From an uncultured Pseudomonadota bacterium (GTDB taxonomy: Bacteria; Myxococcota_A; UBA796; GCA-2862545): a DNA stretch of 64,000 nt. Below are positions 1 to 64,000 of this stretch, in pieces; the stretch's first letter is position 1; the number at the start of each line of letters is the position of its first letter. A program made the position numbers and the translations under genes. The stretch covers positions 186,001 to 250,000 of the forward strand of contig CAJXTB010000002.1 of the NCBI GenBank assembly GCA_913061235.1, in the 5' to 3' direction. The notes below the pieces were generated by a model. It was given only the letters and a program-made list of their open reading frames with translations, did no database searches and had not been told where the DNA came from.

Positions 1-298
1 CTGGTGCGGGTTTGGTCTCGACCGGCGGTGTCTCGAGCGCTTCGAGACGACGGGTGAGGGCGGAGAGCTGGTCTTCGACGTCGCTCACACCATCTGCACC
101 AGACTCGGCGGTCGCGAGTGCGCTCTTGGCAAGCTGATGGGCCTGCTTTGCGGCGGTCAGTGCTTCGCGAGCAAGGTCCAGCGCGTCTGCTGCCGTGCGG
201 TCCTGGTTCTTGAGCAGGATGGACGCCACAAGGGCCTCCACTCGCTCATCGACAGCGGACCCTGAGAACATGTTGAATAGCTGTGTCCGTAGACCCAT
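1..298 (-). CDS. Partial coiled-coil protein (N-terminus only)
   Basis: The gene runs off the left edge, so only the first 99 codons are visible. An ATG at 298 is preceded by GGAGG with a 6-base spacer, and the frame stays open to base 1. After a short start (MGLRTQLFNMF) the sequence is Ala/Leu/Glu/Lys-rich with long helical runs such as EALTAAKQAHQLAKSALATA, followed by a Pro-rich linker (TPPVETKPAP). This looks like a helical or coiled-coil region; I cannot name the family. It starts 38 bp after the stop of the beta-propeller gene upstream and is probably co-transcribed with it and the TetR regulator. Confidence 0.7.
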   Translation of the reverse strand, partial: MGLRTQLFNMFSGSAVDERVEALVASILLKNQDRTAADALDLAREALTAAKQAHQLAKSALATAESGADGVSDVEDQLSALTRRLEALETPPVETKPAP

Positions 299-336
299 TG
301 CGTACCTCCAGATGGGCAGCGACTATCGTGTCGGGC

Positions 337-1500
337 TCATCCGGCCACTTTGGGGGCGTAGACTCCGAAGACCCCATCTGCGATGTCTTCGGTCTCCCCG
401 TTGTGCAAGTCCACCCGCCACAGGCGACCGGGTCCATTTGGGTCACCCTGACCGAGCATGTTTCCGGGGAGTAGTAGGTAGCGGCCCGATGGGTCCATCA
501 GGTGGTGCGATTGGCTGTATTGCTCGAAGAAGCGCAGGTAGAAGCCAAGGTCGCGCGATGGGTAGAGCTCTGCCAGCGGGGTGACTTCGCCATCTAGACC
601 GATGCGCTGCCAGCTCAACAGGTTCTTTCGAGTGTCCACCCGGGCGGTGATGATGGCTTGGCCGTCTGGACTCCACATGTAGGCCAAGCAGGGGGCATCG
701 GACAGCTCTCGGACCTCGCCGCTGACCACGTCTACGAGTCCCAGCTGCCGGTAGGGTGTGCCGTCGCCATCTGTTGCGACGGCCCGTGCGATGGTTCGGC
801 CATCTGGCGACGCGGCCATCGCGATCAGTCCCTCGAGATTCTCAAGCACATGCAGCTCGGCGTCGAGCGCGGATGACGTGACGAGCTGGGTCTTGTTCGG
901 TTCGTGGTGAACAAAGACTGCCCGTTCACCCATCCACAGAGGCGCACAGAAGTTGCCTGGACGGCCCGGGAGAATGGTGCTGCCCCGGTTGCCACCGATG
1001 GCCATGCGCTGCATCTGCGGGCCTGCCGTCGGATTGCCGACGAATGCGGCTACATGAGACGGACCGGCCCAGGTGAAGAACAACGGGGAGCCGGTCGCCA
1101 TGTGGCTCTCTTGGCCGTGTTCGGAGATGCTGAACACCGTCAGCGACAGATCCGTACCCTTCTGGGTGAGCACAGCGACGTGCTGGTCTCCTGGGGCCCA
1201 GAACAGGTAGATCGGCAGGCGGTCGCCAAGGTCAGCAATCTCCCGCGCCTGCACACCGTCCGCATCTAGGACGTAGAGCGCAGCGGTGTTGCGGCCCTTT
1301 CCGGGAAGTCTGAAACACGCGATGTGCTTGGCGTCCGACGACCACGTTGGCCACGAGAAAGGAGCGGATTCGGTCGCCTGGACGTCCCAACCTCCCCAGA
1401 TCAAGGGGATGTCGATGGCGCCGTGGGCGATGGACTTGCCAGACGGGGTGAGCGTCCACACCGAACGGTCGGCGGCAATGGCGGCAATACAAGTGGTCAA
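337..1500 (-). CDS. TolB/PD40-type beta-propeller protein
   Basis: 387 residues read from a TTG start that overlaps the TetR stop (TTGA), which suggests translational coupling. Repeated blade-like motifs ending in aromatic/SxD pairs (SWPTWSSDAKHIACF, YMWSPDGQAIITA, AASPDGRTIARA) are typical of TolB/WD40-like PD40 repeats. No clear signal peptide is seen at the TTG start, so it may be cytoplasmic, or a different start may be used. The propeller probably binds a protein or small molecule; no catalytic motif is visible. It lies between a TetR regulator and a helical protein, so it may be controlled by that regulator. The family call is fairly safe; the function is unknown. Confidence 0.75.
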   Translation of the reverse strand: MTTCIAAIAADRSVWTLTPSGKSIAHGAIDIPLIWGGWDVQATESAPFSWPTWSSDAKHIACFRLPGKGRNTAALYVLDADGVQAREIADLGDRLPIYLFWAPGDQHVAVLTQKGTDLSLTVFSISEHGQESHMATGSPLFFTWAGPSHVAAFVGNPTAGPQMQRMAIGGNRGSTILPGRPGNFCAPLWMGERAVFVHHEPNKTQLVTSSALDAELHVLENLEGLIAMAASPDGRTIARAVATDGDGTPYRQLGLVDVVSGEVRELSDAPCLAYMWSPDGQAIITARVDTRKNLLSWQRIGLDGEVTPLAELYPSRDLGFYLRFFEQYSQSHHLMDPSGRYLLLPGNMLGQGDPNGPGRLWRVDLHNGETEDIADGVFGVYAPKVAG

Positions 1501-2117
1501 GCTGACTCCGTAGGGGGGTCCATTGGGGGGGCAAGAATGCCATTGAGAATGAGGTTGATGCCGTCAGTGGTCAACCCGGTGGCGTCGGGTCGGACACCGA
1601 TTGCGGCCTCTCCGGCAAACCCGTCGATCATGGCTTTTAGCATCTGTGCAACAACGCTTGGGTCTAGGGGGCGGAAGGTGCCCTCGGCAACGCCTTGGGC
1701 AATGATCCCGGTGACTGCATCCAAGAAGCGCTGGTGGACCGCTTGCACTTCTTCGCGAATGGTCTCGTCGCGAACGGCTTGCTCGGTCATCATCAAAAAG
1801 AACTTCGGCGGCGTCTTGAGGCCGGCAAAGTACTGAAGGTAGCGCTGACCCAGGTCTAGAAGCTTGATGTGGGCCAGGCGATTGTCTCGTTCTGCCTCGT
1901 CAATGAAGGCGTGGGTGTTCTCATGCTCTTCGTGTACGAGCGCCAAGAACAGCTCCTTCTTCGACGGGAAGTAGAAGTACACAGCTCCCTTCGACAGTCC
2001 TGCGCGCTTGGCCACGTCAGACACCCGTGCCACCAAGAATCCATCCTCGATGAATACAGAACGCGCTGCACGTAGAATCTGTGCCCTGCGCTCGGCTTCG
2101 GAGAGGTGCTTGGTCAT
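1497..2117 (-). CDS. TetR/AcrR-family transcriptional regulator
   Basis: 206 residues. Residues about 8-55 form the classic TetR helix-turn-helix: RAQILRAARSVFIEDGF, then VSDVAKRAGLSKGAVYFYFPSKKEL, with the GxxYxxFxxKxxL signature. The C-terminal two thirds are helical and variable, as expected for the ligand-binding/dimerisation domain. It is divergent from the START-like gene at 2228 and overlaps the propeller gene downstream. By family behaviour it may repress its own operon and/or the divergent gene from the roughly 110 bp between them. I could not pick out a convincing palindromic operator there. The ligand is unknown. Confidence 0.92.
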   Translation of the reverse strand: MTKHLSEAERRAQILRAARSVFIEDGFLVARVSDVAKRAGLSKGAVYFYFPSKKELFLALVHEEHENTHAFIDEAERDNRLAHIKLLDLGQRYLQYFAGLKTPPKFFLMMTEQAVRDETIREEVQAVHQRFLDAVTGIIAQGVAEGTFRPLDPSVVAQMLKAMIDGFAGEAAIGVRPDATGLTTDGINLILNGILAPPMDPPTESA

Positions 2118-2227
2118 GGGCTCCTAGAGCTAGTTTGGCCTCGACGGTATCATGGTGGAATCAGACGGGGGACGCTACGGGTTGTCTGCGGCCACCACCC
2201 CTTCGGTCGGTCGGTATTGGAGGCGGT

Positions 2228-2950
2228 GTGTTGTGGTTGATGGCATGGGCGGTAGGTGTAGCGGCGGCGGCAGATCCGGCGACCATTACGTCGCGACTGA
2301 CCGAGATTGATACCGTACGAAGCCTGCGCGCTGCAGAGGGGGTCCCAACGATTCCTGAGAGCGCGTACGCGAGCATCTTGTCGGGGGACGTTGAGACGGG
2401 CATCGTCTCAGTTGAAGGTCACGCGGCAAAGAAGGCTTGGGGCTTGGCGGTTGTTGACGCACCCATCGAGCGCCTGTGGGCCGCTATCAACGACGACCTC
2501 GGCGGAGTGGCCTACAACAAGCTCGAGATGAGCGAAGTGGTCTCAGGTACGCGCTGCAACAGTGGTCGTGGCGTCCTTCAGCTTCTGCCGGTTCCGTGGG
2601 TGACAGACCGCTGGTGGATCACATTCATCACCGCGAACGATGCCATCTCCACAGCAACGAGCGGTCGTGTGCGCGAGAACACCTGGCAGTCGAACAACGA
2701 CCCATCCCTCGTGACCACTACAACCGGACAAGCGGCCATGGAAGCCGGCATTCCCATCGAGTTCACAAAGGGCGCCTGGTTCATGGCGGATATCGACGGG
2801 TCGAGCACGCTCATTGAATACTACGTGTGGAGCGATCCGGGCGGAAGCGTCCCTGCGGGCCTTGCGAGTCGGATGGCGGCAGGGGGCATCGAAGACACGA
2901 TTGAGGCGGTGACCAAGTTTGCCAACGAAGGCCAGCCAGGCTGCATGTAG
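2228..2950 (+). CDS. Secreted START/SRPBCC-like lipid-binding protein
   Basis: About 240 residues from GTG 2228 (TTG 2231 and ATG 2240 are alternatives); GGAGG at 2219-2223 supports a start here rather than the longer open frame. A short hydrophobic leader ending VGVAAAADP looks like a signal peptide. The body has the START/Bet v1-like layout: an N-terminal helix, then WGLAVVDAPIERLWAAINDD, a central strand-rich region with WVTDRWWITF, and a long C-terminal helix (LASRMAAGGIEDTIEAVTKFA). Such proteins bind lipids or other hydrophobic ligands in a cavity. It is divergent from the TetR gene, which may regulate it. The fold is inferred from pattern, not alignment. Confidence 0.65.
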   Translation: MLWLMAWAVGVAAAADPATITSRLTEIDTVRSLRAAEGVPTIPESAYASILSGDVETGIVSVEGHAAKKAWGLAVVDAPIERLWAAINDDLGGVAYNKLEMSEVVSGTRCNSGRGVLQLLPVPWVTDRWWITFITANDAISTATSGRVRENTWQSNNDPSLVTTTTGQAAMEAGIPIEFTKGAWFMADIDGSSTLIEYYVWSDPGGSVPAGLASRMAAGGIEDTIEAVTKFANEGQPGCM

Positions 2951-3006
2951 CGGAGATTCTCGGGTGGTCTGGCTGACCGCTGACCGCCCGGGTGCCGAAC
3001 AGTTGG

Positions 3007-3360
3007 CTAGCCGAGGGTTGCTAGCAGGGCCTCATCGGTCCCACGAAAGCCCACTTGGATGGCGGTTCCATCGCGCGAGATGATGGGACGCTTGATCAAC
3101 ATGGGATCTGCGGCGAAGCGGGTTTTCCACTCTGCGTCAGACCATTCCTTCTTGTCGTCAGGAAGCGCACGGTAGGCGCCTCCGCTTGTGTTCCGCATGG
3201 CCTTGGCCCCGAGTGCATCTACCCAGCCGGAGACGGTCTCGGCTGCAGGAGGAGTCTTGCGAAAGTCGACCCACTCATGGTCGAGGTCGTGCTCGTCGAG
3301 CCACTTGCGGGCCTTTTTGACGGTGCCACAGGTTGAGATGCCGTAGACGGTGAGGGCCAT
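3007..3360 (-). CDS. ArsC/Spx-family reductase, YffB-like
   Basis: 117 residues, the usual size for the family. It opens with a thioredoxin-like strand and active-site loop, YGISTCGTVKKARKWLD, carrying the single family cysteine, followed by HDLDHEWVDFRKTPP. The second family signature is MLIKRPIISRDG, with the conserved Arg-Pro. The pattern is closer to E. coli YffB than to arsenate reductase proper or to Spx. AGGAG with a 5-base spacer precedes the ATG. Members are thought to be glutathione-dependent reductases, but the physiological substrate of the YffB branch is unclear. No arsenic genes lie nearby, so an arsenate role is not supported. Confidence 0.88.
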   Translation of the reverse strand: MALTVYGISTCGTVKKARKWLDEHDLDHEWVDFRKTPPAAETVSGWVDALGAKAMRNTSGGAYRALPDDKKEWSDAEWKTRFAADPMLIKRPIISRDGTAIQVGFRGTDEALLATLG

Positions 3361-3403
3361 GGAGACTCCTTGGTGTGCGACCGCTTAACGAGCTTCGCCG
3401 ATC

Positions 3404-4636
3404 TTAGGCGTCGCCAAACCAGGTCAGGTGACTCTCGCGCAGGGCCACATCTAAGGTCCGGTCTACGGCGAGAATGTCGATGTTGTAGTGGTCAGCCAGG
3501 GCGCGGACGTATGCACCATCATGGAACACGCGCACGAAGATCCGGCCGGGTGCGTTGCGTCGACGCAGCAGCATGGCGGTCTGTAGGTTCAGGTCATCGC
3601 GCTCGCTGCTCAAGATCACGACTGCCGGGTGAGCGTCGTCTCTCGCAAGCGCATCAACGGTGTCCCATGTGCTTGGGCGTGTCATGTCGCCGCTGACGAC
3701 GTTTCGGGCACCATGGCGATGGAACCCAGCACGCTCCTCGAATCGTTCGGCGTGGGACTCTGCTTGAGTGTCGACAATGATGACACGCTGAAGTTCGCAG
3801 GCGGCCTGGTCCTGCAGGTACTCCAGAATCGTCTGGCCAAAGCGTCCAAAACCAGCGATGACCACCGTGTCTTGGTCAGCGGTGTCGTGGAAGTGTCCAT
3901 GCAGAGCAGAGTGGTACAGGTGGCTCGCGACCATCCGGTGCACGTTGAACAGCTGCGGGCCACCACCGTTTTGTAGCTGCCCCGAACCTCGACGAATCCC
4001 GCTGTCCGTCACCATTGCGGCAACCGGTAGCTGGGGGTGGTCCTTCGCCAGGTCCCAGGCGATTTCAAGGTTCACTAAGTCGTCGGGCACGGTGAGTACG
4101 ACGCCTTTGGCGTGGTCCAAGCGAAGCTGGGAACGAAGGCCCGGGTCGCTTGCGTCTCCGTGCTGAAACATCACGTTCGGGTCCCGTCGGCCGAGTAGAA
4201 CGGCCCGATGGTTGGCGTTGGTGTCCACGACAAGGACAGGGCGCTCGGGATGGGCAGCGCGCACGGCTTCTAGGTAGCGCAGCCCAACACGGTCCAGCCC
4301 AACAAGAACCACGTGTTCACGCAAGATCCGACGTCGAATGTACTCAGGACGCACCACGCGCAAGAAGCCCTCGGCGACTGCGGTCGTGGTCACGAGGGGG
4401 CCGAGAAAGTACGCAATCCACAGAAGAATGCGTCCGAGGAGCGGGCCTCCGCTGGGCATGCCGAGGTCCATGCCACCCAGAACGAACAGACCGACGCCGT
4501 AGTACAGGTGCGTCAGAAGGCCGGCATCGGGGATGGCAGCTCGCTCGGTGGTACCAACGCCGATCTCGAAGGCGATGAGCGCGCATGCGAAGACGGCTAC
4601 GACGGGGACGGCGCGTAGTAGCCACGAAGTGGGCAA
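3404..4636 (-). CDS. Membrane-anchored double RCK/TrkA-N protein with degenerate pore
   Basis: 410 residues. The N-terminal 100 hold two hydrophobic helices around a loop, in the layout of a two-TM K+ channel. The loop reads FVLGGMDLGMP where channels have TVGYGD, so the selectivity filter is absent. Two NAD-binding RCK domains follow: one around 108-215 (VVLVGLDRVGLRYLEAV, then VVDTN) and one around 255-405 (VVIAGFGRFGQTILEYL, then IIVDT). The start is a TTG 15 bp after the methyltransferase stop; no better start is seen. It could be a regulatory or divergent channel subunit, or a membrane NAD sensor. Potassium conduction should not be assumed. Confidence 0.75.
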   Translation of the reverse strand: MPTSWLLRAVPVVAVFACALIAFEIGVGTTERAAIPDAGLLTHLYYGVGLFVLGGMDLGMPSGGPLLGRILLWIAYFLGPLVTTTAVAEGFLRVVRPEYIRRRILREHVVLVGLDRVGLRYLEAVRAAHPERPVLVVDTNANHRAVLLGRRDPNVMFQHGDASDPGLRSQLRLDHAKGVVLTVPDDLVNLEIAWDLAKDHPQLPVAAMVTDSGIRRGSGQLQNGGGPQLFNVHRMVASHLYHSALHGHFHDTADQDTVVIAGFGRFGQTILEYLQDQAACELQRVIIVDTQAESHAERFEERAGFHRHGARNVVSGDMTRPSTWDTVDALARDDAHPAVVILSSERDDLNLQTAMLLRRRNAPGRIFVRVFHDGAYVRALADHYNIDILAVDRTLDVALRESHLTWFGDA

Positions 4637-4650
4637 GATGGAGCGAATGG

Positions 4651-6033
4651 CTAGGTCTTCACGGCAACGCAGAGGAACAAGGGCAGGGTGTTGCCGCCTC
4701 GTGCCTCGGAGTCGCGGGGCAGGGACTTGAGCAGGGTTGCAGCAGCCGTACGACAGGCGACGACCTCGGGTGCGTCGATCTCCATGCCGTTCGCTCGGGC
4801 GATAGCTCGGGGGTAGCCGCGCAAGCGTCGAACGAGTCCTTCAAGGGCAACCGGCTGCAGGTTGGTCGCGGCGTGAACGGCGACCTTCTTGACCGAGAAT
4901 CCAGCCGCTTCCGCACGAATAGCGAGCTGCGGTCCGAGAGCCAGTCCTGGGCGAGCAGTGGCTGGAAGGTCGGAGTATGCGGCGTCCAGTTGACGGTCCA
5001 ACGTGGCGCAAAGGTGGTGAAAAGCCTGGTTGTACTCGGCCAAGTGACCATTGAAGTAGAAGGCTTCGGCCAGGCCATCGGGCTCGACGACGAGCAAGCG
5101 CCCACCCGGTCGCAACACTCTGTGTGCTTCTTCAAGAATGGGACGTGTGTCTTCGGTGGTCTGCAGCGCCCGAATCGCGAGCACAGCGTCGACGCTCTCG
5201 TCTCGTAGACGTAGAGGGGACGGTTCGCCAACATCAATGCGCGCACGTGCGGAGAGGGCGGCGATTGACTTGCGCGCCAAGCCTACCCGCTCTTCGTTTC
5301 GATCAATGCCTAGGTAGGACCAATGCTTACGCCGTGGGAGAATGGACAGCGCGGACCATGCCATACGGCAGTAGACGTCGAGCATCTGGCCGCTGCCAGG
5401 CGGGATGTGCGACAGCAGCAGAGACGTGAATCCTGCGTCCCACCAACCTGTGCTCGGGCCGGAGGCACGCTGGATACCACGGTTGGGATTGCTCACATCT
5501 GGCGGATTGGTACCGCCCATGAAGCTGCCGATGGGCCGGCTCACGGTCATTTCCGACGGGTCGCTGTCCGAGTCAGAGGCGTCACCGTCTCCAGTGCGTC
5601 GGGCTCCAGCGACCTTGACCTTGTCGGCGAGGACGTGTTCGGCAGTCGCCGCAGAGATGCCGAGGTTTGCGGCCATCTCCCGGACGTACTTCTCTTCTCG
5701 GGCACTGATTGAACCGTCGATGAGCATGCCATCAATCGCCATCTCCAAGATGGGCAGGCTCTCGGCCTCACGGTCCGACGCGAGGGACTCACGGTACGAT
5801 TCCGCTTCTTGCAAGACCGCCGTGATGGCGCGGTGATGCTTGAGCAGGAATTTGGCGCGGTCCTTGTACTTGGGGTTGGACTGCATGGACTGCATGCGCT
5901 TGCGCTGCTTGGCGACGGTGTCGGCTGCGTCATCTTCAGAGATGTCGACAGGCACATCAAACGCCGCGAACAGGTCGTCGGCGTTGGATAGCTTGCAGTA
6001 CTGAGAGGCGAGTTCGAGCGCGCGCGCGTCCAT
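4651..6033 (-). CDS. Class I SAM methyltransferase with helical N-terminal domain
   Basis: 460 residues; ATG with GGAG about 6 bases upstream. Residues about 225-345 form a Methyltransf_11-type domain: MLDVYCRMAWSA is a degenerate motif I, YLGIDRNEERVGLARK is motif II, and VDAVLAIRALQ with VLRPGGRLLVVEPDG are later motifs. The N-terminal half is different. It is helical, with KYKDRAKFLLKHHRAITAVLQEA resembling J-domain-adjacent helices, and MAIDGMLIDGSISAREEKYV resembling TerB-like acidic helices. An acidic linker (DASDSDSDPSE) joins the halves. Substrate unknown. The glycine-rich GxGxG loop is weak (DVYCR), so activity needs testing. It is followed at 15 bp by the RCK gene. Confidence 0.75.
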   Translation of the reverse strand: MDARALELASQYCKLSNADDLFAAFDVPVDISEDDAADTVAKQRKRMQSMQSNPKYKDRAKFLLKHHRAITAVLQEAESYRESLASDREAESLPILEMAIDGMLIDGSISAREEKYVREMAANLGISAATAEHVLADKVKVAGARRTGDGDASDSDSDPSEMTVSRPIGSFMGGTNPPDVSNPNRGIQRASGPSTGWWDAGFTSLLLSHIPPGSGQMLDVYCRMAWSALSILPRRKHWSYLGIDRNEERVGLARKSIAALSARARIDVGEPSPLRLRDESVDAVLAIRALQTTEDTRPILEEAHRVLRPGGRLLVVEPDGLAEAFYFNGHLAEYNQAFHHLCATLDRQLDAAYSDLPATARPGLALGPQLAIRAEAAGFSVKKVAVHAATNLQPVALEGLVRRLRGYPRAIARANGMEIDAPEVVACRTAAATLLKSLPRDSEARGGNTLPLFLCVAVKT

Positions 6034-6067
6034 TGAGGCTCCGACGGGCCGCTAGGATACCTCGGGT

Positions 6068-9049
6068 TTACGCAGATGCGATGTGTGCGCCAATCTTATG
6101 GGCCAACGCCATGATGGTCAGCATGGGATTGACGCCGGGGCTCGCCGGGAACAGGCTACCGTCGGCAACGTACAAGTTTCCGATGCCATGTACCGCTCCG
6201 TTGTGATCGCAGACCGAGGTCTCGGGATCGGTACCCATTCGCGCAGTGCCGAAGACGTGATTGCTTCCGGTAGGGAAGTCGCTCGCCTTAAAGTCAGCCT
6301 GGCGGATGAGCTCTACTTGGGAGGGGTCATCGAGCACAGCGGGAATGCCATTGAGGCCGGTGATGACGCCCTTGGCGCCTGCGGCGAAGAGCATCTCTGC
6401 GAGCTTTGCGTTGGCTTCTTGCAGGCGACGGATGTCTCCGTCTGCCAGGGTGTACGAGATGCGTGCACGGCCACCCATGGCGCGGACGGTTCCGGAGCTG
6501 GCCTCGCCGCTGGTCCAGGTCGCCCAGGTGGCAACACGGTCGTAGTTGGCCATGTGGCGCTTGAGTGTGCGACCGGAGCCTGGGAAGCGGATGGCCAAGA
6601 TGCTCGGGCTGGCCCACAGCGACTCAAGCTTGATGCCTTCGTCCAAGAACTGCAGACAATGCATGCCTTGCGTTGCACCCTTCCACGGCTCGACCTTCTC
6701 GTCGAACAGACCCATGTGGAAGCCCGACGGATGGAAGCGAAGATTCCCACCGACGATTGCACGGTTAATACCGCTGTTTCGTAGCAGGACAGGGGTGTTG
6801 ATGGCTCCAGCAGCCACAATCACGGTGTCTGCGTGAATCGTGACCTTGTGCGAGCGCTCGCGGCTCTCAGGGTGGCTGACGCGCCCTTCCGCGCCGACAA
6901 CTTGACCGTCTCGCATGAGAAGGCGGTCGACCATGACGGACGTGAAGACGCGCCCACCGGCATCTACGACATCCGGGATGCCGCGTGCGTCTGTGCCGAG
7001 CTTTGCGGCATTGGGGCAGCCAAGTAGACAGCGACCGCTGCCCTTGCACCCGTGTTCGTTGCGCTTGATGGCCTCGCTGGTCCATCCCAGCTCGTTGCAT
7101 GCCTCTTGGAACATCTCGTTCCGTCGGCCCTGAACTTCGGGTTGGGTGGGACGTACACCCATGAGCTTTTCAACAGCGTCGTAGTGGGGGGCTAGGTCGT
7201 CGGTGCTGACGCCCTCCACGCCGTGCTCGGTCTTCCATTTGTCGAGACAGTCGTCTGTCGCGCGCAGGCAGATGGCTGAGTTGAACACGGAACCGCCACC
7301 TAGGCAGCGTGCTTGCATGGTCGGCATGACCACGTTGCCAAGGGACGTGCGGGTTCCGCCTTCGTAGTACCAGCGGGCCAACGACTTACCGGCGTCGTCG
7401 GTGAAGTCTTCAACGCGGGCAACGGGCCCACCTTCAAGAACGAGGACGCGCTTGCCGGTCTGGGCGAGCTCGCGTGCAGCAATGGCGCCGCCGGGACCGG
7501 AGCCGATCACCAGGTAGTCACAACGCTCGACGATATCGCCAGTGTAGTCGCTGTATTCGTAGATGCGTGCGGCATCTAGACGGGGAGCGGCCTCTGGGGT
7601 CATGGCTTCGTCGCGCATGGCTGGCGGTAGCCACTGCTCAGGCACGGCCGTCTTGGCTTGGCGCATGATGCTGGAGAACAGGCTCTTGCCGAGCGTTACG
7701 GCAGGACCTTGGCGTGTGTAGCAGCGAGCCAGGGAAGCATCGACGGCCTTGATGAAGTCTTGCAGGTCGGCGTCTGTGGAGACGATTGGCGGCAGGAACT
7801 TGATGGCGTTGATGCCAGGACCGGGAACTTGAACCAGGACCTTTTCGCTGCCGAACAAGTCCACGTTGATGCTCGCACCGAACGCTGTCTTGTCGGCCAT
7901 GGACATGAGACGCTGCTGGGCCCACAGGGAGGGACGGGCCGACTCGCGGAAGTACACGCTCATCATGAGGCCGTCGCCGACCACGTGATCGATGACGTCG
8001 TGCTTCTTGGCAAGGTCAAGCATGCCCGCGCGCAGGATTTCACCCATGCGGTGGGACTCTGCGGGAGCGTCCAGGTCTTCGAGCACGTCCAGTGTGGCGA
8101 GGCCGGCGGCCATGGCCAGGTCGTTCTCGCTGAAGGGCTCGTCATACGACGGGAACGGAATGCCATCCTTGCGAATGCGGCTCCACAGGTCTTCATGGAT
8201 GAGTGCTGCGGACACAGGCACAGCACCGCCAGACAGGCTCTTGGAGATGGTGATGATGTCTGGCGTGATTCCAGCGGCGTGGCTGCGGAACCAGGATCCT
8301 GTGCGACCAAGGCCGGTCTGGACTTCGTCCGAGATGACGAGAGCGCCGTGTTGACGGCACAGACGTGCGGCTTCGCGCAGGTACTCGGGGTCGAGGGGCA
8401 GAGTGGTCAGGCCTTGTAGGGGCTCAAACATGAAGCCCGCGACGTCACCGTGAGACAGCTCTCGGCGGATAGCGGCAATGTCATTGGGACGCACGGGAGT
8501 ACCGAACAGGGCGACCGGGTCTTGGCCTTCCTTGAGAGCCGGGAAGCCACACATGGAGATGGCCGCACAGCTACGACCGTGGAATGCGCCTTCTAGGTAC
8601 AAGAACCGAGACTTGCGAGTGGCCTGACGAGCAAAGCGCACGGCGATGTCGCTGGCTTCCGTGCCGCTGTTTGCGTAGACCGTGTGTGGGTACTCACCGC
8701 CTGCCAGCACATTCAGACGCTCAGTGAGCAGTGATGCGAGGTGGGAGGCGTGCACGCCATTGAGAGTCGGTGTGCGCCGATCAAGGACGGTGTCCAAGTA
8801 GTGGTGCACGACTGGATGGTTGCGTCCGATGAAGAACACGCCGCCGCCGGCCAGAAAGTCGAGGTAGCGCGTACCCGATAGGTCCCAAGCGTAGGGGCCC
8901 TCGGCGCGTCCAAAGACCGTGCTAAATCCGCCAATGTCCAGCAACTTGGCCAGCTTGGGATGCACGTGCTTCTTGTTCAGGTGGTCGGAGGACGTGAGCA
9001 GCTCTTCGAGGCGTTCGCGAAAGCCACTGTCGGTGTTGATAGCGTTCAT
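6068..9049 (-). CDS. Fusion: class III aminotransferase + GMC oxidoreductase
   Basis: 993 residues. The start is the ATG that overlaps the stop of the upstream small gene (ATGA); the frame stays open further upstream but only as a shadow. Residues about 1-460 are a PLP fold-type I aminotransferase: GGGVFFIGRNHP, then ISDEVQTGLGRTGSWF, then SKSLSGGAVP with the presumed PLP lysine near 270. Residues about 510-993 are a GMC flavoprotein: YLVIGSGPGGAIAARELA (FAD-binding), a Cys cluster CKGSGRCLLGC, HPSG, then SNHVFGTARMG and PGVNPMLTI, which supply the catalytic His and Asn. The Cys-containing GMC type recalls long-chain alcohol oxidases. The two activities suggest oxidation of an alcohol to a carbonyl that is then aminated, or the reverse. 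Substrate unknown. Confidence 0.88.
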   Translation of the reverse strand: MNAINTDSGFRERLEELLTSSDHLNKKHVHPKLAKLLDIGGFSTVFGRAEGPYAWDLSGTRYLDFLAGGGVFFIGRNHPVVHHYLDTVLDRRTPTLNGVHASHLASLLTERLNVLAGGEYPHTVYANSGTEASDIAVRFARQATRKSRFLYLEGAFHGRSCAAISMCGFPALKEGQDPVALFGTPVRPNDIAAIRRELSHGDVAGFMFEPLQGLTTLPLDPEYLREAARLCRQHGALVISDEVQTGLGRTGSWFRSHAAGITPDIITISKSLSGGAVPVSAALIHEDLWSRIRKDGIPFPSYDEPFSENDLAMAAGLATLDVLEDLDAPAESHRMGEILRAGMLDLAKKHDVIDHVVGDGLMMSVYFRESARPSLWAQQRLMSMADKTAFGASINVDLFGSEKVLVQVPGPGINAIKFLPPIVSTDADLQDFIKAVDASLARCYTRQGPAVTLGKSLFSSIMRQAKTAVPEQWLPPAMRDEAMTPEAAPRLDAARIYEYSDYTGDIVERCDYLVIGSGPGGAIAARELAQTGKRVLVLEGGPVARVEDFTDDAGKSLARWYYEGGTRTSLGNVVMPTMQARCLGGGSVFNSAICLRATDDCLDKWKTEHGVEGVSTDDLAPHYDAVEKLMGVRPTQPEVQGRRNEMFQEACNELGWTSEAIKRNEHGCKGSGRCLLGCPNAAKLGTDARGIPDVVDAGGRVFTSVMVDRLLMRDGQVVGAEGRVSHPESRERSHKVTIHADTVIVAAGAINTPVLLRNSGINRAIVGGNLRFHPSGFHMGLFDEKVEPWKGATQGMHCLQFLDEGIKLESLWASPSILAIRFPGSGRTLKRHMANYDRVATWATWTSGEASSGTVRAMGGRARISYTLADGDIRRLQEANAKLAEMLFAAGAKGVITGLNGIPAVLDDPSQVELIRQADFKASDFPTGSNHVFGTARMGTDPETSVCDHNGAVHGIGNLYVADGSLFPASPGVNPMLTIMALAHKIGAHIASA

Positions 9050-9468
9050 GAGACGAAGCCTCCGGAGTTGAATGAGTCGTCGTGTGACGACGTGACGCCC
9101 ATGGCGTCCTTGACTGCAGGACTCTCTGCGTATGCCATGGTTAGCACCATGCGTAGGCCCTGAAACCCCATGCGGCGGGAGTAGTTCGGGCTGTTTTCCC
9201 ACGACGAGAGGTACTCGCGTCGGGTGACGGCGTCTGCTTTGTGAAAGCGGGCACCGGTGCGCTTTTCGCTCCATGCCATTCCCGTGTCAAAGACCCGGAA
9301 GAAGGCGAGTAGCTGCAGGCGGTCGAGGCGGGGCAGGCGCTGCAAGTAGTCCTCAACGTAGGGGACGATGCTCGCTTCAAGGCCGTCGGTGTCAAATGCG
9401 CCGCCCGGCGGAAACATGGTTTCCGCCGCTGCCGTAACGATTCGGCGGTCAAGTTCTGACAATGCCAT
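9046..9468 (-). CDS. Small helical protein, possible GMC partner subunit
   Basis: 140 residues, ATG start. The sequence is mostly helical: LSELDRRIVTAAAETMFPPGGAF at the N-terminus, then PYVEDYLQRLPRLDRLQLLAFF and WENSPNYSRRMGFQGLRM. This resembles the small helical proteins or domains that accompany GMC oxidoreductases (gluconate 2-dehydrogenase subunit 3 type, and the N-terminal region of fatty-alcohol oxidases). No signal peptide is visible. Its stop overlaps the start of the aminotransferase-GMC fusion, so the two are very likely translated together and may form a complex. The subunit role is inferred from context. Confidence 0.7.
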   Translation of the reverse strand: MALSELDRRIVTAAAETMFPPGGAFDTDGLEASIVPYVEDYLQRLPRLDRLQLLAFFRVFDTGMAWSEKRTGARFHKADAVTRREYLSSWENSPNYSRRMGFQGLRMVLTMAYAESPAVKDAMGVTSSHDDSFNSGGFVS

Positions 9469-9783
9469 GGGGACCTCGCGGGCTCACTACTGAGCGGGGC
9501 TTGCCTTTACCCTGTGGCTAGCGGTTCTGCGAGTGAGGGCGGCGCCGCGTTTTGTCGCGGTAGGACTGGATTTGAGGATGGGGCGGCAGTGAGCACCGAG
9601 CTGTGTGCTGTGAGTCTGCGTGTAATGCCCGTTTTCAAGGTTGCTCGTGGACCATCGGATTCCACGAGTCACCCGAATGTGGCGAGGGGCGTGTTCGGTG
9701 TCGAACACGGCTCTCGCAGCTCAATGCCTGGTCGGCTGGAGTGTTGCGCTGTGCCCAACACTCTCGACCGACCGGAAATGTCC
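9469..9783. other. Intergenic region with two inverted repeats
   Basis: 315 bp without a supported gene. It separates the FKBP gene's 3' end from the start of the small helical gene, both on the minus strand. It must hold the promoter for the helical/fusion operon, but I could not identify a clear -35/-10 pair. Two inverted repeats are visible: GTGTTCG / CGAACAC around a 4-base loop at 9691-9708, and a longer one at 9730-9773 (listed separately). A plus-strand open frame across the region (9514-9966) has no recognisable features and is treated as chance. Confidence 0.6.
9730..9773 (-). terminator. Hairpin downstream of FKBP gene
   Basis: GGTCGG...AGTGTTG pairs with CAACACT...CCGACC across a short loop, 11 bp beyond the FKBP stop on the minus strand. 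There is no run of T after the stem, so it may be a factor-dependent or mRNA-stabilising hairpin rather than a classical intrinsic terminator. Confidence 0.4.
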
Positions 9784-10506
9784 CTAGCTCTCGACGGCGA
9801 GAAGCTCGACTTCGAAGACGAGAACTGCGTTCGGACCGATCTTGTCGCCGCTTCCGCGCGGGCCGTATGCAAGGTCGCCTGGAATGAACAGCTTGTACTT
9901 GTCACCGACTTGCATCATCTGCAGAGCTTCGGTCCAGCCGCGGATGACGCCGTTCACGCGGAATGAGGTGGGCTCGCCGCGGCCGTAGCTGCTGTCGAAC
10001 TCAGTTCCGTCGATGAGCGTGCCCTTGTAGTGCACAGTCACGCGGTCAGTGGCACTTGGCGTGGCGCCGTCACCTTCGGTGAGGACTTCGTACTGAAGGC
10101 CGCTCTCGGTCACGGAGACTTCGGGACGCTCGGCGTTGGTCGCGAGGAAGGCTGCGCCTTCGGCTTCATTGGCGTCGCCTGCGGAAGCGCGGCGAGCCAT
10201 CTGGGCTTCGCGTTGTGCGGCGCCGAATGCCCGCAGCGTGGTGCCGATTTCTTCCTCGGTCATCTTCATGTCGCCGCTGTAGCCATCACGCAGTCCTGCG
10301 ATCATGGCGTCCATGTCGACCTCAATCTCTTGAGCGTTGAACTTGTTGCCGATGTCGGCGCCGAGGGCGTACGACGTCTTCTGGGCTTCGTCTTCCATGT
10401 TGACTTCCGTGACCGCTGCAGTCTCGGTGGTCGGAGCCTCCGTACTGGCGGGGGTTTCACAGGCCGAGATGGCGAGTAGGGCGACGAGGGGGGCGAACAT
10501 GCGCAT
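9784..10506 (-). CDS. FKBP-type peptidyl-prolyl isomerase lipoprotein
   Basis: 240 residues from ATG 10506, preceded by AGGAG with a 5-base spacer; the longer frame lacks these. The leader ends LLAISAC, a lipobox, so the protein should be a lipoprotein facing the periplasm. Residues about 35-125 match the FkpA-type dimerisation domain (KTSYALGADIGNKF). Residues about 140-240 are the FKBP domain: DRVTVHYKGTLIDGTEFDSSYGRG, then GVIRGWTEALQMMQVGDKYKL, then IPGDLAYGPRG. It catalyses prolyl cis-trans isomerisation and helps fold envelope proteins. About 175 bp upstream is non-coding. Confidence 0.95.
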   Translation of the reverse strand: MRMFAPLVALLAISACETPASTEAPTTETAAVTEVNMEDEAQKTSYALGADIGNKFNAQEIEVDMDAMIAGLRDGYSGDMKMTEEEIGTTLRAFGAAQREAQMARRASAGDANEAEGAAFLATNAERPEVSVTESGLQYEVLTEGDGATPSATDRVTVHYKGTLIDGTEFDSSYGRGEPTSFRVNGVIRGWTEALQMMQVGDKYKLFIPGDLAYGPRGSGDKIGPNAVLVFEVELLAVES

Positions 10507-10681
10507 GAATTCTCCTAAGCAAAGGCGGGGCAACTTGGTCCATCGCACAGCGTGTGTCAACGCACAGACCGTCAAACGTTGGAACTGTGTGCCGAAACAA
10601 CAAACGACCCGCCTTAGAGGCGAGCCGTTCAATGAGGGCTTTGGTCGGGAAGACCGAGAGAACCCGGAGTAGTCGCTGTGC

Positions 10682-11119
10682 CTACGAGTCGGCGGCAGCG
10701 GTGACTTCCGTCACGACAAAGTACTGAACCCCGCCAACTTCGAGGCGCTTGCCCGTCAGTGCTACGCGGGTGTCGGCCGGAGCGGTCTCAATGACTTCGT
10801 TGGCGACGACGCGGACGTTTCCGCCAACGACAAACGGCGCGGCGACGTGTGATTCGAGGTCATCCGATGCACGGACCAAGCTGCCGGTGAAGGCAAAGTC
10901 GCCACCCTCGGAGAGGATGCGTTGGGCCATCATGCCGGTTGTGTAGCTACACGCGTCTCCAACGAGCTCTGCGCTCTTGGCGCAGGCAGCGGCGTCTGCA
11001 GCAGCCATCTGGGTGTCCGCTTGTGCAGGGGTTGCCTGTGCAGTCGCTTGACGGGGGGGGCATGCAAGAGCGGTGACGGGCAGAGCCATGCCGAGACCAA
11101 TTAGAACTGGGAGACGCAT
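10682..11119 (-). CDS. Small secreted or lipoprotein, unknown function
   Basis: 145 residues with an ATG preceded by GAGG. The N-terminus MRLPVLIGLGMALPVTALAC looks like a signal peptide whose last cysteine could serve as a lipobox (ALAC). An Ala/Gln-rich linker follows, then a mixed region with two further cysteines (AACAKSAELVGDAC) that could form a disulfide, and a strand-rich C-terminus (LTGKRLEVGGVQYFVVTEV) that resembles a small beta-barrel/OB-like fold. No family recognised. It lies between the RpoH-like sigma gene and the FKBP gene on the same strand. Confidence 0.65.
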   Translation of the reverse strand: MRLPVLIGLGMALPVTALACPPRQATAQATPAQADTQMAAADAAACAKSAELVGDACSYTTGMMAQRILSEGGDFAFTGSLVRASDDLESHVAAPFVVGGNVRVVANEVIETAPADTRVALTGKRLEVGGVQYFVVTEVTAAADS

Positions 11120-11199
11120 CGGAACCTCACGGGTGATGCATTGTCATACCGCGTCCTGTGAACGAGTCGCTACCTATCGACACGCGTTGACAGGACCGC

Positions 11200-12264
11200 T
11201 CAGCTGTTGTCCGTGTCGAACTCGAAGGCGACCTCGTCTCCAAGGGTCTTCTCGAGGTGAACTTTGAGCTTCTTCTTGAGCCGTGCTTCAATCTGTCGCA
11301 TGCGTTCGCGACTGACTTCGTAGCGGCGCCCGAGGTCCGCCAGAGAGGTGGGATCGGTGTTGAGCAGGCGCTCTTCCCAGATGACGATGTCGCGCTCCGC
11401 AGTCAGGGTCTCGCGGAAGGAGTCGAGTGCAACACGCAGTCTGTCGGACAGCTCACGCTTTGCCGCACCGACTTCCGGCCCGTCTTGCAGGGGGTCGGGC
11501 AGGGTCTCTGCCAGGGTGCGAGAGTCATCCGAGTCGCCGCTCGGGGTGTCTAGGGAGACGGTTCCGGAGCGAATGTTGTCGAAGCGCTCAATGTCGCGCT
11601 CACTGACTCCGAGTCGCTCGGACAGCATCTTGTTCTTGGGAACGATGCCCTCAGCGATGAGGCGATTGCGTTCGCGGCCCAGCTCCAAGAAGAGCTTCCG
11701 TCCAGCACGGGTTGAGCCGTACTTGACTAGGTGGAAGTTCTCCATGAGGTAGCGGAAGATCATCGCCCGAATCCAGTGCCGGGCGTAGGCGCTAAACGGC
11801 ACGCCGCGCGACAGGTCGAAGCGGTCGAGTGCCTGGATGAGTCCGACCGTTCCTTCTTGAACGAGGTCGATGATGTCAGCCCAGTGACGCTGGTACTGCA
11901 TGGCAATCTTGAGCACGAGGCGCATGTGCGACGAGACCAACAGGTTGGCCGCTTCTGGGTCCTGAGTTTCGGCGTAGGCCTTGGTGTATCGCTTCTCTTC
12001 TTCTGGCGTGAGCATGGGGGCAGTGCGCGCCCAGCGCACGTAGTACGACATCGTGGTCTCGCCTGGACGGCGAGGTGGCGCTGCGGGCTCAAAGTACGGT
12101 CGGACTACGGGAAGGCTAGGGGTTGCGGTGGCTGCGTGCATGTCGGCTCCGGGCGCACCTGCAGCGTCGCCGCTTTCTGCGTCAGCAGGTGTGCTGTCGC
12201 TGTCTACGGACGTGTCGTCGCTGGTGTCGCGCTCTGGTTCTGAAATGCCCACGGCCTCTCCCAT
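11200..12264 (-). CDS. RNA polymerase sigma factor, RpoH (sigma-32)-like
   Basis: 354 residues from ATG 12264. After an acidic, Ala-rich N-terminal extension of about 75 residues come the sigma-70 regions. Region 1.2/2: LTPEEEKRYTKAYAE, then LLVSSHMRLVLKIAMQYQRHWADIIDLVQEGTVGLIQALDRFD and FSAYARHWIRAMIFRYLMEN. Region 3: ISERLGVSERDIERF-like. Region 4.2: LADLGRRYEVSRERMRQIEARLKKKLK. The WIRAMIFRYLMEN block is like the RpoH branch, which typically directs heat-shock or stress genes in Gram-negatives; myxobacteria have several RpoH-like sigmas with other roles. The low-complexity extension is longer than in E. coli RpoH. Divergent from the DCC gene. Confidence 0.9.
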   Translation of the reverse strand: MGEAVGISEPERDTSDDTSVDSDSTPADAESGDAAGAPGADMHAATATPSLPVVRPYFEPAAPPRRPGETTMSYYVRWARTAPMLTPEEEKRYTKAYAETQDPEAANLLVSSHMRLVLKIAMQYQRHWADIIDLVQEGTVGLIQALDRFDLSRGVPFSAYARHWIRAMIFRYLMENFHLVKYGSTRAGRKLFLELGRERNRLIAEGIVPKNKMLSERLGVSERDIERFDNIRSGTVSLDTPSGDSDDSRTLAETLPDPLQDGPEVGAAKRELSDRLRVALDSFRETLTAERDIVIWEERLLNTDPTSLADLGRRYEVSRERMRQIEARLKKKLKVHLEKTLGDEVAFEFDTDNS

Positions 12265-12326
12265 GTCAAGCCCTAGCTGCCACGGATGGCGGCAGGACCT
12301 GTGTACGCTCCGAGTTACGCACATTT

Positions 12327-12767
12327 ATGCACGCCGCCACTGATCGTGACCATCTTCCACCGTACACGCTGTTGTTCGACGGTGATTGTGCCGTGTGTGA
12401 CCGCACCGTCACGTGGTTGCTCGCCCGGGACCCATCCGGTGTGTTGGCGTATGCGCCTCTTCAGGGGCCCACGGCCACAGCGATTCGTGACCGTCATCCA
12501 GAGTGGCCGGCGAACCTGGACAGTCTAGTCCTGGTGATCCAAGGCGAAGACGGGGAGCGCGTGCTCTTCTACAGCACAGCAGTCCTCACGGCCGTCGGCA
12601 ATCTCGCGGGCTTTCTGCCATTTGTTTGCCGGACACTGCTGTGGATTCCAGCCCCGCTTCGCGACCCGTTCTACCGAGGGTTTGCGCGCGTTCGCTACAG
12701 CATCTTCGGCAAGCTCGACACGTGCCGTCTACCGATGCCCGGTGAGGCCGAGCGTTTTTACGCCTGA
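12327..12767 (+). CDS. DCC-family thiol-disulfide oxidoreductase (DUF393)
   Basis: 146 residues from ATG 12327. Near the N-terminus is the family signature LLFDGDCAVCDRTVTWLL with a CxxC at residues 21-24, followed by the usual aromatic/hydrophobic segments and a C-terminal YRGFARVRYSIFGKLDTCRLP. Length and order match DCC/YuxK proteins, which are predicted thiol-disulfide oxidoreductases of unclear substrate. No signal peptide, so it is probably cytoplasmic or membrane-associated. Divergent from the sigma-factor gene with about 60 bp between, and convergent with the phosphatase gene. Confidence 0.9.
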   Translation: MHAATDRDHLPPYTLLFDGDCAVCDRTVTWLLARDPSGVLAYAPLQGPTATAIRDRHPEWPANLDSLVLVIQGEDGERVLFYSTAVLTAVGNLAGFLPFVCRTLLWIPAPLRDPFYRGFARVRYSIFGKLDTCRLPMPGEAERFYA

Positions 12768-12827
12768 CACTGCCGCGCTGTCTCGGCTTTGGCTTTGACA
12801 GGTGAACCGGAAGCTCTAAAGCGGCGT

Positions 12828-13469
12828 TCATCGATTGATCGCTTGGTAGTCGCGCTGAGCGGGCACCTGCACAATCTTGTCTTCCTCGATGAGGTAGCCG
12901 CTGAGAGCGCCGCCGTAGACACAGCCAGTGTCCAGCCCAATGATGTGCGGCTGTCCGTTGTGCTCAACACGTACCAAGCCACCTACGGCGTCATGTCCAA
13001 AGATGACCCGCCGCGTTCCCCAATAGACTTGGTGCCAGTGGGGGTTCGGCGGGCGGTCCACAGGCCAGCGACGACGGTACAGAGCGGTCGACCGGGAGGT
13101 GCGCTTCTTCCTTCCGCTTGGATGAAGTCCAGCATGAACCACGGTGAAGCCTTCGACATCTAGGAAGAGGGGAAGTGCCCGCAACCAGTCTTGCCACTGG
13201 GTACCCGTCTTGTTGAGACGCTCAATGCATAGATGAGCCAAGGTGTCCGTCGGACGCTCGCCATCCAGCGCGCTGATGAGTCGTTGGTCGTGATTGCCAA
13301 GGACCGCTTCTATGCCGTGCTTTCGGATGCACTTGTAGACGCCCGCCGGCTTCGGTCCCTTCGTGAAGAGGTCGCCGACGAGCACAACACGGTCCGGCTT
13401 GGTCCGCTTCAACAGCTGAACCAGCTCGTCTTTGCACCCGTGAACATCGCCAACTACCAGCGTTCGCAT
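12828..13469 (-). CDS. PPP-family metallophosphoesterase
   Basis: 213 residues, ATG. All five metal-binding motifs of the PPP family are present in order: GDVHG (residues 7-11), GDLFTKGP, GNHD, VVHAG and IFGHD. This pattern is shared by bacterial Ser/Thr protein phosphatases (PrpA-like), diadenosine tetraphosphatase ApaH and related calcineurin-like phosphatases. The size is close to PrpA-type protein phosphatases and shorter than E. coli ApaH. Substrate cannot be decided from sequence alone. It sits divergently from the helical protein gene at 13529. Confidence 0.9.
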   Translation of the reverse strand: MRTLVVGDVHGCKDELVQLLKRTKPDRVVLVGDLFTKGPKPAGVYKCIRKHGIEAVLGNHDQRLISALDGERPTDTLAHLCIERLNKTGTQWQDWLRALPLFLDVEGFTVVHAGLHPSGRKKRTSRSTALYRRRWPVDRPPNPHWHQVYWGTRRVIFGHDAVGGLVRVEHNGQPHIIGLDTGCVYGGALSGYLIEEDKIVQVPAQRDYQAINR

Positions 13470-13528
13470 GGCCGCGTCATACTCCAGTGGGCCTCATATG
13501 GGCTAGAATAGCGCACTGCGAGGACGCG

Positions 13529-14200
13529 ATGAGCACGGTGTACACAAACTCTTCCCAAGACCAATTCTACCAGTTTCCCGAAGGGGCTGAAATTGCGGAT
13601 GGCGACTTGCTATTACGTAGCCTGCGAGGCGATAAACGCATGGTGGATGCAACCGCTGCTGAAGCGTTTGAAGTGGACGAAGCCACCGCCAAGGCTCTAG
13701 TCAGGGATGAGGTTCGTTCGTTCAGCAAGAACGCCGCGACCGCTTTCTCGACTCTTGGCGAGGTACTCCGTGCTGCATCGCAGAAGTCGGTGCCGAAGCC
13801 CAGTGCTGACCAGACGCCTCCAGCCGATGTCTTGGCCCGAGCGCTCGGTGTGACCTCTGATCAGCTGCGCAGTGACCCGTCGGCGGTGAAGATGGGGCTG
13901 TCATCGGTGCTTCAAGGACTTGCTCAAGCGGTGCAAGAAGCGACCTCGGAGGCGCCAGTCGACAAGGAACGCACCGAGGCGCGCGTGCGAAGCGTTGCGG
14001 AGGCTCTCGGGGCCGACGCACCGGACACCAGCGTTGTCCGCGACAGCATGCAGAAGCTGTCTGCGTCACTCAATGACCCGGCACTGTCGGCAAAGATTCG
14101 TGACGCCTCAGCGCGCATTGAAGAAGCGGCTGCCAACCTGAAGTCCCAGGGCGAGCGTATCGTTAGCGAGCTGGATGGTGACGGCCAGGACGCGTCGTGA
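13529..14200 (+). CDS. Helical cytoplasmic protein of unknown function
   Basis: 223 residues from ATG 13529, with GAGGA just upstream; an earlier in-frame ATG at 13487 lacks a ribosome site. The sequence is Ala/Asp/Glu/Ser-rich and largely helical, with heptad-like stretches near the C-terminus (IRDASARIEEAAANLKSQGERIVSEL). No signal peptide or known motif is seen. The stop overlaps the GTG start of gmd (GTGA), so the two genes are probably co-translated, yet nothing links this protein to sugar metabolism. I do not recognise the family. Confidence 0.75.
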   Translation: MSTVYTNSSQDQFYQFPEGAEIADGDLLLRSLRGDKRMVDATAAEAFEVDEATAKALVRDEVRSFSKNAATAFSTLGEVLRAASQKSVPKPSADQTPPADVLARALGVTSDQLRSDPSAVKMGLSSVLQGLAQAVQEATSEAPVDKERTEARVRSVAEALGADAPDTSVVRDSMQKLSASLNDPALSAKIRDASARIEEAAANLKSQGERIVSELDGDGQDAS

Positions 14201-15156
14201 AGTCCGCTCTTATTACCGGGGTCACAGGGCAAGACGGTTCCTACCTAGCGGAATTCTTGCTCGAAAAAGGGTATCGGGTGTTTGGTCTTGTCCGCCGGGC
14301 GAGCACGCCAAATACCGGTCGCATTGACCATCTGCTGGACCGCATTTCGCTGATTCCCGGCGACATGCTGGACGGGGACTCGTTGGTCGATGCTGTCGTC
14401 GCTTCGCAGCCAGACGAGGTCTACCACCTTGCCGCTCAGAGCGATGTTGGCCTGTCTTTTCGTCAGCCCATCCTCACAGCCGAAGTCAACGCAGTGGGAA
14501 CGGTTCGACTCCTTGAAGCCATTCGACGTGAGGCGCCCAGTGCGCGCGTCTACCATGCGTCCACCAGTGAGATGTTTGGAAACGCTGCTGAGTCTCCGCA
14601 GTCCGAGAGCACGCCGTTTCATCCCCGTTCCCCGTACGGATCATCCAAGGTGTATGCACACCATATGATGGTTCACTACCGTGAAGCCTACTCGCTGTTC
14701 ACGTCGTGTGGCATCTGTTTCAACCACGAGAGTGCGCGACGAGGGCACAACTTCGTTACCCGAAAGGTTGCCCGTGAAGTGGCCCGTATTGCTTCGGGCC
14801 ACAGCCAGACGTTCTCACTCGGCAACCTGCTCTCGCGTCGCGATTGGGGCTGGGCACCCGACTATGTTCGCGGCATGTGGCAGATGCTTCAGACTGAGGA
14901 ACCGGCTGATTTCGTCTTAGCCACTGGGGTCAGCCACTCTGTGCAAGACCTGGTGGAAGCCGCATTCGCGGTTGTGGACCTGCCATGGTCAGACCACGTC
15001 CAGACAGACCCCTCCCTGCATCGCCCCACAGAAGTAGACCATCTCCGCGGAGATGCGTCGCTTGCTCAAGACGTACTCGGCTGGCAGCCGACACTGAGTT
15101 TTGAACAGCTCGTCGAACACATGGTCAAAGCGGAGATGGCTCTGCTGACACCGTGA
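14197..15156 (+). CDS. gmd: GDP-mannose 4,6-dehydratase
   Basis: 319 residues from a GTG overlapping the previous stop. It is an extended SDR: NADP-binding GVTGQDGSYLAEFLL at the N-terminus, LVRRAS, YHLAAQSDVGLSF, STSEMFG, the catalytic YGSSKVYAH (YxxxK near residue 147), and CFNHESARRGHNFVTRKV, all characteristic of GMD. It converts GDP-mannose to GDP-4-keto-6-deoxy-mannose, the branch point to GDP-fucose, GDP-rhamnose and GDP-perosamine for glycans. It is somewhat shorter than the usual 340-370 residues but keeps the late signature HRPTEVDHLRGDASLA. No GDP-fucose synthase is adjacent. Its 3' end overlaps the convergent M23 gene by 32 bp. Confidence 0.95.
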   Translation: MKSALITGVTGQDGSYLAEFLLEKGYRVFGLVRRASTPNTGRIDHLLDRISLIPGDMLDGDSLVDAVVASQPDEVYHLAAQSDVGLSFRQPILTAEVNAVGTVRLLEAIRREAPSARVYHASTSEMFGNAAESPQSESTPFHPRSPYGSSKVYAHHMMVHYREAYSLFTSCGICFNHESARRGHNFVTRKVAREVARIASGHSQTFSLGNLLSRRDWGWAPDYVRGMWQMLQTEEPADFVLATGVSHSVQDLVEAAFAVVDLPWSDHVQTDPSLHRPTEVDHLRGDASLAQDVLGWQPTLSFEQLVEHMVKAEMALLTP

Positions 15157-16087
15157 TCTCGCCTCCGGAGACGTCCCACGCGACCACACGGACATGGTCG
15201 ATGTCTTGGAGGTTCGCGTCCACGGACACGCGCATGGCCCAGGTGTCTGATGTTGCATTGAACGGTGCGGGTTGAATCATCGCACCATGGAAGTGCGGGT
15301 CATCCATGTGGATGTGCGGGTCGTACGGGGTGCCTTCTGGGTGTGCGCTGGCGTAGGGGCACTCTGGCGAGGGCCACTCAGGTTGTGGATGGGTGAAGGT
15401 CCGGTTCCACGCTGCTGGCTCCACAGGGTGCGTCGCTACAACCACTCCGTCGGCGTCTACCGCTTCGGCACGCATCCCTTCGAAGTCTAAGTCGCGGTGT
15501 GCAACCTCGACATCAATGACAATGGAGGTTTCCGTCCACGTTGCGTGGATGGTGGGTGGGCCTGCGTCATGAAGGTCGAGCCAGGGGACCGGGTTGACCG
15601 CCCCTTGCTGCCAGACGGAGCCATCCCGCATCTCAAAATGAAGGTGTTCGAAGCCGCTATCAGAAGCGCCGGAGTAGCCGAGCAGCTGGCCTGCGCGGAC
15701 CGTGTCTCCAACACGAACAACCGTCTCTGAGACGTGTAGGTACCCGGAGAATGTGCAGTTGTCGGGCTGGCCAAAGCAGCCTTCGCCGTGGGCTACTTGA
15801 ATGACGGTGTCAGAGTACGACGCGTGAGAGCCGGCAAGGCGAACCACGCCGTCTTCTAGGGCAATCAGCGGCGTGCCAATGGGGGTCGGCAGGTCGATTC
15901 CTCGGTGAAAGTCGTATCGAGCATCTTCACTGCTCTTTAGGCGGGGGCCGAAGCCGCTACTGACCAATCGAGAGTCACTGTCAAGAGGCCAGGACTCCAG
16001 CTCGGGGGCTGTGCAGCCGACGATGAGTAGGAGTAAAAGGGGGAGAGGGCTGCCCGCGACGCGAGGTTCGATCAGTGATGAACTCAT
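15125..16087 (-). CDS. M23-family (LytM) metallopeptidase lipoprotein
   Basis: 320 residues from ATG 16087. The leader LPLLLLLIVGC is a lipoprotein signal. Residues about 40-170 form the LytM domain with the zinc ligands visible as HRGIDLP (H and D) and HLHFEM (HxH); between them GYLHVSETVVRVGDTVRAGQLLGYSG is typical. Family members cut peptidoglycan cross-bridges or act as regulators. All metal ligands are present, so it may be active. The last 150 residues form an extra strand-rich domain with many His (HIHMDDPHFHGA) that I do not recognise. Convergently overlaps gmd by 32 bp. Confidence 0.9.
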   Translation of the reverse strand: MSSSLIEPRVAGSPLPLLLLLIVGCTAPELESWPLDSDSRLVSSGFGPRLKSSEDARYDFHRGIDLPTPIGTPLIALEDGVVRLAGSHASYSDTVIQVAHGEGCFGQPDNCTFSGYLHVSETVVRVGDTVRAGQLLGYSGASDSGFEHLHFEMRDGSVWQQGAVNPVPWLDLHDAGPPTIHATWTETSIVIDVEVAHRDLDFEGMRAEAVDADGVVVATHPVEPAAWNRTFTHPQPEWPSPECPYASAHPEGTPYDPHIHMDDPHFHGAMIQPAPFNATSDTWAMRVSVDANLQDIDHVRVVAWDVSGGEITVSAEPSPL

Positions 16088-16187
16088 GCGCAATGTCCCT
16101 CCCCAAGTCCAGTGCGCTTCGCTTGTGCGTCCCGTCGCGGGCACCGAGAGATACGGCCCGCATGGGCCCGTCGTTTAGGTGGAACTT

Positions 16188-17561
16188 ATGAGTTTGGTTG
16201 ATTCCGCATTTCTTCAGCGCTGCTGCACTCCAGAACAGGGGTTTGACGTTGTCATCGTGGTGGCGTCTTCACGGGAGTCCTCTGCCTTTTGGCAGCAGCG
16301 GCTGGGTCGGGTCCGTAGCCAAGTGCTCGGGACGCACGCTGAGCTTGTGGTGACTGAGGAAGTGTGGACCGGCGGTGCGGGCAATGGTCTGGGTACGCTG
16401 CATGGTCTTGAGCAGGCGGAGATCGAGCTGAACCGCCGTGGGCGCTCGCTGTGGCAGGCACTCGCGGATGGAAAGTCGGTTGGCATGTGGCACACCGCTG
16501 GGCAGGGCAAGCGCCTGTACCCGCTGCCGATTCACCACAATGGGGACAAGTCGCGAACAATCGTGCCGGGAGAGCTGACGATTGACGGATCTGCAGTGCC
16601 GATGCGACTGCTAGAGGCGGTTCTTCGTCAGACATCGGCGTTCGCGGAGCCGGGCCGCATTGGGGTCTTCTGGGGAGACCAGCTGACGCTTCCGACGGTC
16701 CGTATGCAGCGACCCACCGCACCTGTGGCACTTCTCGGACGCCTTGGGCCTGTTCCAGATGCTGCTGCATGGAAGCGGCTTGGATTGGCGAACTACGGCC
16801 TGTTGGCGGTGCGAGCGGATGGCAGCGCCATGCAGCTGGAGAAGCTGCAGTGGTCAGAGTTTGATGCCTTGCGTTTGGGCCTGGGACCGCTGACCGCTGC
16901 GGCAACAAGCTTGGGTTCGTTCAGCATGACCGCAGCGGTTGGGCAGCGGCTAATGGCCTTGTTTGCGCCAGAGTTGGCCGGTCGTGTCGCCAAGCTCGAC
17001 ACCGATCCTGGATGGTGGATGCCGCTCACGCTACCCGAACCCCTTGCGAATCGGCTGTGTGGACACGATGCGGTGAGTCGATTGCGCAGTGCCTTTGACG
17101 GTCCGGTTCGGCTTGAGGTTCTCAACGTAGGAGAGACCGCGCGCTGGTGGGACTTTGGCACGCTGCAGTCGTGGCACGCGAGCTGTCGGGCAGTGTTGAC
17201 ATCGCCAGAGCTCCGTCAGCTGCTGAACACACCCGACCCAACCGGTGACTCGTGCTTTGTTGCGTGCTCACCCATGCAGGGTGCGCACAATAGCGTCATC
17301 GTAGCGGCAAGCGCCGCATCACTGAACGTGACGGATGCGGTGATTGTGGACTGCGACGTAGACCAGCTGAGCGGGTCGGGTGTGGCCTACGGTCTTCGCG
17401 GTGGCGCCCACATTCTCACAGGGGATGTCTGTGCGACGGACGGGCAGGGAGGCACGGTCACAGCGCCCACTCACTCGGACGGAAAGGCCAACTGGAATGT
17501 ACCACTACACGGCAATGCCAAGTCGTGGTCAGCCTACGCGGCGGACTACTCGCTGAAGTAG
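16188..17561 (+). CDS. Nucleotidyltransferase-like protein (possible NDP-sugar pyrophosphorylase)
   Basis: 457 residues; ATG 16188 has AGGTGG 5 bases upstream, better than the GTG at 16179. The key region is GNGLGTLHGL followed at residues about 101-113 by HTAGQGKRLYPLP, and then NGDKSRTIVPG. This resembles the nucleotide-binding loop of sugar-nucleotide pyrophosphorylases (GGxGxRLxPLT...KP) and the guanylyltransferase half of fucokinases. FWGDQLTLP could stand for the metal-binding GD motif. No signal peptide. A role in making a GDP- or NDP-sugar would fit the nearby gmd, but the genes are separated by a convergent peptidase gene. Family assignment is tentative. Confidence 0.6.
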   Translation: MSLVDSAFLQRCCTPEQGFDVVIVVASSRESSAFWQQRLGRVRSQVLGTHAELVVTEEVWTGGAGNGLGTLHGLEQAEIELNRRGRSLWQALADGKSVGMWHTAGQGKRLYPLPIHHNGDKSRTIVPGELTIDGSAVPMRLLEAVLRQTSAFAEPGRIGVFWGDQLTLPTVRMQRPTAPVALLGRLGPVPDAAAWKRLGLANYGLLAVRADGSAMQLEKLQWSEFDALRLGLGPLTAAATSLGSFSMTAAVGQRLMALFAPELAGRVAKLDTDPGWWMPLTLPEPLANRLCGHDAVSRLRSAFDGPVRLEVLNVGETARWWDFGTLQSWHASCRAVLTSPELRQLLNTPDPTGDSCFVACSPMQGAHNSVIVAASAASLNVTDAVIVDCDVDQLSGSGVAYGLRGGAHILTGDVCATDGQGGTVTAPTHSDGKANWNVPLHGNAKSWSAYAADYSLK

Positions 17562-18466
17562 GTTTCGCGGATGTAGTCGTCGGCGGCGTCGAAGTTGTCT
17601 TGGATGCCGGCGCGGGTGAACGACGTGGCAATGTCACCATCTTGCAGGGCACCGCCAACGATGGTCTCGTGCCACAGGGCCAACATGCGCAAGGAGCCGC
17701 CGCCGCTGCTGTCGGTTGTCCACTCGCCGTCGTCTTGGTTGACGTCTTCAGCGGTTCGCTCAAAGCCTTGGCCATCGCGCGGTATCCACATGTCGATGGT
17801 GTAGGACTGGTTGATGGCGTGGCGACCGTTTTCGCTCTCGTAGGGAGCGCTTGTCCACGACCGTGCAACGTAGGCCCAGCGCTTTTCTCCGTCGTTGACG
17901 GCTTCTTCGCCGTCCGGCACATCTGCGGGGTCTGGAAGGTTCATGTCGACCCACCGAAAGTGCTTGTGAAACTCGTAGGGGATTGAGTACAGCGCGGACT
18001 CCTTGACCAGTATGTTGTAGGTCTCCATGCGCTCACAGGCTTGGTCTTGCCAGCAGTCCCCACCGACCTCAAAGTCGCGGTCGTACAGGTCTGGGGAGTA
18101 CGGCTCGACGGGCGTCTGGTCGTCGAGGAACTGGATGAGCTGGTGGTGTTCTGGACCGTACGGAGAGAGCCCGGCGAGTGCGACGGGGGATGCGAGCGAC
18201 AGGTCGCGGTCCGGACGGTCGATATTGGCGACGTCTGCTTCGGTGAGCGGCGACAACTCCACGGCTCGGGCGACGACGCCACCGTCTTCGACGTCCAGGG
18301 ATAGGTAGACCTGCAGCTCCATTTGGCGCAGTGCGAAGCCCAACACCTCGGGTTCGGCATCGAAGCTCGTCAGCACGAACCGAGCGGCATCATCAAACTC
18401 GGGATTGGCTTCTTGTGACTTACGACATCCGACCGAGACGACGAGTAGAGCTACCAGTAGACGCAT
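17546..18466 (-). CDS. Lipoprotein of unknown function
   Basis: 306 residues; ATG with AGAGG 5 bases upstream. The leader LLVALLVVSVGC ends in a lipobox, so the protein should be membrane-anchored. The mature part is acidic and rich in aromatics, with one pair of close cysteines (GGDCWQDQACERM). It contains no motif I can assign; the region YVARSWTSAPYESENGRHAIN looks strand-rich. Its 3' end overlaps the convergent gene at 16188 by 16 bp. Expected location is the periplasmic side of the inner or outer membrane. Confidence 0.75.
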   Translation of the reverse strand: MRLLVALLVVSVGCRKSQEANPEFDDAARFVLTSFDAEPEVLGFALRQMELQVYLSLDVEDGGVVARAVELSPLTEADVANIDRPDRDLSLASPVALAGLSPYGPEHHQLIQFLDDQTPVEPYSPDLYDRDFEVGGDCWQDQACERMETYNILVKESALYSIPYEFHKHFRWVDMNLPDPADVPDGEEAVNDGEKRWAYVARSWTSAPYESENGRHAINQSYTIDMWIPRDGQGFERTAEDVNQDDGEWTTDSSGGGSLRMLALWHETIVGGALQDGDIATSFTRAGIQDNFDAADDYIRETYFSE

Positions 18467-18517
18467 ATGAACCTCTCTGCGGCGGCATAGTACACGCAGG
18501 GAACGTCAATCGCATGA

Positions 18518-19189
18518 TCAATGAGCCTGGCTGAGTTGCTCCAGACTCTGTTGGGCTTCGCGATGGTCGGGTGAGTGCGACAGAACGGCCAAGAAGGCCT
18601 CTTCGGCTCCGGCGTTGTCTCCCAGTTGCATGCGACATCGCCCGAGGTGCAGACCGGCGGCAGCGGAGTGTGGATTGGCGGCCACGCTTGTCTCAAGCCA
18701 GGGCAACGCGGCCATTGGGTCGCCGTCGGCGTCGAGGATCAGCCCCATGTACAGGCTAGCGACGGGGTGTTGAGGATTGGCCACGAGTAGGCGTCGAAGC
18801 ATTCGCTTGGCCTCGACGGTGTCGCCAACGGTGGCGTGGCACACAGCCAGCCCTACACCCGCCTCGATGTCGTACGGCGAGCGCTCGAGACTGGCGACGA
18901 AGGCGATGCGCGCCAGGTCCGGCTCGTCTGCGAGCAAGAAGACCTCGCCAAGAACGCGAGCAATCAGAGCCGAAGAGCGATTGATTCGACCCGCATTGCG
19001 CAAGGCACCAATCGCGACTTCAAGGCGCCCGGCCTGGAGAGCGGCGAGTCCCAGAGCAAAGTGAGCGGTATCGGATGCCGGATCGGCCCGAAGCATGCGT
19101 GCGGCAACAGCATCCGCCCGATCAGCGGGTAGGTCGCTGATCAGGTCGAAGACGCGCTGTAGCACGGTGTCGCTGTTTAACTGGCTCAT
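18518..19189 (-). CDS. TPR-repeat protein
   Basis: 223 residues from ATG 19189. Tandem 34-residue helical pairs with TPR positions are visible: AHFALGLAALQAGRLEVAIGALRNA, ALIARVLGEVFLLADEPDLARIAF, VASLYMGLILDADGDPMAALPWLETSV and AGLHLGRCRMQLGDNAGAEEAFLAVL. TPRs mediate protein-protein contacts. No signal peptide is seen. It starts 35 bp after the stop of the glutathionyl-hydroquinone reductase gene on the same strand and may be in one transcript. Partner unknown. Confidence 0.85.
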   Translation of the reverse strand: MSQLNSDTVLQRVFDLISDLPADRADAVAARMLRADPASDTAHFALGLAALQAGRLEVAIGALRNAGRINRSSALIARVLGEVFLLADEPDLARIAFVASLERSPYDIEAGVGLAVCHATVGDTVEAKRMLRRLLVANPQHPVASLYMGLILDADGDPMAALPWLETSVAANPHSAAAGLHLGRCRMQLGDNAGAEEAFLAVLSHSPDHREAQQSLEQLSQAH

Positions 19190-19224
19190 GGGGGCCCGTC
19201 GGACGTTGGTTGCGCACCTGTAGC

Positions 19225-20223
19225 TCAATCGGCCAGGAAATTGGACTTCCTGGATGAAGCAACCGGATCCAATCCACCGAAGCGATCTCGGTCGTGGGGG
19301 GCATCGATATGAAGCTCGGGACCTACTGGGACTATTCGGCTGGGGTGAATCGACTCATGGGACCGGTAATAGTGGTGCCGGATGTGAGACAGGTCGGTTG
19401 TGTCGCGGAAGGCGGGCACGCTGTACAGCTCTCGCAGGTAGGCCGACACGTTCTTGTAGTCGCGAAGTAGCCGTAGATTGCAGCGAAAGTGGAAGGCGTA
19501 GACTGCGTCAAAGCGCACGAGTGTGGTGAACAGGCGCACGTCGGCTTCGGTCAGCCGGTCACCGGCAACGTACCGGGTCTCACTGAGACGGTCTTCCACC
19601 CAGTCCAATGTAGAGAAGAGTGCGGTGACAGCGTCGTCATAGGCTTCTTGTGAACCGGCGAACCCACACTTGTACACGCCGTTGTTCAGGTCATTGTAGA
19701 CGCGCTCATTGACCTGATCGATCTGCGCAACAAGGTCCGTCGGTCTCAGGGTGATGTCGCTGTCTGCGAGGGCACCGAACTGGGTGTCCAGCTGGCGGAT
19801 GATCTCGGAAGACTCGTTGTTCACGATGGTGTTCGTAGTGGTGTCGAGCAAGATGGGCACCGAGACCCGGCCAGAGAAGGCGTTGTCGTGGGTGGTGTAG
19901 ACATCGCGCAAGAATGCGTGCCCGCCGACAGCGTCGCCTGTTGAGCCGTCGAAGTCTGGGCTGAAGGTCCAGCCATCTCCACCCATCAGCGGGCTGACGA
20001 CACTCACGCCAATGTGGTCGGTGAGCCCCTTGAGCTGGCGAACGATGAGTGCTCGGTGAGCCCATGGGCACGCCAGCGACACATACAGGTGGTAGCGACC
20101 TGAGCTGGGTGGGAACTGTGCGTCCCCAATACTGTCGCGACAGCTCGTCGTTGCTCGCTGAAACGCTTTGTTCTTGCGAACAAAGTCATCCGAAACCCAC
20201 TGACCTTGAACTAGCCGACCCAT
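19225..20223 (-). CDS. yqjG: Glutathionyl-hydroquinone reductase (YqjG/Xi-class GST)
   Basis: 332 residues; ATG 20223 has GGAGG with a 5-base spacer, so the GTG two codons earlier is less likely. The N-terminal thioredoxin-fold domain has the Xi-class signature YVSLACPWAHRAL with catalytic Cys at 52, VSPLMGGDGWTF, and VPILLDTTTNTIVNNESSEIIRQLD. The C-terminal helical GST domain contains NNGVYKCGFAGSQEAYDDAV and RYVAGDRLTEADVRLFTTLVRFD. The enzyme reduces glutathionyl-hydroquinones, releasing hydroquinone. It implies glutathione or a similar thiol in this organism. A near-perfect 7-bp hairpin lies in its last codons. Confidence 0.95.
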   Translation of the reverse strand: MGRLVQGQWVSDDFVRKNKAFQRATTSCRDSIGDAQFPPSSGRYHLYVSLACPWAHRALIVRQLKGLTDHIGVSVVSPLMGGDGWTFSPDFDGSTGDAVGGHAFLRDVYTTHDNAFSGRVSVPILLDTTTNTIVNNESSEIIRQLDTQFGALADSDITLRPTDLVAQIDQVNERVYNDLNNGVYKCGFAGSQEAYDDAVTALFSTLDWVEDRLSETRYVAGDRLTEADVRLFTTLVRFDAVYAFHFRCNLRLLRDYKNVSAYLRELYSVPAFRDTTDLSHIRHHYYRSHESIHPSRIVPVGPELHIDAPHDRDRFGGLDPVASSRKSNFLAD

Positions 20224-20297
20224 ACTCACCTCCGCGACCGTCGTATCGGTGTGCGGGAGGCGGCGGGTCGGTCAGGGTGTTCGCAATTCGCGAACGA

Positions 20298-20720
20298 CTA
20301 GCGGAGGTAGTTCCAGGTGCAGGAGCTGTCGACGCAGGCAAAGCCATCTGCAGGTGGGCAGTCACAGGTGCTCACGAAGCCGCCGCACTCAAGGCCGGAC
20401 TGGATGTCGAGCAGCTCGTAGAAGCGACTGGTGTCCGCGTCTGTGCGGGCGACGAGGTCTCGGGTACATCCGCAGCTCGTCCCTGTGAGGACCTGACCAC
20501 ATTCGGCGTCATTGGTGCAGGTCTGAATGCTGTCTTGTTCTGCTGAAAGCGCATCATACGCTTCGGGGCAAGTCGTGGGATTGGGCTCGGGCTCGGGCTC
20601 TGGAGTCGTGCCGTTACCACTTGGTGTTGTGGGGTCACAACCTGCCATAAGTCCTGCGCAACCGGCTAGAAATCCCAAACGGAAGAGGGAGGCTGAAACA
20701 TTGGAGGGTAGAAAGGACAT
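20298..20720 (-). CDS. Small Cys-rich lipoprotein
   Basis: 140 residues from ATG 20720. A hydrophobic leader offers two lipobox-like cysteines (FLAGC and LMAGC), followed by a Pro-Glu linker (PEPEPEPNP). The mature domain has about ten cysteines in pairs: TCTNDAECGQVL, TSCGCTRDL, LECGG and TCDCPPADGFACVDSSC. Such arrays usually form disulfide knots in exported proteins, and similar short Cys-rich modules are common in myxobacterial lipoproteins. No enzyme motif. It is divergent from the MopE/FG-GAP gene with about 100 bp between. Confidence 0.7.
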   Translation of the reverse strand: MSFLPSNVSASLFRLGFLAGCAGLMAGCDPTTPSGNGTTPEPEPEPNPTTCPEAYDALSAEQDSIQTCTNDAECGQVLTGTSCGCTRDLVARTDADTSRFYELLDIQSGLECGGFVSTCDCPPADGFACVDSSCTWNYLR

Positions 20721-20823
20721 AATATCTCCATAGAAGGTACCGAAACACGCCCTTGAAGTAAGCCGCGCAACGAACTGCGGCAAGGTGTGGCGGGCTAGTG
20801 TAGGGTGCCGCTAAGAGGGCTCG

Positions 20824-23115
20824 ATGAAAAACTTTCGACTGACCATTCTGCTCGCGCTGACCGGCTGTCCCCTGGTGTCGGACAGCGAACATGCCGCACG
20901 CATAGACGTGGACTCGGACGGCTTCGTCGCTAGCGAGTACCCAGGTGGTGTGGACTGCGACGACCGCGACCCGAGCGTTGGGGAGCCGGAACTCTGGTTT
21001 CTCGATGCCGATGGTGACGGCGTTGGTGAGGTTGGAGACGGCGTGCTGCTGTGCTCCCCGCCCGACAACTATGTCCGAACGACCGGCGACTGCAATGACG
21101 CGGACAGCGCTGTTGGTCCTGGTTTTGACGAAGTCTGCAACGGCTTAGATGACAACTGCGATGGCGTTCGCGATGACGGTTTGGACGTGTCTCCGGCATG
21201 GGCAGACACCGACAACGACGGCTTCGGAGATGTGGCGACCGAGAGGATGGTCTGCGACGTAGAGCCTGGCTGGGTGCGCAATCCCGACGACTGCGACGAC
21301 AGCACAGACCTTGTCTCTCCCTCCGTCGATGAGCTGTGCAACGGCCTAGATGACAACTGCTCGGGCGATGCGGATGAGGGCCTGCCGGGAACCGCATTCA
21401 ACCTCGACGCAGATGGCGACGGCTACGGCAATCCATATATTGCGGACAACTTCTGCGTGGCCCCGGATGGCTGGGTGGAGAACGACGACGACTGCGACGA
21501 CACGCGGGACTTCATGTTCCCGGGCGCAACTGAGTTGTGCAACGGTCTAGACGATAACTGCGACAACGACACGGACGACGGTCTGGCCCCTGTGCGCTCC
21601 TACTACCGAGACGGTGACCAAGACGGGTTTGGCAATCCGGGCTGGTCCGACACCTTGTGTGCGGCTTCAGGCAGCTGGATTCGCGACTCTAGCGACTGCG
21701 ACGACACAGACCCGCTCATTTCCCCAGCCGCGGTTGAGGACTGCGCAACGGTTGCTGATGATGACTGCAACCGAGAGACGACCTGCGGGCCATCCGGAGA
21801 CCTCCTTGCGGCCAGTCATCATGTGTTCTCACCGGCAGACAACTCCGAGCGCGCTGGCGCTGCTGTCGCCGCCGCAAGAGATGGCGCATTGACCCGTTTG
21901 GCGATTGGGGCTCCAAACTACGCCACACCTGAAGATGGTCAAGATGGCGCGGTGTACCTCGTTCCTGCGCCGAGCACATCGGGAACAACCTCCCTGTCTT
22001 CGGGGGAATTCCTGACCAGTACCCGCTGGGGCTTCGGCTTTGCCATCTCCACCACGCATGACATGGACGGAGACGGGGCTGAAGACTTTCTTGTGGGTGC
22101 GCCGTACACTGCCGGCAGTGGCGGGCGCGTGTATGTCATCTCCTCTCGCGCCACCGCAGCCGACTCACCCGCTGAAGACAGCGCCATTCTCGAGATCGAG
22201 GCCACGAGCGACTGGTTCTACGCCGGATACTCGGTCGCGAGTGGCTACGACCTCACGGGCGACGCCACCCCGGACCTCGTAGTTGGCGCGCCGTTGACTG
22301 AGATCGGTGGAAACTCGCGAGGTCGCGTGGCCGTCATTAGCGGCGCGGCACGTGGGTCTGTGCGTACGGGGTCGAACGTCTCAAACATTCGTGGAACCAA
22401 CAACTCGCAGACGGGTATTGCCGTGGCGGTCCTGCCGGACTTCAACGGGGATGGTGTCGCAGACCTGGCTGTTGGTTCCAACCTCGTTGATGGAGCCGGT
22501 GTCGATAGCGGTCAGGTCGCGGTGTTTTTCGGCCCGCTGGACACTGGAGGTCTGAACCTGGACGACGCGGATGTCACCTATTGGGGTGAGTCGTCTAGCG
22601 ACGCCGCAGGCACCTCAGTGGCGAGCGCCGGAGATGTGAATGGAGATGGGTTGTCCGACCTCATCATTGGCGCGCCTGGGCATTCTGAGGACGGCGTGTC
22701 AGGGCGAGGCGCTGCCTACATTGTGTACGGAAGCCTTGTGCCCACGAGCTACTCGCTAGGAAGCGCAGATGCGACGTTCCTAGGCCAGAGTGCCTCCGTG
22801 GGGCTAGGCCGCTCGGTCTCTGGTGCAGGTGATGTCGACGGAAACGGCCTGGATGACGTGCTCATTGGCCAGCCTCGAGCGGTGGACGACCGCGGCGGTG
22901 CCTTCCTGCAGCTAGCGCCGTTCATGGGAACAGTGGACGTGGGTGGCGATGCCTTCTTGTTGCCAGCACACGACGACCACGAAATCGGGTTCGCCTTTGC
23001 GCCCGCCGGCGACGTCAACGGTGACGGCCTCGACGACTTCTTGATTGGCAATCCCGGAGCGAGCACCAACTTCGTCACAGATGGCTCTGTCATCCTGTCC
23101 TACGGACGGCCATAG
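20824..23115 (+). CDS. MopE-repeat / FG-GAP (integrin-alpha-like) lipoprotein
   Basis: 763 residues; ATG with GAGGG upstream. The leader LTILLALTGC is a short lipoprotein signal. Residues about 25-320 hold four or five MopE-type units, each with DxDxDGfg, a DCDD(T)xxxxxP block and CNGLDDNCDG, which bind Ca/Cu-type metals in the family. Residues about 330-763 are FG-GAP/VCBS repeats forming a beta-propeller, with Ca loops such as DMDGDGAEDFLVGAP, DFNGDGVADLAVGS, DVNGDGLSDLIIGAPG and DVDGNGLDDVLIG. Likely displayed at the cell surface for adhesion or binding. No C-terminal sorting tail, in line with lipid anchoring. Confidence 0.92.
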   Translation: MKNFRLTILLALTGCPLVSDSEHAARIDVDSDGFVASEYPGGVDCDDRDPSVGEPELWFLDADGDGVGEVGDGVLLCSPPDNYVRTTGDCNDADSAVGPGFDEVCNGLDDNCDGVRDDGLDVSPAWADTDNDGFGDVATERMVCDVEPGWVRNPDDCDDSTDLVSPSVDELCNGLDDNCSGDADEGLPGTAFNLDADGDGYGNPYIADNFCVAPDGWVENDDDCDDTRDFMFPGATELCNGLDDNCDNDTDDGLAPVRSYYRDGDQDGFGNPGWSDTLCAASGSWIRDSSDCDDTDPLISPAAVEDCATVADDDCNRETTCGPSGDLLAASHHVFSPADNSERAGAAVAAARDGALTRLAIGAPNYATPEDGQDGAVYLVPAPSTSGTTSLSSGEFLTSTRWGFGFAISTTHDMDGDGAEDFLVGAPYTAGSGGRVYVISSRATAADSPAEDSAILEIEATSDWFYAGYSVASGYDLTGDATPDLVVGAPLTEIGGNSRGRVAVISGAARGSVRTGSNVSNIRGTNNSQTGIAVAVLPDFNGDGVADLAVGSNLVDGAGVDSGQVAVFFGPLDTGGLNLDDADVTYWGESSSDAAGTSVASAGDVNGDGLSDLIIGAPGHSEDGVSGRGAAYIVYGSLVPTSYSLGSADATFLGQSASVGLGRSVSGAGDVDGNGLDDVLIGQPRAVDDRGGAFLQLAPFMGTVDVGGDAFLLPAHDDHEIGFAFAPAGDVNGDGLDDFLIGNPGASTNFVTDGSVILSYGRP
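20884..21790 (+). repeat. Tandem MopE-type metal-binding repeats (protein level)
   Basis: Each unit of about 55-65 codons repeats D-x-D-x-DG(F/Y)G, a C, DCDD and CNGLDDNCD. The cysteines are regularly spaced and probably form one or two disulfides per unit. Repeats are clear in the protein and diverged in DNA. Confidence 0.8.
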
Positions 23116-23131
23116 TCGGTCTTAGAGCCCT

Positions 23132-24286
23132 CTAGTCGACGTACGGAGCAGGGCCAAAGTAGTACATCTCATCCGCACCGAGGATGGAGCGCAAGGTGCT
23201 GGCGCCTGGCGTCATATCGATGTGGAAGTGGTTGTCGTGAGCGCTGTTGAACTCGGGCGTCAGGATGATGTTCCAGAAGCCGCCGTCGTGCCATCGGTGC
23301 GCCGCTTCCCACAAGAAGGTGGCACCAGCGTTGGAGGATGGCGGAGCCGAGTTGATGTTGTTGGTGTGAACCCAGTCGTCCACCAGTGTGTAGCGACGAC
23401 CGTCGGTGAACTCGAAGCCATAGATGTCGATAGCGTCGCCGTAGGCGTGGCGAGACAAGCTGTTGGTGCCGCCAATGACACGGCAGACGTAGGTGCCGAT
23501 GTGCAGGACGGTGTCTACGCCGTCGGGCTCGACGTCATCGATGAGGTCAACCAGAGCGTGTGCGGACTCGGCAGACATCAACATGTTCGGTGTCGCACTG
23601 CCATCGAAGTAGCGCACATCCACGCCATGGATGGGAGGATTGAGCATGACGGGGTCTTCGATGTGGCAGTTCAAGTTCGGGTGGGTGCTCGGGCTCTGGT
23701 CTTCCCGGAGAGTCGGCGTGAATGGAACGTCGCGTGCTGCGAGGTCCAAGATGGCCTGGGACAGGTCTGATGCTGCGTTGGGCAGGCACGCGAACCGCTC
23801 GGTATTGGGCTCGTTGTAGCGACCGGTGACCACGCATCCATAGCCATCCCGGCAGGCGTCGTCGGGGTAGGTTCCAAAGTCACACTGAGACGTGCAGCTA
23901 CCCGCGGACAGCGGCGATTCTGGAAGGTCGTTTTCACCAACGCAGAAGGTGGTGGGGAAGCCGCTCGCGTCTGGGCAGGTCCGCTCACAGGACAGTGAGC
24001 ACATGCCGCCGGGAAAGCCTTCATCTGCGCCCAAGCAGACGGCGCCGTCATAGTCGCAGTCCGAGACAGATAAGCAGGGACTGCCGACAAACCCAGTTGG
24101 ACCCGTCACATCAACGGTGTCATCGTCAATGTCGTCGGTTCCTTCGGTCCCGTCATCCAGCGTGGTGTCGAAGTCCGAGTCTTCGTCATCTGGAATACCG
24201 TCGCCATCTGCGTCTGGCAGCTCACGGCCATCCTTCTTGCAGGCGGAGAACAGTGCGAGGACGAGAAGTGGGGCGAGTGTCTTCAT
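23132..24286 (-). CDS. Extensin-like / M15-type peptidase lipoprotein
   Basis: 384 residues, ATG. The leader ends LALFSAC (lipobox), followed by an acidic linker with a Ca-loop-like DADGDGIPDDEDSD and a Cys-rich segment of about 120 residues. The C-terminal domain matches the extensin-like_C/LAS fold: IGTYVCRVIGG, then SRHAYGDAIDIYGF (His and Asp zinc ligands near 280) and HDNHFHIDM (final His). LAS enzymes cleave D-Ala-containing peptides in peptidoglycan. All three presumed ligands are present. Likely a lipid-anchored cell-wall hydrolase with a Cys-rich stalk. It is convergent with the FG-GAP gene. Confidence 0.85.
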   Translation of the reverse strand: MKTLAPLLVLALFSACKKDGRELPDADGDGIPDDEDSDFDTTLDDGTEGTDDIDDDTVDVTGPTGFVGSPCLSVSDCDYDGAVCLGADEGFPGGMCSLSCERTCPDASGFPTTFCVGENDLPESPLSAGSCTSQCDFGTYPDDACRDGYGCVVTGRYNEPNTERFACLPNAASDLSQAILDLAARDVPFTPTLREDQSPSTHPNLNCHIEDPVMLNPPIHGVDVRYFDGSATPNMLMSAESAHALVDLIDDVEPDGVDTVLHIGTYVCRVIGGTNSLSRHAYGDAIDIYGFEFTDGRRYTLVDDWVHTNNINSAPPSSNAGATFLWEAAHRWHDGGFWNIILTPEFNSAHDNHFHIDMTPGASTLRSILGADEMYYFGPAPYVD

Positions 24287-24322
24287 GCCGCCGTTTGTAC
24301 CCGAGGCATGCTCGGGTCGCCA

Positions 24323-25297
24323 CTACTCGTACAGGTCTGCGACAAACTCGCCGTATCCGTTGTACTTCATCGTGGGGATGGGTTCCCGCCCGGGAAGTAG
24401 CCACTCTTCGGCCTGGCTCCAGCGTGGATGCGGTGTGTCGGGGTCCACGTTGCTTAGGAACGAGTATTCGGCCGGCTCGATGGTGTTCCAGAAGGTTGGT
24501 GGCTGATCTTCCGTGAATACAATCCGAATGACGGACTTGATATTTTTGTAGCCGTACTTCCAAGGAACGATCAGGCGCAGCGGTGCACCATTCTGACGCG
24601 GCAGCGCTTGGCCGTAGATTCCAGTGACCATCATGGACAGTGGATTCATGGCCTCTTCCATGGTCAGGCCCTCAAAATAGGGCCATGGCAGGTTGGCGTC
24701 TGCGTCCACGTTCGGCATCTCGTCGGGGCGATTCTCGCTGACCATCTGCACGAAGTTGGCGCCGGCCATCGGGTCGGCCAACGCAATGAGTGCGGCGAGG
24801 GGGAAGCCCGTCCATGGAACCGTCATGGCCCAGCGCTCTACACATCGGAAGCGGTAGATGCGTTCCTCGGTGATGTCGTCCATCTGGTCGAGCAGGTCTT
24901 CGAGATTGATGACGCCAGGATTGTTGCACAGCCCGGCGAACTCGATCTGCCAGGGGGCGATCTGGAAGTTTCCGACTAGCAAATGGACCGAGTCTTTCGA
25001 CCGCGTGAACTCGTAGAAATTGTTGTAGGTGGTGGCGTCGAAGGGGTCCGTCAGCGGGCGTTCGGGTACCTGGAAGTCTTCGTTTCGCGGGTAAGGAAAG
25101 CGCGAGGCGTACGGGTTGTCGAAGTCCTCGAGGCTGCCGAAGGGATCGCCGCCAACGGACAGGCCACAGCCGCCGATGAGGCTTGCGGTTCCGGTGAGGC
25201 CCAAGGACTTGAGTACCTTGCGACGGTTCCAGTAGGTGGACTCGTCGGTCACTTGATTGTCGGGAAGGTCCCAAGGCTTGCGGATCTTTACGAGCAT
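24323..25297 (-). CDS. msrP: Protein-methionine-sulfoxide reductase, molybdoenzyme subunit MsrP
   Basis: 324 residues. The N-terminus NRRKVLKSLGLTGTASLIGGC looks like a Tat signal. NPYASRFPYPRN, a YNNFYEF block, and RFRCVERWAMTVPWTGFPLAAL with the molybdenum-binding Cys near residue 150 are diagnostic of MsrP (YedY), as are GAPLRLIVPWKYGYKNIKSV near 240 and WNTIEPAEYSF. MsrP repairs oxidised methionine in periplasmic proteins using electrons from the quinone pool, usually through the haem protein MsrQ. No msrQ is adjacent. The gene starts 4 bp after the beta-barrel gene upstream on the same strand. Confidence 0.96.
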   Translation of the reverse strand: MLVKIRKPWDLPDNQVTDESTYWNRRKVLKSLGLTGTASLIGGCGLSVGGDPFGSLEDFDNPYASRFPYPRNEDFQVPERPLTDPFDATTYNNFYEFTRSKDSVHLLVGNFQIAPWQIEFAGLCNNPGVINLEDLLDQMDDITEERIYRFRCVERWAMTVPWTGFPLAALIALADPMAGANFVQMVSENRPDEMPNVDADANLPWPYFEGLTMEEAMNPLSMMVTGIYGQALPRQNGAPLRLIVPWKYGYKNIKSVIRIVFTEDQPPTFWNTIEPAEYSFLSNVDPDTPHPRWSQAEEWLLPGREPIPTMKYNGYGEFVADLYE

Positions 25298-25301
25298 GGT
25301 C

Positions 25302-26141
25302 TCACCAAGTCAGGAAGGCGGAAGCGGACAGGTCGTACCCGCGCGCGGAGTTTCGAGCGAGAGGGATGACACCGGCCGCGACTTGAAGTCCGGCACCCGG
25401 CAGGGCGTCTAGACCGGTGCCGAAAACAGCAGCTTGCACATATGCAAGCTCTCGGCTTCCCACTTCGGGGTCTCCACCGATGAGGTTGACGTTGCCGTTG
25501 GTGTACAGGTTCACTGCAAGATTGTCGGGGACCACCCACATGCCGAGTCCTGCGGATGCGTAGGCGCCGCTCTTGAACTCTTCGGTGCGGAATCGTGGAC
25601 CGGCTTCGGCGGTGAACCATCCGCGCTTGAAGGACACGCCGCCCATAATCTTGATGGTGATGTCGAGGTTGGTGTCCCCGAGCTGAGGGAAGTTGCGTGC
25701 TGTGGCGGCAAGCAGCTCTGACGACATGCCCTTGGCCTCATTGAAGTCAACGGGGTCGCGGTAGGTGGGCACGCGGAGCTCAACTCCCCAGGCAATGGGC
25801 TTGCTTGGGTGTAGGCGACCATCGATCTCAAAGCGCAGGTCGCCGGTCCAGGCGTAGTTCCACGCAACATCCCCAGAGGCCTTGTTGGTCGCCGCTACAA
25901 ATGGCAGTGAGCCCACCACCTGGATGCCTCGGCCAAGACCCACTTCAAAGTAGGTGTCGAACGACTGCGAACGATAGGCCAGTCCGGTGGATTCACCGTC
26001 AACAAAGCCGTTGTCGGACACGAACCGGGTGGTCCCAATCTTGGCGAATCCGTGGCCAAGGTCACGCACCCAAGGACCGGCTGAGGCCAGTGAGGGGGCG
26101 GCTAGAGCGGCCATGACGAACAAGGTGGTGAGATGTCGCAT
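25302..26141 (-). CDS. Outer-membrane beta-barrel protein
   Basis: 279 residues; signal peptide MRHLTTLFVMAALAAPSLASAGP. The mature protein is made of alternating amphipathic strands with aromatic ends, e.g. HGFAKIGTTRFVSD, FDTYFEVGLGRGIQVVGSLPF, WFTAEAGPRFRT and a final strand GYDLSASAFLTW ending in an aromatic residue, as usual for barrel insertion. No transporter motif. It is followed at 4 bp by msrP and is probably in the same transcript, so it may have some link to envelope redox repair, but that is only inference. Confidence 0.8.
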   Translation of the reverse strand: MRHLTTLFVMAALAAPSLASAGPWVRDLGHGFAKIGTTRFVSDNGFVDGESTGLAYRSQSFDTYFEVGLGRGIQVVGSLPFVAATNKASGDVAWNYAWTGDLRFEIDGRLHPSKPIAWGVELRVPTYRDPVDFNEAKGMSSELLAATARNFPQLGDTNLDITIKIMGGVSFKRGWFTAEAGPRFRTEEFKSGAYASAGLGMWVVPDNLAVNLYTNGNVNLIGGDPEVGSRELAYVQAAVFGTGLDALPGAGLQVAAGVIPLARNSARGYDLSASAFLTW

Positions 26142-26199
26142 TGGTCTCTCTACGCGGCAGTTTTCACTTGGTTACATCAAAGCACTCAAAAACACGCTG

Positions 26200-27147
26200 T
26201 TACGCGAGTCCGCGCTGGCGCAGATCAAAGACGGTGTCGGAGAGGGTCGTCAATGGATCTCGCGGGGACCAGTCCAGACCGCTCGCGGCCTTGCTGTCGT
26301 CGAGCCACCACCAATGCCGTGTGAGCTCCATGTCCATTCGCGTCAGCGGGAGCCGAGGTGTAAAGCCGTCCTTGCCCAAGTTCGGTAGCCAAGCCAAGAC
26401 GCGGTTTGCGACTGCAGGTGTTGGCAGTGGGGCTCGCTTTCCGGTGAGGCGTGCCAGCCGACCGTAAAAATCGGCGAAGGACCAGTTAGCAGCGCCCAAT
26501 AGGTAGCGTTCTCCGGGGGTACCCTCGGTCAGTAGGTGCGCGGTAGTCTGCGCCACGTCGCGAACGTCTGCGAACGACAGGCCGCCTGTGGGAGCAAAGG
26601 GGACTTGGTCGCGCAAGAAGCGCCGAACCGTCTCTGTAGCCGCGCCATCTGGGTCTCCAGGGCCGAGCAATAGGGACGGGTTCACGCAGACGACAGCGAG
26701 TTCGTCGTCATTGGCGGCCAGAGCCAGTTGTTCGGCACGTAGCTTGGAGCGATAATATGGCCATCCTGAGATAACGCTGATGGGAGGCGGTGAATTCTCG
26801 GTAGTGACCGTGGCTGTGGTGGTGACGGCGACCGTTCCGCTGCTGCTGACATGGACCAGTCGTGGCACGCCGGCTCGGCGGCACTCGGCAATGACGTTCT
26901 CGGTGCCATCGACGTGAACGGCCCAAGTCAGTGCGGCGCCGTCTTCGGTGTGGTCGACACGACCCGCCGCATGAATGACGACGTCACAGCCGTCAAAGAC
27001 CCCGCGCAGCGAGCTGGCACTGGTGACGTCAGCGGAGACGCCGGCCGCGTTTGGCCGACGGCTCAGCGGCACGACTTCGTGTTCCGCCAAAACATTCATC
27101 AGGTGGGTGCCTAAGAATCCGGTGGCCCCGGTGACCGCAACGCGCAT
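26200..27147 (-). CDS. NAD-dependent epimerase/dehydratase-type SDR
   Basis: 315 residues; its ATG directly follows the stop of the megaenzyme gene (TAGATG). It is an extended SDR: AVTGATGFLGTHLMNVL, then DVVIHAAGRVDHTED, VHVSSSGTVAVT, the catalytic YYRSKLRAEQLAL (YxxxK) and NPSLLLGPGD. The layout is like dihydroflavonol reductase / 3-beta-HSD-type enzymes that act on carbonyls in lipids or secondary metabolites. As the last gene of the lipid operon (HAD - LarA-like - megaenzyme - SDR) it may reduce a keto intermediate of the lipid made there. Confidence 0.9.
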   Translation of the reverse strand: MRVAVTGATGFLGTHLMNVLAEHEVVPLSRRPNAAGVSADVTSASSLRGVFDGCDVVIHAAGRVDHTEDGAALTWAVHVDGTENVIAECRRAGVPRLVHVSSSGTVAVTTTATVTTENSPPPISVISGWPYYRSKLRAEQLALAANDDELAVVCVNPSLLLGPGDPDGAATETVRRFLRDQVPFAPTGGLSFADVRDVAQTTAHLLTEGTPGERYLLGAANWSFADFYGRLARLTGKRAPLPTPAVANRVLAWLPNLGKDGFTPRLPLTRMDMELTRHWWWLDDSKAASGLDWSPRDPLTTLSDTVFDLRQRGLA

Positions 27148-30100
27148 CTAGTTGGCCAGCTCGGGAGACAGGTCGAAGACCCGCGCGAACTCAATGACCA
27201 GAGGAATTTCGTTGGTCTTGATGGCACCGGAGATGAACTCAGGAGGTCCTGGAAGCCAGGCATCGTCGATGATGCGTCGCATGACTTCGGCGGAGGTCTT
27301 CACAACGCAGTCGGCGCTGCCGCCTGTGGGCCGTCCGGCACGAACATCACAGCCGTCGGCGTCTACCGTGACGGTAAACCGTGGGCCCGTTGCGTCGCCC
27401 AAGCTGAAGTACCAAGACATGGGCCGCTGAACGCGGTCCGACGCAAGACGCTCACGTAGACTGTGGAAAGCGGCTTGAATGTCGCGCGGTCCTTCAACCT
27501 TCGGTGGGGCGAGAAGGTCGTCGCTCTCTGGGTCGAAGACCCGGCCATCACGCAGGGCGCTGACAGCGTGTTGCGCCAGGCTGGTGACGGTTCGCGCGGC
27601 GTCTGCTGGACGGCGGTCGGCTAGGGCCTTCTTGAGTCGAGAGATAGGAATGGGCGGGCCAATTCGGACCTCAACCTTGCGACCGCGTGGGAAGAAGGAA
27701 CCCTTCGGCAGCACGTTGTGAGTGCCCTCGAGCCAGATGGGAAGGATGTCGACCTCGGCCTCAAGGGCGAGCTTGCCAACCAGTGGCTTGAAGTCTCCAA
27801 GCGAGCCGTCGGTGCGGCGGGTGCCCTCGGGGAAGAGAAGTACGATGTTGCCGTCGTCTACGATGCGTCGGGCCTGGTCCAAGCTGGCTCGGAATCCGCC
27901 TTCACGGTCGAGCGGGGCGAGGTTGGTCAGCTGCTCAAAGTAGGCGACCCACCACTTGTTGCCCTCGAAGAAGTAGTCCTGGGCGGCCAGGCCGACGATG
28001 CGCTCGCCGTAGGTACCGAGCGCGTACTTGACGAGGCCCATGTCCAAGTGAGAGGTGTGGTTACTCACCACAATGACGTTGCGGTTCTGCGGGATGAACG
28101 CCCGGCCGGTGACCCGTGTGGTCATGGCTTGCGAATACAGCCGACGCTGAGCCGAGGCCAATGCGTTCTTGATGGGTTCCCGTAGCGGAGCCGGAATGTT
28201 GATGGGCTCGTTGGCCTCTTCTTCAACCACATCGATCAGCGCGATTGGAGCTTCGACCAGTCGCACGACATCGCCCAACGTCTCACACGCCATGAGCGCG
28301 GAGGTGTCTGGCTTGTGGTCGGTCGCGGCATCTAGGGCAGCCGCTAGCTCAACCCACATCAGCGAGTCGAAGCCAAGGTCGCCGGACAGGGATGTCGAGG
28401 AACTGAGTGTGGCCTCGCTGACACCGGCAATGGCTGCAATCGCCCGCGGGACAACACCGTCGGCAATCCGGTCTGTGCTCTCTCCGGCGGCGGCCACAAG
28501 AGTCTCCATGACCTCGCGTACCTTGGGTCGTTGGACCTTACGGGTGGATGTTCGCGGAAGTGGGGCGTCGACTAAGTGAATGACGGTCGGGCGCTGGACT
28601 GAGGTCAAGCCCTTGATTCGGTCCGCTAGGGCAGACCGTGCCGCCAAATGCCCGGCATGGTCTGGGTCACTTGGAACAGCGAGCAGTCCGAGACGCTCGC
28701 CACCGCGAGGGTCACTGATGCCAACGAGGGCCAGCTCTTCAATGGCGTCGGGCAGGCCAATGCGCTCCTCGACGTCATCTAGGTAGATGTTCTCACCGCT
28801 GGCAGTGACGACGACGTCTTTCGCGCGACCCACAAGCGTGAGGCGGCCCTTGTGGTCGAGGCGGCCGAGGTCTCCGGTGCGAAGCCACTCACCGTCGAGC
28901 GCAGCGTCGGTCGCGGCATCGTTCTCGTAGTAGCCAGCCATGACGTTCTTGCCACGGGCCTGTACCTCGCCAATCCCGTGTTCATCGGGGTCTGCGATGC
29001 GCAGGGTGACGCCTGGGATGGGCTTGCCAACACTTCCAGGACGTGAGCCGGGTCCGCCTTTGGCGACAGCCAGCACAGGGGCGGCTTCGGTGAGGCCATA
29101 GCCTTCCGCCAGGGAGAAGCCGAGGCCTTGGAACAACGCGTGGGTGTCCTTCGGTAGCGCGGCTCCACCGCTGATCAGCAGCCGAATGTGGCCACCTAGG
29201 CGCCGGTGAACGGAACCGAAAGCGAGCTGTCCAAAGTCGAGACCCGTGGACTGACCCACGGCGCGGTTCGCGCTCAACATTGCGTCGAACCCGAGCTCGA
29301 CGAGACGGCCCCGGTCGCGAACTTGGCCGCGGATACGGCGCTCAAGTAGCTGCCAGAGGGCTGGAACGCCGACCATCGCGGTGATGCGTCCGGCTTCGAG
29401 TCCAAAGGCCAAGCGGTCCGCGTCCAGGGAATCCAAGTACAGGATGCGTGAGCCGCGAGACAGGGGCAGCAACAGGCCGCACGAGAACTCGAAGGTGTGG
29501 TGAAGCGGCAGGACCGACAAGACACGGTCTGAGGGCCGCAGCGGGAAGAGTGCGCCAATCGAGCCCAAGATAGCGGTGAAGTTGCCGTGGGTGAGCATGA
29601 CACCCTTGGGGTCGCCGGTCGTGCCGCTTGTGAACAGGACGGCGGCCAGGTCGGCTTCAGTCGCACGATGCATGGTGGCTTGGGGACCAATGGCCCCGGT
29701 CGCGATGAGGTCGTGGATGTGAAGGTCGGTCTTGGCGTAGCTGGGACTGGCGACGTCATCGACAATCGCGTGGCGGGCACCGGACTTGTCAGCCACACGT
29801 GCGACGTCCGCGGCGGGCATGTCTGCGTCTACGGGCACAACCACGGCACCTGCACACACAACGCCAAACCACGCAATGGGCCACTCAGGACGGTTGCGGC
29901 CGCTCAAGATGACCCGGTCTCCTGGCGCGACGCCGGCTTCTGCCAGACGCTTCGCAACAGCGAGAGCCCGTGTGCGCATCTCGGCGAATGAGACCCGTGA
30001 CAGGCCATCTTCTTCGGTGCGCATCAAGGCGGGCATCAGGTCAAAGCGCTCTGCAACCTCGTCGAGAAGGTCGGTCAGCGTGTCGTACGAAGCGAGCGGT

Positions 30101-31749
30101 TGCTTGTCGCGCTTCATCTTGGCTTCAATCAGCGGAAAGCAGTTCTCTTCGAGACCGGGAACATGGACCTGCTGCATGTAGTGGCGCCAGTCGATGTCTT
30201 GCGGACGGTAGGCCAGCAGCTCCCGTTCATGGTCGCTCATTCGCGCCAGGGCAGACTGAACGTTTGCCGTTGAGAACCGGTAGGTGTGTGTGGCCATGAA
30301 CGGCAAGAACTGGTCGAGGATGTACGCCTTGAGCGACAGTGCACTGGACGCTGTGTCCAGACCCTTGATGGCCGGATTAACGACCGTGGCAAGCGGGGTC
30401 TTGCGAAGTTTCGACAGCCAACCACTCGCCTGGGCGGCGAGCTCACTGACCCGCTTGGGACCGCGGTGAATGTAGGTGTCCGCAGTCATTTGGGTGGGTT
30501 CGAAGCGGGCCATGATGCGGTCGAATGGACTGGCACCTTGCTTGCGAAGCTGCTTTCGTTTGTACAGCGCTACAATCTCGATGAAGCGGGTCACCAACAG
30601 CGGGTTGATGTCGCTAGTACCGAGCTGGTAGACGATCTTGTGGCTGCCTTCCAGAAGCTCCGCGAGTGCGGCAATCATGCCGGCAGCAACGTGGTCGACG
30701 GGGATGATGTCGAGGGTCGAGGTCTTGCTGGTTGGGAAGCGACCGGGCGAGTTGAGGCCCAGGTAGATGACCGGACCGGTGGTGTTGATGCCTTCGTTCC
30801 AGCCGGGGCGCGGAAAGTCCACTGCGGACTCAATGACGGCTGGGCGAACGAGGGTGAACGGTAGTCCGCTATCTGCCAGCACCTGCTCACCAATGGACTT
30901 GGTGTAGGTGTAGGTGTTGTGCCAGCCCCAGAAGACGGCGCGTTCCATGCCAACTTCGGACAGGCGGTTCCGTTCGTACCGTGCGCGAACCCGCTTGACC
31001 TCAGACTCTAGTGCCGAGCCACGGGTGGGCTCCCCGCGCTTGGTGAGGTTGGCCTTGGCCGTGTCTAGGAAGTCGGCTTGGCGGAAGGCATCGTTGGTGC
31101 GGTGGCGAACGTGGTCGACCAGGTCCACGCACTCGGCAATCTCGCGCTCTGCGGACCACAAAGAGCGGTCGAGCTCGTCTGCGCGCGGGAAGGGGAACTC
31201 GCGTGGGTCCACTTCTGCGACTTCACCGGTTCTTCCGCCCGCAACGTAGCAAGTGGACGTGTGCAGGAAGGAGATGTTGCCGAGGTCTTTGGCGAGGGAG
31301 ACCAAGTTCTGCATGCCGAAGGCGTTGGCGCGCAGGGCGTAGTCGAGGGGTGGGTTGAAGTCGACGAGTCCAGCCACGTTGACCAAGGCATCCACGGAGC
31401 CACGAATGGCGTCGCGCACCTCTTGTGGGACACCACCGAACGGCTTCTCGACATCGCCTGGAATTGGTGTGACTTTGCTGCGTAGGAAGTCGTCGAAGTC
31501 GTCACCGTGGCGCTTGCGCAGTGGGTCGAAGCAGGCGCTCGTCGCAATCTGGGACCAAAAGCGTGTCTGCGAGTCCAAGATGACGTCGCCATCTGCGTTG
31601 GTTCGCTGGCGAACGACCATGTGGACGTGAGCGGTGTCGGGAAAGTGGGTGAGCACCATGGCCAACCACACTTTGCCAAGGAACCCCGTTCCACCGAAGG
31701 CAACGAGGCGCTTTCCAGCGAGGGTATCTGCGACGGAGAGCGTGCTCAC
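27148..31749 (-). CDS. Multidomain fatty acyl reductase-AMP ligase-ACP-acyltransferase-SCP2, ElbD-like
   Basis: 1533 residues; GTG overlapping the LarA-like stop (GTGA). Domains in order: acyl reductase with NAD(P)-loop AFGGTGFLGKVW (18-29) and YTYTKSIGEQVL near 280, ending near 550; AMP-forming acyl ligase about 560-1080 with LFTSGTTGDPKGVML near 700 and YGLTEAAPVL; acyl carrier domain with LGFDSLMW near 1125; PlsC-type acyltransferase with NHTSHLD near 1226 and LLFPEGTR near 1305; and a C-terminal SCP2-like domain about 1425-1533. It could activate a fatty acid, load and reduce it, and acylate a glycerol backbone. The order resembles Myxococcus ElbD of ether-lipid synthesis, as I recall it. 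Product not proven. Confidence 0.9.
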   Translation of the reverse strand: MSTLSVADTLAGKRLVAFGGTGFLGKVWLAMVLTHFPDTAHVHMVVRQRTNADGDVILDSQTRFWSQIATSACFDPLRKRHGDDFDDFLRSKVTPIPGDVEKPFGGVPQEVRDAIRGSVDALVNVAGLVDFNPPLDYALRANAFGMQNLVSLAKDLGNISFLHTSTCYVAGGRTGEVAEVDPREFPFPRADELDRSLWSAEREIAECVDLVDHVRHRTNDAFRQADFLDTAKANLTKRGEPTRGSALESEVKRVRARYERNRLSEVGMERAVFWGWHNTYTYTKSIGEQVLADSGLPFTLVRPAVIESAVDFPRPGWNEGINTTGPVIYLGLNSPGRFPTSKTSTLDIIPVDHVAAGMIAALAELLEGSHKIVYQLGTSDINPLLVTRFIEIVALYKRKQLRKQGASPFDRIMARFEPTQMTADTYIHRGPKRVSELAAQASGWLSKLRKTPLATVVNPAIKGLDTASSALSLKAYILDQFLPFMATHTYRFSTANVQSALARMSDHERELLAYRPQDIDWRHYMQQVHVPGLEENCFPLIEAKMKRDKQPLASYDTLTDLLDEVAERFDLMPALMRTEEDGLSRVSFAEMRTRALAVAKRLAEAGVAPGDRVILSGRNRPEWPIAWFGVVCAGAVVVPVDADMPAADVARVADKSGARHAIVDDVASPSYAKTDLHIHDLIATGAIGPQATMHRATEADLAAVLFTSGTTGDPKGVMLTHGNFTAILGSIGALFPLRPSDRVLSVLPLHHTFEFSCGLLLPLSRGSRILYLDSLDADRLAFGLEAGRITAMVGVPALWQLLERRIRGQVRDRGRLVELGFDAMLSANRAVGQSTGLDFGQLAFGSVHRRLGGHIRLLISGGAALPKDTHALFQGLGFSLAEGYGLTEAAPVLAVAKGGPGSRPGSVGKPIPGVTLRIADPDEHGIGEVQARGKNVMAGYYENDAATDAALDGEWLRTGDLGRLDHKGRLTLVGRAKDVVVTASGENIYLDDVEERIGLPDAIEELALVGISDPRGGERLGLLAVPSDPDHAGHLAARSALADRIKGLTSVQRPTVIHLVDAPLPRTSTRKVQRPKVREVMETLVAAAGESTDRIADGVVPRAIAAIAGVSEATLSSSTSLSGDLGFDSLMWVELAAALDAATDHKPDTSALMACETLGDVVRLVEAPIALIDVVEEEANEPINIPAPLREPIKNALASAQRRLYSQAMTTRVTGRAFIPQNRNVIVVSNHTSHLDMGLVKYALGTYGERIVGLAAQDYFFEGNKWWVAYFEQLTNLAPLDREGGFRASLDQARRIVDDGNIVLLFPEGTRRTDGSLGDFKPLVGKLALEAEVDILPIWLEGTHNVLPKGSFFPRGRKVEVRIGPPIPISRLKKALADRRPADAARTVTSLAQHAVSALRDGRVFDPESDDLLAPPKVEGPRDIQAAFHSLRERLASDRVQRPMSWYFSLGDATGPRFTVTVDADGCDVRAGRPTGGSADCVVKTSAEVMRRIIDDAWLPGPPEFISGAIKTNEIPLVIEFARVFDLSPELAN

Positions 31750-33350
31750 TTGGCCTCCGCAGAGTCAGGCTCCGGTGTGACCTCCGCCATCACCAACGGA
31801 CACATGTGCATGCAGGTAATGGACGGGTCTTCCGGTGCGGTTTCCCGAGCCATACGAAGCGCTTCGTCCATGGTCTTGGCAGTTTCATAGCCCAGGACCT
31901 TGGGCACGTATTCGTTGTCTGCGCCAACAATGATGACGCGGCCAATGTGCTGCCGTCCGTTCTCGCCCCAGTACCACATGTAGAAGGGGTGAACGGGGTG
32001 GTAGCCCTTTCCAGTGCGGTACATCTGGATGTAGCCAGCGTTCTGCGAAAAGCGCTTCTCGTGCTTCTTGTGCAGCTCCATCGCGTCGCGCGTCTGGGGT
32101 AGCAGCTCGTGGAAGAACTCAACGTACGGCGCGTGTTGGTCACGGTCGAACTTGTCCGATGCCGGGTGTAGAGCGATGACCGTGCCGCCCTTCTTCACAA
32201 CGGGCATGCCGCGGTGAAGGTTGAACAAGTAGCCTTCGATCTGGACCGACAGTAGCAGCGGGTTGAGGTAGGCCCCAACGTTGTACGGGCTGATGTACGG
32301 CACGGGGAACACCGCAATGTCGGCCTGGCCTTCGATGGGTACAACGAGCTGTTGGGTGACCTTCTTGAGGGCTTGCTCGTGTACTTCTTCACACTCGCCC
32401 GCCCAGACGCCGGTCACCTCGTAGGGGGCTGGAACCTTCTCGAAGATGGCCTGTCGCAGCGGCTGTGGAGTCCACTCGAGAGTCTTGACTAGCGCTTTCA
32501 TGGCCGCGCGCTCGGTGCCCGTCAGCTCGTCCTCATTCTTTCCCAGGAACTCAAGCGTGCTGTCGAACATGCGGTTGTTGAGGGTCGACTCAATGTGGAA
32601 GACGTCCAGCTTGTCGTCGATAAACTTGCCAATCTCCTCCATCTTCTTCGACAGGGTGCTCGTCTCTGGCTGCATGTACGACTTGGTCGCCCGAATGGTG
32701 TTCGGGTTGTGGTGCGCCTTGAGAGTGCGGTAGCCAGCCAGGCCAGTGCCCACAGATTTGTGTCCGCCGTTCATAGGAACGAAGGTCAGGTTCACGTAGA
32801 TGAGCAGGTCGCTCTCTGCAGCGCGTCGGTTCAGCTCGACAGGCATTCCAGACGCCGTCTCACCGAGCAGAACCAGGCCTCCTGGCTTTTCTGCGTCATG
32901 GTTGTAGAGCTTTTCTGGCCAGAATCGTCCATGGACCCGGTCTCCGACCATGCGCTTGACTTCAGCTTCTGTCATGGGACGGTGGAACGCAGTGGCGATA
33001 ATCCAGTGGATATCGGTGACGCCGTGGTCGTCGAACAAGTCGAGCAGGACCTCGCACATGCGCTGGCGAACGTCTGGCTTGCGCATCTGTGGAAGTGGCA
33101 TCGACAGGTCGTCAATGGCGACGGTCACCGACATGCCTGGGCGTAGCTTGGAGTACAGCGGCTCAGCGCCTAGCGGATGATTGACCGCGTACCGAATCGC
33201 AGCATCGGGGTCGCGAAGACCAGCCATGGGTGGCTTTGGGTAGACGACGCGTGTGCCTGCAGGCAGGTCGACTTCGACGAGCTGGTCTCCACTGAACAGC
33301 ACCCGAGGACGGCTAGTGTGGTCGAGAGTAACAACGCAGGGATGGGCCAT
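31746..33350 (-). CDS. LarA (lactate racemase N-terminal) domain protein
   Basis: 534 residues, ATG. Near residue 198 is NGGHKSVGTGLAGYRTL with a following HHNPNTI, and before it SVTVAIDDLSMPLP; together these match the LarA/DUF2088 fold, which in lactate racemase holds a nickel-pincer cofactor using His and Lys residues. It is about 100 residues longer than LarA. LarA relatives act on 2-hydroxy acids, so a hydroxyacid or polyol lipid precursor is possible. No larB/larC/larE cofactor genes are in the window. Between the HAD phosphatase (3 bp gap) and the megaenzyme (4 bp overlap), so it is likely part of the lipid pathway. Confidence 0.85.
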   Translation of the reverse strand: MAHPCVVTLDHTSRPRVLFSGDQLVEVDLPAGTRVVYPKPPMAGLRDPDAAIRYAVNHPLGAEPLYSKLRPGMSVTVAIDDLSMPLPQMRKPDVRQRMCEVLLDLFDDHGVTDIHWIIATAFHRPMTEAEVKRMVGDRVHGRFWPEKLYNHDAEKPGGLVLLGETASGMPVELNRRAAESDLLIYVNLTFVPMNGGHKSVGTGLAGYRTLKAHHNPNTIRATKSYMQPETSTLSKKMEEIGKFIDDKLDVFHIESTLNNRMFDSTLEFLGKNEDELTGTERAAMKALVKTLEWTPQPLRQAIFEKVPAPYEVTGVWAGECEEVHEQALKKVTQQLVVPIEGQADIAVFPVPYISPYNVGAYLNPLLLSVQIEGYLFNLHRGMPVVKKGGTVIALHPASDKFDRDQHAPYVEFFHELLPQTRDAMELHKKHEKRFSQNAGYIQMYRTGKGYHPVHPFYMWYWGENGRQHIGRVIIVGADNEYVPKVLGYETAKTMDEALRMARETAPEDPSITCMHMCPLVMAEVTPEPDSAEAK

Positions 33351-33353
33351 GAT

Positions 33354-34016
33354 CTAGGCTCGCAGGTCGAGAATGGGCCACGAGTAGGCGCGCGCGAGGC
33401 GGGCCAGCTTGCGGTCAGGATGTACGCAGTAAGGGTGTCCGACGATAGAAAGCATCGGGACGTCGGAGTAGCTGTCGGAGTAGGCGAAGGCCTCGGCGAG
33501 GTCGTGCCCATGCTCCCGAGCGTCGTCCGACATGAGACGGGCTTTGGTTGGGCCGGCGACGACAGGCCGCTTGAGCTTGCCAGTGGCCACGCCGTGCTTC
33601 ATTTCCAGGCGATTCGCGATGACGCGGTCCGCTCCTAGATGGCGGGCCAGAGGAGCCATGGTGATGTCCAGCGAGCCAGTGACGAAGACCACATCTTGGC
33701 CTGCGTCCTTGCACTTGCGAACCAAGTCGACCGAGCCTGCGTACATCCGGGGAATCACGACCTCTTCAAACACCTCTTCGGCGAGGGTCGCGAGGCGGTC
33801 TTGTGACATGCCCTTGTACTGGGCGTAGAGCATCTCGTTGAAGAGTCTGCGGTCTTTCACTTCTGCCATGGCCATTGAGGGGCCACGCAGGAAGGCTCGA
33901 CCCACACGGCGGGCTGAAGCCAGCGGAGACTGTTGGTTCGACAAGAACCACCAAGTGGGATGGAGAAGGTTCGTTCCAACCAACGTTCCATCTACATCGA
34001 AGTAGGCTACGCCCAT
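33354..34016 (-). CDS. HAD-superfamily IB phosphatase (PSPase-like)
   Basis: 220 residues, ATG. Motif I is FDVDGTLVGTN with the nucleophile Asp near 7; motif II VFVTGSLD; and motif IV YSDSYSDVPMLSIVG. The region WWFLSNQQSPLASARRVG with FLRGPSMAM fits subclass IB (SerB/PSPase-like) enzymes acting on small phosphate monoesters. First gene of the lipid operon. A plausible role is dephosphorylating a lipid phosphate or glycerol phosphate intermediate. HAD-IB genes also occur beside PlsC-type acyltransferases in other bacteria. Confidence 0.9.
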   Translation of the reverse strand: MGVAYFDVDGTLVGTNLLHPTWWFLSNQQSPLASARRVGRAFLRGPSMAMAEVKDRRLFNEMLYAQYKGMSQDRLATLAEEVFEEVVIPRMYAGSVDLVRKCKDAGQDVVFVTGSLDITMAPLARHLGADRVIANRLEMKHGVATGKLKRPVVAGPTKARLMSDDAREHGHDLAEAFAYSDSYSDVPMLSIVGHPYCVHPDRKLARLARAYSWPILDLRA

Positions 34017-34248
34017 GTTTTGGCCCCCTGGTAGCCGGTGGCACTAACCCAACGGCAGCATGCGGCCGGATCCGCGCGCAGCCTAGGTAAGGCCCAGAGA
34101 GTCACCAACGCGTCACCTGTGGGGGTTCACAGGCAAAGGGGTATCCAATGGGGTACTACGGGCCGCCTTTGGGGGCTGTGCGCAGGATCGAATGATCTCA
34201 AGTTGCGCAGATTCCTCAATTATTAGGTTTATACGGAGTGTTCTGCCC

Positions 34249-37200
34249 ATGACTCTCATCAAAGTTGTCGGCCGTATGACGGTTGCTTCTCTCGTGTTTC
34301 TTGCGGGGATCCCGTTCGCGGCACCGGCACTCGCTGTCTGTGGTGACGGAATATTGGAGGCCGGTGAAGAATGTGATGCCGGCACCCCAAACGGATTGGT
34401 GGACGGCTGCGACGACACTTGCAACATCCAAGATGGGTTCACCTGTTTTACGCCAGACGGTGCTAATCTAGATTTTACCGGTTTTAACGTTGAAAACTAC
34501 CCGAATCAGTCCGGTCAGGCTGCCGCGTGGAGCCGATCCAATGGCGGGCGCAGAGCCACCCAGACCGGCAACCCCTCGGGTCCGACCTTCTACGTCTCGC
34601 CGTTTCAGGCCACTACCCACCGCTTCACAGTGCGCGTGGAAGACGGTGACAATGACTGGCTCGGATTCGCTCTGGGCTTCACTCCCGGTGATGCGTCGGC
34701 TGCCAATGCCTCTACCGAGTACATCCTCTTCGATTGGAAGCAACAAGAGCAGACCCTAAGTAACGGTGCTCAAGGCTTCGCTGGAACGGGGCTTTACCGT
34801 GTCACTGGCAACCCTTCGGCAGACGATATCTGGGCGCACCGCGCAGGTGCGAACGGCAGTGTCGAGATGTTGGCTCGCGGTATCAACTACGGCGTCATTC
34901 CCGAGCTTGAGCCTGATGACTCAGACGTCTCGTGGGAAGAAGACCGCAACTACGACATCTTCATTGAGTACACCACCTCGCGCATTCGCATCTTCATTGA
35001 CGGCCAAATTGAGTTCGATGTTGCCGGAACCTTTCCGGCCGGTCGAATTGCACCCTTGTCGCATTCCCAGCCGGATGTCTCCTTCACATTCAGCCAGGAC
35101 CAGTCGACCGAGTGTGACGCTATCTGTGGCGATGGCCAAATCGCCCCAGAGCGGTTGAGCGCCAACGGAAACACAATCGACGGTGAAGGCTGTGACGACG
35201 GCAACGCGTTGTCCGGAGACGGCTGCAACCAGCAGTGTGAAGAAGAGCCTTTCTACGACTGTTCTGGCACACCAAGCGTGTGTGGTGCCGAAGCCTGTGG
35301 AGACGGACACGTCGTTGGCGACGAAGCTTGCGATGATGGCAACACCGCTGCAGACGACGGCTGTTCACCCACGTGCGAGGTCGAAGTTGGATTCGAGTGC
35401 GACGACACCATTGACGTCATCCTCGGCGCCCAGGAGTCCAATGATCTAGACCGCCCAGGTGTGTGGACCCTCATTGACGACCGCACGGTCGAGCAGTCCT
35501 CCAACTCACGCGCCACGGTCCTGCTGACGGACCTGCAGATGGCTGGAACGACCGCTACCTTCACAATCGACACCAGCAACGACGACGACGATTTCGTTGG
35601 CTTTGGTATCGGCTACGAAGAAGGGGACTTCAACAGCCCCTTGGCTGACTGGCTGTTCGTCGACTGGAAGCAAGCGTCGCAAGACAGCGCAAGCCGTGGC
35701 ATGGCGCTGAACCGGGCCACTGGACTGCGTCAACGCTTCGCGGACTTCTGGTCCCACTCGGGCTCGGTCACCGAGTTGGCTCGTGCTGCGACCCTCGGCA
35801 ATGCAGGGTGGCAAGACGACACCCTGTACACCTTCGTTGTCACCTACACGACCACCAACATCCAAGTGTCGGTCAACGGTGTGACGCAGTTCAACGTCAA
35901 CGGAACCTTTCCTGAAGGTCGCTTGGCCTTCTACGGCTACAGCCAGGGCGACACCGTGTACAGCCTGCTCAACGTCGAAGTCCCTCCCAGCGTTTGTGAG
36001 AGCGACTGTGGCGACGGCATCATCGCGGCGGACGAAGAGTGCGACACTGGCGTTGTCGGTGCGGATGACGGATGCACCACTTGCGTCGTCGATGACGGCT
36101 TCGACTGCGTTGGCGAGCCGTCCGTCTGTGACGACGACCCAGACGGCGACGGCCTGACTACTGGCGAAGAAGAAATTCTCGGCACCGACCCCAACAATCC
36201 CGACACAGATGGTGACGGCATTGACGATGGCGACGAAGTCAACGGCCTAGATGGCATTCCAGGCAACGGTGACGAGCTCGGAATCGACCCACTCGACGCT
36301 GACTCTGATGATGATGGATTGTCCGACGGTGACGAAGTTGTTGGCCCAGACGGAATCGCTGGCAACAGCGACGACACCGACCCGAACAACTTCGACTCAG
36401 ACAACGACGGCCTCGGTGATGGCCTGGAGCTCGGCGTACCCTTGGGTATCGGTGTTCCCGGCGGCATCAGCCAGCCTGGCCTCATTCCGTTCGTTGGCAC
36501 CGCTCTCGGTTTCCGCGGCGACGCTGACCCAGGCTCCAACACCGACCCGAACAACGACGACTCTGACGGCGACAACCTGCTCGACGGCGAAGAAGACGTA
36601 GACGGCAATGGCAGCTGGACAGGGGATATTGCCGGTACCGATCTGGATGAGACCGACCCCAACTCCGCTGACACAGACGGTGACGGCTTTGATGACGACG
36701 TCGAAGGCGGCGTTGGCCCCGATGCTCCGGACACGGACAACGATGGCATCATCAACGCGCTCGACCTGGACAGCGACGGCGACGGCCTGCCCGACGCGCT
36801 TGAGCTGATTGCCGGAACCGACCCTCGCGACCGCGATAGCGACGATGACTTCTTGGCCGATGGCTACGAAGTTTTGGGACCAGACGGCAACATCAACACG
36901 CCAGACGGCACAGACGCACTCGACAAAGACTCCGACGATGACGGCGTCACCGACGGCTTTGAAGTCAACGGTCCGACTCCCACCAATCCAAACGTGTTCG
37001 ACACGGACAACGATGGTCTAGGCGACGGTCTTGAGACCGGCGTCACCGCACCCATCGCAGCTTCGGTCAACGATCAAGGCACTCCAGTTGGCGGCACCGA
37101 AGGCGTCCTCCAGGTCGACACCGACCCGGGCAGTCGCACCGACCCACAGGCTGCAGACTCGGACGGTGATGGCCTGAATGACGGTGTTGAAGACTTCAAC

Positions 37201-40200
37201 GGAAACGGAAGCTTCGACGGTGACGCCCCCGGCGGCGTCGCCAATGACGAGACCGACCCGAACAACGCCGACACCGATGGCGACGGACCGAACGACTTTG
37301 TTGAAGGCTATGCGGACCGCCGCGACACCGACGGTGACGGCATCGTTGATGCTCTTGAGCCAGGCAACCTGGACACTGACGGCGACGGTCTGACAGATGA
37401 CGAAGAGGTAGCCCTCGGCACCGACCCGACCGACGCAGACACGGATGGCGACGGCATCAACGACGGCGACGAAGTCAAGGGACCGGACGGCAACATCAAC
37501 ACAGATGACGGCACCGACCCACTGGACGCTGACTCTGATGACGACGGCTTGTCCGACGGCGACGAGATCAACGGCGGCGACGACGCGACGGACCCGAACA
37601 ACCCCGACTCTGATGAGGATGGCCTGACCGACGGCATCGAGCTTGGCGTGACCGAGCCCGTTCTCCCCGGCACCAGCGATGATGGCGTGGATTTTGCCGG
37701 CACCGACGGCCCGTTCACCCCAGATGCAGACCCGTCCGAAGGCAACAACACCGACCCGAACGCCCCCGACTCGGATGGTGACACGCTCCTAGACGGTGAC
37801 GAAGACGTCAACCAGAACGGTGCGTGGGACGGCGACCAAGACGGCGTAGACAACGACGAGACCGACCCGAACGATGCGGACACCGACGGCGACCTCATCA
37901 GCGATGCTGACGAAGGCTTCACCGACCGCCGCGATTCGGATGGCGACGACACTATCGATGCTCTCGAAGCCGACACAGATGACTCCGATGGCGACGGCTT
38001 GCCTGATGTTGCTGAAGAAGACATCTACGGTACCGACCCGAACGACGCTGACACCGACGGTGACGGCATCAACGACGGCGACGAAATTGGGGGCCCGGAT
38101 GACGACGTCAACACAGACGACGGCACTGACCCCCTCGACGCCGACTCCGATGACGACGGCCTGTCTGACGGTGCTGAGCTGTTCCCAGCTGACCCGCTCA
38201 ACGGATTCGTGACCGACCCGAACCTGTTCGACACCGATGGCGATGGCCTGGGTGACGGACAAGAGCAAGGCGTCGTGGACCCCGTTGCCGGTGGCAACTC
38301 CGACGGCGACACCCCTGTAGCCTTTGAAGGCACAGACACCGACGTCTTCGTCCCAGACGCCGACACCGACTCTGTCACCGACCCGACAAACGCCGACTCT
38401 GACGGTGACACCCTCTTCGACGGTGACGAAGACATCAACCAAGACGGTGCTTTCGACGGCGACCAGCCTGGCCTGAACGACGATGAGACCGACCCGAACG
38501 ATGACGACAGCGACGACGATGGCGTTGACGACTTCTTCGACGGTGGCCCAGCAGGCCCCGATGGCGACATCGACGGCACGATCGACGCGTTGGACCCCGA
38601 CACGGTTGGCAGCGACACCGACGGTGACGGCATCTCCGACATCGACGAAGCTACGATTACCGGAACCGACCCGCGCAACCCCGACTCGGACGGCGATGGC
38701 CTGACCGATGGCGAGGAGTACAACGGTCCTGACGGTATTCCCGGTAACGAAGACGATACGTCACCCGTTGACGCTGACTCGGACGACGACGGCCTCACCG
38801 ATGGTGAAGAAGCGTTCGGCCCAGACGGCGTCGCGGACAGCGGTGACGAGACGGACCCGAACGACGCCGACACAGATGACGACGGCCTCGAAGACGGGGT
38901 CGAACTCAACGTCTTCGGCACCGACCCGAACGACTCGGACACGGACGACGACAACCTGTTTGACGGCGAAGAAGCCGTCTACGACACCGACCCGCTCCTC
39001 GCGGACACCGACGGTGACGGTCTCGACGACGCCCAAGAGCTGCTTGTCAATACGATGACCGATCCGCTGAACCCGGACAGTGATGGCGATGGCCTCACCG
39101 ACGGCGAAGAAGTGGTGGGCATCGACGGCCTTTATAACACCAATGACGAGACCAATCCCCTCGACCCCGACACCGACGGTGGCGGCGTTCCAGACGGCGT
39201 TGAAGTGCTCATTGAGGGAACCGACCCGAATGCGGCCGGCGACGATGTTGTCGACGACACCGACTCTGACGACGACGGTCTCACCGACGCCCAAGAGCTG
39301 CTCCTCAACACAGACCCGAACAACCCGGACACAGACGACGACGGCATTCTGGACGGCGACGAAGTCAATGACTTTGGCACCGACCCGAAGCGTCCCGACA
39401 CAGACGGCGACGGCGTGACAGACGGCGATGAGATCAACACCGTTGGCTCGGACCCGCTCAACCCCGACACCGATTTTGACGGCCTCACGGACGGCGAAGA
39501 GTTCCTTGGACTCGGCACCGATCCAACAGATGCTGACTCGGATGACGACGGTCTAGACGACGGCGAAGAAGTTCGCTTGTGGAAGACCGACCCCACCGAC
39601 GACGACACCGACGACGACGGCTTGCTTGACGGCGCCGAAGTGGTTGGCGCCGACGGCGTCAAGGGCACCCACGACGAGACGAACCCGCTCAAGGCAGACA
39701 CCGACGGTGATGGCCTTGATGACGGCGACGAAGTGAACACACACGGCTCCGACCCAACCCATCCCGACACCGACCGCGGTGGCGTTCCAGATGGCGTGGA
39801 AGTCCTCGTCCGCAACACCGACCCCACCTCGCCGGGCGATGACCTGCTCGACTTCGGTGACCGCGACAACGACGGCCTGACCGATGCCGAAGAGCTCGCT
39901 CTTGGCACCGACCCAGACGACGACGACTCGGACGATGACGGCATCAGCGACGGCGACGAAGTCGGTGACCTGAACAGCCCGAATCCTCAAGGTACCAATC
40001 CCAACCTCGCCGACACCGATGGTGACGGCGTGGACGACTTGGCCGAACCTCTTGGCCCAGACGGCTTGCCTGATAGCGGTGACGAGACGGACCCGAATGA
40101 CCCGGACACCGATGGTGACGGCCTGTCTGACGGTGACGAGCTTGACGGTGCTGATGGCATCCCTGGCACCGACGACGACACCGACCCGAACGACCGTGAC

Positions 40201-40836
40201 TCGGACGATGACGGTCTGACCGACTTCGAAGAGGAGTTTGTCTACGGCACCGACCCGAACGATGCTGACAGCGACGACGACCGCTTGGAAGATGGCGAAG
40301 AAGTCCTGACCTACGGCACCGACCCGAACGACATCGACACCGATGACGGCGGCGTGCCGGACGGTGTTGAAGTGTTGGATGTCGGCACAGACCCACTGTT
40401 CACCGGTGATGACGACCCCCGTAGCATCGACTCGGACAACGACGGCTTGCCTGACTTCGTTGAGAACGAGATCGGAACCGACCCGAACGACCCTGACACC
40501 GACGACGACGGTCTTCTCGATGGCCGCGAAGTCAACGACACCGAGACCGACCCCCTCGATGCCGACTCGGACGATGACGGCTTGGATGATGGCGAAGAAG
40601 TGGATGGCTTCGGTACCGACCCGAACGATGCAGACACCGACGACGGTGGCGTGAATGACGGCGACGAAGTCGACAACGGGACCAACCCGCTGGACGGAAC
40701 CGACGACCTGACTGCCGGCACCGATCCGAACTACTACGGTGGCGCTTGTGGCGGTTGTTCGTCGTCAACCGCACCTGCCGGTGGCCTTGGTCTGGTCCTG
40801 ATGGGAATGCTGCTTGTGGTGCGTCGTCGCCGCTAA
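34249..40836 (+). CDS. Giant surface protein: DUF4215 + TSP-C-like lectin + TSP3 repeats + MYXO-CTERM
   Basis: 2195 residues from ATG 34249, chosen because the signal peptide ([18 protein letters not shown]) follows directly; the frame starts earlier at 34192. Residues about 30-65, 292-384 and 587-628 are DUF4215-like Cys modules (CGDGxxxxxExCDDGN...DGCSxxC). About 70-290 and 388-580 are two thrombospondin-C/L-lectin-like domains with WKQ-type strands ([20 protein letters not shown]). Residues about 630-2157 are acidic TSP3-type Ca repeats (DxDxDGLxDGxE...GTDP). The C-terminus, [13 protein letters not shown] then a hydrophobic helix then VRRRR, is a MYXO-CTERM sorting tail. Likely a Ca-stiffened surface adhesin. 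Hyper-acidic composition opens long false antisense frames. Confidence 0.93.
36136..40719 (+). repeat. TSP3-type Ca-binding repeat array inside the giant protein
   Basis: About 1500 codons repeat D-x-D-x-DGL(x)DG-x-E and GTDP-N-(x)-D-x-DG-DG at roughly 12-30-residue intervals, with a few units carrying GLDG-type inserts. The repeat is protein-level; DNA copies differ at many codons, so this is not a simple minisatellite. Confidence 0.85.
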
Positions 40837-40858
40837 GCGGTACTGACGTCAACCAATG

Positions 40859-40890
40859 AACGCCCGGTGAGCTACTCGCCGGGCGTTTTT
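40859..40890 (+). terminator. Rho-independent terminator
   Basis: Stem AACGCCCGG / CCGGGCGTT with an 11-base loop, followed by TTTTT, 22 bp after the giant gene's stop. Clear intrinsic terminator for the plus strand. Confidence 0.9.
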
Positions 40891-40991
40891 GCGTCTGGGC
40901 ATTCCCTCGATTCCTGTCGGTGCACTGTCACCACAGTGAATGGGCGCGCTGGTGAGGCGTCTGAATCGGGACCCTGCACCCCGAGGACACC

Positions 40992-41810
40992 ATGCGCATC
41001 ATCGAAGAGCTTCTGCAACGAGTTGCCGCATTCCTGCTCACCGCCGTGTGGTTTGCCATCCCCATGGGATTCGGACTGTACCAAGTGAACAATGAGCCGG
41101 AGTTCGTCGTTGATGACAGCCGTCTCGCCTCGTTCGAAGAGCGTGCCGTAGTGTGGATGGACTCTCCAGCAGCCGCGAGCCCCGACCCTGGTGGGGACGA
41201 AGGTGAGGCGACCGACGGAGACGACGCTGAGCCTGCTCCGCTTGAGACGGCGCCTGCCGAGACGCCTTCGCCTACCAGCACGCCAGCCCCTGCGGCTGCA
41301 GCCCCTGTGGCAGCGCGGCCAACGCCAACGCGGACCTCGTCGACTGGTGGCCAGGGCAGCTCAACAAGCACGCATATGGTCCGCCCTGGCTACGTCGCTG
41401 GCGAAGCGTCGACTGGGCTGAAGGAGCGCAGCACTACCCGTGAGCGTGACTGCGAAGAGCCAACCTCGATGGTCTCCAAGGTCAGCGATGACACCTACAG
41501 CATCGACCGTGACATCCTTGAGATCTACGCCAACGACTACGAACTACTGGGACGTCTGGGCTGGGTTCGCGTCCACGAGAACGAGCGCGGCCGTCGCGAC
41601 GGCTTCACCATCCGCGGCATCCGCTGTGGCACCTTGCTCCAGCAGGTTGGCCTGAAGAACCGCGACACCATCCACAGCGTCAATGGCAAGCCCGTCCGCA
41701 ACCTCTTCGGAGCCCTCGCTGCCTACCGCAAGTTCAAGCGTGCCGATGTGGTCGAGCTGGAGATCACCCGCCGCGGCGAGACCGAGTTCATCACCTACCA
41801 GATGCACTAG
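40992..41810 (+). CDS. Membrane-anchored PDZ protein, GspC-like
   Basis: 272 residues; ATG with GAGGA upstream. An N-terminal transmembrane helix (VAAFLLTAVWFAIPMGFGLY) is followed by a long acidic/Pro/Ala/Thr-rich linker. The C-terminal 100 residues are a PDZ domain: GWVRVHENERGRRDGFTIRGIRCGTLL, then VGLKNRDTIHSVNGKPVRNL, and ADVVELEITRRGETEFITYQMH. The layout TM - HR-like linker - PDZ is that of GspC, the inner-membrane subunit of type II secretion, but no gsp genes are present here. It may be an orphan GspC or another PDZ adaptor. It is preceded by a terminator, so it has its own promoter. Confidence 0.75.
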   Translation: MRIIEELLQRVAAFLLTAVWFAIPMGFGLYQVNNEPEFVVDDSRLASFEERAVVWMDSPAAASPDPGGDEGEATDGDDAEPAPLETAPAETPSPTSTPAPAAAAPVAARPTPTRTSSTGGQGSSTSTHMVRPGYVAGEASTGLKERSTTRERDCEEPTSMVSKVSDDTYSIDRDILEIYANDYELLGRLGWVRVHENERGRRDGFTIRGIRCGTLLQQVGLKNRDTIHSVNGKPVRNLFGALAAYRKFKRADVVELEITRRGETEFITYQMH

Positions 41811-41832
41811 ACTCGACACCGGCTTCAGCCCC

Positions 41833-41860
41833 AAGGCGCTCGCATCAGCGGGCGCCTTGT
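41833..41860. terminator. Intergenic terminator between convergent genes
   Basis: AAGGCGC pairs with GCGCCTT over a 12-base loop. It lies 22 bp after the PDZ gene stop and just before the convergent lipoprotein stop. T-rich flank (TTGTTCGTTT) on the plus strand; it could serve both genes. Confidence 0.7.
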
Positions 41861-41864
41861 TCGT

Positions 41865-42716
41865 TTAGAAGCAGGTAAATTCGGACGTTGTGATGATGTT
41901 GCCGAGAGGGGTAATCACGCCACCGGGCCACGTAATCGTTGCCGCTCGCCAGACCTGCTGGGCGTCTGTCAGGGTCTGTGTGACCGTCTGAACTTCAACA
42001 CCATCAATGAAGATGCGCATGGTGGCCACTGACGGGCCGCAGGGCAGGTCGTCACAGCCCCGTCCGCCGCCCTGGCCGTAGTAGTGCGCTTGCAACGTGT
42101 AGGTACCGTCAGCAGGGTCGCTGATTGTGGCAATCTCAGGCCCAAAGCCCGAGCTGGTCTCTTCGACGAGTACGCCGTCGTCGGAGTCCGAGTCCGGAAG
42201 ACCCCAGTTCGCGACGGGGTTGCACCAGTTTAGGTCTCCGGGAGTGGAGAAGAGCGGCGCGTTGTTCTGGGTGACGTGCAAGTCCAAGTCGAACTCACTG
42301 TCCCAGGTCAGCTGAACGTAGACACCGGCGTTGGGCGACGCATCCACGATGACACGGTCGGGTGTGCTGTCCCAGACATCACGGCTATTCGCAACGGTCA
42401 GCTCAAACTCGTACTCACCGGAGACGTCGGGCTCGAAGAAGGGGCGGTCGTCGTCCGGGTTGGACAAGGTCGCCGTCGAACCAGGAGGTGAGCTAATCAT
42501 CGTCCAGCGGTAGCCAATGATCTGTAGGTCTGCTGGGTCGTAGCTGGCGCTGCCATCCAGCCGCATGGCGGTCAGAGGAATGGTCTGAACGTCAGCACCG
42601 GCGTCCGCGACGGGCTCGCCGGCGGGGCCTTCCGTGTCGTCGTCGTCGCCACTGCCGCGAATGGTCCATTCCGAACAGCCGACAAGCAGGGCTAGTATGA
42701 GAATCGAACAGCGCAC
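41865..42716 (-). CDS. PKD/Ig-like lipoprotein with YfaP-like C-terminal domain
   Basis: 283 residues from GTG 42716, chosen because GGAGG lies 6 bases upstream and the lipobox follows quickly (ILILALLVGC); the frame opens 14 codons earlier without such a site. Residues about 30-130 form a PKD-like domain: EPVADAGADVQTIPL, LDGSASYDPADLQIIGYRW, and EYEFELTVANSRD. The second half, VYVQLTWDSEFDLDLHVTQ with LQAHYYGQGGG, resembles DUF2135/YfaP strands. It contains no enzyme signature. Probably a surface-exposed or periplasmic lipoprotein with adhesive folds. Confidence 0.75.
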   Translation of the reverse strand: MRCSILILALLVGCSEWTIRGSGDDDDTEGPAGEPVADAGADVQTIPLTAMRLDGSASYDPADLQIIGYRWTMISSPPGSTATLSNPDDDRPFFEPDVSGEYEFELTVANSRDVWDSTPDRVIVDASPNAGVYVQLTWDSEFDLDLHVTQNNAPLFSTPGDLNWCNPVANWGLPDSDSDDGVLVEETSSGFGPEIATISDPADGTYTLQAHYYGQGGGRGCDDLPCGPSVATMRIFIDGVEVQTVTQTLTDAQQVWRAATITWPGGVITPLGNIITTSEFTCF

Positions 42717-42882
42717 GCAGGACCTCCGAGTCGTTGTGTGTAGCGCATTATGGCTCACAGTCGCCAGCTACTTTGCCGTCAACGTGTCATCGTTTGGTGC
42801 AGAGGGGGCACATGAGCAGACCGCAGGTTGGGAGTAGGCGGCACTGCTGTCGCACCTGTAGTACAACCTGTGCGGAGGCGCT

Positions 42883-43209
42883 GTGTCGGAAGTGAGGTCC
42901 ACATCATCGAGCCCACCGTGGGGCTTGGTCTCGCTCGGTAGCGGCGCTTTGGGACTGTTCATGGTCTCTGCCGGCTGTCTTGTGGGTATGTCGTACTTCT
43001 CGCTGCCATTCGCCATCTTTGGCCTAGTAGCCGCCGAGCTTGAGGCCCAGAAGGCGCGTAGCGGGGAGTTCGCAGAGATGTCCCACGCAACGATGGGCAT
43101 TGTGTTTTCGACCATCACTCTAGGCATGCAGTTGGTGCTGATGATGGGGATCTTCTACGTGTTGGTAAGCTACATCCTGTTCTTTGTTGGCGTGGTGCTG
43201 TTGGCATGA
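42883..43209 (+). CDS. Small integral membrane protein
   Basis: 108 residues from GTG 42883 with GGAGG 4 bases upstream. After a polar N-terminus come hydrophobic segments LGLFMVSAGCLVGMSYFSLPFAIFGLV, a short loop with AELEAQKARSGEF, and a long C-terminal hydrophobic stretch LVLMMGIFYVLVSYILFFVGVVLL; three or four TM helices are plausible. The layout is like DUF4190-type small membrane proteins. Its stop overlaps the start of the LAS-like peptidase gene (ATGA), so the two are probably a coupled pair at the membrane. Confidence 0.75.
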   Translation: MSEVRSTSSSPPWGLVSLGSGALGLFMVSAGCLVGMSYFSLPFAIFGLVAAELEAQKARSGEFAEMSHATMGIVFSTITLGMQLVLMMGIFYVLVSYILFFVGVVLLA

Positions 43210-44303
43210 CCCTGATTGTGCTCTGGTTCTGCGGAGTGTCACTCGCGCAATCGCCAATCCGGGCCAACGGCACGTTTGAGGTGCTTCCTCAAACCACGGA
43301 TGTCCGGGTACAACTCCAACATGCGGCCTGGCATCTTGTCGATGGACCGGTTGTAGAGCTGGCTGGAGTCCCCGTAGATGCGCGACGCCTGGCGAAGTGG
43401 GCGGCAACACCGTCGGCCGAAGATGTTCAGGATGCAGTCCGACACGATGTGGCTCGGGCTGTCGACCTAGATGACTTTCTGCTCCTGTTGGATGATGTCA
43501 TTGCCCAAGGGTTCGACTCCACGGTGGTGCTTCCCGCCGGTCGCGCGCGCAGTGCGGGCGTTCTGGTACACCCAACGGACGTGTTTCGGACGGCGTCTCG
43601 CACCTATGTGGGCCGGACCGTTCAAACCGACCGACCGACCCCTCAACGCTGGGTGCCTCCTGCACAAGATGGCGACCCACTCGGCGTGCGTTGGACGACT
43701 CGCTTCGCCAATCCAGGAACGGCGGGCGGCCAGCTTGAAGCCATTCGCAGTGAGCGCCCCAACTCGGACCTGCCGGAGCGCGTGGCATCCCTCGCAGCAC
43801 AGCTCGAAGCCCAGGGAGCCGTGGTCTGGGTGACCAGCACCGCCCGCGACCCACGGCGTGGCTATCTGCTCTGGGGGTCATTCATACTGTCCCGGGCAGA
43901 CTCTGAAATCGGGACGGGCAGGGTCGTGACGCGTCTAGAAAAGGCGCGCCAAGACTGGGGCTTGGAGGTTCCCATTCAGTGGGCTCATCCTGACGGATGG
44001 CGCGCGACGGTTCGAGCAGCAACCGAGATGGCGGAGACCTATGACGTGGTGTACGCCACAGAGCGGGGAGCGCGCTCGTCCAACCACTATGGAGGATTCG
44101 CCGTTGACCTCGTCGCACTGGGGCTTCCAGATTCGCTGGTCCTAGTGGGACCGGATGGCGTTCAGCAACACTTCGACCTGTCTGGCTCGGAACACACTCG
44201 GGACTTGTCCCTGGAACCAGACGTCATTCGGTGGGTTGAACGGCACTTTCGCTTGCGCAAGCTGGACAGCGACTACCCACACTGGACCGATACCGACCGC
44301 TAG
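43206..44303 (+). CDS. Secreted LAS-fold (M15-like) peptidase candidate
   Basis: 365 residues; signal peptide [15 protein letters not shown]. The C-terminal 170 residues show [19 protein letters not shown], then [17 protein letters not shown] (H and D zinc ligands near 295) and YPHW at the very end, the pattern of D-Ala-D-Ala carboxypeptidase/LAS metallopeptidases. The N-terminal half is unassigned. If active it would act on peptidoglycan in the periplasm. The identification rests on motif spacing and is moderate. It overlaps the small membrane gene upstream, and its end overlaps the convergent flavoprotein gene by 4 bp. Confidence 0.65.
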
Positions 44304-45802
44304 TCGCCCAGGACAGCCAGTGCAGCGTGCATGCCTGACAAACCTGTTGCGGGAAGGCCTGGCGATGTCCCAGTGGAGCCAAGGTACAAGCCCTCGATGG
44401 CTGTGCTGTGCTGTGCGAGCGCAGGAGCCGGACGCAGAGCCCAGATCTGGTCCAACGCCATCTCCCCGTGCATGGGATGTCCACCACGATGTCCCCAGCG
44501 CGTCTGAAGGTCGTCGGGAGTGACCACTTGAATGGCGGCAACGTCGTCCCGACCCAGGTCGGTGACGCTCGCGAGTGTCTCGAGCACTCGAACACCCAGT
44601 GCCTGACGTGTTTCGGCGGTCCATCCTGCGTCTTGTTCAGCGCCCACAGTGGTTGTGATCGACATCACACAGTGCCCATCGGGACACAGTCCTTCGGTGG
44701 AGTGTGACGGAATGCGGAGGTCGAGAATGGGGACTCGCGGAAGTCTGCGGTACTTGACGTCGTCAAAGCTGCGCTCAACATCGAGGGGATGTGCGGCAAC
44801 AATGGCGCTGTGTACGACGCGGTCTTCAGCATGTTTGAAGGTCAGGGACCGCTTGATAGCCATGTGGACCTTGGCGAATGTGCCGCGCGTTCGGATCCGT
44901 CGGACCACGTCTGCTTGTGCGACGGGCCGGTGGGAGGGGTGCACCAGGCCTTCAAGAGTCTCAACCGGACCAATGGTCGAGATGACCTGTGCGGCGGTCA
45001 ATGCGGTGCCGTCTGCCAGAACCACAGCACGTGCGCGACCCTTCGCTACTTCAATGTGGTCGACAGGCGCGTCGCACTGAATCTCAACACCCGCGCTGGC
45101 GCAGCTCGCGACGAGGGCGTGAATCAGTGCAGCAGGTCCACCCACAACAGCCTGTCCACAGAGGGCTTGCTGCTGCAGGTACAACGCGGTGCTCTGCGGT
45201 GAGCGGGGGCCCATCCAGCTGCCATGCAGAGCGGGGACGGCGAGTCCGGCGCGAATCAAGGGGTCCGCGAATGACTCCTCCAAGAAGTCGTCCACACAGC
45301 TTGGTCCGACGCGCAACAGCGACAGCATGTCCGCACGACCCAGACGCCGTAGAGCGAGCGCCCGCTTGGCAAGAGGCAGGAGAGCGGCCGTTGTGCTGAG
45401 GACCGGAGGTGTCTGTTCGAGCCACCCTGCCGCCAGTGGTGTGATTCGGGACAGAAAGCCCTGGTGGACGTTCCAGGCGTCTGCGTAGCCGGCATCTGCG
45501 ACTCCGCTGGTGTCCAGCCACAGCCCACGCTCTGGACAGACCACGAAGGCGGCTTTGCGCTCTTCACGCCGCAGGCCGTGCAGCTGTAGGCCGAGAGCAT
45601 CGCTGACGGTCGTGGCGAAATTACTGGCATCATGCCAGATCCCCACGTGTCGGTACCCTGGGTGGAACTCGTCACCCGCACACAGACCGCCGGGACGCTG
45701 GAGTCGCTCCACAACCACCACCCGTTGGCCGGAGCGGGCCAGGTGAGCCGCGGCAACCAGTCCTTCGACACCAGCACCAATGACAACGATTGGGTGTGTC
45801 AT
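44300..45802 (-). CDS. FAD-dependent oxidoreductase, PYROXD2/phytoene desaturase-like (copy 2)
   Basis: 500 residues from ATG 45802, which shares one base with the stop of the upstream paralogue (TGATG); the longer frame is a shadow. N-terminal dinucleotide-binding [35 protein letters not shown], a central substrate-type domain, and a C-terminal [23 protein letters not shown] that closes the FAD site. It is related to the neighbour at 45802 but clearly diverged. Family members include phytoene desaturases and poorly known flavoproteins, so the substrate is open. Last gene of the operon with the GcvT-like gene. Confidence 0.88.
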
Positions 45803-47391
45803 CAGATGGCCTTGGTCTGGAGCATGTGTAGAGCGGCCAAAGCCCCGGGGGCTGCCATGACGCCACCACCCGGATGGGCGCCACTGCCGCACAACCACAG
45901 ATTCTTCACGGGGGTGGCATAGCGCGCAAAACCGGCGGTTGGGCGCTGGAACAGCAGCTGGTCCAAAGACAGCTCGCCGTGAAAGATGTTGCCTTCGGTG
46001 AGGCCGAACTCCTGCTCCAAGTCCCACGGCGTGAGCACTTGGCGGTGGAGGATTCTGTCCTTGATGTCTGGCATGTACTCGGCCAGCGTATCCACAACAT
46101 CGTCTCCCAAGTGGTCCCGGTGGTCAGGCCACGTGTCCGCGCCGCCCTGACGGTCGTAAGGAGCGTACTGAACGAAGCACGACAGAACGTGCTTGCCCTC
46201 TGGGGCCATGGACCGGTCAAACAGGGTAGGGAAGACGGCGTTGATGTACGGGCGGGTGCTGTGCTCGCCGTATTTGGCTTGGTCGTACGCCCGCTCTAGG
46301 TAGTCGGTGGACGGGCAGATAGCGACGTCTCCGCGTACGTGTGGACCGTCTCCGGGTCGGCTGGAGAACTCTGGAAACCCGTCTAGGCTCAGGTTCACTT
46401 TGGCCGAGCTACCGCGCAGTTTGTAGCGCTTCATACTGGTGACAAAGTCATCCGGCAGGTGGTCTTCACCCACCATTCCTAAGAACGTCAGCCGTGGCTC
46501 ACACCCGCTGACGACGGTCTTTGCGTGCAGCTCGTCGCCGTTGTCCAGCACGACTCCGGTGGCCCGGCCATTCTTCACAACGATGTGCTGAACGCCGGCG
46601 TTCACTCGAATCTCGGCGCCAAAGCTGCGTGCGGCGCTCGCAATCGCCTCGCTAACAGCGCCGTTGCCGCCTTTTGCGAATCCCCAGGCCCTCGACGCGC
46701 CGTCGATTTCACCCATGTAGTGGTGGAGCAAGACGTAGGCCGTCCCTGGTGATTTCACGCCAAGGAAGGTCCCAATGATGCCCGAGCAAGCCATAGGGGC
46801 GATGAGCTCGTCGCTCTCGAACCACTCGCGTAGGAAGTCCACTGCGCTCATGGTGGTCAGCTTGAGCTGGATTTCGGCGAGGTTGTTGCCAAGCCCACGA
46901 AGCTCTTTGCCGAGACCGAGCATCTGCATCAGGTCCTTTGGACGCAGTGAGGTCGGGTCGGGTGCGGGCTGGTCAATGACGGCTTTTGCGAAGCGTGCCA
47001 GCTGACCCATCGCTCGACCAAACTCCGGATAGCGGTCGGCATCGGTCGGGCTGAACGCGGCAATCTCTTCCCGTGTTCGCGCAGCATCCGGCCAGCGACA
47101 GAGACTTCTGCCGTCTGGGTAGGGAGTAAACGACGCCTCCAACGGAGTGATCTGCAGACCGTGTTTCGCCAAGTCGAGGTCTCGGATAATCCAGGGTCTA
47201 AGTAGGCTCACGACGTAGCTGCACACGGTGTAGGTGAAGCCTGGGTAGATCTCCTCGGAGACCGCAGCCCCCCCCAAGACATGACGCTTCTCTAATACCA
47301 GCACCTTGCGACCGGCCTTTGCTAGGTACGCGGCACAGGTCAGGCCGTTGTGGCCTCCACCCACAATGATGGCGTCGTAGACCGTGCTCAT
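45802..47391 (-). CDS. FAD-dependent oxidoreductase, PYROXD2-like (copy 1)
   Basis: 529 residues; ATG overlapping the GcvT-like stop (ATGA). FAD-binding [35 protein letters not shown] is typical, and the C-terminus has [21 protein letters not shown], the PYROXD2 signature. WEF-type residues [15 protein letters not shown] are also family-like. The mammalian homologue is a mitochondrial protein of unclear activity. Upstream and overlapping is a folate-type GcvT-like protein, downstream its own paralogue, so the three may act in one oxidative pathway. Confidence 0.92.
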
Positions 47392-48611
47392 GCTTTTTCC
47401 CGTGATTTGGAGACGACACTACGCTTGCGTTCCGGGTCGAAGAACGGGGTCTCGACTACACGTGCGGTCACATGTCGCCGTCGAAACTCGGGGGTGTGCT
47501 CGACGCGCAGCTTCGCTCCCATCACACTGTGTGAACTGAACACCTGACCGAGGGCCAGATAGCGCTTGAGCAGGGGGGACCAGACGCTGCTGGTGACCTG
47601 CCCGACTTGGTTGTGACCAGCGGCGTCATAGATGGGCACCGCACTGCGACAGGCGACTGGAGCGAGGTGAGGAGGCAACCCCTCGGCTGTGTACAGCGCC
47701 TCAATCTCAGCCCAGTCGAGCTCAAGACCCACGATTGCCCAGGCCGGACCGCGCTTGACCTCTTGTGCAATGGCGTCCTGGCCGATGAACGGGTCTCGGT
47801 CCAAGTCAACCGTCCAACCCAGGCCTGCCTCGTGCGGGGTGGAGCGCTGATGGTCGGTGATGCAGTGTCGAGCGCTTAGGTAGTCGACGCCTTGAAGTAC
47901 GAATCCGGCCTCGATTCGGACAACGTCTAGGGCATCGAGTCCGACCGGCTCAAGGCCGAGAGGCGTGCCCTCCTCGACGATGGCGTCCCAGACTTGGATG
48001 GCATGTTCGGGCGCCATCCACAGCTCGTAGCCGAGGTCGCCGGTGTACCCGGTCCGGCTGATTGTGATGGGGATGTCGCCCACGAACGTTGTCTGTCGAA
48101 TGCGGAAGAACCGCATTTTGTCGAGGTTCCACGCCACAAGAGGGCGCAAGATTCGTCTTGCCAGGGGCCCCTGGACGGCCAACGCGCACAGCCGTTCCGT
48201 CATGTCTTCAATACGCACGTTGAACCCACGACTATGGGCGTGCCACCAGTGCATCCATGGCTCAGAGGTGGTGAAGCGAAAGTGAAGGGGACCTAGTCGG
48301 CTAATCGTGCCGTCGTCTAGGCATTGGCCGTCCGAGTTGGCCATCGCTGAATAGCGCACGGCGCCAGTCTTCATGGCGCCTACGTCGCGGCACCACAGGC
48401 GTGATGCGAACACCGCGGCATCAGGACCGTGAATGTCGTACTTGTACAGCGGGCTGACGTCGAGCAGCCCTGCAGTGTGGCGAAGGGCCGTGTACTCCCG
48501 CTCGGAGTGGGTGTCGTAGGCGCGAACTGCGACTTTACCTGCCCACTCTTTGAAAGCGTAGGAGGTGCACAACGGGTGAGTACGAGCTGAGAATGGTGTA
48601 GGAGACGGCAT
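47388..48611 (-). CDS. GcvT-like aminomethyltransferase family protein
   Basis: 407 residues from ATG 48611; a TTG directly after the upstream stop (48653) would add 14 residues. The N-terminal half has HTAGLLDVSPLYKYDIHGPDA and RYSAMANSDGQCLDDGTISRL, and later ISRTGYTGDLGYELWM, the signature of GcvT/DmdA/YgfZ folate-binding proteins. C-terminal GQVTSSVWSPLLKRYLALGQV is the T-protein barrel. These enzymes move one-carbon groups from amines or sulfonium compounds to tetrahydrofolate. Glycine cleavage proper is unlikely, since gcvH/gcvP are absent. Overlaps the flavoprotein gene, which may feed it substrate. Confidence 0.85.
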   Translation of the reverse strand: MPSPTPFSARTHPLCTSYAFKEWAGKVAVRAYDTHSEREYTALRHTAGLLDVSPLYKYDIHGPDAAVFASRLWCRDVGAMKTGAVRYSAMANSDGQCLDDGTISRLGPLHFRFTTSEPWMHWWHAHSRGFNVRIEDMTERLCALAVQGPLARRILRPLVAWNLDKMRFFRIRQTTFVGDIPITISRTGYTGDLGYELWMAPEHAIQVWDAIVEEGTPLGLEPVGLDALDVVRIEAGFVLQGVDYLSARHCITDHQRSTPHEAGLGWTVDLDRDPFIGQDAIAQEVKRGPAWAIVGLELDWAEIEALYTAEGLPPHLAPVACRSAVPIYDAAGHNQVGQVTSSVWSPLLKRYLALGQVFSSHSVMGAKLRVEHTPEFRRRHVTARVVETPFFDPERKRSVVSKSREKA

Positions 48612-48653
48612 TGCCGGCCAACTTAACGCGCGGTCAGTCAGCTTGTCGCTCAA

Positions 48654-49676
48654 CTACTCAGGCTGAGCGAACTCGTACCGTCTCGCTGTGTGTCCGGTTG
48701 CCACAATGACCGCATTGTTGTGTGCGACGAGGTGGATGGGGTCTAGATCTCCCGGAACGGCCTGACTCCACATTGGGACGTGCTGGTCGTCGAATGCTCG
48801 CACGGTGAGAGTGCCGTCTGCAGTCACGTCGCCAGAGACGAACCATGTGGTGCCGCCATTGGAGACGGCAACGTTGGAGCGGAACGGGGCTACGTCTTCG
48901 ACAGTCAATGTCCCGCGAGCTCCGCCACCATTGAGTGTGTACAGGTCCACTTTGGCGGCCTGTCCAGCGCGTTGGTGAGTGATGCCGATGCTTGCGCCGG
49001 TGAAGGCGGCGATGTCGTGGAACAACTCAACGCTGCGGATGGTGCCGGCAGAGGGCGGGCGGGTTCGGCTGACCACTGAGCCATCTCCAGCTCGAACGAC
49101 CAGGCCGATGCCGTCTGAATGGGCCAATGTAGGAGGGGTGGTGGGCAGGGGCAGCACGTAGTTGACGTCGCCCCCCCAGCGCTGGGCCCACAAGGCTTCG
49201 CCTGTCCGGCTGATGCAGTGAACCTCGTCGGACCCCTCGAGTGTCGCGATGGCCTCCTGATTGCCGTCACCGTCGACGTCCATCGCGAAGAGACGCTTAA
49301 TAGCGTGTCCCTCTACAACGTACTCTCCGGCCAACCCGCCGTCCGAGAGCAAGAAGCGCACCGAGCCCTGCGCGGCGAGAGCAGTCACTGGGGTAGTTCC
49401 GGCTCGTTGAAGCACTGCCACTGCAGATGGAGCGGGTGCCGGCCACGGGATGAGAGCGGACTCCGAGCCGAGTACGCGTTGCCCGCTTGTTCCAACAATA
49501 ATCACTGTGTCTTCCTGCACAATCAGACCAGCAATTGTACCAATAGCCGCTACATCGATGTCCTGGGCTTCTAGGTATCGAGGGCCTGTGGGACTAGTGG
49601 AGGTGGGGCTTTCAATGGTTGAACCGGAGCAACCGGCCAAGACGCAGCTAGCCAATAGGTGGGACAGGATTCGCAT
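48654..49676 (-). CDS. Beta-propeller-like lipoprotein
   Basis: 340 residues from ATG 49676, with GGAGG 10 bases upstream and a lipobox leader LLASCVLAGC; the longer frame has neither. The mature protein is strand-rich with a repeated pattern, e.g. LFAMDVDGDGNQEAIATLEGSD, a possible FG-GAP-like Ca loop, and LWAQRWGGDVNYVLPL. This resembles a PQQ/FG-GAP-type propeller. It is the first gene of the operon with the GcvT-like and two FAD genes; no link is evident from motifs. It may instead be independent, since the next gene follows directly. Confidence 0.7.
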   Translation of the reverse strand: MRILSHLLASCVLAGCSGSTIESPTSTSPTGPRYLEAQDIDVAAIGTIAGLIVQEDTVIIVGTSGQRVLGSESALIPWPAPAPSAVAVLQRAGTTPVTALAAQGSVRFLLSDGGLAGEYVVEGHAIKRLFAMDVDGDGNQEAIATLEGSDEVHCISRTGEALWAQRWGGDVNYVLPLPTTPPTLAHSDGIGLVVRAGDGSVVSRTRPPSAGTIRSVELFHDIAAFTGASIGITHQRAGQAAKVDLYTLNGGGARGTLTVEDVAPFRSNVAVSNGGTTWFVSGDVTADGTLTVRAFDDQHVPMWSQAVPGDLDPIHLVAHNNAVIVATGHTARRYEFAQPE

Positions 49677-49979
49677 GCGGCTTTGACCTCCGGTGAGAGG
49701 GCGACCTATCGTGTCCAATGGACACCGACGTGAGTGTTTTCCAGCAGACCTGAAGGCTGCGCAAAATTTTTTCTTATGTTTTCTACTGTTGATCACCTAG
49801 GTCGATGTCCATTTTAGTTGGCGTTTGTTCTTTGCTATCCGGAGTCGTTGCTGAGACTTGGTCGGCTGAAAGAGATTTTTCAGGCGAAAATTATTTTGCG
49901 CGGCTTCGAGAACGGTGTACTGTCTGGGCGTGGAAGGCAGTTCACAATCACCCCCTGCCCATTCCGACCGGAGCCGACA
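49677..49979. other. AT-rich pilin leader and divergent promoter region
   Basis: 303 bp without a supported gene, lying between the lipoprotein gene (minus) and the first pilin gene (plus). It is visibly more AT-rich than the rest of the window, e.g. runs of A and T around 49765-49780 and 49870-49895, as often seen at strong promoters in GC-rich genomes. No clean -35/-10 or sigma-54 box can be defended. A long antisense open frame (49797-50867) is a shadow of the pilins. Confidence 0.65.
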
Positions 49980-50153
49980 ATGCTTACCCAATTCATTCGT
50001 GACGAAGACGGAGCCACAGCCATTGAGTACGGCCTGATTGCCGCTCTTATCGCTGTCGTCATCATCGCTGGCCTGACCCTGCTCGGCACCAGCATCAACG
50101 ACAAGTTCGCAACGGTCGGTACTACGGTCCAAGCAGCCGGCGGCGGATCGTAA
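49980..50153 (+). CDS. flp: Flp-type pilin, copy 1
   Basis: 57 residues, shorter than most gene-calling limits. N-terminus MLTQFIRDEDG, then the Flp hydrophobic core ATAIEYGLIAALIAVVIIAG, then a short C-terminal part ending AAGGGS. The prepilin peptidase should cut after the Gly, before ATAIEYG. Flp pilins are exported and assembled by Tad/Cpa machinery for attachment; no tad genes are in this window. The protein is identical to copies 2 and 3, while the DNA differs at 16 codons from copy 2. The ribosome site is weaker here (GGAGCC near 49970) than in the other copies. Confidence 0.93.
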   Translation: MLTQFIRDEDGATAIEYGLIAALIAVVIIAGLTLLGTSINDKFATVGTTVQAAGGGS

Positions 50154-50235
50154 GCACGGCTGGGCAACGCCCACCACTGCTTCCTGTACTTCATTCAGTT
50201 CAATTTCTTTCGCATAATCCACAACGGAGTTTCCC

Positions 50236-50409
50236 ATGTTGACCCAATTTATTCGTGACGAAGACGGCGCCACCGCAATTGAGTACGGCCTGATCGCTGC
50301 TCTCATCGCAGTCGTGATCATCGCTGGCCTGACCCTGCTCGGCACCAGCATCAACGACAAGTTCGCTACGGTCGGTACCACCGTCCAAGCTGCTGGCGGC
50401 GGCTCGTAG
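50236..50409 (+). CDS. flp: Flp-type pilin, copy 2
   Basis: 57 residues, amino-acid identical to copies 1 and 3. Preceded by GGAGTTTCCC right before the ATG, so GGAG has a 6-base spacer. 82 bp after copy 1. Signal-type N-terminus, Flp core and GGGS end as in copy 1. It ends in TAG, the others in TAA. DNA differs from copy 3 at 10 codons, all synonymous. Likely a highly expressed structural subunit. Confidence 0.93.
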   Translation: MLTQFIRDEDGATAIEYGLIAALIAVVIIAGLTLLGTSINDKFATVGTTVQAAGGGS

Positions 50410-50519
50410 TCTGCGCGGGGCCATTGGGTCCCGCCACTCGCCGCACGCGTTGCGAGCGAGAACCCTGGTGCTCGGGCTGTGTCGGCCCACACCTCACTCT
50501 CATTTTTCTGGAGTTTCCC

Positions 50520-50693
50520 ATGTTGACCCAATTTATTCGTGACGAAGACGGCGCTACCGCAATTGAGTACGGCCTCATCGCTGCTCTCATCGCAGTTGTG
50601 ATCATCGCTGGCCTGACCTTGCTCGGTACCAGCATCAACGACAAGTTCGCTACTGTCGGAACCACCGTTCAGGCAGCTGGCGGCGGCTCGTAA
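50520..50693 (+). CDS. flp: Flp-type pilin, copy 3
   Basis: 57 residues, identical in protein to the other two. It shares the GGAGTTTCCC leader with copy 2. The 110-bp spacer from copy 2 has no gene. A hairpin with a T-rich tail follows (50730-50770) and closes the cluster. Together the copies would give one subunit type in large amount, or allow different expression of the same protein from each copy. Confidence 0.93.
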   Translation: MLTQFIRDEDGATAIEYGLIAALIAVVIIAGLTLLGTSINDKFATVGTTVQAAGGGS

Positions 50694-50729
50694 GCCCTTT
50701 CGGGAGCCGTCCGCGGCTCTCGTACATTG

Positions 50730-50770
50730 CGCCCGCCCACGAGATTGTCGTGGGGGGGCGTTTGTGTTTG
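50730..50770 (+). terminator. Terminator after pilin array
   Basis: CCCACGA pairs with TCGTGGG around GATTG, extended by GCCC/GGGC on the outside, followed by TTTGTGTTTG. It lies 37 bp past the last pilin stop and fits an intrinsic terminator. Confidence 0.7.
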
Positions 50771-50870
50771 TGGCACCTACCCAATGGGCGGGGTGGCTGT
50801 CTTTGATATCTCCTTGCGTCCGCATCAGCGCCCATGAGCGGCTAAGGGGACACGACCAGCGGGGCATCGT

Positions 50871-51857
50871 GTGAGCTATTGTTTTCGCGTTCAGGGCGTA
50901 CGTGCCCTCTCATATGAAGACGTAATTGGGGAGCACTCTCTCCATTGTGAGACACGTGCGGTCCTTTCTGGTGACTGGAAGACTGGTCATCAACACCGGC
51001 TCTTCGTGCGCGGCGTGTCGACCCGGAGTGTCGAGGTCATTCTAGAGGGCGGCGAGTTCACCACTCGATTGTTCTCGGGTGCCTGTCGTGAAGACTATTT
51101 GCTGGCTCTCGATCTGGCCGCAGCCGTCTCACGCATCAGCGGTCAATCCGTTGTGAGCGAAGAAGGTGTGTCATTTGTCCCCTCGGAACGCGGTCAACGG
51201 TACGGGCGTGGCTGGGTAGACGACCACATTCGGGCGATTGGTAAGGTCATCTTGCGTATGGCGAGCAGTCGCCGTCCCGAAGAACCTTTGGTCGTAGAAG
51301 GGCCCATTCGGGCATTCCACATTGGCCCCCATGCTGCCGAAGCCATCACCGCATCCGGACACTCCGACCTGGAGCGTGCTGAGCGCATGTTCGACATGAT
51401 GCGGGAGGTTCAGTACCCCAGCGCGCCCATGTTGGAGCCAAGGGCCACGGTGTTGCCAGACTCCGAACAGGTGGTCGCGGCTGCATTTATTGAGCCAGAG
51501 ACGGCCGTCGTTGTGCAACGAACCGATGTGCTGGCTTTTATGACGGATGTTCCCGCGCATGTGCCTTGGGTTCCGGCGATTGACCTGCTCGGACCTTACG
51601 TTCGCTTCTTAGATGAGTGGACTGTTGCGATCGCGCCGATACCTCGTGAGGCGTGGGCTGACCTAACGGCAGCTGCGTCTACAATGGAGGTTGCCCCTGC
51701 ATCAAATCCCGAAGAGTTGACCCAACACACATGGTGGTCCACTCAGGTGACAGATGCGCCAACCGAGGTCTTTCAGCGCCCTGTAGCCCGCCATGACGAT
51801 ACGCCCGACGAAGAGGGAGTACGACGATGGTGGGACGTGTGGCGCCAGAGAAGATGA
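50871..51857 (+). CDS. Cytoplasmic protein of unknown function
   Basis: 328 residues from GTG 50871. No signal peptide, TM helix or known motif. The sequence alternates strands and helices, with a polar C-terminal tail ending RRWWDVWRQRR. Segments such as GACREDYLLALDLAAAVSRISGQ and AFHIGPHAAEAITASGHSDLE are well-behaved and codon use fits the neighbours, so the gene is probably real. Its 3' end overlaps the rRNA methyltransferase start by 31 bp, hinting at coupling. I do not recognise the family. Confidence 0.7.
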   Translation: MSYCFRVQGVRALSYEDVIGEHSLHCETRAVLSGDWKTGHQHRLFVRGVSTRSVEVILEGGEFTTRLFSGACREDYLLALDLAAAVSRISGQSVVSEEGVSFVPSERGQRYGRGWVDDHIRAIGKVILRMASSRRPEEPLVVEGPIRAFHIGPHAAEAITASGHSDLERAERMFDMMREVQYPSAPMLEPRATVLPDSEQVVAAAFIEPETAVVVQRTDVLAFMTDVPAHVPWVPAIDLLGPYVRFLDEWTVAIAPIPREAWADLTAAASTMEVAPASNPEELTQHTWWSTQVTDAPTEVFQRPVARHDDTPDEEGVRRWWDVWRQRR

Positions 51858-53029
51858 CACTGACGATGGTCGCGACGTGTGCGCGTGGCTTGGAGTCTGT
51901 GCTGGCCGAGGAACTGGGTGAGCTCGGTGCCGAGGACATTCGAGAAGAGCGAGGAGCACTTCGCTTTCGTGGTTCGCACGAAGTGGCCTACCGGGTCTGC
52001 TTGCGTTCGCGTATCGCAAGTCGGGTACTGCTCCGGTTGGGGCGGTTTCCCGTCCCAGATGCCCGTGCGCTGTATGACGGAGTACACGGCGTAGATTGGT
52101 CAGAGCACCTCAACCCAAGCAAGACGCTGCGGGTAGATTTTGTGGGCATCAGTCCACAGATTCGAGACATGCGCTTTGGTGCCATGAAGACCAAGGACGC
52201 CATTGTTGACCGTATTCGGGACAAGTATGGGCAACGTCCGGACATCAACGTCCAGGACCCAGATGTGCGCATTCGAGTCCACCTGCGTGGTGGGTTCGGC
52301 ACAGTGCTGCTCGACCTGTCTGGCGCACCGCTCTTTCAGCGCGGTTGGCGGCAAGATGCAGGACCGGCACCCCTCAAGGAGACGCTGGCAGCGGGACTGC
52401 TTCGCATTGCTGGCTGGCCACAAATTGCAGCGAGCGGCGGAGCACTGATTGATCCCATGTGTGGTTCAGGAACGTTCCTCATTGAAGGTGCTGAGATGGC
52501 GCTCGGCCGTGCAGCCGGTCGTCGCCGTTCCTTTGGCTTTGAGCGCTGGATTGGCATGGACCAGGCGTCGTGGGAACGAGTCAAGAACGAGCCGGACGTG
52601 CCGCTGGCACACCAGCCGCAGCTGTTCGGGTCGGACATCAGTGAGGAGCAGTTGGTACGCACGCGGCATCACTGTGAGGTTGCAGACGTGAAGCGCTACA
52701 TCAAGCTCCGTCGTGCTGACTTCCAGGAACTCACGCCACCCGTCGACACCGGTATCATTGTGACGAATCCGCCCTATGGCGAACGTCTGAACGACCTAGA
52801 CGAAGCCGAGCAGACCATGAAGGCGCTAGGCGACACGCTGCGTACAAAGTGGCTCGGCTGGACCGCTTGGACATTTGCAGGGTCTGCGCGTCTCGCCAAG
52901 CGAATTGGCCTCAAGCCTAGCGAGAAGCACATCCTGTTCAACGGTGCCCTTGAGTGCCGCTTCTTCGCTGTGTCGATCCGCTCGGATGCGCCAATCGGCA
53001 AGCCGAGTTGGCGTCAGAAGGACGTCTAG
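51827..53029 (+). CDS. THUMP-domain rRNA (guanine-N2) methyltransferase, RlmL-like
   Basis: 400 residues; ATG 51827 has AGGGAG 7 bases upstream. The N-terminal 170 residues are a THUMP-type RNA-binding domain preceded by the family start MVATCARGLESVLAEELGEL. The catalytic domain has DPMCGSGTFLIEGAEMAL near 209 (SAM-binding motif I) and VTNPPYGERLNDL near 315 (NPPY catalytic motif). It resembles the N-terminal half of RlmL (m2G2445 of 23S rRNA) and YpsC/RlmL single-domain forms. It should modify large-subunit rRNA; the precise guanine cannot be named with certainty. Confidence 0.92.
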   Translation: MVGRVAPEKMTLTMVATCARGLESVLAEELGELGAEDIREERGALRFRGSHEVAYRVCLRSRIASRVLLRLGRFPVPDARALYDGVHGVDWSEHLNPSKTLRVDFVGISPQIRDMRFGAMKTKDAIVDRIRDKYGQRPDINVQDPDVRIRVHLRGGFGTVLLDLSGAPLFQRGWRQDAGPAPLKETLAAGLLRIAGWPQIAASGGALIDPMCGSGTFLIEGAEMALGRAAGRRRSFGFERWIGMDQASWERVKNEPDVPLAHQPQLFGSDISEEQLVRTRHHCEVADVKRYIKLRRADFQELTPPVDTGIIVTNPPYGERLNDLDEAEQTMKALGDTLRTKWLGWTAWTFAGSARLAKRIGLKPSEKHILFNGALECRFFAVSIRSDAPIGKPSWRQKDV

Positions 53030-53049
53030 CGGGAACCCTTCGGGCCTGA

Positions 53050-53427
53050 TTAGGCCTGTGGGGCTTGGGCTTCCATCTCGGCAATCTTGGTGCGCACGTC
53101 GTCCATGTTGACCTGACCGGCTCGGTTGAGCAGGTCCTTGAAGTCACCCGGGGGCAGAGCTCCCGGTTGGGCGAAGATAGGGATGCCCTCGCGGAAGATC
53201 ATGATGGTCGGGATGCTACGAATCTGAAGCATGCCAGCCAGTTGTTGCTGTGCCTGCGTGTCGATCTTGCCGAACACAATGCCCTCGTGCTCTTCAGAAG
53301 CCTGTTCAAACACCGGTGCGAAGTTCTTGCACGGACCGCACCAGCTGGCCCAGAAGTCGAGGACCACGAAGGGGCTGTTTTGAATTGTGCTCTCGTAGTT
53401 TTCGAGCGTGATTTCTTGTGTGGCCAT
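53050..53427 (-). CDS. trxA: Thioredoxin
   Basis: 125 residues from ATG 53427 (GGGAG upstream). The active site is WASWCGPCKNF with Cys 30 and Cys 33, followed by KIDTQAQQQLAGMLQIRSIPTIMIF, which carries the cis-Pro (IPT). No signal peptide, so cytoplasmic. It reduces protein disulfides with electrons from thioredoxin reductase. About 20 residues longer at the C-terminus than E. coli thioredoxin 1 (DVRTKIAEMEAQAPQA), probably a helix. Convergent with the rRNA methyltransferase gene. Confidence 0.94.
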   Translation of the reverse strand: MATQEITLENYESTIQNSPFVVLDFWASWCGPCKNFAPVFEQASEEHEGIVFGKIDTQAQQQLAGMLQIRSIPTIMIFREGIPIFAQPGALPPGDFKDLLNRAGQVNMDDVRTKIAEMEAQAPQA

Positions 53428-53561
53428 GAGGTCTCCCAGCGGACACCAGTTCAACTACCGGCATCGTCGCGCGTGGCGGAAGTACACACGCTGGCGCACT
53501 CCGCAACCACTTTACTGCTACGTCACTCTGTCCGAACGCGAAGTTCGGGACAGGCTGTGCC

Positions 53562-55034
53562 CTAGGCCGAACGCCGGCGACGAATCAAGGGAAGCAGGCC
53601 CAGAGTTACCAGTCCAAGCAGCCCAGTGAATGGCGTTGGGGCGGCTGCGCACTCGCACTCTCCGAACAGCGGAATGGGGTCGCCGGTATCCGTACGGCCA
53701 GGGTCTCCGCTGTCGCGAGGAGTTCCGTCACCTACGCAAAAGTAGCCGCCCTCCGACTCAACGTAGTCGCAACCACCTTCGTCGGAACAGTCGCGCTCAC
53801 GGAGCTCTCCGCCCTGGCACCACACGGCAACATCGCCCTGGCACTCGCCTTCAAAGTCAATGCCATCGCAGTCGTCGGTTGGTTCCACGTCGCCAGTGGT
53901 CTCGAATGGCGCGCGGTCAACACGGAAGGTGTAGTTGGTGGTTTCTCCTTCAAAGCATGCGAGGAACGCAAAGATACGTCCGCCAGCGAAACCATCATCC
54001 GAGACAGGCCCCGTCAAGCCAGAGCCTCCGCTCGATGCAAGTGGCTCGTTGCTCGATGTGTCGTAGACGGCGAAGTCGAGGTCGGAGCTTCCCGTCCAAT
54101 CGAGGGTGAATCGTGCGTTGTCTGTACACGGCAGATCTAGAACGAACCAGTCCCGGTCTCCGGTGTAGGCGTTGTTGCCGTCGTTGCCACAGGTGAGCTG
54201 ACCCGACACGACGACATCGCCGCCGCTGGTCGGAGCCCAGTAGTCAACATCGTCTTCGCCGCTCCAGTCGTTGGGCTCACTCTCGGTGTAGCTGACTGCA
54301 GCGCCCGAACAAGTACCGTCGGTAGGGTCTACCGGTGCGGAACCGCTGCACGTACCGCCGTCACAGGACACACCGCAGGCGCAGTACTTGTCTGCCGAGC
54401 AGGTGTTGGAGCTACTGGGGGCGTTGCCGCAGATGGCTGATGTGTCGTCGCAGGTCAGGTCGCGCTCAGCCGTACCGCCGGAGTACGAAGGCCACAGGCT
54501 TGAGCCGCTGTAGTCGCTGTGTCCAATGCCGGCCCAGTGACCCGCTTCATGCGTAGCGACGGAGCGAAAGTCTACCCGATTACTGGAGGTTGAGTTCGGG
54601 TTGAACGAGAAGTTTTGCCCGTTGAACACCATGTCTGAGCTGCCAATGAGGCAGTTGGAGGGGTTGTACGACACCAGGGTGATGCCGATGGTCGACGCTC
54701 CCCAGGCCGCAGGCCAACCCGATTCGTAGACGCCCACAATGTTTGCGCTAGAAACGCCGCCCGGGTCGGCGTTGACGTCGCTGCCGCGGGTGGGGGTGTA
54801 CGAAGTACAGCCTGGATTGGTCCACTCGTCGAACGATGTCTCCATCTGGCTCGCGAAGGTCGAGAACGACAGCTCGTTCGACACGTCACTGGTGGACAGC
54901 TGGTAGGTGGTCTGGCTGCCGGACCAGCGCGTAGGTTGGCCTCCACAGGTATCGAGGTAGTCGAAGGCCTGGGCCGTAGGCGCCAAGACAATGCCAGCGC
55001 CAATGAGCAGAGTTGCGGTTGTGCGAGCGCTCAC
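53562..55034 (-). CDS. Matrixin-like metalloprotease, MYXO-CTERM anchored
   Basis: 490 residues; GTG 55034 overlapping the upstream stop. A signal peptide (TATLLIGAGIVLAPTAQA) is followed by a metzincin domain whose zinc site THEAGHWAGIGHSD is near 160-173 (HExGHxxGxxH). A Cys-rich stretch (CACGVSCDGGTC) and two strand-rich modules, one resembling a pre-peptidase C-terminal domain (DWFVLDLPCTDNARFTLDW), follow. The end CECAAAPTPFTGLLGLVTL-LLPLIRRRR is a MYXO-CTERM tail. Thus it is a secreted, surface-anchored protease candidate, possibly for predation or matrix turnover. All three His of the zinc motif are present. Confidence 0.92.
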   Translation of the reverse strand: MSARTTATLLIGAGIVLAPTAQAFDYLDTCGGQPTRWSGSQTTYQLSTSDVSNELSFSTFASQMETSFDEWTNPGCTSYTPTRGSDVNADPGGVSSANIVGVYESGWPAAWGASTIGITLVSYNPSNCLIGSSDMVFNGQNFSFNPNSTSSNRVDFRSVATHEAGHWAGIGHSDYSGSSLWPSYSGGTAERDLTCDDTSAICGNAPSSSNTCSADKYCACGVSCDGGTCSGSAPVDPTDGTCSGAAVSYTESEPNDWSGEDDVDYWAPTSGGDVVVSGQLTCGNDGNNAYTGDRDWFVLDLPCTDNARFTLDWTGSSDLDFAVYDTSSNEPLASSGGSGLTGPVSDDGFAGGRIFAFLACFEGETTNYTFRVDRAPFETTGDVEPTDDCDGIDFEGECQGDVAVWCQGGELRERDCSDEGGCDYVESEGGYFCVGDGTPRDSGDPGRTDTGDPIPLFGECECAAAPTPFTGLLGLVTLGLLPLIRRRRSA

Positions 55035-55624
55035 TGCTCACCTCCATTGGCGGCGGGAGCGGGGACCGGGGCCACCTCTTCCAGAATAATGGCAAGCCGG
55101 GCCAGAGTCATTGGCGAGCCTTCTGAGTCGTCGACGAAGGGACGCATGGGGCCAACCTTGCTGCGATGAAACAGGCCCTCATCCAGGTCTCGCTCCAGCA
55201 GGGTGCCGTCAAGCGATGGGATGACGCTGTACTTGGACTGCTGTAGTGCGGTCAGGTACCAGAAACCGTCTACCTGGCGAACGAATAGGCAGACGGCTTC
55301 CCCGGGGATGAGCGTGGCATCACCGGGCAGCCGAAGGATCTCGTCGCCAAGGCGGCCTCCCATTTGGTGCACCTCGAAGTCTACGGGGGCATCTCCGTAC
55401 AGCGATTTTTGCAGGTGGACCGCGGTGTGCGTGAAGAGTCGCCCAGTGGCTGGATCTCGGTCGACGCGCTGCTCTCCGACAGTCGCCAATATGACGGCGT
55501 CTGACTCGAGAGCATGCTCCACTTCCGACAGGTAGACAGCCGTCGTTGCATGGGCAGAATCGGCCATGGGTACGGTGAGAGCTAGGGCGGCGAGGAGCGC
55601 TGCGCCGCGTACAAACCTGATCAT
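55031..55624 (-). CDS. Secreted protein of unknown function
   Basis: 197 residues from ATG 55624, with GGAGG 4 bases upstream. Signal peptide FVRGAALLAALALTVPMADSAHA. The mature part (SEVEHALESDAVILATVGEQ, then PGEAVCLFVRQVDGFWYLTAL) is a compact strand-rich protein with no motif I recognise. Its stop overlaps the GTG of the matrixin-like protease (GTGA). It is therefore likely co-expressed and could be a chaperone, inhibitor or partner of that protease; this is a context inference. Confidence 0.75.
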   Translation of the reverse strand: MIRFVRGAALLAALALTVPMADSAHATTAVYLSEVEHALESDAVILATVGEQRVDRDPATGRLFTHTAVHLQKSLYGDAPVDFEVHQMGGRLGDEILRLPGDATLIPGEAVCLFVRQVDGFWYLTALQQSKYSVIPSLDGTLLERDLDEGLFHRSKVGPMRPFVDDSEGSPMTLARLAIILEEVAPVPAPAANGGEQ

Positions 55625-55684
55625 AGAGCCTCCGGATGAGTCGAGCATAGCCGCTCCGCACGTGAATGGTCGGTAACCATCCCG

Positions 55685-56428
55685 TCAACGCTCCACGAGG
55701 GAACGCTCTGTCGCTACACTTGCTTCCCAGTGGTCCAGTTCTGCGTTGGTAAACGGAAATGAAGACGACTGGACCTCCAGCAGGGTGAAGCGCTCAATGA
55801 GGTCCTGGGCCCGTTCTCCCCACTCGGTGGGCGCTCGTGTTGCCCACATCTCGCCAATCGCGGCGCGGCGACCCGCATAGTCGGGCAGTGGATTGCCTAA
55901 GAGGTCTTCGCCACCATGCCAGATGCGAGACAAGTCCCGTTGAAGGCGAGCTGTGACGTGCTCGTCTGCCAGTGCTGTATGGAGTTGTACGACGTCGTCA
56001 TGAACGACGGTGGCAACCTGGGTGCGCTGTCCTTGCATCTTGCGATTGTCGGTCACCAACCCCTGAACGGACATGCAGGAAATCAGTGTCCACGGCGTGA
56101 GGCAGGCGAGATTGGCGGCCTTGGGACGGTCTGGGTCCCATTGTGCACCCGGTGGAGCCCAGACGAACCCGCGCCTGCGCGTTCGCACATGACCCTCTGG
56201 GCTGACCACAACGACCGGTCGCCAAGCATCCCCGTGACGAAAGATGAGGTCACCGTCTCGCTGGGTGTCTCGATGGTACCCCTGGCCCTGAAGCGTTTCC
56301 GTGAGCGCTTGGCGTGCTTCAACGACCGACACGGTGTCGCGGATGACCACTGTGAGCACATCGTCGGTGTCAGCCTCCGTATCGGGCTCTTGAGCCCAAG
56401 CGAGGGCAATCATCAGCAGCAGAGACAA
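55685..56428 (-). CDS. Secreted protein of unknown function
   Basis: 247 residues; TTG start with AAGG upstream, an ATG five codons later being an alternative. A short leader SLLLMIALAWAQEP is a signal peptide. The mature region includes YHRDTQRDGDLIFRHGDAWRPVVVVSPEGHV and a helical C-terminus. No known motif. It stands alone, with the Cadherin/Ig-like gene divergent upstream. Function unknown. Confidence 0.65.
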   Translation of the reverse strand: MSLLLMIALAWAQEPDTEADTDDVLTVVIRDTVSVVEARQALTETLQGQGYHRDTQRDGDLIFRHGDAWRPVVVVSPEGHVRTRRRGFVWAPPGAQWDPDRPKAANLACLTPWTLISCMSVQGLVTDNRKMQGQRTQVATVVHDDVVQLHTALADEHVTARLQRDLSRIWHGGEDLLGNPLPDYAGRRAAIGEMWATRAPTEWGERAQDLIERFTLLEVQSSSFPFTNAELDHWEASVATERSLVER

Positions 56429-56516
56429 AACAACCTTCCATCACCTCTGGGAGGTGGACAAACGGGGCTTATCCTCTCTCTGGAGTGTGCCGAGTACCTC
56501 AATGACTGGAGGACCC

Positions 56517-58175
56517 ATGCGAATCATTTCTCTCCCCATCTCATTGCTCATCGCCCTTCCGGCATTGGCCAATGAAGCCCCATCAACCCCAGAGTCTGGC
56601 GCGCTGAGCGCGTTCGAAGACCGGGAAGCGACCATTCAGTTTCACGGTGTCGATGCCGATGAAGACTCGCTGACCTACCGAATTGTCGATGCCCCAGAGC
56701 ACGGCGAAATTGTTCAGCGAGCTGGCATGTGGTTGTACCAACCCGCCGCAAACTTTCATGGCACCGACACCTTCAGCTATGCCGCATCGGACGGTATCGC
56801 AGAGTCGGTTCCCACCCAGGTCGCGGTGGCGGTAGCCGCAACGCAGGACGTCGTCACAGCCGAGCCGCTGTCGATTGAAACCAATGAAGAGGCCGGTATT
56901 TCCTTCACGCTCGCTGCAGTCGCGGAAGACGGCGTTCGGGTGAGTTGGGAATTGTTGGAAGGCCCGCGTTCGGGCGCCCTACAAGGCGAAGACCAGATGT
57001 TCGGCGACTCAACCCCCACACTTAGCTACACGCCAGATGACGACTTCTTCGGCAGCGACCGCATTGTTGTGGCAGCCTACGACCGTGGCAGCCCCGTTGC
57101 GAGCATCATCCAAGTGCCGATTCGTGTAATTGGCACCCCAGATGCGCCCGGTGCCGTGTCATTGCTGTCGCCGGAGTTCGGCGCCGAAGTCACGACTGTG
57201 CGTCCGACGTTGCAGTGGTCCACGGTGACGGATGCCGACGGTGACCCCGTCACGTACGCTGCCCGTATTTGGAACATGGGCACCAACGAAATGGTGGCAT
57301 CCGGTGCTGGATTTCGGGCCTCGGGAGCGGTTGTTCAGTGGCGACCATCCCTCGAACTGACAGCCGGTACCTACTACGCCTGGGAGGCCTACGCTGACGA
57401 CGGCGAGCTGCGCGGTCCACTGTCAGCCGAAGGGGTCTTTAGTGTCTCAAGCATCAACGCTGCCCCGAGCGGCCTCGCGCTTCTCGAGCCCGCAGATGGC
57501 GACATCCTGACCACCGATGCACCGACTCTGGTATTTGACGCCGCTGTTGACCCCGAGGCCAGCTCGGTGTTCCACGAGATTGAAGTCGACCATGCTCGGG
57601 ATTTCTCCAGCGACGACCGGCTTCAGGTCTCCGTGCCAACCAATGGTGGTACCCAGTCGATTGACGTCGCTGACTATGCCTACGCACTACCGCGCTTCTC
57701 CCAAGGCTACGCCCGGATTCGCGCCGTCGACAACACCGGGGCTTCAACACCCTGGCAGGTCGTCGGATTCACCGCAGGCGGGCCCAACAGTGCCCCAACA
57801 GAGCCTGAAGCTGCGATTGTGAACGACCATCCAGCGAGCGACTGCGTTTGGTCCATTCGCTCGGTCGACCCAGACGCCGACGCGGTCCAATACGAGGTCA
57901 CCAAGGTCTTGAACTCGGACGATGTCACGACCACCGCGTTCTACGACGTCGGTTCACCCGAGGCGATCTATGCATGTCCGCGTAGTGCAGAGGGTGAGGT
58001 CCAAGGCGTTTGGGTTCGGGCAGTCGACGAGTTCGGCGCGGCGTCAGAGTGGGCTTTTGCAACGCCAAAGAACGCGAACGAACAGCTCGCCTCATCCTGT
58101 AGCTCCGTCCCGGCTCCAGTGGGGATGTTCCCGCTCGCACTGATGCTCTTGGGCCTACGACGTCGTCGTAGCTAG
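56517..58175 (+). CDS. Cadherin/Ig-like surface protein with MYXO-CTERM
   Basis: 552 residues from ATG 56517 (GGAGG 4 bases upstream); signal peptide MRIISLPISLLIALPALA. Tandem Ig-like/cadherin-like modules: VDADEDSLTYRIVDAPEHGEIVQ with YQPAANFHGTDTFSYAASDG (a tandem-95/cadherin pattern), then DFFGSDRIVVAAYDRG, then fibronectin-like LLSPEFGAEVTTVRPTLQWSTV and LLEPADGDILTTDAPTLVFDAAV. The tail SSCSSVPAPVGMFPLALMLLGLRRRR is MYXO-CTERM. Likely an adhesive surface protein. Confidence 0.88.
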   Translation: MRIISLPISLLIALPALANEAPSTPESGALSAFEDREATIQFHGVDADEDSLTYRIVDAPEHGEIVQRAGMWLYQPAANFHGTDTFSYAASDGIAESVPTQVAVAVAATQDVVTAEPLSIETNEEAGISFTLAAVAEDGVRVSWELLEGPRSGALQGEDQMFGDSTPTLSYTPDDDFFGSDRIVVAAYDRGSPVASIIQVPIRVIGTPDAPGAVSLLSPEFGAEVTTVRPTLQWSTVTDADGDPVTYAARIWNMGTNEMVASGAGFRASGAVVQWRPSLELTAGTYYAWEAYADDGELRGPLSAEGVFSVSSINAAPSGLALLEPADGDILTTDAPTLVFDAAVDPEASSVFHEIEVDHARDFSSDDRLQVSVPTNGGTQSIDVADYAYALPRFSQGYARIRAVDNTGASTPWQVVGFTAGGPNSAPTEPEAAIVNDHPASDCVWSIRSVDPDADAVQYEVTKVLNSDDVTTTAFYDVGSPEAIYACPRSAEGEVQGVWVRAVDEFGAASEWAFATPKNANEQLASSCSSVPAPVGMFPLALMLLGLRRRRS

Positions 58176-58185
58176 TCCGTAGCCC

Positions 58186-58962
58186 CTAGTCTTCTTCGCC
58201 ACCGTCGAGCACGTCGTCCACATTGGACGCTTGGTCGACGATGGCATTTGCGGCTTGTGAGACAGCAAAACTGTCCGGTACGTCCGCGCCAATGACCCGG
58301 CTCTCGACCCAGAATGCCTCGGCGCGTCGTGCCCCATCGCCCCAGGGATAGACAAAGAACATGGCGTACGATTGGTCGACAGCCACGATGCTGGTGGAGA
58401 ACTCAACTGGCGTAGGGGACAACGTGCGGCCTGCGATGAACGGCTCGCCGTCTTCTGGGTGGACCCAGCGCAAGGTCTGTGTCCAAGTCTGTGTGGAGCG
58501 TCCGAGGAGTCGAACGCGTACCGTCTGTGTGGCGGTGTAGGTCCAGGTGTCGCACTCGCCAGCGAGGAAGCAGTCGACGTCGGTCTGTTCGGTCATTTCG
58601 AACTCTTCGACGGACTCGAACAGATCGTCCTTGTTCGCAGCGGCCAAGATGGGCAGGACTGCGTCGAGCGTGTTTCGGTAGTCAGCACCGGCAACGGCAC
58701 CCAACACACCGTCGATGTCTGGGTCTTCGACGCCCGCATTCTCTAGATTTTCAACTGAGAGGTCTTCGACGCGGTAGCCATCAGTTAGTTCCTCAAAGTT
58801 CTCGTCCACCCATGGGAATAGCCCTTCACCAACGGCAATGAGGTACTCTTCGTCGTCGTCAAAGTGCTCGAAGCCATAGACCACGAGGTCTTCGATTTCT
58901 TCGGGGGCATCCACAACGGTACAAGCGCTGGCGAGGAACAGGAGGGTGAGGGCAGGGCGCAT
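58186..58962 (-). CDS. Acidic lipoprotein of unknown function
   Basis: 258 residues from ATG 58962, with GGAGA upstream and leader LTLLFLASAC (lipobox). The mature protein is strongly acidic (EEIEDLVVYGFEHFDDDEEYLIAVGEGLF; ENLENAGVEDPDIDGV) and mixed alpha/beta; the C-terminus ends in DDVLDGGEED. One Cys pair is in DCFLAGEC. No family recognised. It is convergent with the Ig-like gene, the two stops being 10 bp apart. Confidence 0.75.
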   Translation of the reverse strand: MRPALTLLFLASACTVVDAPEEIEDLVVYGFEHFDDDEEYLIAVGEGLFPWVDENFEELTDGYRVEDLSVENLENAGVEDPDIDGVLGAVAGADYRNTLDAVLPILAAANKDDLFESVEEFEMTEQTDVDCFLAGECDTWTYTATQTVRVRLLGRSTQTWTQTLRWVHPEDGEPFIAGRTLSPTPVEFSTSIVAVDQSYAMFFVYPWGDGARRAEAFWVESRVIGADVPDSFAVSQAANAIVDQASNVDDVLDGGEED

Positions 58963-59026
58963 GGGGTCTCCGCGGGAGGGGCGTAGCGTACCGCTGATTG
59001 GACACCGCACGCTACGTCTTGCGTCC

Positions 59027-59530
59027 CTACTCTGCGGTAAGCTCGTCGTTTAGGGCTTCTTCGCGAGCCATCAGCTCGGCCGTGTGCTGGCTTCGGGTGT
59101 GCCACATGAGCCGCCAACAGGCCAACAGCCCGAGGAGAACAACGACACACAGGCCAATGATCCATGGCGAACCGTTGGAGATTGGCAGGGTCGTGGTCAC
59201 CAATCCAATGCCAATGAGAGCGGTTCCAGGAACGAGTGGGAGGACCGTCCATAGGGCGGCGGTTCTTGCCGAAGAGATGCCGTCGTTCAACAGGCGCTGG
59301 TAGGCGACCATAGGGGCGGCGCCATCAGGGGCAGGTGCAGGGCGGTTGCGGACTGTCCACCACACACCGATGAGGCTGCCAATCGCGGCGAGGCTCGCCC
59401 CAATCTGTACCCAAAACATCCGTGTGGTCAGGGCAATAAAGACGAACACAACAGTCATCAACGCTGACGTAAACACGTCACGTGAGGCACGCTTGCGGAA
59501 AGCGTGCATGAACGATTCGGCTTCTTGCAT
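59027..59530 (-). CDS. Integral membrane protein
   Basis: 167 residues from ATG 59530; an upstream ATG at 59599 would overlap the divergent gene's start and lacks a ribosome site, so the shorter form is preferred but not certain. It has two hydrophobic pairs: VFTSALMTVVFVFIALTTRMFWVQIGASLAAIGSLIGVWW, then AALWTVLPLVPGTALIGIGLV and PWIIGLCVVVLLGLLACW, so four TM helices are likely, with a charged C-terminal tail in the cytoplasm. No motif. Function unknown. Confidence 0.7.
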   Translation of the reverse strand: MQEAESFMHAFRKRASRDVFTSALMTVVFVFIALTTRMFWVQIGASLAAIGSLIGVWWTVRNRPAPAPDGAAPMVAYQRLLNDGISSARTAALWTVLPLVPGTALIGIGLVTTTLPISNGSPWIIGLCVVVLLGLLACWRLMWHTRSQHTAELMAREEALNDELTAE

Positions 59531-59597
59531 CAAGGATGGAGGTGTCACACCCACATCTTGCCACAGCACGTTGTTAGACTTGCGCGAAGAGGTGTGC

Positions 59598-60362
59598 ATG
59601 GGTGGTGCGTCAGTTGAGTTGCTGTGCCTGGTCGGGGAAGACCCGCCGGAACGTTTGGCGTCGGATGCTGTTGTGAGTGTCACCGTTGACACTCCCGACG
59701 CGGGGCCAGCGACCGCGCGCGTTGAGGGCACGGGATTTTATGAGGGTGCGCGTGTTCGTATTGGCATGGTCTTCGGAATCGTCCCGCATGTTCTGATCGA
59801 TGGTGTGGCGCACGAAGATGGTGATGGATGGCGCATTGAAGACGTTGTGCATGCGATTCGTGAGCGACCGCTGGAGACGGACGCGGAGTCACTCGTGGCA
59901 CAGCTCACGACGGCATTTGCGTATGAGGCCATCTTCGGTCACCGCGTGGAGTTGGCGGTAGACGACAACATAGCGGCAGTCCCGAATCCGCCCAACCAGA
60001 CGCTTGGAGAGTGGTTGGACCAGGTCTGTGAACAACACAACCTCACGGTCACGCGCAGAGCCGGTGCATCGGCCTTTCAAAGCGTGTTTCGCGTGGGACC
60101 GCTCGCGATGCAGCGATGTCAGATGCCCCCGTTCACTCCCGACTCTGTGCTGAGCGAGCGACGCTTTTCGCCCGCGCCGGGTGTTCGAGTGGCTGAGCTG
60201 CGTGTCGTGGCGACGACCCAACAGCGCGGGTTGATTGGACGCGTCCACGACCTGGTCGGGTTTGGAGACGACGACGGTGTCTGGTACGCCCAGCACATCT
60301 GCCACCATCTGGAGGCTGCTTCCTACGAACAGACCCTCACCCTCGTTCGAGTGGGCGCATGA
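59598..60362 (+). CDS. Unknown protein, possible phage gpD/VgrG-like baseplate fold
   Basis: 254 residues; ATG 59598 with AGAGG 5 bases upstream. The layout LRVEG-like start, GARVRIGMVFGIVPHVLIDGVAHEDGDGWRIEDVVH, then ESLVAQLTTAFAYE, NQTLGEWLDQVCEQHNLTVTRR, and a strand-rich end (VWYAQHICHHLEAASYEQTLTLVRVG) resembles the phage late-control gpD family (baseplate hub), but I can point to no exact motif, so this is a weak hypothesis. The stop overlaps the serine hydrolase start (ATGA). An orphan tube gene is 2.3 kb away (62615). Confidence 0.45.
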   Translation: MGGASVELLCLVGEDPPERLASDAVVSVTVDTPDAGPATARVEGTGFYEGARVRIGMVFGIVPHVLIDGVAHEDGDGWRIEDVVHAIRERPLETDAESLVAQLTTAFAYEAIFGHRVELAVDDNIAAVPNPPNQTLGEWLDQVCEQHNLTVTRRAGASAFQSVFRVGPLAMQRCQMPPFTPDSVLSERRFSPAPGVRVAELRVVATTQQRGLIGRVHDLVGFGDDDGVWYAQHICHHLEAASYEQTLTLVRVGA

Positions 60363-61585
60363 CGGACTCGGTGTACGACGCGCTTGTGGGTGCCGTCGGA
60401 GACGTATTTCCAGCAGCACAGGCGGTCGTTCTGTCCGACGGTGAGCTTGTCTGTTCGCATGCCGTAGGTGAGGCTGCTGGCGCTGTGGTGACGCCACAGA
60501 CGGTGTTCGACATTGCCAGCATCACCAAGTTGGTCGCGACAACCGCTGCACTCGGCCTGCTGGTGTCCGAGCGACACATCAGCTTTGACGACCCCGTGAG
60601 CGATTTCCTTCCGCTGTTTGCACGGAACGGAAAGGCTGACCTGACGATTCGTCAGCTAATGGGGCATAGCTCTGGCCTTGCGCCGTGGCAGCCGTTCTTC
60701 GCGAGCTGTCAGGCAGATCCCATCGCTCAGCAGGTCTACCCTTGGGCGCCGGTACTTCCCGGCGTGTCGCGAGCCATGGCGTTTGAGCGCGCTCGGAGCC
60801 TTGTTGTGGATGCGGTTCTCACGGCTCCACAGGCGCATGAGGAGGGGGTTCGTGCCTACTCGGACCTCGGCTTCATCACCCTTGGCGAGGTTGTGGCCTC
60901 TGTGACTGGCCAGCCTTTCGACACGTTCTGTGCCGAGCACATCTTCGCCCGATTGGGGGTTGAGCAGACGCGCTTCTTCGACCTGCGGACCGCACCGTTC
61001 AGCGAGGGCATTATCGCCGGCACCGGAAGCACGCGTCCGCGGCAGCCGGCTCCTGGACAGGAAGGTCTGTTTCGCGTGCCCGACCAGCCGGAACAGGTCT
61101 GCCCAGGCGAAGTGGATGACGACAATGCGTTTGCCATGCACGGTGTTGCCGGTCACGCCGGCGTCTTCTCGACCGCGATGGACGTTGCCCGAATTGGCCA
61201 GGCCCTTCTGGAAGATGCCTTCGGCGCTGGGCACTTGATGAGTACCGGCGTGATGCACGAGATGATGTCGGTGGACGTTGGTGCGAGTGGCCCTGAGCGT
61301 GGTCTTGGCTTTGACCGGATTTCGAAGGTGGGGTCGTCTGCAGGGACACGTCTTGGGCAGGGCGGCCCGCTCGGTGGGGTTGGGCATCTCGGCTTCACTG
61401 GGACGTCACTGTGGCTAGACTTGGACCGCAAGGCCGTTGTTTGCTTGCTCACCAACCGTACGTTGATGGGGCGTGAGCATGCAGCCCGCATCAGGGCATT
61501 TCGTCCACAGTTCCACAACCTCGTGGCCGACATGCTCGATACAGACCCCGAAGCCGAGGTTGTGACTGACCCAGGGGTGCGCTGA
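60359..61585 (+). CDS. Serine hydrolase, beta-lactamase-related (class C/EstB type)
   Basis: 408 residues; ATG overlapping the previous stop. The SxxK motif is ASITK with Ser 54 and Lys 57; the second motif is YSD near 166 (YSDLGF, common in esterase-like members, in place of YxN); and HLGFTGTS near 343 supplies the third (HxG). RQLMGHSSGL is another family block. No signal peptide, so a cytoplasmic esterase or peptidase is more likely than a beta-lactamase. Substrate unknown. The 4-bp overlap with the upstream gene indicates joint expression. Confidence 0.9.
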   Translation: MTDSVYDALVGAVGDVFPAAQAVVLSDGELVCSHAVGEAAGAVVTPQTVFDIASITKLVATTAALGLLVSERHISFDDPVSDFLPLFARNGKADLTIRQLMGHSSGLAPWQPFFASCQADPIAQQVYPWAPVLPGVSRAMAFERARSLVVDAVLTAPQAHEEGVRAYSDLGFITLGEVVASVTGQPFDTFCAEHIFARLGVEQTRFFDLRTAPFSEGIIAGTGSTRPRQPAPGQEGLFRVPDQPEQVCPGEVDDDNAFAMHGVAGHAGVFSTAMDVARIGQALLEDAFGAGHLMSTGVMHEMMSVDVGASGPERGLGFDRISKVGSSAGTRLGQGGPLGGVGHLGFTGTSLWLDLDRKAVVCLLTNRTLMGREHAARIRAFRPQFHNLVADMLDTDPEAEVVTDPGVR

Positions 61586-61664
61586 CGGGGCAGGGATGCG
61601 TTATACTGCACGTCCCTCCGCGCACTTTGCGCACCCCCTCCCCAACATTGCCCCGGACGTTGCC

Positions 61665-62510
61665 ATGCGCAATCTGCTCAAAGCCGGCATTCGCCGTTTT
61701 GTTACTCCTGACTCACGTCATCCGATCGGAGACAAGCACGCGACGGTGATTGCGGTGTCGGTGCAGAAGGGCGGGGTTGGTAAGACCACCACTACGGTGA
61801 ACCTGGCATCTGCTCTGGCACGTCATCACGACAAGCGTGTCCTGCTGATTGACCTGGACCCACAAGGACACGTGACTACCGCACTCTCAGCGCAGGTACG
61901 TCCGGGTGGTGGGGCTCTGTCCCGCGTGCTGACGGATGAGCAGACCACCGATGAAGTCATGGATGTGGTCACAGCGACAGACATCCCGAATCTAAGCGTC
62001 ACGCCATTCGACGCGAACCTCGGCAGCGCGGAAGACCTGATGGGCACGCGCATTGGAAAGGAGTTCCTGCTCCGGGATGCCCTGCGTGTGACCCGAACGC
62101 ACTACGACTTCATCGTCATTGACTGCCCACCCAATCTGGGCAACCTGACGCTGAACGGCCTGTGTGCTGCGGACCAGGTACTCATTCCCTGCGACCCATC
62201 GCCGCTTGCGGTCAAGGGAGTGGACGCTGTGGTGCAGACCATCACCCGCATTGCCAGTCGCCTCAACCCCGACATCGACGTTCTCGGCATTCTGATGACG
62301 CGGGTGGACGGTCGTAATCGCAAGCTCAATGACACCGTCACCGACAAGATTCGTGAGACCTATGGTGATGTCATGTTGCCTGTCAGCATTGGCATCGACA
62401 CTCAGCTCGCCAAGGCACAAGTGGATGGCCAGGACATCTTCACCTTCGCGCCGACAAGCCGGGCAGCCAAGCAGTACCGCGAGCTCGCAGACCTCATCGT
62501 CGCGTCGTGA
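61665..62510 (+). CDS. ParA/MinD-type Walker ATPase, orphan
   Basis: 281 residues from ATG 61665; the frame starts at 61596 but the extra segment is not family-like. Deviant Walker A KGGVGKTT (35-42), IDLDPQGHVT (A' and magnesium), and DFIVIDCPPNLGNLTLNGL (Walker B) define ParA. The C-terminus fits SMC/ParA type ATPases (VLGILMTRVDGRNRKLNDTV). ParA usually moves chromosomes, plasmids or protein clusters and works with ParB or another partner; no parB lies here. A hairpin follows (62540). It may position a non-DNA cargo. Confidence 0.92.
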   Translation: MRNLLKAGIRRFVTPDSRHPIGDKHATVIAVSVQKGGVGKTTTTVNLASALARHHDKRVLLIDLDPQGHVTTALSAQVRPGGGALSRVLTDEQTTDEVMDVVTATDIPNLSVTPFDANLGSAEDLMGTRIGKEFLLRDALRVTRTHYDFIVIDCPPNLGNLTLNGLCAADQVLIPCDPSPLAVKGVDAVVQTITRIASRLNPDIDVLGILMTRVDGRNRKLNDTVTDKIRETYGDVMLPVSIGIDTQLAKAQVDGQDIFTFAPTSRAAKQYRELADLIVAS

Positions 62511-62539
62511 GAATCATCGCGTCTTGAGCTCAAACGGAC

Positions 62540-62571
62540 AATGCCCGCGACACTTGCGTGACGCGGGCATT
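62540..62571. terminator. Bidirectional hairpin between ParA and tube gene
   Basis: AATGCCCGCG pairs with CGCGGGCATT, and the inner CAC/GTG extends the stem. It lies 30 bp after the ParA stop and 44 bp beyond the convergent tube-gene stop. The T-run is short on both sides, so it may be a weak or factor-aided terminator. Confidence 0.55.
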
Positions 62572-62614
62572 GAAGACAGACGACGCGAACGCCGTCTGCA
62601 AGATGCGAGTGGCC

Positions 62615-63061
62615 TTATTCGACCATGATGCAGCGCTCACAAGAGAGCGTGATCTTCTCGGTTGCGCCGTTCGAACCGGTAGCGTCGAGCTCAGGAAGTT
62701 CCCAAGCAGACGGGTACGCGGAGAGGAGGTCGTACTTACGAACAACTTCCGTTCCGTTGTGGCGGAGGAAGGTGATGGAGACGGTCTTGCGGCTGATGTT
62801 GCCAGCAATGATTTCTTCCCACCAGTTGTGGAGCTCGTCACGGCCCGAGTAGATGCGCTCGAGGGTGATGTCTTCCCACTCGGTACGACCTGGTGCCTTA
62901 CGCACGTACATGTCGGTTCCGTTCTTCCAGTTGATGGTTTCCACTTTTGCCTTGATGGCTGAACACTTGGTAAAGCCTTCGAGGTCGTGGGTCATGCCCG
63001 CAACCTTGACGATAAAGTTAAAGGAACCAATGAAATCATTTGTAGGAGTATTAAACGGCAT
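62615..63061 (-). CDS. T4 gp19-type phage/eCIS tail-tube protein, orphan
   Basis: 148 residues; ATG with GAGAG upstream. The pattern is that of the T4 gp19/Hcp-like tube family: FIGSFNFIVKVAGMTHDLEGFTKCSA at the N-terminus, then PGRTEWEDITLERIYSGRDELHNWWEEI, then RKTVSITFLRHNGTEVVRKYDLLSAYPSAWELPELDA, and a final strand EKITLSCERC. Such proteins stack as rings in contractile tails and extracellular injection systems. No sheath, baseplate or ATPase genes are in the window. Its upstream is AT-rich, in keeping with strong expression. Family confident; role unknown. Confidence 0.9.
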   Translation of the reverse strand: MPFNTPTNDFIGSFNFIVKVAGMTHDLEGFTKCSAIKAKVETINWKNGTDMYVRKAPGRTEWEDITLERIYSGRDELHNWWEEIIAGNISRKTVSITFLRHNGTEVVRKYDLLSAYPSAWELPELDATGSNGATEKITLSCERCIMVE

Positions 63062-63130
63062 AGTTCACTCTCTTGGATAATGTGGTGAATGACGCGGCCA
63101 GCGTACCTGGACGCCTCGGTCTCAAAATGT

Positions 63131-63152
63131 CCGGGTCCGGTATCGAACCCGG
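63131..63152 (-). terminator. Hairpin downstream of the beta-barrel gene
   Basis: CCGGGT / ACCCGG with a 10-base loop, followed on the minus strand by ACATTTTG. About 50 bp past the beta-barrel stop; a plausible terminator. It contains a tRNA T-loop-like string but is not a tRNA. Confidence 0.4.
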
Positions 63153-63199
63153 TGGCAATCTAGACCACAGGAGCCCAGCGACAAGGGGTAAGGCTAAAC

Positions 63200-63817
63200 T
63201 TATTGATTATTTTCGGAATTACCCCGTGTGGAGCCCGGCCAGCGCCACAAGAGCGAGGCGCCGATCCAAAGCTCGCCAACACCGTTGGGTGTGCCATTGA
63301 GGCGTTCGCGTCGGGCGACGTGCATCAGGTGAAAGCGCGCACCCCACACGCGCCACTGCACGTCCGCATCAATACCCACGTGCCAGGTCGGGACCCACTG
63401 CACGGGGGCCATGAGCTCTTCGCTGGCAATCTCGTCACCGAGTACGGCATCCGCTGTGCGCGAGACGCCGCCGCCTAGGATGGCTCCGAGGGAGGTGCTT
63501 AGGGTCTCGGTCTCAAAGCGAATGGGGGCTAGGCGCGCGGTGACCTCGTTTCGAATCGTGGTCCGCGACACTAAGGGCCCTACTTCCTCTTCTTCGATGA
63601 GAATCCGTGTGAAGGCGGTGTGGTCGGCCTCACCCAGGTTGGGAAAGAACCCGATGGACGCGCGAGCCGCGAGCCACGGCCGCGCTGTGTAGCCGGCCCC
63701 TAAGGTGACGCCTCGGCGCTCGACGAACGGGTCGTCGATGACCGCTTCTCCCGACAGTGACAGCGTCACATCTCCGGGTGCGGCGTTCGCCAATAGAGTC
63801 AACAACAGGGCGAACAC
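63200..63817 (-). CDS. Outer-membrane beta-barrel protein
   Basis: 205 residues; GTG with GGAGG 4 bases upstream. A short signal FALLLTLLANAAPG precedes alternating strands: VTLGAGYTARPWLAARASIGFFPNLG, RNEVTARLAPIRFE, LGAILGGGVSRTAD, WHVGIDADVQWRVWGARFHLMHV, and LWIGASLLWRWPG. This is the usual myxobacterial small barrel layout. The C-terminal extension STRGNSENNQ after the last aromatic strand is odd for a barrel. No transporter motif. Confidence 0.75.
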   Translation of the reverse strand: MFALLLTLLANAAPGDVTLSLSGEAVIDDPFVERRGVTLGAGYTARPWLAARASIGFFPNLGEADHTAFTRILIEEEEVGPLVSRTTIRNEVTARLAPIRFETETLSTSLGAILGGGVSRTADAVLGDEIASEELMAPVQWVPTWHVGIDADVQWRVWGARFHLMHVARRERLNGTPNGVGELWIGASLLWRWPGSTRGNSENNQ

Positions 63818-63912
63818 AGGGCCTCCGAGCCCGCGCAGTGTGCGGGACGCGAATCTAAACGTCGATGTTGCGTCGGGTCTTCCATCCAGCGAGGTGGGTA
63901 ATGGGACTCTTG

Positions 63913-64000
63913 CTACTGCTGCTCAAGTAGGGCCTGCGCCGCCATCACGTCGGTGGTAAGGGACGCATCAACACCCAGCTCGACAGCTCTGGCCAGAGCC
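63913..64000 (-). CDS. C-terminal end of a protein truncated by the right edge
   Basis: The last 28 codons of a minus-strand gene, ending ALARAVELGVDASLTT-DVMAAQALLEQQ then TAG at 63913. It is Ala/Leu-rich and helical. Too little is visible to name a family. It is followed on the same strand by the beta-barrel gene, about 95 bp downstream. Confidence 0.5.
   Translation of the reverse strand, partial: ALARAVELGVDASLTTDVMAAQALLEQQ

Follow-up and report, generated by a model that had tools for sequence, protein, structure and literature searches.

The locus described here raises the question of whether one polypeptide may both oxidise an alcohol and transaminate the resulting carbonyl, and how such an enzyme is produced in related bacteria. 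The window, meaning the whole stretch of 64,000 nucleotides that was analysed, originates from an uncultured bacterium. On its minus strand it carries a gene that joins a class III aminotransferase (AT) to a GMC flavoprotein, preceded by a small gene.

The fusion gene and its small subunit

Four features define the gene pair in the window:

6068 to 9049, minus strand: AT–GMC fusion gene, 993 aa (ORF reading and Pfam)
9046 to 9468, minus strand: gamma-type small subunit, Gluconate_2-dh3-like, 140 aa (weak Pfam match; kept beside AT/GMC)
9046 to 9049, minus strand: ATGA stop/start overlap of the small subunit and the fusion (ORF coordinates)
7574 to 7609, minus strand: inter-domain linker, residues 481-492 (pLDDT below 50; no slippery site)

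An uninterrupted reading frame of 993 codons encodes the fusion, and both the AT and the GMC flavoprotein are complete within it, with their catalytic residues intact. A mechanical ORF list places the start earlier, at 9274, which would give 1068 aa; the start at 9049 is preferred because of homology and the ATGA overlap with the small gene. Aminotran_3 (PF00202) matches over its full length with 218 bits against a curated cut-off of 30.5, and PF00732 and PF05199 reach 162.8 and 86.2 bits, both over their curated cut-offs. The anatomy given in the initial annotation, namely one frame holding two complete enzymes and overlapped at its start by a small gene, is thus confirmed. AlphaFold2 predicts two well-folded domains (mean pLDDT 84) separated by a low-confidence linker at residues 481-492. 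The pTM is 0.55, and therefore neither the relative placing of the two domains nor the channel between the active sites raised in the initial annotation is predicted. The linker contains no X XXY YYZ heptamer, and its longest run of A is two nucleotides (junction scan).

It is unlikely that the window fusion results from an assembly slip, because independent in-frame fusions occur at three other loci (L063, L085 and L092). The literature searched yielded no account of either an AT–GMC fusion enzyme or an AT–GMC frameshift. The window fusion, which combines known families in a new way, is real and, as had been suspected, apparently undescribed.

The small gene encodes a weak and divergent relative of Gluconate_2-dh3 (PF13618), the family to which we assign the gamma "hitchhiker" subunit of the FAD glucose dehydrogenase of Burkholderia cepacia (BcGDH). 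The window protein scores 18.4 bits, under the cut-off of 23.4; homologues at the same place in the relatives L045 and L092 pass with 26.4 and 27.7 bits. A sequence-profile search of the PDB with the small subunit returned nothing useful. In four genomes of family f4 (L052, L054, L056 and L058), gamma and GMC form one in-frame ORF, and this natural fusion is predicted to fold as a single unit with a pTM of 0.89. The N-terminus of the small protein shows no twin-arginine signal, as would suit an enzyme that remains cytosolic together with its PLP partner.

Catalytic halves, gene neighbourhood and proposed reaction

The AT half is defined by two features:

7742 to 8917, minus strand: class III aminotransferase domain, residues 45-436 (Pfam PF00202, 2e-64; VIA Z 44.6 to PigE, 4ppm, and 45.7 to 1vef)
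8240 to 8242, minus strand: codon of the PLP lysine Lys270 (SKSLSGG), invariant in the sequences compared

By sequence and fold, the AT is nearest to PigE and to putrescine and acetylornithine aminotransferases, the fold likenesses being among the matches listed, as each VIA structure-match list is filled by one domain. PigE is also the best NCBIfam match (1.6e-81), but with 275 bits against a curated cut-off of 850, and all listed equivalog cut-offs are missed by the AT half. Lys270, Asp241 of the DEVQ motif and Gln244 are invariant across the 19 AT sequences compared.

The GMC half contains the following features:

7484 to 7504, minus strand: FAD-binding motif GSGPGGA, residues 516-522 (Pfam and alignment)
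6728 to 7369, minus strand: GMC_oxred_N domain, residues 561-774 (Pfam 1.4e-47)
6101 to 6466, minus strand: GMC_oxred_C domain, residues 862-983 (Pfam 3.9e-24)
6257 to 6259, minus strand: codon of the catalytic His931 (SNHVFG), invariant
6128 to 6130, minus strand: codon of the catalytic Asn974 (GVNPMLT), invariant
7016 to 7048, minus strand: Cys cluster CKGSGRCLLGC (Cys668, 674 and 678), putative 3Fe-4S ligands spaced as in BcGDH

The catalytic pair His931 and Asn974 is invariant across the 18 GMC sequences compared, so that both active sites remain intact on alignment. All three cysteines are kept in 17 of these 18 sequences; the copy from Mycobacterium retains only the first. The Cys cluster was originally likened to that of long-chain alcohol oxidases, a reading which is replaced here on the basis of the ligand spacing. 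In BcGDH, a 3Fe-4S cluster is held by Cys212, Cys218 and Cys222 with the spacing C-x5-C-x3-C (PMC6719666), and Cys668, Cys674 and Cys678 have the same spacing. Since it fits these ligands, the GMC half is likelier to be a dehydrogenase than an oxidase, and electrons would probably leave via the putative iron–sulfur cluster predicted by motif spacing, instead of being passed to O2, the route of long-chain alcohol oxidases. In fold, the GMC half has fructose dehydrogenase and the alpha subunit of BcGDH among its top PDB matches, and choline oxidase, HMF oxidase and the 6'''-hydroxyparomomycin C oxidase 7dve are also among the matches listed. A multihaem cytochrome of the BcGDH type was not found: Pfam detects no cytochrome subunit among the genes scanned beside the window fusion, and the operon genes of the relatives encode gamma, sulfotransferase, AT and GMC.

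The same AT and GMC are carried by related Myxococcota-type MAGs and by one Mycobacterium, the AT and GMC pair being present in only some genomes. The usual operon order in the relatives is gamma, sulfotransferase (Sulfotransfer_3), AT and GMC, and a START-like gene (DUF2505-like, sub-threshold) is often located near the module. In the window genome, the sulfotransferase and the START-like gene sit elsewhere (L061), beside a second AT in which the position of the PLP lysine is occupied by Ser. In Mycobacterium sp. 1164966.3, the module is compressed into two ORFs, one for gamma–sulfotransferase and one for AT–GMC, with an ATGA overlap between them. Because this strain is the single carrier found among 301 genomes drawn from the Mycobacterium family, its module was likely gained horizontally. 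A plasmid search revealed only distant rhizobial and Embleya neighbours with 26-30% identity. Genomes of family f4 hold AT and GMC at separate places, and the fusion is therefore not essential. A fatty-acid desaturase adjoins the gamma–GMC gene of L056.

We infer that the enzyme converts an alcohol to an amine by way of the aldehyde. With the small subunit as a stabilising partner, the GMC half would oxidise a primary alcohol to the aldehyde, with electrons passing from FAD to the 3Fe-4S cluster and on to an acceptor. The tethered AT would then convert the aldehyde to the amine, and the reactive aldehyde would thus be kept local. The sulfotransferase encoded in the operon of the relatives would probably sulfate the same, perhaps lipid-like, product. 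A lipid-like substrate is weakly suggested by the kinship with PigE, the START-like gene and the desaturase of L056.

The reaction may also run in the opposite direction, with the AT deaminating an amine to the aldehyde and the GMC half oxidising the aldehyde hydrate to the acid in a catabolic amine oxidation. This direction is compatible with the reversibility of class III transaminases and with the oxidation of aldehyde hydrates by certain GMC enzymes, among them choline oxidase and HMF oxidase, both encountered among the structural matches. However, the conserved sulfotransferase and the START-like gene point to the building of a product, and PigE, which belongs to the closest AT family of known role, makes an amine from an aldehyde. 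Amine oxidation is considered unlikely.

Junctions between AT and GMC in relatives

In addition to the in-frame fusions, the search for homologues yielded 11 unfused adjacent pairs (L041-L047, L064, L065, L097 and L098). GMC lies in the -1 frame relative to AT in all 11, a count that overstates independence, as the pairs are related (L041/L044 and L064/L065 are congeners) and this form covers about nine genera. The -1 frame alone was dropped as evidence for frameshifting since ATGA overlaps also produce it, and for this reason start codons and slip sites were examined. An in-frame X XXY YYZ heptamer occurs within the last 13 AT codons of every pair, including L097 and L098, which were retrieved after the rule on frame and slip site had been stated. 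The heptamer is of the type A AAA AAN in nine pairs and G GGA AAA in two (L041 and L044). Codon shuffling of the first nine pairs gives P values of 0.004-0.02 per locus, and of 137 other genes of the loci a single one carries a heptamer of this kind within its final 25 codons. The site is absent from the four in-frame fusions and from the seven ATs that are not directly followed by this GMC (L049, L050, L053, L055, L057, L059 and L061), in which the A run never exceeds three.

In 8/11 pairs (L041, L042, L044, L045, L047, L064, L065 and L097), the GMC frame has no ATG, GTG or TTG before the FAD strand. A GTG that might act as a start is present 29 nt past the AT stop in L043 and L046, and an ATGA start is present in L098. 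A CTG, a possible weak start, overlaps the AT stop at five of the 11 junctions. In L064, L065 and L097, the AT stop falls inside the conserved N-terminus of GMC. Strong Shine-Dalgarno-like sequences are located just upstream of the two G GGA AAA sites (duplexes of -9.4 and -10.2 kcal/mol in L041 and L044), and a similar sequence is visible in L098. Downstream RNA structure gives mixed z values against shuffles (-2.4 to +1.2) and does not support a downstream stem-loop as a common stimulator.

On these sequence features, we strongly infer that the relatives produce AT–GMC by programmed -1 ribosomal frameshifting, and that the window lineage carries a hard-wired fusion. The ribosome would slip by -1 just before the AT stop, at A AAA AAN, or at G GGA AAA aided by a Shine-Dalgarno-like stimulator upstream.

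Ordinary translational coupling would explain the arrangement differently: GMC of the relatives would start at the CTG (CTGA) or at a downstream GTG, and the A runs would reflect only a lysine-rich AT tail. The five CTGA junctions, the two GTG codons at +29 and the ATGA of L098 are compatible with coupling, as is the gamma-to-GMC junction of G004/G016, where CTGA is followed by the conserved peptide LTLPPL and resembles a CTG start. Yet in L047, L064, L065 and L097 the stretch from the slip region to the FAD strand offers ATC or ATT codons but neither a canonical start nor a CTG. The A runs are, moreover, wholly lacking in ATs without this GMC downstream, and most AT-less genomes use a plain ATGA or GTGA at the gamma-to-GMC junction, with no slippery site. 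Coupling is accordingly judged distinctly unlikely. More doubtful still is slippage of the RNA polymerase on runs of A7-A10 in place of the ribosome. Most sites do contain 7-10 consecutive A, but L041 and L044 offer only G3A4, together with their Shine-Dalgarno-like stimulator, and A7, the run in L043 and L046, is short for transcriptional slippage. That the unfused pairs are sequencing or assembly indels in a universally fused gene is hardly credible, for although the sites are mostly homopolymers and the genomes mostly MAGs, the same frame recurs in 11 genomes of about nine genera, two pairs lack a long homopolymer, and the slip site is kept while the AT tail diverges.

Taken as a whole, the locus is best explained by a bifunctional AT–GMC alcohol-to-amine enzyme with a gamma subunit, produced by -1 frameshifting in relatives and hard-wired in the window. 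We regard this explanation as rather probable. The apparent frameshift linkage is its surprising part and is invisible from the window alone.

Evolution of the two forms and comparison with known systems

The relationship between the fused and frameshift forms was analysed in a tree of concatenated AT and GMC; an AT-only tree with distant outgroups is poorly resolved. In the concatenated tree, the four in-frame fusions (window, L063, L085 and L092) are not monophyletic (AU p 2.6e-22; four changes). Frameshift-type sisters are seen for three of the four: L046 for L085 (98/98), L064/L065 for L092 (96/97) and L042 for L063 (91/94). The position of the window is unsure, L047 being nearest by path. 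In-frame fusions thus appear to have arisen about four times. Repeated exchange is expected if frameshift and fusion yield the same protein, an argument also used for magnesium chelatase (PMC3711429; PMC5009743).

A further reading, to which an even chance is given, is that a metabolic enzyme with two catalytic domains joined by programmed -1 frameshifting allows one gene to set the ratio of AT alone to AT–GMC, and that the frameshift was repeatedly replaced by other solutions. In-frame fusion would be one substitute. Another may be duplication, giving AT plus a fused AT–GMC whose AT active site is degenerate. The possible cases are L049/L050, where AT is followed by an AT2–GMC2 gene, and the window genome, with its lysine-less AT copy beside the sulfotransferase. 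If the set-ratio reading is true, the ratio of AT to AT–GMC is a selected property.

The 11 frameshift-type pairs, four in-frame fusions and several split arrangements form a natural set of replicates, which makes the question of why a cell sets a ratio between an enzyme alone and its fused form directly testable. Few cellular bacterial frameshift genes, i.e. neither viral nor mobile, permit this question. In frameshift genomes, annotation pipelines will probably report GMC, mistakenly, as a truncated gene. Conversion of alcohol to amine on one chain is also what enzyme engineers assemble by hand from separate enzymes.

PigE is the prodigiosin MAP aminotransferase (PDB 4ppm) and produces an amine from an aliphatic aldehyde. 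It shares the class III AT fold and belongs to the highest PDB matches both in sequence and in fold; it differs in having an N-terminal extension, whereas the window protein has a C-terminal GMC domain and scores far below the PigE cut-off. BcGDH and fructose dehydrogenase share the GMC fold, the small gamma subunit and the C-x5-C-x3-C spacing. Those enzymes, however, are located in the periplasm, their gamma is exported by the Tat system and they include a haem subunit, whereas the gamma of the window lacks the export signal and its enzyme is tied to a PLP enzyme.

The initial annotation regarded a single polypeptide for alcohol oxidation and transamination, with its small subunit, as unusual. 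This anatomy is well supported, but the chemistry has precedents in the 6'-amination of aminoglycosides. The enzymes concerned are separate proteins that act on sugar substrates, with neither a gamma subunit nor a sulfotransferase. In KanQ/KanB (kanamycin) and GenQ/GenB1 (gentamicin), a dehydrogenase and an aminotransferase convert a primary alcohol to an amine (PMC5461906).

For the junction, a close parallel is found in the magnesium chelatase genes, whose ORFs overlap and are linked at A_AAA_AAR in bacteria and archaea, and which are hard-wired fusions in other species (PMC3711429; PMC5009743). These are different enzymes, and no earlier report on AT–GMC was found in the literature searched. 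The -1 frameshift of E. coli dnaX also takes place at a slippery sequence, A AAA AAG, and has a Shine-Dalgarno-like stimulator upstream. In dnaX it leads to two versions of a single protein, one short and one long, whereas the AT–GMC frameshift would add a second enzyme domain.

Apparently degenerate aminotransferase copies

Two related genomes, G004 and G016, each carry a second fusion of a class III aminotransferase (AT) to a GMC flavoprotein, located immediately downstream of a stand-alone AT. The window genome itself encodes an AT paralogue on another contig.

L049, 9779-12421: second AT–GMC fusion (G004 and G016 loci)
L050, 7240-9651: second AT–GMC fusion (G004 and G016 loci)
L061, 8631-10016: AT paralogue (44%) on contig C40 of the window genome, adjoining a sulfotransferase

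The AT halves of both second fusions lack the Asp of the DEVQ motif. In L049, the PLP lysine is also gone and the GMC half carries Asp in place of the catalytic Asn, while GMC_oxred_C was not detected in the L050 fusion. Both second fusions look like pseudoenzyme partners. The L061 paralogue has Ser in place of the PLP lysine and DESH in place of DEVQ, and is possibly a dead subunit pairing with the fused, active AT.

Junctions and a possible rearrangement in relatives

At the junction between the gene for the small (gamma) subunit and the GMC gene, CTGA is followed by the peptide LTLPPL (L048, near 10800; L051, near 9306). This peptide is conserved between the two genomes (G004 and G016), as if the CTG codon served as the GMC start. 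In L068 of genome G128, which belongs to the same genus as G297, the segment at 1450-3024 has a short AT N-terminus followed, out of frame, by GMC sequence from segment residue 37 on, as if the middle of an AT–GMC gene had been lost.

Other genes in the window

A gene with a class I methyltransferase domain lies 34 nt downstream of the AT–GMC fusion. Its long N-terminal part (about 200 aa) has no Pfam match, and its adjacency to AT/GMC is not conserved in relatives. Further genes were observed elsewhere.

4651-6033: class I methyltransferase domain gene
27148-31749: single 1533-aa chain with NAD_binding_4 (Male sterility), AMP-binding, PP-binding and acyltransferase domains
34192-40836: surface-type protein of 2214 aa, containing bacterial TSP3 repeats as well as DUF4215
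44300-47391: two genes resembling flavin amine oxidases, overlapping by ~225 nt as longest-ORF calls
47388-48653: GCV_T-type gene adjoining this pair

Mycobacterium and Sinorhizobium

L092, 3415-7877: gamma–sulfotransferase ORF, then AT–GMC, Mycobacterium sp. 1164966.3
L039, 5125-12898: sulfotransferase–condensation domain–GMC–AT–HAD–glycosyltransferase cluster, Sinorhizobium fredii plasmid pSfreGR64b

In the Mycobacterium strain, the gamma subunit and sulfotransferase form a single ORF, and the GMC protein is missing two of the three cluster cysteines (C-x5-C-x3-C). Among 301 genomes drawn from the family of this strain, no further match besides L092 was found. The Sinorhizobium plasmid cluster is a distant version (about 26%) of the same set of enzymes.
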